Source: Scatophagus argus (taxonomy: Eukaryota; Chordata; Actinopteri; Scatophagidae). Taken from it: a DNA stretch of 64,000 nt. Location: positions 21,419,001 through 21,483,000 of the forward strand of contig NC_058498.1 of NCBI RefSeq assembly GCF_020382885.2, given 5' to 3'. Below are positions 1 to 64,000 of the stretch, in pieces (position 1 is the first letter of the stretch; every line of letters starts with the position of its first letter). The notes under the pieces were generated by a model that made no database searches, had not been told where the DNA came from, and was given only the letters and a program-made list of their open reading frames with translations. A program made the position numbers and the translations under genes.

Positions 1-442
1 CAGCAGCATCCAAATCAGTCACTTCTCTCTTCAGTCTCAAGAAGGGTTGAAAATACTGCAGTAGGAGGAAGTAAAACTACACAGGTACTAGCTGCACTGA
101 GGGAAAACATGGCTTTTGACAGTTTCTGCTCATATTCTTATGAACTCTGCTAAGAACCAACAAAACGTCCTAAAAAAGTTAGTGCTCACCAACAAACCAT
201 CGACCACACCTTCAGTACATCGTCAGGTCAAAATTAAAGCAAGTTTATGGAACTTTTGTAGATTACCAACCACTTTTCAAGTGCAATTCGGTTCATTTAA
301 AAAGAACCTTAATAAAATACTTTCAGGAAGAGTAACCTTCAAAAGCAAAAATACATATTTTTCTCTTACCCATAGTGCCATTTATCCATCTGGGTTATTT
401 TTCTGTGAACAGCAGTCTCTTTCCAGAAATCATGACACTCGT

Positions 443-705
443 CACTGAAGATAATCCACAGACCTTGTTGTGAGTAGTTTCACGTAGGACCCATTTTCAT
501 ATCACCACACAGAAGGAAGCATGCAGCTACTCATGGACGAGAAGCTGGCTGACGTTACAGCTCAGCTCGTCAATGTTTTTATCCTGCCTTGTTATGAACA
601 CGGACCTCTCGTCCATGGGTCGATGCACGCTTCCTTCTGCACAGTGATGTAAGTAGAAAATATGAAACTGCTCACAACAAGGTCTGTGAATTATCTTGAG
701 TAAGG
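443..705. repeat. fold-back (palindromic) dispersed element
   Basis: The left arm (about 443-540) and the reverse complement of the right arm (about 610-705) align over roughly 100 bases with few changes. Shared blocks include CACAGACCTTGTTGTGAG, CAGAAGGAAGC and CATGGACGAGA. A loop of about 70 bases separates the arms. This is the form of a fold-back or MITE-like non-autonomous DNA element; no transposase is present. A related half copy lies near 58290-58350. The family name was not determined. Confidence 0.65.
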
Positions 706-1231
706 GGGGAGGTCAGGGCTTCTGAAGAGAGACACTGCTGTTGAGCTTTGCTTTTTTTTTTCTTTTGTGCTTTAAGCACCACAAGTTAAGTGCCATCTAG
801 TTCCACTTTATTAGAAAGAAGGTCGACAACTCTACAGCCGATATCTCCAAAGCTAAATAGAAAATAGATAAATAGCATCCAAGGTAAGAGAAAAAAAAAA
901 TCTATATTTTTCATTTTGGGATGAACCGTCCTTTTAACAATTAAGACTTGTAACAAAAATGAATAAACCAGTGGCTCAGTGTCACATGTATTAAACGTAT
1001 TGAGCACATCCAGAAGACAGTTAACAGAATAACTACACACTGTCATTTCTTTCTAATATTATCTTTGTTCCATGACCACCACGGCTCATGGCAGTAAATC
1101 TTGTTCCAATTCTATTAATGAGAACTAAACCATAAATAAAATCCTTAATTGTTTAAAAATCTTTAACAGAAAATCGACCAAAAAAAAAAACCCCTATGAA
1201 CGACAGTAACATGATCAAAATATAAATATTT

Positions 1232-1237
1232 TTTATT
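1232..1237 (-). promoter_or_regulatory. candidate lsm2 polyadenylation signal
   Basis: TTTATT on the plus strand reads AATAAA on the minus strand, about 410 bases after the lsm2 stop codon. A second candidate lies at 807-812. Which one is used cannot be decided from sequence. Confidence 0.45.
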
Positions 1238-1647
1238 TTGAAGTGGCATAAAAAAATCCAAATGTCATCATTTTTAAAGATAAGCAACAGTGCTTGCTTT
1301 ATACAACAGAAACACTACAACAAATTTTTACCTCTACTGGGCTCTAAATTGTATTTAGTTCTATTTCTTTTAAACAAATGTCGGTATCAAATGAAGCCTA
1401 CTACACAGCCTGAGAGGTGAGGACCTTTTCCAATAATTACTGCTTTGGAAATTATCGATCACCAATGTCAGGAATGCAATTACGCTCTCTGTGAAAGCAC
1501 AGAAAAACGACCAGTACTGCTTAATTACATGAGCTGTAGAAACTGTAGCATCTTTAAATGAACTTAACTCAGAACTCAAACTGCTCATTATTCACCGTCA
1601 CAACAACCCTCCACCCACCCAAAACGAAACCCCACCCTGCAGGCCCA

Positions 1648-3321
1648 TCACTGCTTCTGCTGCATCGCTTCTTTTCGTGCAGCGTCTTGCAGGAGCTGAG
1701 TGTCCACTTCATCTGCAGGTAGCTGAACATACCGGACCACAGATCCACGGATGAAACAGTTTTTCACAGACAGCTGGAGCAAATTAAAACACAGCAACAA
1801 TTACCATTTAATGTCTTAACAATAATGATGATGATGATTAAAATTTAAATTTTAAGATTAAGATTTGCCACAATGTAATATTCCACATTTGATGAAGGTG
1901 CAACATATGGAAATGAGAGTATAAAGTATTGAAAGGACATATTTATGTTTTGTTTGTTACACAACAAGCTATGCATACTTATTTACATATTCTAATATAT
2001 TCAGATTATATGGGCAAAGGTTTTATATATTCCATACACAAAAGGTCAATGGTCTCCAAGTTTCTCACGCATCTGTGTGAAAACCCACACCCTTATGTGT
2101 GAATGAGTGTGTATGTAGACGTATTTGGTATTTCAGAAAATCCATTGTCTTTAGCCATGTTTAACAATATTCCTATATTTTGAATTAGTTATGAGGAATC
2201 AAGATGATCAAACAATTTTAGGCGTGTTTTTATTTTTTTGCCCATGATATCTCTCAATCAGAACATTAGAGTCATAACAGACATGTCCTCCAAGAAAAAC
2301 TTGGCTGAAAGAGAAGGTGCTGGACAGTTAAACTTACCATGTGTGGATATTTCTCTGGATCAGTGACACTGATGTCTGTCAGCTTAATGTTCAGGTACTG
2401 AAACACACAAGCAGACAAATGTGACTTCATAATATTAGAATCGTCACTGGGAATTCAGGTATAAAAATGCTAAGGCTGCATAGCTTTGTTTCAAAACAAT
2501 TACAATCAATTCTAACCTGATCCACAGAATGAAGTGTTCCACAGATGCTGGAAAGAGAGATGTTGGGATGCAATTTATTATACACATTTACTGACATATT
2601 CTTACGTCAAGAATATAAAAGACCAAATTGCCTGAAAAAGAATCACTGTTGTCAACGCACAGTTGGTGAACAAAATAACAGAAATACTTCGTTACATATT
2701 ACAACAAAAAACACCAAGACTGCAATAAATTAAGTTCATAACGTCCAGTTAATAAAGTGCACAACACAGACTCTGTCATATCGGATTTTAACTGTAAGCT
2801 ATACTTATTACTTTCTACTGCTGTTGCACTTAAATGACAAGAAGAAATCGTGTTTACGTTTTTATCACTTTTTTTCTTGCCTGAAATCACGTACATGCAT
2901 TTTGAGCCTCAATAGCCACCATCAGTCTCGTCCCTATCCACTGCTACAGACAGCACAGTTTTGTAACTAGCATAACTGAGTAATGGAGGCTAACTCAAAC
3001 AGTATGACAAATTTACCCGGCTTAGCCGGAAAAACTAACCTCAAGTCGTTTTTGAGCTCCACCACCACATCCTTCCCCACCAGCGATTTGAAAAACGAGT
3101 AGAAAAGCTGTGAAACAGAACGACGTGATTACGCTAATGTTAGCAGCATGCTAAATGCCGAGCACGATACGGGCTGCAGACAGCGAGCAAACGAAACCAC
3201 ATAAACGGAAGCAAAGTGAGGCAAGAGAGCTGCGGGTAATTCACCGCCTCACTGAATCTTCAGATAACACTGAAGTGAAGTCGGAAACTAAATTCATTAA
3301 TTGAGACTGATCTCTTACCAT
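1648..3321 (-). CDS. lsm2: LSM2, U6 snRNA-associated Sm-like protein
   Basis: LSm2 is one subunit of the heptameric LSm2-8 ring that binds the 3' end of U6 snRNA in the nucleus, and of the LSm1-7 ring that works in cytoplasmic mRNA decay. Five coding exons were joined: 3319-3321, 3040-3107, 2517-2547, 2338-2397 and 1648-1773. All junctions are GT-AG and the frame is continuous for 95 residues, the length of human LSM2. The product is nearly identical to the human protein as I remember it: it opens MLFYSFFKSLVGKD, has the Sm2-type segment CFIRGSVVRYV, and ends in EAMQQKQ (human EALQQKQ). Exon 1 contributes only the ATG, and the donor GTAAGA follows it directly. Fish-to-human conservation this high is usual for LSm proteins. 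The assignment is secure. Confidence 0.97.
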
Positions 3322-5757
3322 TACTGCTGTTGCTTTCTTGTCGTAGAACGTCTACTGTTGATGATGTATCACACCGCGTAATATTTCTGCGACGGACCAG
3401 GTTGCAATTATGGACCATCTCCACATGGAGGAGCCAGATGTGCGCTCAGTGTTTACTACTGTGACAATACAGTGAACTTTACTACCTGAGAAAGATTTAT
3501 CGCACCTTGTTAAGTGAGCCGTGTAGCTATAATGTATTATATCATCGCTGTGAGGTAAAACGGATAATATAGTGCCTCACAGAGTCACAAGAATGAATCT
3601 TTAGGTGTTTATTTCTTGGTCTTGTGTTATACACCTTGTTGTAAAGAAGCTGATCAGCAACTTTCTTGATTGATAGGCCCAATAGTACTTTGCACACTTT
3701 AGGATTTATTAGACCTAAGCTTTCTGGTTTGTGACACCTGGGCGTTGAGACATCTGGGCTACTTACATCCCACCACCTATGGTTACATAATGTTCAGGAC
3801 CAAATCCAGCAAACAGTAACTGAGTAATTTTGAAAGGTCTTAGGACATAAAATTATCCAGTAATTTGCAGGAGAAACAGCAAAATTTGCAAGATGTCTGA
3901 AAGAAATGTATTTTATTTTGTGACATAAATTCAAATGTAGACAATTCTTTTGTCTTACTATCCCTGTGGAGGTTTACCTTTCAACTCCTAGGCTGGTCCT
4001 GATCCCCAGGTCAGGAATCTCTGTGCTGAGGTAACCACTTAACATGGGCATAATCTCATCAGCCCCTTAGAGGAGAATCGGTCACGACAGTTTGATTCAG
4101 TTTAAGGAAAAAAATGCATAAAATCAAGAAGTAGCATTTATTTATGTGTGTAAATTCTCTTTTAGAGGTCTGCTCACCTGGAACCATTACGCAGGGCTCC
4201 TCCATGACAGCAAAGTGTTGCTCAGGTTTGCTCACACCTGACTGTATATTTTCCCAATGTCATCAATTAGAATGTCCTCTATAATTTGTTAACTGGCATT
4301 GATCACATAATTGTCACACTACATGTAGTTCTTTTAGGCAACAGCAGATGGAAGCAAATAACTGGAGTTTTATTGACAGGTTCCCAGCAATGGCACCTCC
4401 AGGAATTTAGGGTGTCCAGATGGTGCCACTGAAAATTTTAGGGCTGCTCATCAAAACCAAAACCCATAACTGAACTTCAAGAACTGTATTATGCCATTGT
4501 AGTATATAAACAAGTTGAAAATTATGGCGATATGAGAGTTTGGAATTGCACACTGACACAATTTGGCTTCTTACTTTACAGTTAATGGAAAACACTTTTG
4601 TAACACGTAACCTGGAGGGAATCTGCTCTGCTGATCCTGGAATCAGTATATGAAGTATTGATATCTGATGTTCTTCAAAATATCTTAGACCAAAGAGTTT
4701 ACAGGTCAGTTTGGTCACACATTCACTTGGTTCTCAGGCTCACTAAGTCACTGGACTTTATAAGGGGACTGATGGTAACAGACTGTATATAAGAGCAATA
4801 GGAGGTATCAAGTATTAGCTCCTGATAGTCTGTGGTTTTCCCAGTTGAACATTCCTTATTTCCTTTAAGGCTATCAGTTTTAAGTCTTGAGTTTCTTTCT
4901 TTTGAAACTTACCAGTCAACCATGGTCTTCTTTAAAATACCACTTTTTCCACATTCTACAAAAGAAAGTAAAATCTAATCCTCTTTAGTTAAGATTCCAT
5001 TGATTTGGTTTCACCTGCCCTTTTAAACAGAACAACAACCAGCTGTCAGTGCACAGTCAAGATGAACACATCCACAAGCCTCAAAGACAATGGGGACAGT
5101 GGACAAAGCAGCTCCACACTGTCACCAGAGAGAGTCCTACCACCACAGTTTCACATAATCTGAATTTTCCTATTACACCATCCACAGAATGAAAACATGT
5201 CACAATAACTACATTGTCTATTTTTGTCATCTCAGTTTCAAAAGAACCTTTTACAGTTTTACAGCACATGAACATTAGTTTTAAACAGAATTCAGAAATA
5301 CCTTATATGCCTGATTTACCACAGCAGTTATGCATATATAGGCAAGCATACTTCACATCACATTGCCTGGTTTTGCTTCTCTATGCTTCTCAAAGTAAAA
5401 AAAATAGGCAGTTCAACCCGCAACAAACTCTTAATGTTAACCAATGCTAACTTTGCACGACTAACTCGCCAGGATAATGCACATAGGAGTTCATCCCGAT
5501 GGTAGCTTCTCTCTCAACAGCTGGAGGAAATACCGTCAGCTATATTCAGTTTCGTGTCTTGAAACTCTCAGGTTAGAAATGTGTTATTTATCTGTCTCAC
5601 GCACCTGCCTGATGCACATGTTCCCCCGTGGCCGCATGTGGTAGAGGACATGATGCTTAATGGTTCAAAGCAGCCCAGAAAGAGCCCACTCACAGCTTAT
5701 TCCCTATATTCATATGTACCCTTATATTCTATAATTACAATCAAGCTGATATTTGGA

Positions 5758-5775
5758 TTTATTTGAGAATTTATT
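5758..5775 (-). promoter_or_regulatory. candidate inpp5d polyadenylation signals (two)
   Basis: Two TTTATT hexamers on the plus strand (5758-5763 and 5770-5775) read as tandem AATAAA on the minus strand, about 500 bases beyond the inpp5d stop codon. They would give a 3' untranslated region of roughly half a kilobase. Confidence 0.5.
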
Positions 5776-6024
5776 GTACATCTTAATGGCAAACATATTA
5801 ATGTCTGCAAGATACAGAATAACACTGTGTAGTAAACATCCTTTAGCTAATATGTATGTATAGTGTAAAACTAAGAAAATATGAAAAGTAACGTAATTAT
5901 GTCTAAACAGAGTTTAATTTCAAACCTATTTTTTTAATGCAAGCTTAGCAGAAATTATGTATGAAAATGTGTCTCTAATGTTTACATCATTTACTTGTTA
6001 AGAATTTGATGAAATACGTAGCTA

Positions 6025-6145
6025 TAGCCAGGAAACTGTTAGCTTAGCGTAGCCGTAAGACTAAAAATGGAGAAAGCTGGTCTGGCTCTATCCAAAGGTG
6101 TTAAGTAATGAGCTTCAGAGGTGCTGGTTACAGAATTTTTGTTCT
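6025..6145. repeat. GTTAGCTTAGC-type dispersed repeat in the inpp5d 3' UTR
   Basis: The string CTGTTAGCTTAGCGTAGC, followed by AAGACTAAAAATGGAGAAAGC, CTGGCTCTATCCAAAGGT and AGAGGTGCTGG, resembles the element at 62050-62315 in the same order. I recognise this pattern as a common teleost dispersed repeat, from memory. It has no coding capacity. Confidence 0.55.
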
Positions 6146-6267
6146 GTTTAGACAGACAGGTGAAATCCAGCAACTAAGTGAATTTAATTTAAATTCATAA
6201 AAATCTATGTTTTCAAAAAGTTGCAGGAAGCTGTACAGTCAGTGCTGACCACCATGGCAGCCTGGTC

Positions 6268-9200
6268 TCACTTCACAGAGCGGCCCGTCTTGGAAACATC
6301 AGGATGCACTAAAAAGAAAAGACAAATCATTTACATCTTCTAACTTGTTGGATAATGCAATTCTACTGAGAAGATACTCAGGATCTTACTATCTCTGTGA
6401 GCCTGTGTCTGTCCAGGTCTTGGTGGTGGTCTGTTTTTGATGGGAAATTCAGAGCTGTCTCTGTAGTCTCTGGGTTTGGACGGCTGGGGCTCAGGCATGC
6501 CCGGTCGAGACTTGGAGGGTAAAGGAGGCCTGTTTTGTGCTATTCCTCCTTCAGAACGTGAGGGCACCACAGGTTTTTTTTGTGCTAAGGGGTACGTGGT
6601 GATGGGGTTTGCAGGCTGAGGTTTGGTCTCAGAGCAGGTGAAAGAGCGGTTGCGTGGGGTGGGCACTGGGGGGCGATCAGGGTCTCCATCTGCTGCTTTG
6701 GAGCCTGTGAAGGTGGGATCCGGAGGTGTGAGGTGGTCCCTCTGCTGATGGTCTTGGTCCTTGCCCCGACCATGTAGTTTTCCCATTGAACCATATAACG
6801 GATTGTCAAACATCTCTGACACCTTGTCACACTCACCCCTAGGAAACAAGGCATCAGTCAGTTAAGTTTCTGTTTCACGTTTTACTGAATCATACTTGCC
6901 ATCATTTTGAGTTTTAGAGAGGCTTTCTCCTGAGACGGAACACTGAGTTTCAGTGAAACACTCACATTGTACCAGAAACAGGCACTTACATAGGATTTAA
7001 AGATTTTCCTGTGGGACTACGTGTGCCCACATCATAGGGACCCTTCTTGTGATCTTTGTTCCCTTGCCCAGCAACTGAAGGATTTTTTGGTGGCATGCTG
7101 TAACTCCAACCTTTATCTACCACATTGCTCCTCTGGAATGACACTCCCATGTAATTGGGATTAGAAATATCATGCGCTTGGGTGACGGTAAACCTGTTAA
7201 TCAGAAAACAAAAAAATCACACATTTAGAAGTCTTATTTGAGATATTTTGAAATAACCACATGTGAAAAAATATCTTACTTGTTTGGGTCACTGCCTTTG
7301 ACTTTTGAGGTGACAGTGTCATCCCTTTCAATTTTGATGAAATCTGAAAGCAGAATAAAATAGCAATTGATGCTACAAGAGCTAAAGTAAAAAGCATTTC
7401 ACACTTAAATCCTGAACTTATTTGCAGACTCACCATATAACTTCTCAGTCGTCTTGCAGTCAAAGGTGTGCAACTGGATGCCACCTGTCAATGTGCCTGT
7501 CTTCTCTCCATGGTGCGTCAGTGTGATCTGAAACTCTGTGTAGCAGAACTGGGCAGCTCGAAGCGCAACACAACCCTCTCCTTTGGGAATAAGACACCAG
7601 CAAAGTGTAAGTACTGCTCACCTCGTTGCATCTGCATTACAAATCGTGCATTGAGTTAATTACCATATGACTCGTCGCAATCTGTTGACTTCACACAGAT
7701 GAGTATGTGCTGGTCTAAAAGGTACTCAGGGTCAGATATGATGGGGGTGAGCTTGAAAAGAGACAAAATATGACAAATGAGGATTGTGCGACACCATAAA
7801 CCTTCCACACTGAAAGCTAATTCCAAATTTTACCACAGTCTGGTTGCCAAATCGAACTTTTATTGACCCATCTGAGTGCTCCATGTTCTCTCCCTCTGAA
7901 GTCTTGACTGTTTCTGTAGAAATTTTGAGAAATGCTTTGTTTTGATAGTCTCTGTCAGTTTTAAAGCAGATTCAAATAGAATACAATACAGTAAATCACA
8001 CAAATAAAACATACTCTCCAAGCAGCTGGAATGGTATTCGATGAAGAACTTGGTCTTTGATTTTGTTAACAGTGTGGCCACACAGTTCATTATCTGTATC
8101 CCTCCTTCAGGTGCACTGTTTGGATCTGAGAAAAAAAAACAAAAAACACGTACCTTGTCAAAGTATCATTTTTGGAGCGGATAACATAATCATCTGCAGT
8201 GAACCGCAGATGGTGATCATACCTTGCTTAGAGACAAACTGTGAGGCTACTCCAACTTCAAATGACGCAAATACAGGTGAGTGGTCACTGGTCACGATGT
8301 CAGTAGTGCACCCTGCAAGTTAGAAAGTTTGGCTGAATGAGTCTGTCTCCAAAAAATGTGACTGAAGGGGCACTAGAGCAAATTTGCATTCCACTGTGAT
8401 GAAGACTGGGGAATCCGGAGGGACAGATTAAACAAACAATGGTCAAAATGTACAGCAGAAGCTGAGATATCTTGCATTTTAGTCCTTGGCTTTGTTAGAC
8501 AAAGGCTCTGTCCTTTCAAAGTCAACACCCCGAGCCTCCACTTTCTCTTAAAAAATCTAATACATCAGCCTGGCTGATTGTAATTTTAAAGTCTACCTCT
8601 AATTTTTGCATGCTCTGCAGGTATCCAGTAGTTGTTAAATTCATGACAGATTACATAGTTCTTCCTAGAACCCTACCCAGGAAATGCACATGTTCAAGAT
8701 GAATTACTCACCATATGCATGGCAGACAACATGAACCAGAGGGTATGACTTCCGCAGGACACGATCACACCACGAGGGCAAATTGTATTTTGTCTGCAGG
8801 GTTAAATTTATTATAAATTTATAAATACTGAATATAATAGTTTTCACTAGGGCTTCATAGCACTTTAAGGATGAAAAAGAAGCTGGGATGTATCAGAATT
8901 CATGTAATTTTCGGTAGAAATAATCAAACACTCTCACTGATATGAATTAATAAAAGAGATCTAAATCCATAAGGTTCTATATGTCTAAAATTCGTTAAAT
9001 TCATCATTGTGTCTGTAGAGGAGCTGTATCTTAAAGTTTACACAACATATCTTCACATGGACTTTTTGACCTAGATGCCTAAAACAAAAAACATGTTCCT
9101 TGTCAATTGAGATTTGTGTTCAATGCTGTAGTTGCTTTTAAGGGTTCCTGCACTATGGTGACTGACAGGAGCCATACTGAGAAGAGACATCTGACTAAAC

Positions 9201-12200
9201 ATAAACTCACCCCTGTGGCTTTGGCCTTTGTGTAGGCATATTTCTCACGTGTATCTCTTTCAAAGCGATATGTGGGTGCAAATGTGATTTCCTCTTCATC
9301 TGCAATCCAAATGAAGATTTTTTTTAAATTTTGATGTACACTGTGAATGCATCAGGCAATGAATAGAACTGAGCTGATATAGAAAATCACATACAGCATA
9401 AGATAAGTTACATTAAGATGCACACTTTGCTGTATGTCTGTAATGGTCAATATTTTCCATGTGCTCAAGGCTCACCAAAATGTAAGAAGATCTTTCCATC
9501 ATTCCTCTCCATGTTGAGCTGGTCTTTAGCGAGGAGTTCCTGGTACTGCTGCTGTTTGATCTTTGTCACAATGTTCTCAGCTTCCTGTGAAGGGAAACAG
9601 CCCAAGTGTTTTGAGCCTCAGAGAACTCAGACGCTTGACAACCAGCATGCTCTTTCATGCACTACTCACTCAACTTCAGCTGGATGTCATTATTAGGAAG
9701 ATTTATAAAAGTAGAAACTGTTTTTGTTTAATTCCTATATGGTAAACTGTATTATTTACAACGTACTGTGGAAGGGAGCTCGACACGGTAGTTCAAATCA
9801 CCGAGCCAGAAGAGGTGGGTGAACCGATGTGTGATGTCAAATGGATTGAGCTTCTTATCTCCAAGGTTCAGAAATCGCAGGATGCTGACATAGTTTTGAT
9901 TACGTCTGCAAATACAGCAAATATTAGTGCAAAAACATAAAAAAAAAATCTGATTTCAGTGAATGTACTTTCATATTTTAGTAATAAAAATAGAAGAAAG
10001 TGTGCAAAGACCAAAACGTTAGGAATGAAGGATCTGAAAACTGAAAAGAGTAAAATAAATTAAGGCTCAGATTATTTTGGTTTGAACCCAAACAGTTTGA
10101 CAGTGCTAACCACTGAACAATTATTTATTAGTCTATGGAGTGATGTTTTTGATAACCTTTTGCTAACATTTGGTCAGTTTTCAGGTACAGCTTAGTAACT
10201 ACATGGCTTCCTTCTTTTTCCAGAGTTTCCCTGGCCGTGTATGGCTCCAATGCCGTCTAGCCTATTAATCAGGAGTCCGCAAAGCACTTGCTGATGCTAC
10301 TAAAGCTTTTCTGCTGTGAGTGAGAGCACACAAAAATAGGGGTTTAATTAATTTTTAACAGCTCCTGTCCTCTCTCAAAGATTTTGGCAGCTGGACATTC
10401 AGAGAATAATTTTAGGAAGATTTTAGTCACTTAATCAAGTTAAAATTGTAAAAGTGATGGTCACAAAATGTGATTTTGAGAAGTGAATCCCCAGTATAAA
10501 TTACACAATTGGTTATATCCTTAGATAATATTAGTAATAAATTTAAACTTGGCTTTGTTAAAAATGTAATATGTTGCTCACCTGAGCTTCTTCTCACTTC
10601 CGGAGGTCAGGTGACTGTTGACAAAGCCAAAAGATGTACCATTGAACATGAAGGACACTCCCACTGCCCCCTTGTTTCCTATCAAACAGATATCACAACA
10701 TCATTGTTCAACATATTTTTATGACGGGTCATTAAATGGCTTATGAAGGAGTGGAACTGCTTACCCAGAGTGTTGGCAATCCCTGTCTTCACACTGTCTG
10801 AAAAAATGTGGGAGATCCTGTTTTCATGCTCTGGCTTGGCCAGGACCACAATCCGAATGTTCCACAGAGTGTGGATAGCTACCTGGATGTTGGAAGATAA
10901 TATAACACATTTCTGCTCTGCACCTGCATTCACTTCTACATTTCCAATGTACCTGTACTGTAATGTAGCTGTGCAAATGGCAATAAACTCTATTCTATTC
11001 TATTCTATTCTATTCTATTCTATTCTATTCTATTCTATTCTACTCTATTCTGTTCACATGACACTTACTTTCTCACAGGCACTCACTTGTTTAAAGCTGA
11101 TGTTTGTGATGTTCCTCAGGGCACCTTTCACTGTGTCTGCCCACTCTTTCTCGCCCGTAGGATCCTCCTGCGTCCCAATGACATAAAAATCATGTGGGAT
11201 GTGATCTGCCGTGTCGTCTCGTGTCTTCCCTTGGCCCTTACACTGAAACCAGGAGTCAATGTTGGAGGAAACCCCAGCATTTCCTGTGGTTTTTTTGGTA
11301 AATATTGTACTTTGTCATTGTTTTGCCATCATGAATTTAAATTCATTCAAACCTGTAAGAAGTTAACATTGTTACCCATGTTCCAGGTGCCAACAAACAC
11401 AGTGATCATGTCTGGTTCAGGCTTTTCAGAGTGTTTGTTCTTCATTTGTTGAAGTAGTTGGCAAAACCCCTCCCTTTTCTGGTAGGACATAAAAATATTT
11501 CTGATAACAAACACATTTAAACATTGTACCTCATGAATTACAAGTGACTGAAAACTTAAAGCCTGTGTAACCATATCCTACACAAACACCGTATTTTCTG
11601 CCAGTGCTTTGGTTATTTCACTTGAAATTTCTTCATATGTTCTCAGTGGTTTTAAGGGGGAGTGGGGTAATGTGAAAAGGCAATACTCCTCCGTTAGAAT
11701 TTGAATCAAAGTGTGCCGACAGTTGTGAGTTGGATGCTAATCTTGCTCATGCTAATGATTTATTCCCAATTAAAGGGATTTTATGCACACCTTTACCCCC
11801 AAAATGGCAAATGAAGCAAGTTGCGATTTGTTATGTTGGGTTATATAAATAAAATATATTGTTGACAGGCTGATCAATGACTATTTAATATTACAGATAA
11901 TTATTTCATTGAAAAAGATGTCCAAAGTTGTCAGCGGTTTGTTACCTTCGTGTTATCAAACACAAACTCTTTACGCGAAATCTTCTCTTTCTCTGTCTCC
12001 ATCACGATGACAAGTTTGATGTGCACTTTCTGAGATTTAACCAGCTGCAGTACTGAAAAATTAGCACAACAAATATAGCAGTGCTGATGGTTTACAGCAT
12101 TTTTAAAACAAGGATTGAGGGCCATCCTACTTATTCATACTTTTGTAAGAGTCGATATGAATTTAATGGTTGGTGAAATAGAACAAAAGAAACTTCAGAG

Positions 12201-15200
12201 ATACCCCACCAGCACCCAAAATTGTTTGGAACTATGTCTCAGGTAAAATGTTGTTTTTTAAGTGTAATTGGTATGGCCATGAACATGACAAAAGTCAGAG
12301 GATCTCTGTGGAATAGAGGAATAGGTGGAATAACACTGTGAGTCATCCTCTGAGGTCATGAATAACCATGAAGCAATATTATTTTCATATATCAATATAT
12401 CAAAGTGGTGAACTGACTAACTGACAAACTAACTACCATTAGAGCCACATTGCTATTGTGGTTAAAAGTTGAAAGGAATGAACATACAGAGTCTTATGAA
12501 TTCTTACTTTTGTTGTGTGCCATGTTTTTGTCGTCAGGCCCATCTTTTGACTTCTTGAAGTAGAGCTTCCCACTTTCAACATCAACTTTCAGGAACATCT
12601 TTGTGGAAATACCCAGAGATTCTTGCTTGACCTGCAAGTGAAAGAGGAAACAAATCAAGCAAACCACAAATTCCTGATAGTTTGTATCATTTATTTTGCA
12701 TGCACTCCAACACAGTAACTTAGAGTAAGCACCTCAAATGTAACACACGGTATGATAGACTTCCTGTGACCACCTTCATATCCAAAAGACTCCAACATAG
12801 AACTTTTAGCCTGAAAAAAGTAATAAATAGAGGGTTGCATTTGAGAACTATGTAATCTTGTTTGTAAATTACATCACTTGTTGGTATATCAGTAAAAATG
12901 ATTATTCATGATATTCACAATCAGTACAATTAACAATTAATTAATCAGTTAATACCTTATCTTCTATTGAGTAGAGCAGTTTTGTCAGCTGCTCAAGCCT
13001 AAGGGATACAGATTGACCCGGATCAGAGGATATCTGAAAATAAAGGAAATAATGCATAATGATAAGGATCTTTTTATGAGAGTTGATAACGCTGCAAAGG
13101 ATCAAGAATGTCACCCACCTGCTTTGGAAACTGCCCAATCCCTGGGGACAGTTGTTGGTCCACTACTCTGTGGAAAACCTCCAGAGCTGGCAGGATGCGG
13201 GAAATTTCACTATCTCACAAATAAGGTCAGATCATGGTTAAATCAAACCTATACATTTTAGTAAATATAATGTATTCTGTTGAATGCTACCTGTACCTGT
13301 TTAGATTCTTGCAGATTGTCATTGTTAACTTCTTTAGTCCAGGGAGGTTGAGGTGACCATTCTGGACTTGTTCTGCATCCAAGCAGATTGAGGTCCTGAA
13401 ATATTCTTTGATAGCCATTTCATGCTCCTCCGGTACTCTGGAATTATGTAACACAGGGGCGTGCACTAGTTAGCTACAGCCAAGCACATCGATGTGTCAA
13501 ATCCCTGCTCAGAAACATTGCATGACGAAATATTTGTCAAGCTGCATCAGTGCAAATTTTGAAAATATGACCATACGTGGACAAGTCTATATGCTGAAGT
13601 CTCATCAGGCAGGTGTCCGATATAGACTTATAGGCTGGTTCAGAAGGCTTGGAGTCGCTGTCTTTCACATCGTTGATTATAATGTTCCTGGGTGGAAGCT
13701 GTGGTGGAAGATTACTGGATTCTGCAGGGGAAAGATGCATACTATGTTAAGAAATGTTTAAATCTTTGACAGGCATTTTACAAATAGTCACTGTTCAGAT
13801 GTAGAAAGATTTATTTGACCTGGCTCCTCGTCTACCTCCTCCTCTCTTTGGACTGGGTACTGCAGATGTGTGACCAAACCCATGTTGGGACTGTAATATG
13901 CCTCCACCAGCTCAGGCAGCACAGAGAAGAACCTGATAGGAACTCCCTCTGATGCCTGAAGTGTAGATATACAGCAGACACATAATTCTCCTCAGACATC
14001 AGCAGAACTAACAAGTAAAGACTTTTGTTTTTCTTTTGCGACTAAATCAGATGACACAATCTTGAAGTTTTACTTCTACTTCCCATGTGACATCAGATAT
14101 GTCTACTTGTGCTGTCTGTGGCTTCTTCCAGCAGACTTCAATGTATAATTTGATTTAAAAGTTGTTGCAGTTGAGTTGATGCTGATCACGAGCATAAATG
14201 TTAGCATTTTATGTTTCTGCAAATCATTAATATGTTTACATGTTTGTATCTTTCAATTTTCAGTTTCATGTAGTGGCAATACTGTGATCAAGGTTTGGTT
14301 AGGCATAGACATAAAAACACGTTTTTAGGCTTAGAAAACAATCATATTTTGGCTGAAAATGTCAAGTTTTGTTGCCACAAATACGAGGAAAATGTCCCAA
14401 AAACTGGAATGGAAAATTGTCAGAAGAAATTGTCTTGAACAATCGCTTGTTAAGCAGTGGTGCCCGTTAGGCTTCCTTCACCTCCTCCTCCTCCTCTGGA
14501 TAAGAACCCAGCTCATGTTCATATTAAACTGGAGATAATACGATTTTGAGTATTATTTCTATGATATAAAAATAACTAAGCTAAGCCATATTAAGCTCTG
14601 TTGATTTTGAGGAACAGAAAGTGAGTCCATAAAACTAATTTGCCAGTGTTTTCATGTGTATAGCATGGTCAAACTCCATAGAATCAAAAATCTGATGAAC
14701 ATTTGCTAGTTTGGTATAACCTGTTCAGGGAACTCTGGGATTCTAAATTGTCTTTCTTTTGTAGTACCCTGTAGAATATCAGAAAAGAATATTGAAGGGT
14801 ATACTATGCAGGATTTGTCACTTACTTTTTGAAAACAAACCATTATAAGCTGCAGTTGTCATGCAAACTAGAGAGACAAGTCACACTGATGGCTTTAGTA
14901 ACATGATGGATTCACTTGGCATGACAAAAATCTTATTTTTACCTTTTTCGCTCTGGTTTGTTTACCACACTCTCCACGAGCTTGTACCCAAGATGCAGTG
15001 AATAATGTGAACCATACTTCCTTAATTTGTGGTCATACAATAACTTTTCTTTCTTTCTTTTTTTTTTTTTTTGATGATTATCTCGTTGGGGACAGCACGT
15101 TTTACCCCCTGGCTAATCTTATCTCATTGTCCCCAGCTACTCACAGTCTGTGGTTTGAGCTAAATGCTAATGTCAGCAGCCTAAAATCCAACAACGATGA

Positions 15201-16369
15201 TGTTAACACGCTGGTAAAGTGTTAGCATGCTAACATTTGCTAATTAGCACTAAAGTACATCTAAAACTAATGGAAATGCCAGTAATTTTGGTCTGTCACA
15301 TCCTAAGGTACTAATTTCGTGGCAATTCTCTCAGAGCTGTTTTCGTCTTGACCAGCATGTTTGACTGACTGGCTGAAAAAACGACAGGCAACCAGCTGAT
15401 ATTGCCATCCCTAGAGCCATGGCACTAGCCACCAAACAGTTATGACAAAATATGTTCAAATATACATGTTTTAAAATAGATGACAACTAAGCAGTTGCAG
15501 CAGTAACAGTGGCTGTGTACCAGTGGTTTCTCTATAAATTAGAAAAGTCTTTTATGTACACATGTGCTGTACTACTAACAGTTCTACAATTATAATAATT
15601 CATAGAACAAAAATAATATTAACTTGTGTCAAACTGTCAACCCACCTGCACAGACAACTTCTTATCCTCATTTGGCAGGATTCTGTATGTGTACACACAG
15701 TTCTGGTATCTGTGGTTAAAATAAATGAATGCAAATGACTGTCACAGGAATATGACATGTATGCAGGAAAATAAACAGGCTGGTTGATAGATTCAGTGTG
15801 TTCAGCAGGCACTTGGAAAAGACTGGACAGTATTTTAAATGAAGGTTGACGCATGAAAAATTATATGAGTAGCAGAGGGCAAAGGGTGTTGCTTTTTGGC
15901 AGCACGATATGCAAATAAAGGGGAACTAGCTTTGCATTGCAATGCGTATGAGCGTATGAAAAATGTGATGCGATACGTAGTTAACACAACAGGATGAATT
16001 ATTTTAAATGTGCCCAAATGATGAGGTTTTTTTTTTAACTTAATGCTAAAAAGATTCAGTATAACAGCACTGTCATGTCAGTTTTTACACCTTCAGCTGA
16101 GCTCACAGTTCATTTTGCATGCCATTAAGGGTTTTTTGAGCAAGGACCAAAGGGCCATTGTCCACTTTATGAAACCACATCAAAATAAACTACAAGTGTG
16201 ATAATTAGAAACAAGTAATGTCTACTTACAAAACACAGAGGGCATACGCTCCCTGTATAGACTCACTGGCCCGAATAAGGAAGCTTCCATCTCTTGCTGC
16301 TTTGGAAAGAAGATCCTCGGCTTTGGATCGAGTTATATTACCATGACACCAAGGCTGATAACTTGGCAT
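6268..16369 (-). CDS. inpp5d: SHIP1, SH2-containing inositol polyphosphate 5-phosphatase D
   Basis: SHIP1 removes the 5-phosphate from PI(3,4,5)P3 at the plasma membrane of blood cells and so restrains PI3K signalling. Twenty-seven coding exons: 16230-16369, 15646-15709, 13820-13955, 13577-13721, 13297-13437, 13119-13209, 12956-13033, 12733-12810, 12508-12631, 11946-12052, 11376-11478, 11087-11283, 10765-10882, 10582-10678, 9767-9905, 9476-9584, 9211-9299, 8712-8793, 8223-8312, 8015-8125, 7834-7913, 7664-7751, 7434-7580, 7280-7343, 6990-7193, 6390-6838, 6268-6308. They total 3,312 nt, 1,103 residues (human about 1,189). Domains: SH2 ([15 protein letters not shown], residues 5-110), 5-phosphatase (GTWNMGN near 400, [24 protein letters not shown]), a C2-like region, then a proline-rich tail with NPNY (about 885) and NPLY (about 954). 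No SAM domain follows, which separates it from SHIP2/INPPL1. The first in-frame ATG is 16369; upstream residues in this frame start only at a TTG. Confidence 0.96.
10945..11050. repeat. retroposon-like tail ending in a (TATTC)n microsatellite
   Basis: In an inpp5d intron, TGCAAATGGCAATAAACTC runs directly into about a dozen TATTC units (10992-11050), some of them imperfect. A short conserved tail followed by a simple repeat is typical of fish LINE or SINE 3' ends. The neighbouring exons at 10765-10882 and 11087-11283 are intact. Confidence 0.6.
15098..15430. repeat. GCTAA-rich dispersed repeat, copy 1
   Basis: Within a long inpp5d intron, the segment holds TTTGAGCTAAATGCTAA, GTTAGCATGCTAACATTTGC, TAATTAGCACTAAAGTAC and TAATGGAAATGCC. 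This is the pattern of a teleost dispersed repeat known to me from memory. Shorter related copies are at 17845-17990 and 49850-49930. No protein is encoded. Confidence 0.6.
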
Positions 16370-18837
16370 CCTGTTTCTCACCCAAGAATCTGAGCTCAAG
16401 ACTTTTGCATCTGTTCTCAAACTATATTCCAGCAAACCAAGGTAGACTCAGTTCTTTACAGCTATTTTCATCTTTTCATGTTGCGTACTTTTAAGTCCTG
16501 TTTCACTTGTTCATCCCCTGCCTCCGCAAGCTGTAAAAAGGAGGCAGCTACTACCTCTGTTCTGAACTTCCTCATTTGAGAAGTTGAAAGAGGAGGGCCC
16601 TGGTGCCTCTGCTCTGACTGTTATATGACATATCCACGTAGCTGTAAATGGAAATACAAACTTTTGCTTGCTGAGAATATATCTTTGTCACATTACTGAA
16701 TGATTAACCAGAATTCTCTCTTTAGTTTCCAGAGACCTCTTTGTTGACCTCCTTGTCCATGAAAAATAAGGAAGTCATTTATAAAAAAAAAAAAACTTGA
16801 AGAAATGAAAAGAGAACCAACAAAAAAAAGAGCAAATATGATGATTCTTACTGGTTTCTCTTAAATCTAATGTGAGTTAGGAGAGCTAGGTGTTTTCTAA
16901 AACATAGTCTATACATTCAGGAAATACAGTTTTAGAAGGTTTGCCATGCTCATGTGATGGACAGGAAGTCTTGCAAAAATAAGAGGAGGAAAATAAGCTG
17001 CTCAGAAACCACAACATGGGTCACATGATGCAAAAAGAGAACTACACAGTGACAAGTCACTGCCGCCTCAGTGGTTTCTGTCCTGCACTTGAAATAGGTT
17101 TCCCACTTTCACAGAGAGCATGTCAAAGTCTCAGACATACAGTGATGATGATTTCACGTCCTCACGACCTCATGCAGAGAAGACGCGAAATCATACTTTT
17201 GCTTTCAAGTGACAACAACTGCAGTATTTAGTTACATATACTTTATATACAACCACATTTAAAAAGCAGATGTTACTGATACAAAAAAGAAATAAAGAAC
17301 GACATGTGAGTCAGCTGTAAGACATAAGCAAGCTGGTGGATCATCCATAGTGTTTACAAGAGAGCTTTGTTTTTCAAACTGAACATTTCCTCTGAAGAGT
17401 GACCTTGTAACAACACTCAGAAGTGTATTATTTGCAACTTGAAGTCACAATGAACATTTATAACTCATATCTTAGTAATCAATATGAATCATTTCTGTCT
17501 CAAACATCGCTTACTTTGCAGACAGCATTTAGATGAACTGACTCACAGTAAAACAAGATTTATAGTTTGTCATGCAGAAGTGCGGTATCATAAAAATTTG
17601 GACAAACCAGTAAATGCATAGCAGAGGAGATGGATAATGATAAAGATACAGTACATATATGTACAATGTACAGTATATGCATGTACAATGAAGATTTGTC
17701 TAGCACATGCAAAATAAACATGGTACTGGTGTCTTTCAGCAATTTCAAAAAAGTCAGGGAAGATACATTTTTAAGTGCATTTAATACACATTATATTAAA
17801 AACAAATACTCATAGCAGCTCTGCAAGGCTGTACTCGGGTGTGGAGGTGCTTTGAGCTAAATGCTAACACCAGTATAATGTTTAGCAGGTAATTTACGAT
17901 GTTCAAGATCTGAGACAGGGTGCTGTCATGCTAGCATTTGCTGAAGTTGATGGGAATTGCAACCAGGGCAATGCTGCAACATAGCTAAAAACCTTAGGTA
18001 ACCTAAAAAAATAATATTAAACATTAACTACTGAGTATTTAACACATTTGGTATAAGATACAAATGGTAACAGTAAATATACATCAAAAGTTGACAATGT
18101 ACATATTTGATTATTTGGTGTTTGACACACAAATCATTTTGCCACATGAGCATGAAGCTTGTTTAGCTCTTTAGTTCTGATATCTTTAGCACTCAAAGAT
18201 GTCCAAGAGTTCTCGAGTTCTTTATGCACGCTTCCATAAGCTGTGGCCAATCAGATTTTGCTCATGCAAATAACCTTCACTGCAAGCAAAATCAATAGTG
18301 GTTCTACAGTGGAATTTTGGAAGCATGAAGATGGAAACAAACAAAACATAAAAGGAGATGCCAAGAAGGAATTGTCACTAACAGACAAAGTTTTTTGCCT
18401 TATGAGAGTATGACAATAACCAAAAAGGACCATTTTGCTTTTAAACAGCTTTTGATCAACACTCATTCCAATTCATTACATATGGAATATGTAAACCTGG
18501 ATATGGAATATGGAATACCCAGAATGTCCCTGTCCAAGTAATGTGAGTTCACAAAAAAGTTCTGTCCAGATCCTCATGTGGTGTTTGGAGTCCTTACACC
18601 CTCGTGGACCTACACAGATGATGTCAGTAAAAACCTGTCAGGGTTCAGAGAATAAGGTGTAGAGTAGAAACTGTGACTGGGTCTGAAAATAAAGATAGGC
18701 AGCTACAGTTTCAACCACATTGTGGACTGAGCCTCCAGTCAGACAAAGGCAACAGTTAAATGAGAGATAATTTTTTGTGTGTAGTGAAATGCATCTATAT
18801 CAAAGAGTGCTCCAGACCAAGTTCAAATATCTCTTCC
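16370..18837. other. inpp5d 5' flank and gpr17 3' region
   Basis: No coding exon was recognised. The right part should hold the gpr17 3' untranslated region; the nearest minus-strand ATTAAA-type signal is at 17780-17785, a weak candidate. A GCTAA-family repeat fragment lies at 17845-17990. Sequence just above 16369 should contain the inpp5d promoter, but no clear core element was seen. Confidence 0.5.
17845..17990. repeat. GCTAA-rich dispersed repeat, copy 2 (fragment)
   Basis: TTTGAGCTAAATGCTAACAC, TAATGTTTAGCAGGTAATTT, CATGCTAGCATTTGCTGAAG and TTGATGGGAATTGC are in the same order as in the copy at 15098-15430. Confidence 0.55.
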
Positions 18838-19857
18838 TCAAAACTCAGATTTGGCACTCACAGAGCTCTCATGTGTCCCCTTTAACTCTCCACTGGTGGC
18901 TCCTGACATACTGGCCTTATCTTTGCAAAACAATTGCATTAGAGTGCTTCGGAATTTCTCTGCCCCAAACAGGTAGATCAGCGGGTCCATAGCACCGTTC
19001 AGACAGGTGAGGAAGGAAGTGAGGCGGTTGGCCAAGCTAAGGCCTCTGCGTGTCTGGCAGGAGACATCAGGATGGCTGTAGCCCAGGATGAAAGTGGCCC
19101 TGCTCACATGATAAGGCAGGAAACAGACTACATAGATAAGCATGACCAGACCGATGGTGCGCAGGGCCTTCAGCTTGAGAGCCGGCTCTAACCTGGAACC
19201 TTGATGCAGGCTGTGAATGATGAGCAGGTAACAGGACAGGGTGGTGAGGAAAGGTGGGGTGAAGGCTACAGCAAGTGAGATCAGTGCCTTGCGAGAGGCC
19301 TTCTCTCTATACAGCTGCAAACACACCGTGACACCGTCCACCTCTGCAGTTTGGTGGGTGACTAGCAGTGGTGCCATGGACACAGTAACCAGGGCCCACA
19401 GAGAGAAGCTGATGATGTGAGCATAGCGAACACGACGAACCTTGAGTGACCTCACAGCGTGAACCACAGCCAGGTAGCGATCCCCCGCCACACAGGCCAG
19501 AAAGTACAGGCTGGCATACATGTTCACATAAAACAAAAAGCCAGCCAATCTGCAAGGCACCTCGCCAAAAGGCCAGTGGCCTCCAGTGAGGTGGTAGGTG
19601 GCCCTCAGTGGGAGGATGATCACATACGACAAGTCTGCCACAGCCAGGTGAATCAAGAAGATGTTGGCTGGAGAGGAAGAGCCACGCTGGTGAGAGAAGA
19701 TCCAGAGAGCCAGACTGTTACCATTCAGTGCCAGAAAGAAAACCAGGATGTAGAAGCATCCAAACAGGGTGTTCTCAACTGTTGTATCTGCCAGCCCACA
19801 GCTCTCTGATGACTGATTGGATAACAGGGAGGGCAGATCCATTGTAGCAGACTCCAT
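18838..19857 (-). CDS. gpr17: GPR17, class A G-protein-coupled receptor
   Basis: GPR17 is a class A receptor related to P2Y and cysteinyl-leukotriene receptors. In mammals it marks oligodendrocyte precursors and delays their maturation. The coding region is a single exon of 339 residues, matching the human short form. Seven hydrophobic segments are visible. Marks include a likely N-glycosylation site NQS at residue 14, TM1 LNGNSLALW, TM2 LAVADLS, WPFGEVPCRLAGFLFY before TM3, DRY at 126-128 (human has DRF), VCLQLYREKAS in loop 2, VCFLPYHVSR in TM6 and DPLIY in TM7. The tail ends ESSVSAKSEF, close to human ESSLSAKSEL. The start at 19857 is the first ATG: a splice acceptor (CTCCTCAG) ends at 19866 and the exon begins CCACCAAAATGG, so in-frame residues upstream are intronic. 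It lies between inpp5d and myo7b on the same strand. In mammals the gene sits beside or within LIMS2; no LIMS gene was seen here. Confidence 0.96.
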   Translation of the reverse strand: MESATMDLPSLLSNQSSESCGLADTTVENTLFGCFYILVFFLALNGNSLALWIFSHQRGSSSPANIFLIHLAVADLSYVIILPLRATYHLTGGHWPFGEVPCRLAGFLFYVNMYASLYFLACVAGDRYLAVVHAVRSLKVRRVRYAHIISFSLWALVTVSMAPLLVTHQTAEVDGVTVCLQLYREKASRKALISLAVAFTPPFLTTLSCYLLIIHSLHQGSRLEPALKLKALRTIGLVMLIYVVCFLPYHVSRATFILGYSHPDVSCQTRRGLSLANRLTSFLTCLNGAMDPLIYLFGAEKFRSTLMQLFCKDKASMSGATSGELKGTHESSVSAKSEF

Positions 19858-20120
19858 TTTGGTGGCTGAGGAGACAGAGGAATGGTTAGAAATTGATACT
19901 AAAAGCAATTCTTAGGCACAAGTAGAAACATTTCTCCTCTCTGGAATGTTTTTGATCTTAGTAAGTCGTGTTTGCAGATTCAGGTTTTATCTCACTTCTT
20001 TGAATTTGACATGAATCTTCAAATAAGTGCCTTTGATTTCTAAAATAGTTCATTGTTAGTATTCAGACAGCAAACTACCTCAGTAACAGGAAAGCAGCCC
20101 AGCCCCTGGCCACACCACTC

Positions 20121-20121
<1 letters not shown>

Positions 20122-20157
<36 letters not shown>
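20122..20157. repeat. (CA)n microsatellite
   Basis: About 17 uninterrupted CA units in the gpr17 leader intron. Confidence 0.95.
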
Positions 20158-20158
<1 letters not shown>

Positions 20159-21516
20159 AGGCAGGGAGAGTGTTTGTCACAGTGCCAGTTTCACAAGGTA
20201 ACAATGTACATCAGTGTTCACATGCGCTCAGAGTAGACAATTACTTCACTCTGACAAATGTTAGACTTAGCCTGCAGTTAGTTTACTTAAACAGAAAACA
20301 AAAACATCTGCCTACATGTAAACTAATTAAGACAGCATTTCACATAATGTAATATAAAAATAACAAGTTTTTGTTTTAATTGCCAGTAGGTGAATTGGAA
20401 CTATGCTAGCTGTCAAGCAGCCAGGTCCTGTCTTCTCATTTAACCTTGTTAGTTATTTTTTGTTTCCTAAACAGCTTCAGCTATAATTAGAACAGTAGAT
20501 GTGAGAAATAAAACCGTTATTTTTACAAAAATATCTTAACCTGCAAATATCTGATCACTATACATTTGAGTACCCCCTCTTTGGTAACTTATAACATTCT
20601 TCACAGAACTGCACATTTGTTTTTAACAGTCTGAGAAATATTTAGACACACCTCAGAAATGACCACCCACTCCTCTGTCTCTCAGGCACCTCTGGTGAAC
20701 CCCAGCTGTCCCCTCCCTTTATTTTGTTTCTACCTCCTCTTTTCTGCCTTAGCCTAACATCTACACAAACATCATTTGGGCGTACTTGCTGGTAATATTT
20801 CATCTCAGAAAAGACTTCTCTTGAATATCTGAAATGAAGGATCCAAGAACAACATCATAACAGGGAGGGTAGCAGGGAGGAACTTGTCATCCCACAGATG
20901 TTTCTAGCTGAAGGGAGGTTCCTAAATATACAAGGCAAATATCACCAAACAGTAAAATGTGATTAAATAATGCTGTGCCATTGCATGGCTCTCTAACAAA
21001 AAGGGAAAGAGATTCTGCCTGAATCACTAAATCAGTTTCACCGGTCTAGAATCTTGGCCCATTAGGAACCAGTCAGATGTAGCAGTGGGGCTCTTTGCAG
21101 TGTGTGTGTGTGCTGTACTCCTGCACTGACTGGAGCTGTGAGACCCACAATGAAGGCCATTTCTCAGCCAAGGCTCAGATACAGCACATTCTGAAGTCCC
21201 CCATAGAAAAGGGTTGCAGTCCAGCAGGGATAACAACCCGGGTGCAGCACAGCTCAATGGAAAAGCCTCCATAAATACGAATCCCAGAGGGATAATCCTA
21301 AAGAGAGGCAATCCTGAAATATGCCTTCAGCCTTCATCACAGTGATTTGGGTGAGCAGATCTGTGCAGGCATTCGCATGCGAACAGTGTTGGCAGAGGGG
21401 AGAAGAAACACACTGGTATCAGTCCTCTTAAGAGATTAGTCAGTCACAGTTTGTTGCAACAAATCTGTGACAGCTGTAATTTATACAGTTTGCCACTGTT
21501 AAAACTTATCACAGTA

Positions 21517-21549
21517 AAAAAACAAACAAACAAACAAACAAAAAAAAAA
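21517..21549. repeat. (CAAA)n / poly-A simple repeat
   Basis: An A-rich run with four to five CAAA units and a trailing A tract. Confidence 0.85.
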
Positions 21550-21832
21550 CTGTGGGGATAAAGTAAATGTGAAATTTGGTTATTGGATTAAATGCAAATA
21601 CACTTGATATTCATCCTTCTAATCTTAAAAGGCAGATAACAGATTGTTTGGTAGCTCTGGTATCAGGGATAAACTGTTTTAATGCAACCATTTATGCCAC
21701 CTAAATACAGTGTATATACAATGAAAACAATAGAAGGATTCCCTCTTGTGCAGCCACATCTTTAAGAGACAACAGAGGTTAAATACGTCTCTATTGCTTC
21801 ATCAGTATGTGATGTATAATAAAGAGACTTAC

Positions 21833-22000
21833 CTGTGTTTTGAAGCTGTTCAGAGAGAGGGCTTCTTAAAGAAAAAGGTTGGCTGCTTCAGGAACAATTC
21901 AGTTGCTGACACAGCGTGGACGACAATCAGTCGAGAGTGAAGCAAAGAGAAGAGCAGGAGCTCGACTGCTGAGCTGTGGAAGAACTGAAGCTCTGACACA
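21833..22000 (-). other. gpr17: likely gpr17 5' non-coding exon
   Basis: A strong minus-strand donor (ACACAG then GTAAGTCTC) marks an exon ending at 21833. Spliced to the acceptor at 19866, it would give a non-coding leader followed by eight bases and the ATG. Mammalian GPR17 also has upstream non-coding exons. The 5' edge is a guess; the transcription start was not identified. An ACAAAG (SOX-type) motif lies near 22000, which would fit Sox10 control but is far too short to prove it. Confidence 0.55.
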
Positions 22001-24285
22001 AAGAATGCTGTGCTATAACCCCCTTTCTCTCCCTCAAGATGTCCTTGGGAATGAGACTGTTGCTCTTCTTGTGTCTCAACAAATTTGATAACAGAAAGGG
22101 AGTCCCGATGGGAGCTTTTCGTTTGAACCTTGACCCCACCCTTTCATTCTCCATCCCCTTCTCCTCAGAGAGCCACTTGTGTGCTCCACAATAGCCTGAG
22201 TCAGAATAAGCAGCACATTTTAGCAGCGGGGAGAAGAATGGCATGCCTCAGTCGCAATGAGTCGTTGGGTATGACTCCATGGAAACCAGGCCTAGTGGTG
22301 CATCGAGCGGCTTTACCATGAACTCCCACCCTCCCACTGAAAGATAGAAGATGGACTGTGTTGTTAATTGAGAAGTTTATGACTGAAGTCTCTGAGATGA
22401 TCTTTTGTAAATGGTCAGTTAAGTTTTACAGAGGGCCCCATTCCCTATAGGAGGGCGTGAAAAACAAAAGCGAGGAGGGGGGACACGTTTGAAGGAAACA
22501 GAGGCCCTTGTTGGTCTCTTGCCTCCTGGGGGCATCCTGAATTGGAATGCCCAAAATAATCAGTCACATAGCCATCGGACAGATGTGGAGAGAGATTCCA
22601 CTGGCTGAGGGGGGGGATAATATTTCTTTCATACAAGGAAATCACAGCTGTGTGTCAGACACATCGGGCCTTTATCTCCTCTGTTCCATCGATATGCAAA
22701 TGCTATTCTGTAGACTTGAATGAAGCCACTATCTGTGCAGAACTGTGGAGAGGCTTTGACATCACTACCCTGTTAATCTACTGCCAACTGCTAATTGGGA
22801 CGACCCCCACTTCTGTTCAGCGTCTCAGCTCTGTATGTTGTGCGTCTCATAACCCTGAAGCGAAAACATTGTCTTGTGTAAGTGCTCACTATCATGTATC
22901 ATTCTTCTTAGTGCTTTGAAGGAGCAGCTCCTGGCTGCTGAAAGAGTTTTTGATGGAGAAAAAAATATGCTCTCAACATTTTTGAACAGGCTTCCAGAAT
23001 GATTTATTTGACAATTTTGGGGGGAAAAATGTATCTTTCAACAATAAATGATTTTATTGAGGATAATCATTTAAAGTACTTAAAATATTTGCTGTATATG
23101 AGTTTATTTAAATATACCCTGTGGAGTTCTTGACCATTATGAGGCAAAAGCTTAGATTTCATGGCACTGAACACTCGGCGTTACATTGCATTTGCCTTTT
23201 TTTTACAATGAGTGTGTGATACTAGAAAGAACGTCAGCAGCGTCAGCATCTAGTGTGGCTGTCAGAATGCCATCTCACCTTTTTTACACAGACATCAGTT
23301 TGCCTCTGTTACTAGCTCCACTGCCAGCTTAAAGGCAGAACAATGGTGTATATTTTATGGATAACGGTGCAACATTTCCACCTCGAACAGATAGCTGTGA
23401 CTAGCGAATCTGGTTTTGTTAGTACTATTAAGGCACACAAGGACGCCAAACACATCTGTCTCCAGTTTCACCCTATTCCAGCTACAGCAACAGCTGGTGG
23501 CGATAAGGTGCAAACTAAGCCTACGAGTTGACCAGCATGCTAGCCAACATGAACGATTTTTAACTTTTTATACTCCACAGAGCGCCATTAAGGTTTTGAA
23601 GCCAAACAGATTGATAAGGAGAATAATTACCTTCAATAGTAGTGACAAATTTATGATCCAAAAATACAAATGAGGTTTACAAACGTGTGTGATGTTTGTG
23701 AATAAATTACAATATTCACAAATTAATTTTTACATATACAAACATATACCATCAAACCTTAATTTGTGCAAAAAGGTTCACCAGATGTGGATGAAATACA
23801 GAACATTTTAGAGGGAAAAAAAGCCTCCTGCTAACAGGACATTCAGACAGGAGTTTATCACCTGAACGCAACATGCATTTCTGCATCAGAGGTGTAAGAT
23901 GACTGACATTTTTTCAAGCTTTGAACATCTATCTATCTAAATCTCCTTTGTGTGGATCATGAATGGTGTGTAAGACTATTTCCTCTCCATAAGTTAAGGA
24001 GAATAAAATGACGTGCAGAGTATCAGTATTATCTAGAACATGAGCTGTTCACTGAGGACTATGTTACTTGCATACATGCCAAAGAAACATCAGCTTTAAA
24101 TAAAAGGTGAGAAATCTACAACTTTTTCTCGTGCAATAAATCAAGGTGTGTGTTTTTCCAAACAAAGTTGATTGCACTTCAAAAAACAGACATCTAGTCC
24201 TGCTCTGCTTCTTTCTTCTTTCAACTACATGTGGAGTGTGTTGCAGAGACAGACACCGGTTGTGTCACATTCATGCTACTGAGTC

Positions 24286-27200
24286 TCAAATGTTGAAGCG
24301 TGGGTTCCTGTTTTGCCCTGCCCTCCTCTCTCTGAGGTACATGTTGACATAGGAGGTTATAAGATCGTCCATCTTGTAACCCTTTATAAAAGAAGACACA
24401 GAGGTTAAAAAAAAGGAAATGAAAGGGAGAAACTTTTACAGACTGGACGTTTATCACTTACAGCTAACGTGTCTAATGATAGATCTTACCAGTGATGTTT
24501 CACACAGGAATTTGCTCCCCTTGACTAAACTGCCAATAGTCATGTGAAAGTAGGTGCTTCCACTGCACCAGTTTGCGATGCGGTTGAATGGGTGATTTGC
24601 TAACACATCCTTTGAAGAAGAAAAGAAATGTTAATGTTATAAAAAAAGAAGGAAGTTATGAAGGGACTGCTGTTAATGACGATTTTGTTCTTTTCACCTT
24701 GGTTTTAGGGTGAATGATGGTGAGGCCTTGCTTGCTGATGGCTATTCGAACAATATCTGGGAAATTTGGCTCTGACGTTTGCTGAAAAGAAAGTTATGAA
24801 GGCAAATGAGAAAACTTTTCTTCACTCTGGTCATGACTATTTGCTTTCTGCAGATGTGGTGACAGAGGGTGTGAGGTACTGAGACAGAAATCATCAGATA
24901 AACAAGCCACCCACCCAACCAAATGGACTACACAGAGCAAGATAAAACAGCTGCTGTGCTGCACTCACTGCAGCCCTTACCTTCACTTCAAAGAACGCAC
25001 AGCCAAACGTCGGCCAGCGGTAAACCATCTTCAGAAAGGCCACCTTAGCTTCTTCAGCAGTCATATTAGCTTGTTTGTTATAAGAGGCAATAATACTCTG
25101 AAAGTGACAAATAGATGCATATCACAGTATCATACACACACATACATGCTTTTTAGAAATATTTGAACTGCTTTTGCTCAAGTTAATGATTTTCCAAGAC
25201 CCCCACAGCCTCCAGGCAATATTCTCCAAGATTGGGCTCACAAGTATGGCATAATGGTGATATTGTTCCTAATGGCAAGAAAGCCCATGAAGTCTACAGC
25301 AAATGTTAGACTGATCTTGCTAAAAAGTGACCGTTTATCCAAAGCCTGATTCTGTTTCTCATTTCAGGACGCTTTGTAACAAAACAGAATGTGATAACTT
25401 GCTAATCCTCTTTGACATAATGAGAGTGATACAAAGACAGCGTATTTAATGTCTCAGTTTGTCGACTTCATTGATTTTTGTCAATGTACGCTTATATTCA
25501 TAAATAAGCATACATTTATATTTATAATAATCTTATAAATACACGCTGCACTTATACATTTCAAACAAGTTGTGATAGAAGGAACAGAAGACCGGGAAAG
25601 TTGTGTACTGCTCAAAAAGCATCAGTTTGGAACATTCCATAGGTAATCAGGCTCATTGGTAACAGATGATCGGATCATCATTAGGCATGAAAGGGGCATC
25701 CTCGAAATGGGGTCGGAGCCTGTGTCGCAGACACAAGAAGGACACTGAAAAGCACTGATCATTGTTGGTTTTAGTCTTTTTATGTTGACCGCAGGAAAAG
25801 TGTAGTATAAGACCATCCTTATCCTTTAAGCTAAACAATAGCTAAAGGAACTCTCGATATGTAATCAGTGAAAAGAAAGTGCTTCATACCTTCTTCCACT
25901 CATTTTCAGACATGACCTTAAGTTGGTCTGTGGGCACCAGCTCTTTCAGAATCTTTGGAATCAGGGCAAGCTGGCTCTTGTCATTGCTGAACTTAATCCT
26001 GAAGAACAGAGCCGCAATGCTGACCATTTCCTCTTTGGTGCAAATATGATAACCTCTCAGGTACTTCGGTGCCTCCTAGAAGACAGAAGAGATATTTTAT
26101 AAAGTTGGCTATTGCAGGAATTGAATTTGCAACAGATCTGGTCCTAGTTTGACCTTCAAACTCAGTCACTACTGACCACAGTCTTCATTATGAGACAGTG
26201 TTTTAATGTGTAACATTCCTTCCTTAGGCCTTGCAGTCTGGGATGAGGGTTGATACTGCTCATGTGTCAGTCAGGATTATTTTTAATGGAAAGTTTTGGC
26301 TTACATCGCATCATATCATATGGAAGGACTAATCAGCTTGGAGAATGTGATGGTGGCTGAGCGGCATCATTCAAATGTACCTGAGGGAAATGGAAGATAA
26401 GATCGGCCTCTGTGTCTCTGCCAGGGATCACATTGAACCACAGCTTCCTCATGAAGAACACAAGGTAGGGCATGCTGACTGGCCCACCTGCAGGTTACAC
26501 ACACAGACACACACAAGGTACATATAAAGAACAATCAAATGTAAGAAGGCACTATAATTAGGTAAGTTGAAGAAAGTTTTTTACCTTCTTTGATCCTGTT
26601 GGCTTTCTTGGACCAGTCAGTTATTTGTCTCAGACTATCAAAGAAGTAGTCTGTGTCGTTCAAACCGAGAACCTGAGATCACAATCACAGACTTTTTTTA
26701 ACCGGTCTAGGTCTGTGATAGAGGGCTGAGAACTCATTAAGTGAAGCAAATTGTAAAATTTTAGATCACAACATAATGAGAAATCTCATATAAACCTTGT
26801 CATGTGTTTTGACAAAGATGCTGAAGCCGTCTGCAGAAGTCAGATTGAGCTTGTTGGCAATGTTCTGGATGAGATCCTTGATCCTGGTGCTTGTCGTGAC
26901 CTCGAATATCTGAAGAGGGAGGAGAGATGAATCACTGCAGGAACATTTGATCTGGTTTGTTTCTCTTACTTTAAACATACAGGAGCTCTGTATTCTTACC
27001 TCATCTGTGTCATTGGGGAAGTGGATTTTGTGGAATATTTGGGTACTGTTTAGTTGGATGGCATCTACCTCAACCTGGTGTGGTGGGAGATTCCTGGGAT
27101 CCATCCTGCACAAAGACAGCAAATGCTTCGTCATATGATATATATTTTTTTAACTTAATAATTGGGACACAGAGCCACAGATTCAGGGCAGATAAAGAAA

Positions 27201-28703
27201 AGGACAACCACTACTCCATCACTAAAACTGTAAAGCAAAATGCCATGCACCATGCACCAACTGTGCTGATCATGAAATATGTCTCTTGGCACAGTTGTCA
27301 TTGTGTTAGTTATAATGAATGCAAGTCAAACGTATTTACAGAGGAGGATATGCAAATGCAGACTGTGATCAAGTCACTGTGAATCTGATGCAACACATGT
27401 TTGAAGAGTTCAGCGACAGCATAGCTGCAAGGAAGTCCTGCCTTGTAAACAGCTCAACGTGCCCTCAATAGTCCGTGTACCTCAGTTAGTAGATGCATTT
27501 TTAGACAGCCTTAACCTCATGAGAGTTTTAAAAGACACGACAGCACAGCTCGTCATTTCCTTTTCTAACTACAGTCGTGTCACATTGTATCATGGTGACC
27601 AGAGTGTTGCAACTGCCGTGTGCTATTCTACAAGCAACATTAGCTGTTCTATAAATCAACAATGTCACTGTTTGCACGCATGCCGGGAAACACTGTGGTG
27701 TGTGCCAGTAACATACAACGAGGGCACACATGGCTAACCTCAGCGAGCTCTGCAACCGCTGCAGACAGTCAGAGGCGAGGGGTTCTCTGCGGCGCGACTC
27801 CAGAAATCGCTGAGCGTGCCTCAGAAGAGCCTGGCTCGGGGGAAACAAGCCGCAGCAGAGCCACAGCAGCTGCCAGCCGTGCTCCAAGCTGATCCTAGGT
27901 GACCATGCAACAGAAAAAAATATACATATGAGACACATAAAGCATATGAGGAAAAGGAGCTTGGTTTGTATTGTTAGTCAAACTCATAACTGCACACTGA
28001 AACATGGGAGAGTATTTTCATTTCAGTTCCACTTCTGAGAAAATGTCAAATTTCTCTCTCTCTCTCTCTCTCGTTTTCTCTCTGTCTCTCTCGCTCTCTT
28101 GTTTGTACTTCCTAGTGCCTAAACAACAAATACTACTCCAGGAAATAAAAGTTCAAGTTACTTAAATTCACCAGTCAGGCTTTCATTTAGCTTAAAATCG
28201 GAGTTATATATTTGCTGCAGCTATGAATTATTTTCATTACTGATTTATTTATCAAATATTTTCCTGAATAATCAATTCATCATTTGACCTATTGAATATA
28301 ATAAAGTTCTTTTTTCAGTATTTGTCTGTTCAACAGTCCAATTATATTGACTCTATGATATAAAACAAAAAAAAGCAGAAAATCTTCTTTCTGGAGAGGC
28401 TGTTACCAGAGAATATTGGCAAATTTTAAGACAAAATGCCTATAAAAGCAACAGAAACTGGCCTATAGCTTTGACAAGTGACATTTTAAACCATTCTTTT
28501 TCATGGAACAAGTCTTCTACTCTGAGATAATGAAATAAGGCAGGCATACCTGTTGTTATTGTTGGTCATCTGCTTCATGATCTGGCAATAGATCTCATCC
28601 CTGAGTGCCTCATGTTCAGTGGCGGGGCTGAAGATCTGGTTGGTGAGCTCCAGAGGACTCACCATCTGCTTGGTGGGATAATCCCCCATATATTTCAGGA
28701 TCG
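24286..28703 (-). other. myo7b: myo7b exons 37-47: second MyTH4 (3' half) and second FERM
   Basis: Exons: 28550-28703, 27739-27894, 27000-27105, 26796-26909, 26585-26672, 26381-26487, 25890-26075, 24981-25097, 24698-24781, 24490-24609, 24286-24381. They encode [72 protein letters not shown] and the final CETSLGYKMDDL. The second MyTH4-FERM unit is the cargo and harmonin/USH1C-binding tail in the mammalian protein. The phase runs on across every junction to the TGA at 24286-24288. Confidence 0.9.
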
Positions 28704-31700
28704 GTGCACAACAGTCAAGGAGGAACAACGATCATGGTTTCATAAATTTGAAAAAGAAAAGCTGGTGATTCTACAGATAGAACTATGTGGTTACTGTTTG
28801 CTTAATCTCAGACAGCTTGTTTAGTTGGTTTGTTAGTTTAGCATATTAGTTAACGTAGCTTGACTTTATTAATTAATTAACTAACTAAAACTTTGAAACA
28901 GATAAATAGCTTTAGCTTTTATCGCCAAAAAGTGTAAAACACAGGAACAAATGCTGCATTTTCAGTAACTCTGGTGTATGGAGGATATCGGTGAAGGCCA
29001 GGCAGGCTTTGTGGTTGAGCTCTGAGTTGCCAACGAGTTTCTTGTGGAGGGGCTGTCTGATTGGCTCTCTGGAGCTGACCCACAGGCTCTCCGGAGCAGC
29101 ATTCCTGGACATCACCTGACGGTTCACATCCTTAATGGGCTGCCTGTAGGATCAAGCAAAAAAAAAAAAAAAATTAAAAAGGGTGGGTTTTGTTGCCGTT
29201 AGTACTGGTTCGGCGTGCATTAATCCAGCTGATGATACCTGAAGTATTCCAAGGAGTATTCCTTTAGAGTGGCAGGAGCTAATCTCTGCATTGTTCCCGT
29301 TTCTTTCTGGTTTGCCTGTATGATGTTCTTCCTCTGGTTTGGAGACAAGTTGAGAAGGCTCTGAAAGAGAACATGCCATACGTTAAACCCACCACAGATC
29401 CTGGACATGATAGCTCATCTGAGAAGGATGTGTCAGCGACTTCTCCATACCATGACCTCATTGGTGGGTTTGCTGAGCGTTGGCACGATCGAGATGGCAT
29501 CAGTGGGGACGGCTCCTACTTGTCTCGTGCGCTCATTTTCTCCTTTTATCCAACCACGTTCCTGGGAAAACTCATTATCTTTGATTATTATAATGAGCTC
29601 TCCTTTCTTGAAGCTGAGGAATGTGGGGTCATCTGTGGAGGGACGGCAGAGAACTCAGAGACCTAAAAGATCATTCAGCTGCGACAATATAAGAAAGAAA
29701 AGTCAGTCCTCTGACCTTGTCTGTTGGCTTCCCTCAGGGCCACAGCATACTGAGATCTCTCCGTCAGTCCACTGAGGAACATTGTTACCAGCTCTGCCAT
29801 GTCCTCAGCCATGCTTCCACTCAGAGTGAAGTCTCCTTTCAGTGTCAGCAGGCTCACCACCTGGCCAGATGCTTTACCCTCCCTACACGGGCATCAAAGG
29901 ATAACCATGACACACATAACACCGCGCTGTTTTAGTAGAACTGACTCTTGCTAAACTGGCTCACTACCCTGCTTCCTCCAGCTCTGATTCTGTCTCTACC
30001 TAATCGTGTTGACTCCAGTGACTTCAGGGAAGGAGAGCTCCAGCAGTCTCCTCTCTCTCTCATCCAGGAAGGTGATTCCAGTCCAGTTTATGGCCACGAT
30101 GAATTTGCTCTTTGGCAGTGGAGGACCTAAAAAAATAAAGAACAATCAATTATGACTCATGGTTTAGGAATATACCCACTGTGTCAGTCAGAGCACATGC
30201 TTAGTGGAAACTGGTTCTTCCCAAGATAAACAGCAGCAAATCTGAAATCCAAGAATCCAAGAAAAAATGTCGCTCCTGGCCCACTTTTTCCACATGCTCG
30301 AGTCTTAACCCCAGTGGAATAATGAATCTATAAATAGTCTTGTATATTCCATTCTGACATAGATACAAATGCATAATTAAAAGTGTTGGTCTCTATATTC
30401 CCACAGAAAGTGTAGAAATATAAAAAAATCTCTATGGCATCCCTTCTAGCTGATCTGATTTTTGAATACTCCAGAAATATTTTGTCATCATTGGTCATCA
30501 ATCACAAATAGAGAGCGTTTGCGCTGTTCTGGCAAATGTTTTATTTTCAACATTTGAGGGAGAAAAATAATTTGGATGGTCAGTCTGATCTAAATGTTGT
30601 ATGTGTGTACATTTTTATGACATAGCTGCAGTATATTAGTAAATATACTCCGGATGTCATTCTGCATGACACTCAGGGCCTCTTCCATTCAGTTTGAAGT
30701 AATCAGTTCCTGTAAAGGTACAAATGCTTAGTTTGTCCATCAGTGCTGTCAGACCAAGAAACTAAAAGGTTTATTTCTAATGATAGAGTGCCTTCAGTCG
30801 TTGTATCTTTCCAAGTAATTTGTTGTTTCTAATTCTGATCTGAATAATCAGCTTACATAATCATCCACGGATGTCAAAAGCCTAATAAATAGTCATAACA
30901 CTGGCATTAAGCTTGCTCAGTGCATCTAAATTAATCCAGCTATTATCATTTGTCAAACTATTAAAGATTTTGGAGACATAAAACAGGGAGGCTTGCTGTA
31001 TTTTTTTGACACCGACCTGACACTTTGACAGCTTCAAAGAACCTAGAGAAGAATATTGGCCACTTCTCTCGGGTGTAGTTGACCATCTCTGCCTTCACTG
31101 AATCTTCCTTTTGCCTTGAACTCAAATATGCACCCTGGTTTAAGAAAAATAGACAGAAATATTAGAGCTACTCAAGGCCATTGGAGAACTTTGTCCAGTT
31201 CTCTTTGTGTTGCACATTCTGATGTGTGGTGTAACAAACCTGAGCATGAGCGGTACTGATCATTTGCATCCACTTGGCTTCTGACTTGGCCTCCAGCAGA
31301 GAGTTGCTGATGCAGTCCTGAACAGCTTTTTTCACATGTTCTGGACTACTGTCTGAGCCATGTTGGATGTATAAATGTTTTGCAGCAAGCTGAACAAAGT
31401 CGTCCTCCTGTCAAAGTGAAATGCAGGAAGAACGTTGTATTTATATCTGAGAATACGGCAAGAATTTTGCAAGACAGTTATCCAAATATAAGCCCACCCT
31501 TTCATACTGGTACTCTCCGAACTTCAGACCATGGATGATCTGTTTGTAGATGAGGTCTGTGCTGATGTTGTCCTCTTTGCAGTCATGCCAGGGGGTGAAG
31601 ATCTCCTTGCGGAAGAAGAGACGCCAAGGAGCGTGCTGTTCCTGTCCTCCTCTCCTCTTTACTTCCTGCTCACATTGGGAAATGGCGTCCATCACATGCT

Positions 31701-34700
31701 CACGGCCGCTGCCCAGAGCCCACACCTAAAGGACAGATCAACACTTGAAGTTATGATATAGATATGTATCAGCATCATGTATATGTTTCCTATAAATAAC
31801 ATGTAATAAATATAAATGACTAAAACAGGCTGCATACCTTTTCATACAGGGCCACGTAGAGGGAAAAGCCAAAGGTGTCTTTGAGTTTGACTTTGTTAGA
31901 GATGAGAAGGCAGATCTCTTTGGAGGTAGATGCTGAGTCAACGGGCAGGTTCATAGTGCGTCCATCCATCAGCGTCACAGAGACAATCATGGGCTTTTTT
32001 GTCTTGGTTGCCTATCACAGCAGAAAAAAAGATCATGTTATTGAAGCACAAATGAGAACTAATGTGTCACAGGGTTAGATCACTAAAATCCTTCTCACTT
32101 ACTACTGATGTGTTGGTATGCTGGTGGTATGAAACCTTACAGACCGCTTGGGTTTAATCTGCCTATGACTGGACTTAGTGTCTTTGAGATTTCTGCTGCA
32201 CCTTCAGTACAATTAATGTCAACAAAATTTTGTTTGTGGAACTCCCAGCATAGCAAATGAAGAAAATTCAACAATTATTTCTTTTCCAAAAAATAATACT
32301 AATCTCATTGTTCACAGTTTTCAATAGAACTATTTTCTACCAAACAGGAAAACAGTATGAAAACCACTCAGAGTGTGGTCTTTGGATTACTGAGATGCTG
32401 CTGAGACTGATCTCAGAGAAAGATGTCTCAAATGTGGACAAATGAAACCAAAACAGTTTGGGAAGATACCACTAGACACCTAGTGGGTTTTTTCCATACA
32501 CATGTATGAAATTCAAATATTTGCCGGTAAATTTTCAGTCTCCATACCTGCAGCTCCAACCAGGCTGGAGGCTCCCCACGCACTCCATTCATTCCTGTGC
32601 GTCGCAGTCTTTCTGCACAGTAGGAGGCATAGCCTCCTGGAGCGAAACGGATGAAACTTTGCAGGTACTGCCAAGAAAACAGATAAGAAAAACACAAACA
32701 TCACAGCATGCAGCAAACTGCACACACAGCACAGCACACTGAGAACGAAGCAGCCAGTACACCTGTTTTACTTACCTTTAAAAAGTGCTCACTAGGTGGG
32801 AAAATGCCGAGACAGAGGGACAACAGGATCCAGCCGCGAAAGAAGCTGTTGCGATTGTTGTTATCCTGAAGCTGCTTGCAGATTTGACAGTAAATCTCAT
32901 CCCTGGACAGGCAACAGACAAAAAAAGGTATTAGCAGAGAATAAAAAAGATACTTAGATGTGTGTGATTTATAAATCAAGCCTCGTTTACCGAAGGTCGC
33001 GTCTGACAATGGCATAACCCACAATGATGTGGAGCTTTTCAAGAGAGGTCAGTGGTCGGTCAAGAGTGGGCCCTTCTCCAATCATGACATCCCTGTCCTC
33101 CTCAACAGTCTGCAGGGTGGGAGGCTTAGACCCTTCAGTCGGATCATCTGACTGCGAGGAAAAAACACATGACATTTCCATCAATATCTCTCTCAGTAAA
33201 ATGACAGAGAACTTCAGGGCAGCGCCAAGTGAAAATATTTCTACCTCACCTCCTCCATTATGATTGAGGGTTTCCTGAAGCCTGAAGTGGATTTGGGGAT
33301 GCCATTTTCTTGCACAGCAGTTGTTTTTCTGTTTCTGGACAGTAGGTCAGTGAATGTGGATCCCTTCCTTGTCCGAGCACTCTCCTCTGGCACAGTGTAC
33401 ACCTTTGGGTTTTGAGTTGTCTCACTGGGCATAGCAGAAGCCTTCCTGTTTCTTGTCAGAAGATCTGTGAACATGGAGCTCTTTCTCTTTTGCGTTGGCT
33501 GCTCGGGTACTGTGGTAGGCTTTGTCTCTTTATTGTTCCTTAGCACCCTCTAAAACATTCAGATTAGATTTTAAAATCTATGATGAATTAGTGTCACTGT
33601 ATTTTCTCAGATAGTGACTGCTTGGATATATTTCCTCATATTTTAGTATGAAGCCTACTTGTTTCCTCCATGTTTAATGTTAGGGTTATCCTTTTTTTTT
33701 TTTTTTTTTTTTACTGACACTGAATACAATTTGGCTGCAACATGAACACACATACATCTGGAGTGACTGAAATGCAATGTAAACACTTAAGTAATGTGGA
33801 TCAAAGTGTTAATTTAGCATCTTTATGTTGTGGAAATTAAACATTAAAGTAACAAAAATGTACATTACGCCTACCTGGCATATACATTATAAATCAGACA
33901 CCAGGACATTATCCAACAGGTCTTTATTCGTTCATGTCAACCACACACCTGGCTATTATTAGAGACCCGACTTTTATTTGAGGAAATATGGCAACCTACA
34001 CAGTTAGGTCAAATTCAAAATTCCTAAACTCCTTGCTTTGTGAGGATATTTACCTGATCCAGGCCAACCATGTGGCTGAGACGTCTGTCATTTCTGGATA
34101 TCAGGTCCTGTGGCAGAAGACGTTCCTGTCTCGAGGTTCCCTGGACCTGCTTCTTGGGCTCAGGGAGATCTCCCATGAACCTCAGGATGATCCACCACAC
34201 TGTCAGTGAAGCCTGGTGATAACACAACAGAAACACCATGGTAAATTAACGACATAAACAAAGATATTACTCGTATTTGAACAACTGAAATGAAATAAAG
34301 TGGTTCAAGAGAAGCACCAAGACATCTCCTTCATCTTCGTGGTAAAGCAGGGGCTGTCGAAGCCTCTGGCGGATGTGCGTGGGGGTGGCTGCACCCTGGA
34401 AGTACATGGAGGCAAACTTGGAGAAGGTGTACTCATCCAGTTCATCATCATCTTCTTTGAGAAGATCTTCCTCCATGGGGAAGTCGTCAATATCTATCTC
34501 CTCGGTAATCATCCTTCTCCCCTCAAAATTCTGAAAACAAATATGCAGCGACATGTAGCAACTGACTGAAAAAGGATCACCATCTATATCAAATAGTTTG
34601 CTTGCCAAACCTCAAATCCCACAGGTGCTTGTCCCTCCTGTCCTCCAACTATAACGGGGAGGAAGTCAAAGATGCTGTCCACCATCTCCTGGTCTGTGAT

Positions 34701-37700
34701 GGATTCAGACTTAGCTTTGTCCTCCATCTCTTTCTTCTGCTTCAGCACTTCCTCCAAGTATCTCTGTTTCTCCATAATCGCCCTCTGTTCTTCTTCTCTC
34801 TGTTTAGCAGAGAGGTACATCTAAAAGAACACAACAAAAAAAACACAAAAGAAGATTATGAAAAAGGATCATCTTGAAACGCAGCTGTTTGCTGAATATC
34901 TTTTACTACCTAACTAACCAAGCAACACAGATTTAATGACAGATTTGTCATAATACAAACGGGGCTTGGTGCAATGACAATTAAATAAATCGTAAACTTT
35001 AGAATGAGTTTTCTGCTACTGGTTACAGAGTGGTAGCATTAAAACAGGCATAAAGTCTGGCCTGTGACACACAGTTCTCTACCACTGGGATTCCTGAACA
35101 AGAGGATATGCGAAAAAATTACTAAGGGGCTTAAAAAAGTTTAAAACGTGCACATTTTGCTGAGGAGGAAAATAACCAGTACATTTATGATCACAATAAC
35201 CAGTAAGCCTGCAGCTATAACAGCTAACAAAGTACATGCCTCTAACCAGTCAGTTGTAACTACACGTGTTGCCCCTGTTCGTGCCTTAAAATAAATTAGC
35301 AGACTAGCAAATGAGTCAAAAACATCTTATCTAAAAGTACAAAGCTAAAAGTATTGGACAAATGCTCGAAGTAACTGATAAATAGTTGCAATGCTAGGTA
35401 CTAGTGGTACATAGGATCCCTTCTGTAACCCCTGTGCTACTTGAGCAAGTACTACTAAGTACTATTAAGTACTATTTGAGTTCATCTGATAGGGATGTGA
35501 GTGTACTTAGAGAGAAATGGTTGAGAACCATTACTGTATCAGATAAAATTAGCCTGTAGAGATTCTTTTAATTGTCACCATGGTTCTCATTATTCTTTAA
35601 GTTGAACTTACATCTCTTTTCATCTTTTCGACAGCTTTTCTTGCCAGCACACCCCTGGTCTGTGCCTGCAGGAGGATCACAGCGTTTCTCTTGCGCTTCC
35701 ACTCCTTCCTGGCCAGATAACCCCTGGCTTGGGTCTGCAGCACAATGGCTGCCTCCCGCTTCTTCTTATACTGGAAGTGGAGCTGGCGAGAACGAACCTG
35801 CGCCTGCAGCCTCGCAAAACCGTGCTGGACCTGGAATTAGAACATAATTGAAGGGGTGTATTGTATGTCATGCTGGTATTTTTGGTAAAAACTGATTTAT
35901 CAAAAAGGGACTCACCATTTTGTACAGCTTTCGTCCTTTGTGTCCTCTCCAGTATTTCTGAATAACAACAGCGCCTGCCTTTTTCTTCAGGAACTGTTTC
36001 CTGTGGAGGGCATAATCATACAGACATGCAGTTGCAAGTCAGTTGAACAATAGTAGTAATCATCATGATCACAATCAAAATGATGATTTTACAGCTTTCT
36101 GTTCCATACCTGTGTTTGTAGCCTCTCAGGACCTTCTGGATTATAAGTGCTTTCACATTTAGCTCCTTCATTCGCTCCACTTCAAGCGTTGTGTCATGGC
36201 AATCCTGAGAGAAAACAGCAGCAAGTTCTGTTTTGTTGATGGAAATATTCACATCTAATTGATACATTACCGAAAGCCTAATTCAGAGAATTAGCCAGTT
36301 AACCAAAGTATGCATTTTAATGTGGAATTACATGGCTACATTTAACTTCATTCAATTCAACAAGAAATTGTGGACTTTTTTTGGTAGCCTAAAGGTCAGC
36401 CTCGAGCTAAATAGTGAATAGCATCCATAAGACACTTGAACTTAATAATAATAATAATAATAATTCATTATCAGTCACATCTCGTGATGCATTAGAAAGC
36501 ATTATCTGTGTTTGTGAGTGTAAACGGGAGGCACTATGAACACATTATAATACAATATGAATGTCCCCATAATGTATTAGAGATGTTGTTGTTACAGAAT
36601 GTGTTACTGAATTTTCAATTTGATTTTCTGAAAACTAAAAATTAAATCTAGTTAAAATTACTATTGCAGAAAAGTTCTTTAAACCCCACAAATTCAGATA
36701 GATGATCTTCAAAATTTAATTTCAACAGTACAAATTCTGTGGTTTTAAAATTTTAAAAATTAGGCATTCATCAGTTGGTAAATTAGTTATTCAATTGCCT
36801 ATAGCATTCAAATTATTTTGCCCATTGTATGGTCCCATACATAACCATCTCACTAACAACAGACTACATCAAAATGTAAGGCAGCACCTTGAGGAATATC
36901 TTTGTCTTGCCCGTCTTCCAGTCTTCCTTTTCCCCAAGCATAGTTTCACAAATGCTTTCACAGCATTTCTGTTTACTTTCCTGTCAGAGCAAAAATGATC
37001 ATCATAAAAACACAGCAAAAGATGATGAGAAAAGTTGTGAGGATATCATTTACAGTGAACACCTTAAACTTACTGTTTTGGGATCGCAGAGGTAAGTTTT
37101 CAGAAGGACGCGGTAGCGACCTAGAAACTCGTCGAATGTGTAGCGCACAGGGTATCCAGCTTTCCTGATCTTGATGGTCTCCATCATACCAGAGTAACGG
37201 AGCTGACGCATGCACAGCTCTCTGTCAAACAGCTTAAACACAGAGAGGAGTGAACTCCATTTAATTTTAGTACAGATGCAAAGAAGTTCATTTAGGTCGA
37301 ATGAATGCAGCCTCTTTCCTCACCATGGGCTTCTTGAAGTCATTGGGTTTAATGCAGCGTACGAAATAGGGCTGACACGCCGTCAGTGTTTTCATCAGAG
37401 AGTCCAGAGACTGACGGAACTGTCCAGTCAGAGTTGGTACACGCTTCTTGCCATCAGACGTTTGCTGTCAGGAACAAACAAATGTCACATAACGTAAGTA
37501 ATTCTATAGAATAATGCTATTTTTATTTTCATGATGATGTCTGATGCCGAAGCTAAAAACTGCACTGACCCTGAGGCTGTTGTTCGCAGAGGAGATGACC
37601 ATTCTGGGGTTGACGCTGTTCTTCATCGTACCGGAGGACAAGTCATTATGAAACGTCTGCTTGAGGAGTGTATTCGTGGAGGTCTCAACCAGTTGGATCA

Positions 37701-40700
37701 GATCTGAGCTCAGGGCGTCACGGTTTTTCTCAAGAAAACCTCAAAACCAGAGAGACACAATAATGATATCACAGAGAACTTGTACATTTTTTTTGGTTTT
37801 TTTTTGCTTTTGCTTTTAAAATCTTTAAAAGTACCTTTTGAATCATAGTGAACCACTCCAGCAAAATGTTGGATTCCAAACTGTGTCTCATAGTTGTTCT
37901 TGGGGGGAATATAGATGCCGCCTTTCCCATGCACCTGATTCATTTTTTCGAGCATGGTGGTATCTGTTCCCTGCCAATAAACAAAAGAAGAGAGTTAAAA
38001 CCAGCTTTGCTTTGTCACAACAGACTTTTGTGAGGTACAAGGAGGATACAGACCTTGGGGAAGTTGCTCTCTTCATCAATTAGTGCCAGCATGTTCAGCG
38101 GTTTGATGGCCAGTACATTCAGGGTGAGCTGGTTGTCTTGGTAGTCAATGTGCTTCCAAACAATGTTTTCACGTGCATACTCCTCTTGCTCCAGCTTGAA
38201 AACATGCCTGACAAAGAACTGCTGCAACTGCTCATTGGCAAAGTTGATGCACAGCTGTTCAAAGCTGCAACAGTTCAACAAATCCCACAGCACCGGGGGA
38301 AAGACAAAATGGATTTTAGTCAAATTAACAATGTTCTTTTTGCAGCAATAAACCTCTAATGTCGTGACAGCTGCTGTGAACGCCAACCTGTTTTTCTTGA
38401 AATTCTCAAAGCCAAAGATGTCAAGCAAGCCTATCGACTGCTGGACCTCCTCTGAATCCTCAGGTTGCTTGTAAATGGCCGAGTTGATTTTGTCCACCAC
38501 CCAAAGAAAAAGTCTTCCATAAATAGCCTGGAAATAATACACCAATTATACATATACATGCTAATTATTACACACTGCGTGAGCACAACAACACTGAAGA
38601 TTTAACTTTTTTTTAACTTTTGACATTGGACCTCCAAGCTAGGGTAAGTGATACATTATTATGTTATGCTATGCAAGTATTATCTCTGCTCCCAGCCTAT
38701 GTATAGCCATATTTTACTATTGTTATCTGTTTGGTGCTCAGAAGACAAATCCAGAAGAGATCTAAACCCTTCATTTCAATTGAAAGGTCAGCTATACCAG
38801 TAGTTTAGCACATGAACACTCCAAACAAACAAACTAAACGCAAACAAACAAACAGAGTCTCTGATGAGGACTCAGCGTGTACAGAGATATCTTGCTTTGT
38901 ATATGACCATGAAGATGATGGTTCCTGGGCTTTTATACACTATATAGACAAAAGTATCAGGGTACCTCACCATTAAACCAACAGGGAGTGACACTAAATT
39001 CTAAATACATAGACATAAATATGGAGCTGGTACCCACAGGGCATGTTTAGTATATTAAAATAAGCTGAAGTTATATCCGATATAAATGTCTGTCTTTGAA
39101 AAACTCAGATTAAGTGTGACTGATGTTACCTTGACAAAGGCGTCCCTGCCGTCCACAGCCTGGGCAGACGTCAGAGCTTTGGTCACACTCTCTCTGGCTG
39201 TCATGAAGGAGCGCTGAGTCAGGCTCTTCTCCAGCTCATTGGGGGCCACCTGAAGAAATGGGACAAACACATTCAGACAAGGTCATCTCAGCTCATTTTA
39301 TGTGCAGTTGAAATAAAAAATTATACATACCTCCAACAGTTGGCTGGCCATGTTGAAATGGGATGATGTGACCATCTCACAGGCCTCTAGGTTATTTACA
39401 ATAGTGCCTAAAAATTATAGAAGAAAAATATGTTCAGGGACTCAAAAGGTGCAGTTATTTTGTACATCTGATAATAGCATCCACAGTACAGGCAGTCGAT
39501 TGTATGATGCCGAGCTTACTCTCAAAGTTCACATTGCCCAGGTGAAGTATGGCAGCGAGCAGTTTGGAGATTTCCCAGGAGTCATTGTCTGTGAACGTGA
39601 GGATCTTCAGAGCTGAACGGAAGTGTGCGTATTCCTTAACATCATCACGTCCTTCACAGCTGGTGCAGCCACCCTGGTGACATGATCACGTGCTTTAAAA
39701 CTATGCATTTTTTTCAGAAACGATTTATTCAAAGTGACAAAAATGTCAGTACCATGGTCAGATAGTTGTACTCAGCAGCGTTCCCAAGGGAGAGGATCTT
39801 TTTCTGCTCAGCCGGCATGCCCATCAGCATGTGGTAAAAGATGTGGTAGTTTCTTTCTTCGGGAGCCTGCACATCAAAGTACATGTTATTTACCGCAAGA
39901 AAATTTGACTCGTACTAACTACTCATGCAAATCATCATGCAAACAATCTTCCCACCTGACGACAAACCCGGGACTTCTCCAGCAGGTATTGCTCAATGCG
40001 GGCCCCTTCAATGGCTCCACTCTTGGTGAAGTTGATGTCAATGTATTTCCCAAAACGACTGGAGTTATCGTTTCGAACTGTTTTGGCATTGCCAAAGGCT
40101 GAGAAGAAAATATATATCTTATCAAAGCAGATCAAGTGAAGAAGGAGGTTCTGCTGGTTACAAAGACTGTCTCATATCTTCATGTTGGCGTTTTGCTCAT
40201 ACCCTCCAAGATGGGGTTTGCTTCAAGAATCTGCTGCTCTATCCAGGAGTGCTGGCCACTCACTGCAGCCAGGAACTGCAGCATAAGCTTGGTGTTCTCA
40301 GTTTTTCCTGCTCCTGACTCTCCACTGATGGAGAAAACCAAGAAGAAAATACACCAATTAATGTCATGTAAACATACATTTTCCACTCAATTCTTTTTTG
40401 ACTGTTTCTCACCTAACCTTCTGTTTTAATCCACTGGCGCTCTGGTTTTAGATCAGGGCACAGTACCATCTCAGCTGCCTTTTTGGTAATGAGTCATATT
40501 ATGACAAGATTATATAAAATTGAACAGCATGCTTTTCTTTGATATGGTAGATCTAATTTTTTTCTTCCCGTCTTTCCGCACCAATTTTGATTGCTTGCTC
40601 AGCCCAGATTAGTTTCACTTGAGCCTAGTTACCTCCTCTCTACATAATGTCACCTAGTCTTTATCTTCATTCCAGTTTGTTATGTTCCTCAGTGATACTT

Positions 40701-42213
40701 GTATACTTGCCTTCTTGTTTTTTTGAGTTTTGCTTGCTTTGTGCCCTTTGCTCATTACATTTGATTTGTTCGCCTGTGCTGTCTGCCAGTGTGTGTGCTG
40801 AACCCCTGCTTCTAGATTAAAGACTGTGAATTTTCCTGAAGCCTACTTTCTGAGTGGTGCCATTGGATCTTGTTTTCCGTGGTTTGCCAGTCTTAACTTC
40901 AGTGAGTTTTCCCTGGTTTTCTTCAGGGAAAGGTTTTAATCAATGAATTACATGACAGTCTGAATAACAATCTGGGATCAGCCCCAGTGTCCTGTAATTA
41001 AGAGAAAAGCGGACCTGATGACACAGCACTGGTTCTTTCGGTTGCGGCGCATGTTGAAAAAGCAGTTGTCTGCTATGGCAAAGACGTGCGGTGGCATTTC
41101 ACCCAGTCGTCGGTCTGTGTACATCTGCACTTGTTCAATGGTGTAGATGGGCAGCAGCTGGTAAGGGTTGACTGCAACCAGAATGGAGCCTGTGTATGTC
41201 TTAAAACAGAGAGGGATGTTACCCATCACACAGAGGCACAACTGACAAATGTGTATGTGTATAAACAAGCTATTATAGTGAAAGCACATGTCAAGCAAGT
41301 GACCCCAAAGACCCCTGTTTGGTCACGACTGCGGTGCGTGAGATACATGTTCTGATTCACTGGATTTAAAAATTTCATGGTCATATTATAATCATGAAAA
41401 GCCTGTGTTAAGTGCTGTGGTTTATAGTGTGTATAGTACATCAAAAACAAGGGACTATTTTGCCCCCCAGCATCTAGCAGCAGTATTCATATACAACAAA
41501 ATGGCCTGATTCATAATTGAACAAACACTGTTGTGCTCTGATGCCCTGACATAGAAACACTGGGATGTTCTCTTTAAACAGAGACTCATTCGTCTCTATG
41601 GAGACAAACAACACTGCGATAAACTAAGGGGCAAAGTCTGAGATAGAAAGCCATTTACACCAGGGCAAGACACAGACGAGTACCGTAAGTGTTTCCACAG
41701 CAGGTTATGGACCTCATAAAACTATTTGGTTCAGAGTGAATAGAAACCTACATAGATGACGCCTTCTTTGTGTCGCACCAGGAGGTTCCTGAGGAGCCCT
41801 GCCTCATTGAGATCACCCAGCCTTATCATGTCATCCACACCCTTCACAGAGGTGGGGTGCATGGGCCGGATGCTGCCCTCCATCTTCTTACTGATCTTGT
41901 GTTCCTGTATGCATGTTACGGAAGAGTTGACATTATACAGAAGGCTGACACACGTTTATAAAGCCGAAATCTTAGTTGAGTTTGTACCTTTCCCTCATCG
42001 TCGATCAGTTGAAGCTGTCCAGTTTTTGTCACTCTGACTTCTGCCCCAATCGGCAGCCCGCCACCAGAGTCCACCCACACGAAATCCCCCTAGACAGGCA
42101 AACTCAAACTTGTAACATACCGAAATGTCACAGCGAACAAGCCTAATAGTCTATTTGAGAAAAAACTTAGTTTGGATTACAGAAGTACCACTCACCTTAC
42201 TCAAATGCAGCAT
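24286..42213 (-). CDS. myo7b: unconventional myosin-VIIb, complete
   Basis: MYO7B is an actin-based motor that binds the protocadherin-harmonin complex at tips of intestinal and kidney microvilli. Forty-seven coding exons were joined, 6,696 nt, 2,231 residues (human MYO7B about 2,116; MYO7A about 2,215). The order is: motor head (residues 1 to about 745), five IQ motifs, a short charged helix, MyTH4-FERM, SH3, MyTH4-FERM. Exon coordinates are given under the five block entries. All introns have GT-AG ends except one with AT-AC ends at 28704-28988. The name MYO7B rather than MYO7A rests mainly on its neighbours sap130 and gpr17, which lie near human MYO7B on 2q14.3; residue comparison alone does not separate the paralogues clearly. 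Start: ATG at 42213 in exon MLHLSK; another ATG 15 bases upstream (42228) is out of frame and soon stops. The C-terminus ([14 protein letters not shown], then RNPRFNI) is shorter than in mammals. Confidence 0.93.
28057..28101. repeat. (TC)n low-complexity tract
   Basis: Uninterrupted then imperfect TC units in a myo7b intron. Confidence 0.9.
28704..28988 (-). other. myo7b: U12-type AT-AC intron of myo7b
   Basis: No GT-AG pair joins exons 36 and 37 in frame. An AT-AC pair does: the intron starts ATATCCTCC right after ACCG (28989) and ends TTGTGCAC before CGATCCTG (28703). The join restores [12 protein letters not shown], matching the [12 protein letters not shown]-type sequence of MYO7A. The donor matches the minor-spliceosome consensus ATATCCTT except at the last base. 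A branch-site match TCCTTGACT lies at 28713-28721, its A 11 bases before the intron end, where U12 introns place it. Confidence 0.85.
28989..30126 (-). other. myo7b: myo7b exons 32-36: SH3 region and start of second MyTH4
   Basis: Exons: 30000-30126, 29716-29882, 29451-29632, 29239-29360, 28989-29143. They encode the end of the first FERM ([22 protein letters not shown]), the SH3 fold ([42 protein letters not shown]) and the start of MyTH4-2 ([13 protein letters not shown]). The last exon ends in the AT-AC intron. Confidence 0.9.
29158..29176. repeat. poly-A tract
   Basis: A near-uninterrupted A run just upstream, in gene direction, of exon 28989-29143; on the minus strand it is a T tract close to that exon's acceptor. 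Confidence 0.85.
33250..33549 (-). other. myo7b: myo7b exon 24 with tandem duplicated motif
   Basis: A 300-nt, in-phase exon (residues about 1074-1173) lies inside the first MyTH4 region, where MYO7A has a variable lysine-rich linker. It contains two copies of a unit of about 38-40 residues: [19 protein letters not shown] then TRNRKASA, and [19 protein letters not shown] then SRNRKTTA. Both are basic, with RKSS/RKGST serines resembling basophilic-kinase sites. The splice sites are normal (TTTTAG acceptor, GTGAGG donor). Removing the exon would keep the frame. Confidence 0.85.
33690..33712. repeat. poly-T tract
   Basis: A run of more than 20 T in the intron above exon 33250-33549. Confidence 0.9.
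35612..36204 (-). other. myo7b: myo7b exons 18-20: IQ-motif neck
   Basis: Exons: 36110-36204, 35916-36000, 35612-35830. Five IQ-like motifs bind calmodulin-type light chains: [63 protein letters not shown] and [17 protein letters not shown]. Five IQ motifs is the usual number for class VII myosins. Confidence 0.9.
36442..36464. repeat. (AAT)n microsatellite
   Basis: About seven AAT units in a myo7b intron. Confidence 0.85.
38932..39047. repeat. dispersed repeat fragment (ACACTATATAGACAAAAGTA type)
   Basis: In a myo7b intron, ACACTATATAGACAAAAGTA is followed by CTAAATACATAGACATAAAT and ATGGAGCTGGTACCC. This order of words is familiar from many teleost genomes (from memory). The class, probably a DNA transposon remnant, was not determined. 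Confidence 0.5.
40560..40930. repeat. possible retroelement-derived sequence in myo7b intron 4
   Basis: T/C/G-biased sequence with TTTTGCTTGCTTTGTGCCC, GATTAAAGACTGTGAATTTT and CCTACTTTCTGAGTGGTGCC, similar in style to fish retroelement tails. The resemblance is by eye only, and no reading frame is present. Confidence 0.3.
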
Positions 42214-42651
42214 TGCAGAAACATGGACCAAGTCTGTACAGAAACTAAAAAAAATATTTTATGAAAATATGCTGATAGATTCAGTTCAGTTACAGTAATA
42301 CCTGCTATAAAGCAAAGGTTACTGTCAGCATGTCCTCAACTTTATAGCAACAAACTGTGCCAGCAACTGTGACAGCATAAAGCTGTCAAAAAGTAAAATA
42401 TTACAGAGGCCCTTAATGCAGTACTATAATGTACAAGCTTTTAAAACAAATTGAATCAAAAACACTACAAGGCAGATTTTGTGATCATATTCTCAGCATG
42501 ATCTCTGTATGACATTCTCAGAGAATTCTATTAATGATTTTGTACTGAATCTCACTATAAGATCACAATGGAGGAGACATACTGAAAAAACACTTTGGAA
42601 ACAAAAAGATACCCATTGAGGTCACGGTGTGCGTATGTTCACGGCTCTTAC

Positions 42652-42840
42652 CTGAGAACACTTGTGTCTTTGGAGGAAGGCCCTGGTGCCCCTGCTGCTG
42701 CTGCTGAGGGAACTTGCTGATTGTCCTGAAGCAGGAAGCGGGGAGTTTTCCCAGCAAACACCTCTTTATGGCCCTTTGACTTTGCTCCTGCCAAGATAGA
42801 GCCACCCAGTGTCGCCAAGAACCTGACCTGAAGGACAACA
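42652..42840 (-). other. myo7b: likely myo7b 5' non-coding exon
   Basis: The 3' edge is a clear donor (CTCAG then GTAAGAG), and the first coding exon has a matching polypyrimidine-AG acceptor at 42245. The open frame through this stretch has no myosin similarity, so I treat the exon as untranslated. The 5' edge is uncertain. Confidence 0.45.
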
Positions 42841-42892
42841 CTTCATCATCACCAGAGCACAAACATCAGTTATTTGTATCAATAATGGACAG

Positions 42893-43175
42893 AAAACATT
42901 CAGTGTCACAGAGAGGTTGACCTTTGACTTTTTGGATATAAAATGTCACCACTTCATTTTATTCTGTTAGACGTTTGTGTGAAATTTTGTCCTCATTAGT
43001 GTATGAATTCTTGAGTTGTGGCTAAAAACATGTTCATGAGGTCACACAGACCTTTGACCACCAAAATCTAATCAGTTCATCCTCAAGTCCAAGTGTTTGG
43101 GTCAAACGTAATTGAAATCCCTCCAGGCATTCCTGAGATAAGGTGTTCATGACAGCGGGACAAACAGACGACTAC
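42893..43175. repeat. SINE-like dispersed repeat
   Basis: The words GAGGTTGACCTTTGACTTTT, GACCTTTGACCACCAAAATC, TAATCAGTTCATCCTCAAGT, CCAAGTGTTTGGGTCAAACG, CATTCCTGAGATAAGGTGTT and GGGACAAACAGACGAC follow one another. They match a very common fish repeat pattern I know from memory. The copy lies just upstream of the myo7b 5' end, in gene direction. Confidence 0.65.
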
Positions 43176-45171
43176 TGGAAGACACAACCCCTTCAGCCTC
43201 TGAGGTCACAGCACAAAGGTGCAGAAAACATGGAAAGACATGAAAACCTTTCCTTTGCCAATTTTCTTAATGGAAATATTAAGGCATGATAAACACCAGA
43301 TTAAACATTATGCTGTGGTGAAAGAATCAGTCATCTGCTGTCCGGACACATGCTGAAAGGGGAAAGTGAATCACATTTCCTGATCCATAAACACCTGCCA
43401 CAGGTCAGTTACCACAAGATGTTGTACTTCAAGGTAATTATGTTGTAAACTGCAGACAGTAAAGAGAAACAACTGGGCTCACTCTGGAGATGTGACAATG
43501 TGAAAGAGTGTGTGATGTCAATAGTGGCTGCTTTGCCTGTGAAATCAGACTGAGCCACACGGACTTACAGAAGCGTAATGTTAACAAAGGCTTAAAACAG
43601 TGAAGACCGGTTTAACATACTGTCAAAACAATCGATATGTGAGGAGAAAAGTAAAATCCTCCGCTGGGATATATTGTATGTTCTTCATTTCTAATCACAC
43701 TGAAATATAACTGAATGTTATGATGTGTGTGTGTGTGCAAACTCAGGAGGAGCCTTGATGATACAGTGAAGCAGTTAACCTTGCAGTCTCACTGTCCGTC
43801 CTGAGGTGTGGTCTGTTTGTCCAGTGTGCTTGGCACCAGAGTGTGGTTTTGTTTTTGAAACAACATCTGCTTTGAGATATCAGAATGACAACTTTAAGGA
43901 AAACCCAACTAATAAACATAGCATTTTACACACTTGACAGTGTAACACTTAACAGGGTATTGTTTAAGTATCTTTACTATAATTACACAGACAAAAACAA
44001 TGTACAATAGCTGGATGTTTCAGGCTCACTTCATCTCATAATGTCAATGTCGTTACACTCAGCAAAATGAAGCAGCACACGTCACACAGCACAAAATGTT
44101 TCACGGTGTACAAAACTTGAAAAGAACCAAGTCAATGGAAAACAAAAATAAAATAAAAAAAAGCACATTTACAGAGATTTACATGAACTCAGTCTGCCAG
44201 AATAATCATATGAGGATACTCATACTCTGTCTTTCAAGTACTCCATTTCCTGAAACTAAATGAAAATATTGGTTTTTACCACCATGACATCCATTTACTT
44301 TGGATTAAGTAGATGATTCAGAGCTGCTCCACATAACCTTTAGGAAATTAGTGATCCTTTAAGAGCATTTTTTGTATATTAAATCAATCTGCCATATTTT
44401 GTTTGTCTTGTCTCCTAGTGTTATTTTTGTTTTAAATCTCAGACCACATAAGTATTCCAATATCTTTTAGATTACATCTACATGAGGATAATATTAGGTG
44501 ACTGTTAAACCACGGCAGATGAACAAATCTGAACCGTAAAAATCCAGGTGCAGGATGTTTGGAGAAAAAAGGGGAAGCAGTGAATCTGACACTTTCACTG
44601 AATTATATTTTGAGAATATTTCGAAAGCATGTGAAACAGCACTCACATGTCCTCGTCCATCTCATGTACGGATGAAGGCACAGATTAATGAGAAGAGCAC
44701 AACTGAGATTAGTTTGTATACACACAGCTCGCTAAAGGACTGCTTTTAAATGATTTAATTCAACCACTCTCAGGTGGTTGAAACACTTTTCATCATTTAC
44801 ATAGATTTACCGCAGCTGCATTTAGTGCCAAACATCAACGATACACAATGTGCCAGTTCCAACATTGTCTTAAAAGAAGAGGCAGAATTTAAGTTAGTAA
44901 AAATGGACTCATCATCAATGAACAAAAAGGGGGAGGGGCGCTGACAGAGCCGTTCGGGTGACCATTCTAATGCAACCTATGATGCCCCTCGCTCATAATG
45001 TGCGCTGAATGAGAACCTATTCCTGATGGGCTTTTCTGCCTCTTCAAGTCCTCCCATTACTTCTCTCTGCCTGCCCTCAGGCCGATCAGGGAGGCTGCGT
45101 GTGATTGTATGCAGGCAAATCATAGCACCAAGTTCTGAGCAGCTCCTTCGCCCCATTCAGCGAGGAGGCGC

Positions 45172-48100
45172 TTATGCCCGTTCTTTGCGCTTCAGTTTGG
45201 AGGACTTCTTCACGGTGCCGTTCTTGTTGAGTAGCTTCAGCACTTTGTCCTTGTGGTCGAGCACTTTCATCATGGTGTCTCTGGCCTCGGTCACCTGGTC
45301 CATTACCAGCTTACAGCGCTGCATGTTACCCTGAGGACACAAACACCTTGAAGCTATCGAAAACACACTCATTGTTAAGACAATGATAAAAGAAAGATAA
45401 AAGAACTTAAAGAATGTTTAGGATATTGGCTAACTAAACTTGCTTTTGTTTTAAATGATAAAAATTTGATAAGCAAATAACTGAGCGGAGAAATGTGAAT
45501 TTTAAGGACCCTGCTGTCACAATATTACCTGTATGAGCTCGTTGATTCGGTGAAGGTCATCATCGGCTCCTGCTCTCTTCTTAGGGATCAGGCCCTCTTG
45601 GAGCGTGGAGAGGCGACTGTACACATCATGCTCCAAACTCGACTACAGATCAAGTAACAAACACAGTTCTTGGTTTTTTTGTTTGTTTGTTTTCAGTGAC
45701 TATGCCTGGATAAAGCATAGTGGTTAGTCAAGAAGTTCAACATGAGTTTCTGTCCAACATGATGACAAAACAGAAATGACCGGGCTCATATGTGACTTTC
45801 TGTCCTATCAGCAACAAATAAAACTCAGCCTTTACCTTCATCACTGAAAAATGTAAGCAGACCATTAAGATAGAAAGTACTACAGAGGCTAGCACTCACC
45901 AACTGCCTCAGTTGTGCAGCACACAAGTGAATTTTCCAGCCTTGCGCTCTGCATGCCACCCCTCTTTGATTGGCCATGTCCTGTAAGGTGCCCTTCTTCT
46001 CCTCTGTGAGAAAAGCAAAGACTATTGTTAGAAGGAAGAGGCAACTGTCATTCCTTCTCATTAGCAGTATGATAATGGATTTATTTTAGCCTGTGAGTGG
46101 GGAGCTACTGACCTTTGACCCGGATGTCGCTGTACCTCTGGAAGTGGTGGTAGGCAGCTTTCCAGGGGTTCCGGTAGTGCCGCAGAAGGGTGACAGGGGG
46201 TCGAGGCCTGACTGGTACATAACGCACTCCTTCCTCATCTGAAGACAAACATGTGTTGAACGACTGACGGTCCAGGTAACACACACTAGCATTATCACTG
46301 CGACAATGGATGGCATTTTATTACATACCAACATATTCCCTTGGTGGAGACTCACGTCTCTCAGCCCTGCTGGTGATGGGCCTGCCTGGGGCCTTCTCTT
46401 CGTCTGTGCTGTTGGTCTCCACCATCTCGCTCTCCTCTGTGGAAATAACATGCTGCTGCTTGCGAGGTTTCTTCCTCGGAGAGGCCCCTGGGATCAGATC
46501 TCCTGTTGCAGGAGTGTTCAAGGTGGAAGCCTGGGTGGTGAGGGCTGGGGCTGATGACAAGTTTGTATTGGGGTCTGAGGAAAAACACACATAGTGTTTA
46601 CATATGTGTTCATTTCAGTCTGATATTTTACACTGATCAGTGTCACTGATAACTGACACACTCCTCACCTGGCTGAGAGGTGTCCATGGTCTCCATCTCC
46701 TGTTTTATTTTCAAATCAGGGCAGGCGGAGCTGGCAGCACAGGCTGCAGTGCTACTGGCTGCAGGCTGAGTGGGGGAGGCCACAGCGTTGGCCATTGAAG
46801 CAGGAACAGGGGGGGTTACAGCCATCGCTGCTGGCAAGGCAGAGAGAACAGTGGAGGGTTGGGAAGGAGGTACAGGCCCCGGCGTGGCGAGCATGGTGGG
46901 GATGGCTTGGGTGAGGTGCTGGGCATTAGAGGACACAGCCTGCTGCTCTCCTCCCTGTGTGGGCAGGGCTTCAACTGTTGCCATGACGGGAGGGGCCACT
47001 GTCATGTGCACCTCAGCTTTGGGTTTCACACTGTGAGGAAATGAAAGTTTAAGGTTACAATCCACTAACTTATGGATAGGATATGAACGTGGCTGTACAC
47101 AATGTAATCCATGTGACAGAGGGCCCACCCTGCAGGTCGGGGAGATCCCGCTCCTCTCACGCCACTCTCAATTCTGCCACTAGTGGCTTCACTGGGCTGG
47201 GCAGGGATCAGATTCTTACGAACACAACTGAAACACGAAGACAAGCAGGACTAGTTAGGTAAAAGGAAACGCTGAGCCACTCAATTTGAACTTCACAAGT
47301 TTCTGCCAAACTTTATTTGGAGAATCTAATCCTGAGAGTAAACCTGCTATAAAGTGATCATATGTGACCCAAACAGCCTAATTAAAAAAGCGCAATCGCA
47401 ATCTAATTTAGTAAGGTCTAATTTTAGGGCTGGGCTTTGGTTTAAAAAATAGGTCATGGTTAGCGTCACCTCAGTCTGTGCCGATTCAGGAAATAAAAGA
47501 TACCATAAAAATATTCTTGCATGCTTTTTACTACGCTCCATAAATTGACATCTGACCTCAAGCAAAAACTAGTCAAATAAACAGGCTAGTTCTCAGAGGG
47601 CACATACAAGTGAATTATGATCAGTACAATGAGATATACTCTGCTCTATAATACTCTCTCATCTGCCTCCATGACTGTCTCCTTGATTGCCTCTCAAATC
47701 AGCTTTGGACCATGTTGTTTCAGAGAGATCTTTTAGCATCTCACATCATGATCAAATCTCCCAAACCCACTCACTCATAAATGGCTTGTATTCAGGTGTT
47801 TGAAAGATGCTATTCAACACGTTTGTTCAGTTCAGAGAGTTTGCTAAATCCGTCCTGAGATGATAAAGAGCTTTAGGAGATGAATGTTCTTGTGTGTGGC
47901 CCAGTGTCTCATGTTCTGGTGTTACACTCACCCTTCATTAGCAGGCTTCTTGCGGAGGATGCTGGGTCTCGGTGAGGAGACCAGAGTGGGAGCTCCTCCT
48001 ACTCCTCCCTGGGTGTGTGCCTGCACCATGGTAGCTACCGGCTGGGTGGTGCTGAATGTGCTGCTGATGGGGCTGGCTACGAATCCGTCAGCCAAAACAA

Positions 48101-51100
48101 CCCCTGAATAAGAGAAAACATGCATTACAAACAGCCTACGACTTGATGAAGCACCCGTCAACACATTGTTGCGGCAGCGAGGCAACACAGATTCAGTGAT
48201 TACCAGGTTTTGCTTCAGACTGTGCTTGTTGTTGCTGCTGCTGCTGCTGAGTGACAATTGGTGTCTGCTGTATTCCTTGTGTGGTGATTGGTGCAGACGT
48301 GTGCAGACCCTGCACTCCTATCGGTGTTGGCTGAATGCCCTGTGCAGCGATTGGTGCTGGCTGGATCCCTTGGGTGCTGATTTGTGCAGATGGTAGACCA
48401 ATCCGATCTACTGTCATCAGCTGCATGTGGTTTAGATGGACAGTGGTTGCCACACCTACTCCAGCGGGGGTGGGCAGTGCTGAACTCGGAGCCTGAGGAG
48501 TAACTTTTTGACATTTGAGAGGGAAAATGATGTTAAAATAAGATCCTCTTTAAAATTAAGATACACATTCAACCCTCGTGTTTCACACCAGTACAAAGTT
48601 GAACATATTTTGTCATCAAGGCTCACAAGGTCAGTGACTCAAAACACACTTCATACTGGCTTTTAAGTTTTTACTGTCCCCTTTAACTTACTGGTTTTAA
48701 ATTTTATTTCCTTTGTATCTATTATATATATATATTCTTTTTTTAAATTTAAATCTTAAACCTTCTTCACCATTAGTCTATTTATATTTTGTTTATTGCC
48801 TTCTATTCGGTGTACAAGTTTCACTTTGGAAACCTGGTTTTTGAAAGGTGCTATATAAATAAAGTTATTATTATTATTGTTATCATCACAACAGTTTGTC
48901 ACAGTCCAAGCTTTTATGCATCAAGTCAAATTTTAAAAGCATATGTTACACTATAGACCAGTAGTGTAGTAGCAGTAGTTACCCGGATACTGGCGGATGG
49001 TCGACACAGAGCTGCTGATGGGGGTGTAGGTGTGCGGCAGGGTGTATGATGAGGAGTACGTTGGCAGGAAATACTGGAACTGCACAGGCACAGAAGGCCT
49101 TCAAAAGAAAACATGCACAACACTCATTATCGTCTGAATAAAGTATCTGTCCCACTGTGGTTCACAAATGTAACGGTTGATCACATTTTATTTTTTGTTT
49201 TGACCACCTCAGTAATGCATTTAAACAACAACACCATTTCCTAAGGATCTTGGGATAAAGACCTTATCTTATAATTATCATCTTCATTCACCAGATCTGT
49301 ATATTTATACAGAAGTGATAACTACTATCAATGCCAGACTGGGGGCATTTTGGTCCAGAATGAAATAATTCAGCAACTTCTGAGTGAATTGTGGGGAAAA
49401 TTTCATGTACACATTCTTGTACCCCTGATTAAGGTGGTCAAAAGTTTCAATATTTCAATACTTTTCACACTGTGTTTGAAATATAATATAATAACACAAT
49501 ATCATCAAGAGTACCTTAGCTGTAACAAAACAGATCTACAATCAGATTTTTAACCCGAGGCTGCCAGATACTAACATTAATACAAATGTCTTGGTATATG
49601 ACCACTAACCTTTTCTGTACTGGCATTATATACCAGTTGTTGAAAAAAATCTGGTTTGTGTACCTAGGGCTTCTTCTCTTTCTGCTGTGCTGTCACGTAG
49701 GTCTCCACAAGACATTTGTTGTACAGAAGCTTAAAATTCTGTTATCATGCAAACCTCACCCCTAACATTTCAACTAGTACCATCCTCAGGTCAACATTTT
49801 AGTTTCTGAAATCGTGCTAAAACACTAAACCTCAAAATGCATGCAAGCATAGTGGGGCTCTGGGCTAATTGCTAAGTACAAACTCACATAGATGCTAGCG
49901 TGCCTGCAGACTCGTGTTTCTGGTTACTGACATATAAAACAGCTAATGACTGCACCTCCGTCACCTCGTCATTATTCTCAGGTCAATATGCGAACCTCAT
50001 TTTAGATTACTACAGCTACAGGTGTTTGTGATAGGTAAAAGAAACATTGGTAGATAGCTACTATAAATATTCACAAATTCACAAAAGTGTTGTGAATGCA
50101 GATTATACTTGTATATACTTGTAACTGTTACACCAGGCACCAGATGTTATTACCCGTCCATTCACAACCAAAAACAGGTGGGGTTTTTTGCTGCTATAAT
50201 CGTGTCACTGAGTTCCCATCATCATTTACTCACCTGTTGTCACTTCTTGCTTCCATGGGGTTAGGAGAAGACCGATGACTTTGGATGGGCATGAGGCTGG
50301 TTCTCTCTCCAGGGTACTCAGGCTGCACACGGGATGAAGAGTGGGCGATGGGCTGAGGCTGAGGGACCACTTTAGCTGTGAACACCGATGAATGTTTAAT
50401 GATCATTTACTACAACACGACCACAACACTATTACCACTATGGTATTACCACTTCCTGCATGTGAAGAACATAACTAAGCAAAGAGCAAAATGAGCAACT
50501 TACCAACAGGGATGGTAGAGGTGGTCACTGCTGTTGCATGAGAGGAGTGGGATGCCATTGTCATGGTGACAATAGTGTTACTGGTCATCTGAGTGTGTGG
50601 CACAGTGCCTAAATATGAAGGGGATAGCATTATCAATATTCATTGAAGAATGTAGCTCTTTAATGTTTTGTTCATTTAATCAAACATTAGAAATATTCTG
50701 ACTCTGGGTATTAGTATACAAAAAGTCATTACCTATTGTGGTGGTTGATGGCACAGTGTTAGTGGCAACAATTGGTGCCACAGTTGCTGCAGCTACTGGT
50801 GTCACAGGACTGAAAATCGGCTTCTGTGTGGAACAAAAAATAAGAGCAATTATATCAGTCGTTGTATAAAATAACTATTCATCATATCATTCACACCATC
50901 AAGAAGCAGTAACCTGTGTCATGGTGTGCGGAGGCTGAGGCTTTTGAGCCCCCATTGCAGGATGAGACGGCAGTGTGATTCGTGTGGCAGTGTCTCGGGA
51001 TGTCTGAGGCCTCTGAATACTGACGGTGGCAGGAGGTGGGTGAATGGTCAGCGCCGGGCGCCTGAAAGAAAACACTGCTGCATCAAATCCGTTCAAGCGA

Positions 51101-53054
51101 GGTTGCACAATGGTCCAGAGGGAACAGATTGTGCAGAAAACATCTCAATATTACACAAAAGTAGAAGTTTTTACTTTACCTCCTTGTCATCAAATTAATT
51201 TGTGACTGATACAAAATCGTTTCTATTACTTACACATGCAGCATTTCTGCTTGGACCCTAGTAGATAAACTTAAAGACTGCGACTCACCCATGTGCCACC
51301 TCTGCAGAGTGTGTGACTGTTGGGCTAATAACTGGAGACTGAGTTCTAGTTGCCGAAATGGGAGCCACCACAGTTGGAAGCACAGCTGTAGACGTTGTTA
51401 CAGCAGGGCGGGTCTGTGGACAGAGGGATAAGACACTGTTACACAGTTTCAGTTTTGCAACACAATAATCCACCTTGCTTGGGATGAAAGTACATCAGAC
51501 CACCTGAATAGTCTGGTGGATGATGTGCTGCACTGTGGGCTGGCCGGGACCTGCACTTGCTCCAGTTGCTGGCCGCAGGACAGTTTTGGAACTGGACATA
51601 ACCGCTGCTGCAGCAGCTCCTACAAGATGCAAAATGGACTTAGATTAAGAGAATCACTGGGGTTCAGATGAGTGGTAAATGGGCAACTGTTTCAAGGGCA
51701 AGCAAACATCATGCCTGGTATACTGTTCTTAGTACAACATACATACCTCGGGGTAAATGGGATGTGAAAGTCTGTGGAGGCACTGCAGGGGTCCCTATCT
51801 GCAGTGCAGGGGCACTGCCCCTTATTATCTGAATATTAGCTGGCATCAGGTGGTGTAAGTTGCTGGAGTGACCCTGAAACATAATGAAAGCAGCCCAGGT
51901 CTTTAGTAATCAGCAGAAAAGAGACAATACCATACAGTAACAGCCAATGTACAGTGCACTCACCTGCTGACCACTTATAGTTGCCACAGGAATAGATGGG
52001 GTTGTTGTGCTGCTCTCTATGGTGACAGTAATGTGACCAGGCACCTTTGGGGGTAAGGGGATATGAGCCTGGTTGGAAGCAGGTGCTGGGGCAATAAGAC
52101 GACTTGGCATAGGTGACTTCAGGACAGCCTTAGGACAAAAATACAATTTTTTCAATTTTTATTGTTTTTTTTTTTACCCTGAACAGCCTGGACACGGCCA
52201 CTATCCTAAACAGGCTGACAGAAAAAAATATTGGTGAGGCAGTTAAGCAAAATAATTCCATCAAAGCCACTTCAGCTTAAGCGCACTAAATGAATCGAGG
52301 GGGTATCCATAACACAAAAGAAGAAAAACCTATCCTGACTCAACCCAACAATTGGTCCAGCCAAGCTACAAACTTCAGAAAGGTCATCTGATATGAATCA
52401 GAAATAATTTAAAAGTTTCAGTGGACAAATCAACCTTGGTCAGAGGCAGATAATTGTTCACAAACCACAGAATGTATTATATCTTTGCCAACTATGACTA
52501 AACTGTGCTCATCTCACACTGAAAATGACCATCAATAAAAAAGCTTGTGCAAGTTATAACATTTACAGACATAATCACCTTCACCTGTCCCTCAGTGAGG
52601 ACTGCAGGCTGGCCTTGTGGGAGGTGGACAGGGGGGGCAGGTACAGTCACGGGTGTGCCAGGCTGGATGGGCACGGTTTGGGGGGTACCTTGTGGCTGGC
52701 CGTGTGTCTGTACTTGTGGGTAAGGTCTGACCACCATGGTCTCCTGCTTGTCATCTCTGAACGCCAAGGTCCCCCCAGCTGCAGGAGGTGGATGATCTTG
52801 CTGGCCGTGGTCAGCATCACGACTGCTGTCTGCTTCTCCACCAGCTAAAGAAAAGTAGTTTTATGAAACATTTACTTACGGGTGTCTTTTACACTAAACG
52901 CTTAGCATTCTGTGAGTAATTTCAGTGAAAACAACAACTTACCTGGTGCATTTGACGGCTGATTGACAGACACCAGGTTTGCCACTGCAGAGATCGGAGG
53001 TGCTCCCCCGCTGGAAGCAGGCAACCCGTGTCGGGGGAATTGCTGGGAGCTCAT
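45172..53054 (-). CDS. sap130: SAP130, SIN3A-associated protein of 130 kDa
   Basis: SAP130 is a nuclear subunit of the SIN3-HDAC corepressor complex. Twenty coding exons: 52943-53054, 52579-52844, 51964-52128, 51747-51873, 51504-51619, 51289-51413, 50914-51061, 50733-50823, 50504-50608, 50234-50375, 48983-49098, 48204-48503, 47932-48103, 47129-47227, 46669-47030, 46329-46574, 46113-46238, 45900-46003, 45529-45642, 45172-45330. They sum to 3,195 nt, 1,064 residues (human about 1,048). The start MSSQQFPR matches human MSSQQFPR. The protein is rich in Pro/Thr/Gln, with VVRPYPQVQ, PLPPKVPGHITVTIESS, SRDTATRITLPSHPA, a QGIQPAPI-type repeat and a short poly-Q. The conserved C-terminus has PRKKPRKQQHVIST (nuclear-localisation-like), EGVRYVPVRPRPPVTLLRHY, CRAQGWKIHLCAAQL and ends KLKRKERA. 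IKQE near the middle fits a SUMO consensus. The exon at 47129-47227 resembles a segment I recall from an alternative human isoform. Confidence 0.96.
48204..48503 (-). other. sap130: sap130 exon 12: QGIQPxPI repeats and poly-Q
   Basis: The exon encodes four imperfect decapeptide repeats (TQGIQPAPIA, AQGIQPTPIG, VQGLHTSAPI, TTQGIQQTPI) and then VTQ with eight Gln encoded by CAG/CAA (about 48228-48254 on the plus strand). Human SAP130 has a similar repeat block, with more copies and a shorter Gln run as I recall it. Confidence 0.85.
48770..48890. repeat. LINE-like 3' tail (TATATAAATAAAG(TTA)n)
   Basis: TTTTTGAAAGGTGCTATATA followed by AATAAAG and (TTA)n is the usual end of fish L2-type retroposons, as I remember it. 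It lies in the intron between exons 11 and 12 of sap130, oriented on the plus strand. Confidence 0.6.
49850..49930. repeat. GCTAA-rich dispersed repeat, copy 3 (short)
   Basis: GGGCTCTGGGCTAATTGCTA and GATGCTAGCGTGCCTGC match the start of the family seen at 15098 and 17845. Intronic in sap130. Confidence 0.4.
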
Positions 53055-54060
53055 TTCAGCTGTTTATAACCTAAAACAGGGTCAAGGTTGTACATTAATT
53101 CCAGTACCAGACACAATGAAGATTAGACATGTAACATAACAACGGTTGTAATAATGACACCATGCCAAATGAACCCTTATCAGGCGGCGCGGGGATATAA
53201 ACAAGCTAATGTAGCGCTGCGGGATAAGTGGTTACCAACTGGCGAATGAGCAGGTCGACAACACTAACATTAAGCAACTGCTGTTGCTAAAAATTATTGA
53301 TGTCATAAATTATTCTTGCTATGAAAATCAAAACTTCAGTAGACCTTTCATTAACGTTTACTTATATGGGCAATAACATGACAAAACTGCTCGACAACAA
53401 CTGTATCTCATCCAATACCGGGCATGAGCAGGTCCAAACACGATTTATCGACTGCCTAAATCAAAACGGCTAAATGCAACATCTGCTCAATCAGATAATG
53501 GTATCTGCTTTTGAATCGGTAATCTTAAAACTAAAAAGCTACCTTGTTAGCCAGCTATCTTAGCTAACCTAGCAGCAGGCTAACGCTAGTATCGCTAACC
53601 CTGGTGTCGCCTGCTTTTATGTTAATTCTCAAACTTTCTAAAGAGTGCAACGACATAAACGTAATAAGCTAAATAAAGGAACACGTATCTACGTGTGTGC
53701 AGGAGTTACCGAATCGCGGAGTTACTAAGCAATGGTCGTTTTGTGGATTACAGTTTTTCCCATTCGTCTTTTCTTTTTTCCAACATGTAAGCCGGAAGAA
53801 AGCTCAGCGAAAAACGGAGCCCCCTGTTACATCGACCAATCAGAGAAGAGACTTTCAGATCAACGACCAATCGAAGCTCCGGAAATGTTTTGACCAAGAG
53901 CTCTGGGCCAACCTAAACCTGCAACAAGGAGGGGGGTGGATGAGGTTTCGAGGGACCCACTCTGACTGGCAATACGAAAATCATGTGGTCGACGAAGGCA
54001 GCCGAGCTAGCACTGGAGCTAATCTGCTAGCACTGTCAGCTAGTCACCACCGGCTGTGAA
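53055..54060 (-). promoter_or_regulatory. sap130: sap130 5' leader and promoter region
   Basis: The first coding exon is preceded by an acceptor (CCTGTTTTAG) ending at 53071. A donor (GATTCG then GTAACTCC) at 53709 is a good partner, which places a non-coding first exon just above 53710. Two CCAAT boxes lie at 53836-53840 and 53867-53871, 31 bases apart, a spacing common for NF-Y pairs. GCTAA/TTAGC words are dense at 53540-53605 and 54003-54045. No TATA box was seen. The plus-strand open frame at 53697-54059 has no recognisable motif. Confidence 0.5.
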
Positions 54061-57000
54061 GACTATTGTCTTGCAATATTATACAATCGCCTTACACAAG
54101 CTATCATTGGACAGTGTTTATTTTTTAAAATGTAAACATCTATTATTTGGTCATTATTATTTAATATTTTTGGACGTACACTGCTGTAGCATGAAATATT
54201 AAAGTACCTATGCAGCATTGTTCTAAATTGGGCGATATGTTCTTAATTAAATTTAGGCCACATCGTCTTTTCCACTACTGTCGCTCGCCCTGCTTGACTG
54301 TGCTTCATTAGCAAACATCCAAAAAATAAAGAGTTTGCAGTACGTGCAACCCCAGCTAAGCGATACCAAAATAGTATGTTGATACCTTCGGCGATCTCCG
54401 TCTGTCACGTGACCATCGCTTTTGCCGGTAGTAAGCAGTCGGTGAAGAGTCTCCCGCCTTACAAACTGTACGGAGCTGGCTGATTGGCTGATGCCCGTGA
54501 ACTAAAATTACACGAGTGATAGTGCAATACCTACAACGAAGCACTAGATGGCAGTAGACAATCACAGAAATGTCTTAGTACTGCACTGTAAGGCTCTATG
54601 ATTTTGTTTGTTTGTGTGTGTGTGTGTGGAGGAGAGAGCTAATAAATATTTTTTTACAGAAGAGATTTTGACCCCCGGTAGAAGGAAAACACAGGTGTCA
54701 ATAATCAAATTAATTAGGGATGAATTCCATTTAGTTATGTTACACATACTGGCTTACTGTCACACTAAAGGTGGACTTCACTTGAACAGAACTAAGTCAT
54801 TGTTAATGTTATTAGTAACATCTGTGTTTTTCCTGCTACAACAATTCAAAACAGGGCAGCTTGCAGTTTGTTCAAACTTTGCATTACTTGTGTAAATCTA
54901 AAGGAATTGTACATGTCTCTGTTAGACAGTATAGAGAATTGTGTAGGCAGTGGTCATACAGTGTGACAGCGTGTGACTGTGTGCTTTATTAGATTGCCTG
55001 TATGGGGAATCCCTGTTTTCCTGGGTATTAGCCATAGATATGAAAATTATGCATAACTTTCAATTCTGTTGTTCAAATAACTGTATCTATGGCTATCTTG
55101 ACATTTATGGGCCATAGCTATTTTGCTATGTTATATCTCTGTCACTTGCTGTCACAGAAGGACATCTGAGTGGTTCAAGAGAAATATGCTCCATGAAGCT
55201 TTTCAGAATTATTAACTGCAGGTTAAAAAGGGTAAAAGGTTAAAAGTCCCTAAGAATATGAATGAAAAAAATTAAAATGGAAAATTAACATATTGGCCAT
55301 TAAAGAAAAGACATTTCATCTTTCAAGATGTTAATATCACTGACCTTTCAGTACTGAGTGAACACTATTCACTCTATCATCTGACAGTTAAGCACATCTT
55401 CATTTATATACACCTGGGCCATAAAGGCTTATATAAAACATTCCTGCATGCTGAGGCATGGCCACTAAATTCCCCAGCTGTGCTCACTCACTCATTCTCA
55501 TACACCTGTTGGCATGCTGTCTTAACTCAGAGCTTGTAAAAACCTTCCTGACAAGCATTCTTTGGATATTATTGCTGACTAGTAAAGAAAATGATGTGGG
55601 TTGTTACGAAATAGGCTATTTTGAGGAATTTATCTTGTCAACAAAGAAGTAAGTAGATCAGGAAGGACAATAATTGATAATGTCAATAAGAGGTTTACAA
55701 AGGAGGGTATGAACTGCACAGAATGGGGCAGGCTGAGACTTAACAGCTGCGACATCCATTTATTAACATGGGGTCTCAGTTATTGTGTTTTTTTGTCCAT
55801 CTTGTAACTCGTCTTCCTCGCCTGAATTTTTTAGCCTGTGTTGTTTTTGTATGATCTCTGCCTTTTCACGCTCTAATCCCACACTTACTCATTTGTCTAC
55901 ATTGTAAATTACTCATTGGCATAGCAGACTTGAAGAGACTGATTTTCACAGGTAAGTAGCCTGCACCTGGCTACAGTGTCTGAGCCGTACTGACTCAGGC
56001 GACATTGTCTTCTTTTAGCTGGGAGATTATCCTCAACAGCATATCTCTTTGCGTTGCTTCAGAAACAGAATGTTTTGACTCATGCACACAGTGAATCAGT
56101 CCTTAAAGACTGCGCAGCTCTGTTGATTCACTGGAAAGCGCTGACAGTCTGACACTGGAACTAGCCAAACAGCTATGCTGAACCTATTCCTTGTGTTTCA
56201 TAAGTACACATCCAACAGGCAGAGAGCAACCCTAGCATTCAGTTGAAGTTGTGTTTCTGGCTACCTGATGGATTTATGTCTAATAATCACACTCTTTTTT
56301 TTTCCTCTGGGCCCTCTACCTCCAGAGGAAAACATCTGGCCTAGCCTAATTAGCAAGTCACTCTTTTAACACGATCCCAAAAGAAAAAGATACATTTTAA
56401 TGCTATCTTTTACTTGAAACATGTACGTTGAAACGAGCAGTGTAAAGTGATGCAAAGGATGGGAGACAAGTGGTAGAGGAGGTGGAAGAACAGGTGTGGT
56501 GCTCTTGCTGCTGCTCATCCACACTCAACACCTAAAGCAAAACACCTTCATACCTTTGGCTTACCAGCTAGACAACGTTGCAATTGACATGGACCCAAAA
56601 AAAAGGCCTTCTTCTGCAAGTGGCCTGCTATCTGAGGTTTGCTTCATCCTAAAATTAGAGGACGGTGCCCTGATTTATGTGGAAAAGTTAGGGGGGTGGG
56701 GGTACATTCCATGACCGCTGTAGGCAGGAAGTTTTGGAATCTCCATGGAAATTAAGGCAAAACACAGAACCCCACAGTTATTTTTCCAAGTATTTCTCAT
56801 AGACTTTTAGTGAAAAATGTGCCTCAAAAGGAGACACATCATTTCTTACCAGTTGTCCCCTCTTCTGCTGCCAGACACTTTGATTTACTCATGTTATGAC
56901 ACAAACAGTGCATAGCTTTTAAAGTGCAATAACACATTGTTTCTACAGTTTACTGACCATGGTAAACAGACAACTAAACTCTCCATTATCTTAAAACAAT

Positions 57001-60000
57001 CTTACTTCACCGACATCTGTTCTTGATCCACTATGTGACTGATGCTGTGGTCAAGTGAGAACCATTCACAGTTGCTGGGAGTCAAAGTGGTGAAATCATG
57101 GTGATAAACGCACCGATCATAGTAATTTCTGCACAACTCCAGATGTGCATGGAATGCATAGACGTATGTAGGATTGATTCTTTCTTCATCTTGGCTGGAT
57201 GATGACGAGTTGAGGACACTTGAGCATCCCCAGGAATGAATCCCCCCCTGTGAAGCTGTTCAAACTTGGCACGTAATCATAACCTTTCACCTACAGAAGC
57301 CCCGAACATCACTCACAGTGTGGTGAGGGCTCTTGTCTTACATGTACTGAGGCAGGATGAAATACCTGAAATGTGATCTGTCTGAGCACAAATGGGACCA
57401 AAATAATAGTAAATCACAAACTTAAAGGGGCTGCATATGCAAAGCAAAGGCAAATGGACGTTTATTATCGCAGCCTTTCTGAGCTGAGAAAAGTGGCACT
57501 CGGCTACAACAAGTAAAGGCAGCAGGAGGAAAATGTGTGGCATCTATGGAATGCCACCTCGAGCTCTCCGGGGGGAACAAGGAAGGCAGAAATGTTTACA
57601 TTAAAAGTCAATGTTACAGAGGAACTTTTTCATGTAAAAGCTGAATCTACTTGTTAGAAATGTACCAAACGGATCATATGCATAGAGCATAAAGTATGAG
57701 AGCAGTACAATTAGCAAGACACGATTCAACATTCACCCTTCACTTGGAGAGATAATTCAGAGTTTACATTACAGGATGTGGGGTTTACACATCTATTTGC
57801 ACTCTATTTCAACTTTGCTGCACTGGGTCACATCAGAGGCTCACATGAGAGTTGATGCCCAGTCACGGTCTGCAGAAGAGTCCCTGCTGTGAGGCTCAGC
57901 AAATTTTGCATCACGTGAAATGAGATCTACTGTTTATTATGAGACTATATGAAATTCCAAGTATTTCTCCATTTGCTTGGGATTTGATGTACAGAACTCA
58001 AAGTACAGCTTGCAGTGCAACGCGACTGACATTAGTAATGAGACAGCCATTACACAAACAATTAGACAAAGACACTGAGCTATGATGTGCGGGCACTAAA
58101 TCCATCCCTCTGAAGGAAATGTTTGAATTTATAATGTTTTATGGTGTTGTCATAAATGGTGCGAAGGTTGTTGTCTCACCAATATAAAACGTTAAAGTTC
58201 TCTGCTGTCAACGGCTTTTAAGATGTAGATAAAGATAGCAGGTTCTGTGTGTGCAGCGATATGATTGTAATGTAGTAGCGTAGGTGTAGCAATCCTACAT
58301 GAAGCTGCGCACAACACCCAACAGCAAGGTCTGTGGATGATCTTGACCTTATCTTGATCTCAACAAGGAAAAAGGTTGTACAGAAAGGAAATACTTACAT
58401 AAAGTACAACTACTTCAAATTTGTATTGGAGCAAATGTAACGAGTTACATTTGACAAGTGGATTTTTTTGCATGTACTGCATTAAAACAATGCAACAAAT
58501 CAAAACAGAAAACCCTTTATCAGACATATATTAAGAATTTTAATCTAGTGAAATGTTAAGGCATACATACAAACGTTTCCTTTACAAAAGTTCACAGCAA
58601 CATCAAAATGGGTCAACCAGCTTAAGCAAGGCACCTTAACAGAACCTTTTGTATTTGACGTTGGTTATAACTTATGAGTGTTATGAGTTCATCTTTGGCA
58701 CCAAAAAAACAAAACAAAGTATATAAAAGGAAAAACAAACAAACAAACTACAAAATATATTAACTTCTCTCACTTCAAACAGCCATTCATGTAAACACAT
58801 TCCAAATAAAGTGAAGGGCATTAATTCAAAGTGACACACTGCATTGACCAGCAAACGCATTGTGACGGGACATATGATAAAAAGCTTGGGGAATACCAGT
58901 CTAATGTGACATTTCACAGGCTATTTGTGGCGCTTCAAACAATACTCCTGTTGAGAACGTCGCCAAGATGGAACCCGACGCATTTTGTGTCTCCCAACAA
59001 AGTAACTTCAGTACTAACAAGTCAAAACAAGAGCACGATGTAGTAGCTTTTTCACAGATACACCGATGTTGAATTTTTAACAGTATTCCCCTCTAAAGAG
59101 CAGAACAAATCTGAATTGTGGCGCATTCCAGTTAAATACAAAACAGTCTTGGAAAACAGAAGTCTACATTCAACAGTGTTCAGCGATCCTATGCTCTGCA
59201 GGGAGAAATAAATAGAAGATTACATGTTAAGGACATAGTCCACTCAGAAATGTGAGATACTTGAGCAATGGAGAAAACACGTCTGAATATAACACATTGA
59301 CGGGGACAACAAATAGAGTAGCAAATGCAGGCCAATTTTAGTTGACCATTTCTATGCTCATGTTAGAACCAGCTACCATGGCACAGAAGAAATAACCAGC
59401 CCCAGAAAAGGAATCATGCGGAGAATGCCTGCCATTTTTACAAGGGCGAGGGGTCAGACTTTAGATAGCCTTTTTCTTTAACGGGAGCATTCCCTCAGCA
59501 AGGGAATGTGAGAAGATTAGCTCCAGTGTGTCAGCGGAGGGGAGCGAAATGCTGGGCAGTCGCCATGTGAGGCCCCAAACATTAACCTGGGATCTGGAAA
59601 ATTAGACCCCCGTGAAACACTGTCAGTCCTCGCAGGCTTTTTTAAGAGAGAAATGAGCAGGGCATTCTGAAGGCTCTGCATTCAAAGGAAGTTTCCAAAT
59701 CCTCTGCTGAGCTGTGAGCACGGCCCCGAATGTATTTTAAAGAGACGAGCAACTGCTAATTTAGGTTTGAGTGGTTCTGTTAAACAGAATAATCCTCAGA
59801 CACGCCATGAAAATAGAGGATGCTTATACGGAGTCATTTCATAAATATTGGAGGATGGTAATAGACTTGCTACTGGAAATTCAAAAATAAACCAAATAGC
59901 ATCCAACATGTGTTGCACACTTAATCCAGAAAAGTGAATATGTTTGAATTGTATATGTATATAATTTAAGTGATCCTTGTTCTTCTCACGTCTCAAACAT

Positions 60001-60353
60001 AAAAGTAAGATCACAACATGAGCAGCATTTACATATATAAATACAACACATAACTAAAAAAGTAACATGCACAACACATGTATGTACACAATCAGCAGCC
60101 CAGTTCCTTTCATAATGCACAATACTGTCCAGGTACCCTGAAGACATCTGACTCATGAGGCAACTGTCAATCGTGCAGTAGAAGAAAAACCCAGCTCTCC
60201 TCTCCAGCCTGTGCCACACTGTCCACCCTGCTCGTCCATTTAAACTGACGGCAGACTTGTGGTCGGACGTCGAGGGAGGCTTTCAACACCTCAGCCAAAA
60301 GTCTCTGTCATCATTGGCTGTCTCTGTTCAGTCATATCAGCAGCAGCGAGCTC
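54061..60353. other. gene-poor spacer between sap130 and amotl2
   Basis: About 6.3 kb without recognisable coding exons on either strand. All open frames are short and unlike known proteins. The right part, perhaps from about 58.5 kb, may be the amotl2 3' untranslated region; a minus-strand ATTAAA lies near 58540. Items seen are an inverted CCAAT at 54483-54487, a CTCF-like word at 54541-54554, a half copy of the fold-back repeat near 58290-58350, an (AAAC)n tract near 58733-58750, and an inverted GGAATG pair at 59488-59508. Confidence 0.5.
58285..58360. repeat. half copy of the 443-705 fold-back repeat
   Basis: TCCTACATGAAGCTGCGCAC, then CAAGGTCTGTGGATGATCTT, follows the order of the reverse-complemented left arm at 443-490, with a 12-base insertion between the two words. 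Confidence 0.5.

Positions 60354-64000
<3,647 letters not shown>

Follow-up and report, generated by a model that had tools for sequence, protein, structure and literature searches.

The DNA analysed here (the window, a stretch of 64,000 nucleotides on contig C6) carries on its minus strand a class VII myosin gene in which one pair of coding exons resists joining by a conventional GT-AG intron. The original prediction had placed an AT-AC intron of the minor spliceosome at this junction, and the question is whether the intron indeed belongs to this class. By spliced alignment and junction enumeration, the intron occupies 28704..28988 (minus strand, 285 nt, phase 1) in the part of the gene encoding the C-terminal MyTH4 domain. 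Read from 28988 to 28704, it starts with ATATCCTCC (5' splice site, 28980..28988, minus strand) and ends with TCCTTGACTGTTGTGCAC, its last four bases being GCAC; the AC of the 3' splice site (GTGCAC/CG, the slash marking the exon border) lies at 28704..28705 on the same strand. A putative branch site, TCCTTGAC, is located at 28714..28721 (minus strand), its branch A at 28715 lying 11 nt before the intron end. Donor, GCAC end and branch A are thus present in the sequence as they had been described.

The upstream coding exon (28989..29143, minus strand, 155 nt), placed by spliced alignment and by homology to the PDB chains 5mv9 and 5xbf, is preceded by the AG acceptor CCTACAG and ends with ...ACLAFT plus a G. 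The downstream coding exon (28550..28703, minus strand, 154 nt), likewise placed by spliced alignment, is followed by a GT donor (CAG/GTATGCCTG). At the junction ...CTTCACCG would be joined to CGATCCTGAAA, which in the protein would link FT(G) to (CG)ILKYMGDYP. The joined exons align without gaps to the myosin VIIa chain 5mv9 and the myosin VIIb chain 5xbf (ACQIFVAILRYMGDYPSR), both listed there without species, and a Pfam scan identified a MyTH4 domain (PF00784). With E values of 6.5e-26 to 4.6e-25, chains of myosin VIIa or VIIb took the top four places among 12 PDB matches, in agreement with the claim that the exons join as expected for class VII myosins.

The myosin gene itself (24341..42089, minus strand, ends approximate), which is myo7b-like and carries PF00784 in the joined exons, was modelled by spliced alignment. 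The template was an approximate human MYO7B sequence, and 1152 of 2143 alignment columns are identical to it. The model is uncertain at the gene ends, in the tail and in the stretch that leads from the IQ motifs to the first MyTH4 domain. It contains 49 introns, of which 47 are GT-AG, one is GC-AG (in a poorly conserved part) and one is AT-AC. The earlier count of 47 coding exons is near that of the model, the exact number being uncertain together with these parts. Two stretches of the tail, 33465-34150 and 34720-35460, model poorly (a GC-AG pick and a spurious AT-AC pick) and have uncertain exon borders. The AT-AC pick, 35392-34719, appeared in the first unrestricted alignment within non-conserved tail sequence and was taken as spurious: when AT-AC introns were limited to ATATCCT donors, a GT-AG intron took its place and the score hardly changed (5828.23 vs 5828.17 half-bits).

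An 83-residue MyTH4 segment of the window gene shares 46/83 identities with MYO7A and 46/83 with MYO7B and hence does not discriminate between the two. Based on the neighbouring genes and the approximate template, the host gene is likely myo7b. On the minus strand of the window, Pfam domains mark SAP130_C at 45-48 kb and Angiomotin_C at approximately 62.4-62.7 kb, and a rhodopsin-type receptor is encoded in a single open frame at 18841-19911. SAP130 and GPR17 flank human MYO7B, and the receptor is, by synteny, presumably gpr17. An SH2 domain at 16229-16447, also on the minus strand, belongs to a gene that we take to be inpp5d.

U12-type introns begin with ATATCCT (donor consensus approximately ATATCCTT), carry a branch site of the form TTCCTTRAY, some 10-13 nt away from the 3' end of the intron, and lack a U2-type polypyrimidine tract. 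U2-type AT-AC introns have donors resembling ATAAG and no U12 branch site. Introns were compared with consensus strings. The termini of the window intron are AT and AC, at a junction that was set independently by protein homology. Its donor ATATCCTCC agrees at the first seven bases with the consensus ATATCCTT; positions 8 and 9 are C instead of the T that is usual there. The branch site TCCTTGAC is a full match to TCCTTRAC, at a distance within the U12 range. Seventeen bases near the 3' end of the intron have a pyrimidine fraction of 0.71, a value that includes the branch site itself. With its ATATCCT donor and TCCTTGAC, the intron does not have the signals of a U2-type AT-AC intron.

The string ATATCCTY occurs seven times on the minus strand and once on the plus strand of the window, compared to 1.96 per strand expected by simulation; the donor string alone is not rare here. 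The combination of ATATCCTY, TCCTTRAC and a terminal AC within 5 kb was found once in the window, at 28988-28704 (0.14 per strand in simulation). When AG ends were allowed as well, a branch string at 24000 also gave rise to pairings by chance. What makes a chance origin far less likely for the intron at 28988-28704 is that protein homology had already determined the junction at which it lies.

The genome (570.7 Mb, 48 contigs) resembles that of a fish in gene content and size. Searching it at the protein level gave 14 matches and revealed three further genes with both flanking exons, on contigs C13, C5 and C14. All four myo7 genes found have a phase 1 intron at the same site, with AT-AC ends, an ATATCCTY donor and a TCCTTRAC branch site, so that the intron type is conserved in every myo7 gene (4/4) in which both flanking exons were present. 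The donor is ATATCCTC in the window gene and ATATCCTT in the C13, C5 and C14 genes (5' splice sites ATATCCTTC, ATATCCTTC and ATATCCTTT), the three paralogue donors matching the consensus at 8/8 positions and thus more closely than the window donor. The branch sites of the C6, C13, C5 and C14 copies are TCCTTGAC, TCCTTAAC, TCCTTGAC and TCCTTAAC, with the branch A 11, 13, 12 and 12 nt from the intron end, and the next exon is 154 nt long in all four. The introns measure 285, 247, 163 and 633 nt, respectively. Comparison of the four intron interiors by blastn revealed no convincing similarity, the best match between copies being 17 nt (E 0.034). Consequently, it is mainly the splice motifs, and not the whole intron, that have been kept.

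Over the 83-residue segment, the C5 and C14 products are identical to 5mv9 at 64 and 70 positions and to the MYO7B chain 5xbf at 41 and 45, and by this comparison the two genes are MYO7A-like. The same segment leaves MYO7A and MYO7B undiscriminated for C6 (46 and 46) and for C13 (43 and 44); the C13 gene is the closest relative of the window gene (60/83 identical). We infer from the four copies that the splice motifs have been maintained since before the MYO7A/MYO7B split. Since the splice signals at the donor and the branch site, the spacing of the branch A from the intron end, the reading frame and the homology are all in accord, and since three paralogues share the intron, 28988-28704 is almost certainly a typical, conserved U12-type AT-AC intron, with its splicing predicted from sequence. 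The U12-type interpretation first put forward for this junction is thereby supported.

Could the junction instead be that of a GT-AG intron, shifted or accompanied by an extra micro-exon, with the AT-AC ends arising by chance? In favour of this, 47 of the 49 introns of the model are GT-AG, and a GT-AG path through the gene is available when AT-AC introns are forbidden. However, this forced path drops 12 conserved residues and lowers the whole-gene spliced-alignment score from 5828.17 to 5767.16 half-bits, a loss of 61. Junctions were also enumerated with GT-AG, GC-AG, AT-AC, AT-AG or GT-AC ends, an intron of at least 50 nt and both conserved blocks kept in open frame. Seven survived in the window (six AT-AC and one GT-AC, with 0 GT-AG and 0 GC-AG), which bears out the claim that no GT-AG choice keeps the frame, and among them only 28988/28704 gives the homologous length. 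No AG is present in the open stretch upstream of ILKYMGDYP, back to the in-frame stop, so that no AG acceptor can yield this protein segment, even if a micro-exon is added. Both a shifted GT-AG junction and a micro-exon between 28704 and 28988, which had been named as an outcome that would speak against the AT-AC intron, were rejected for the window by the enumeration together with the full spliced alignment. In the three paralogues, longer readings that keep the frame do exist (one GT-AG in C13, three GT-AG and two GC-AG in C5, four GT-AG in C14). Yet each of them lengthens the protein by 11-30 residues, the GT-AG readings by 17-30 residues that are missing from MYO7A and MYO7B, and in 4/4 copies the AT-AC junction alone, among the choices enumerated, leaves the length unchanged. 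Its alignment advantage, measured against the window protein, is 50.3 half-bits in C13 and a modest 14.5 and 10.5 half-bits in C5 and C14. As AT-AC ends and U12 motifs recur in 3/3 other copies, a hidden GT-AG intron is highly improbable. Still less credible is a damaged or mis-assembled copy with a frame broken by chance, for which nothing speaks beyond the missing GT-AG junction: most of the gene can be modelled with GT-AG introns (47/49), and three other contigs show the same arrangement.

An intron with AT-AC ends might also be removed by the major (U2) spliceosome. Several AT-AC introns are U2-type according to PMC6717393, and at the equivalent place three MYO15-like genes of this genome carry GT-AG introns of the U2 type (junctions read by eye). 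In the myo7 genes, on the other hand, the branch site fully matches TCCTTRAC at the U12 distance in 4/4 copies, and the window donor ATATCCT corresponds to the U12 consensus. Removal by the major spliceosome is accordingly as improbable as a hidden GT-AG intron, and the U12-type AT-AC intron is the reading that we adopt.

In U12-type introns, the donor is bound by U11 and then by U6atac, and the branch site by U12. The genome contains full-length matches to a U12 snRNA gene (132 bits, C16) and a U6atac gene (135.2 bits, C3). In the window gene, U11 followed by U6atac would recognise the donor ATATCCTC, U12 would pair with the branch site TCCTTGAC, and removal by the minor spliceosome would bring FT(G) and (CG)ILKYMGDYP together. 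Within the U12 snRNA gene lies GAGTAAGGAAA, able to base-pair with each of the four branch sites at -6.2 to -7.6 kcal/mol, values calculated without a shuffled control. A duplex check of the myo7 donors with U6atac gave no consistent register. Reading through the intron adds 25 residues before a stop, so that the second MyTH4-FERM would be lost; a retained intron would hence truncate the protein ahead of this harmonin-binding part. Taken from sequence, removal by the minor spliceosome in the cell, dependence on U11/U12 and truncation upon failure are all predicted consequences. Second, partial matches were observed for U12 (L054, C4:13790117-13790331, 71.3 bits, 5' part kept) and for U6atac (L056, C2:21234883-21234988, 34.3 bits, middle stem missing), which look like pseudogene copies.

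A literature search covering papers rather than intron database tables (U12DB, IAOD, MIDB) found, among the papers listed, none tying MYO7A or MYO7B to U12-type introns; the human MYO7A and MYO7B introns may well be listed in such databases. Nor did it find a paper with human MYO7A variants near c.5327, which might hit the branch site of this intron. The intron is a further, well-conserved case of a known kind. Like other vertebrate U12-type AT-AC introns, it combines AT-AC ends with an ATATCCTY donor and a TCCTTRAC branch site at a distance of 11-13 nt from the end, is the one minor intron in a gene with many major introns, and is shared by paralogues; there is no difference in kind. The subtype is also ordinary: AT-AC introns account for 22% of zebrafish U12-type introns (PMC7367187) and, among minor introns, for approximately 24% in mouse and 22% in human (PMC6717393). 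Myo10 is likewise a MyTH4-FERM myosin with a minor intron, which is retained in SMA mice (PMC6558932).

Class VII myosins anchor cadherin links via adaptors, Myo7a in hair-cell stereocilia and Myo7b in gut microvilli, and their C-terminal MyTH4-FERM binds harmonin (PMC5493754). If a conserved minor intron sits in that domain in all copies, minor splicing would be required for full-length myosin-7, and a single junction would offer a test for gut or ear defects of mutants in the minor spliceosome.

The same site was inspected in other MyTH4 genes. A MyTH4 search of the genome gave 42 matches at 30 loci, of which 17 were inspected together with two loci from the myo7 protein search; the site alignment covered loci with an MG[DE]-type motif, the MYO10 and PLEKHH genes being left out. 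Three loci with two MyTH4 domains each, which look like MYO15 (L020, L021 and L045, on C21, C16 and C2), have a phase 1 intron that interrupts the same codon as the AT-AC intron of MYO7 does, the fifth one ahead of MG in the MyTH4 domain (read by eye). Site and phase are thus shared with MYO7, whereas the class is not. By eye, the MYO15-like introns have the donors A/GTAAGT, G/GTGAGA and T/GTAGGT and AG ends, and no TCCTTRAC was seen just upstream of their acceptors, signals by which all three are classed as U2-type. The difference suggests an intron-class conversion from U12 to U2 between the MYO7 and MYO15-like genes. Changes of intron class are assumed to go almost exclusively in the direction from minor to major (PMC10639083), and an ancestral U12-type intron that was converted in the MYO15 lineage would therefore be the simpler order; independent gain would be a less simple alternative.

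Tentatively, we consider it possible that the intron predates the split of classes VII and XV, stayed a U12-type AT-AC intron in every MYO7 and switched to the U2-type GT-AG class in MYO15. In that case a complete harmonin-binding tail would require minor splicing in every class VII myosin, that of the deafness gene MYO7A among them. Defects of the minor spliceosome would then have a direct molecular route to defects of hair cells and of the gut brush border. The U12-type intron of MYO7 and its U2-type counterpart in MYO15-like genes, which occupies the same site, also provide a compact case for studies of intron-class conversion. Among the remaining MyTH4 loci, a gene on C3 has no intron at this site, and the first MyTH4 domains of MYO15-like genes at L029 (C16:8143864) and L048 (C2:22885206) have an AG acceptor near, but not exactly at, the site.
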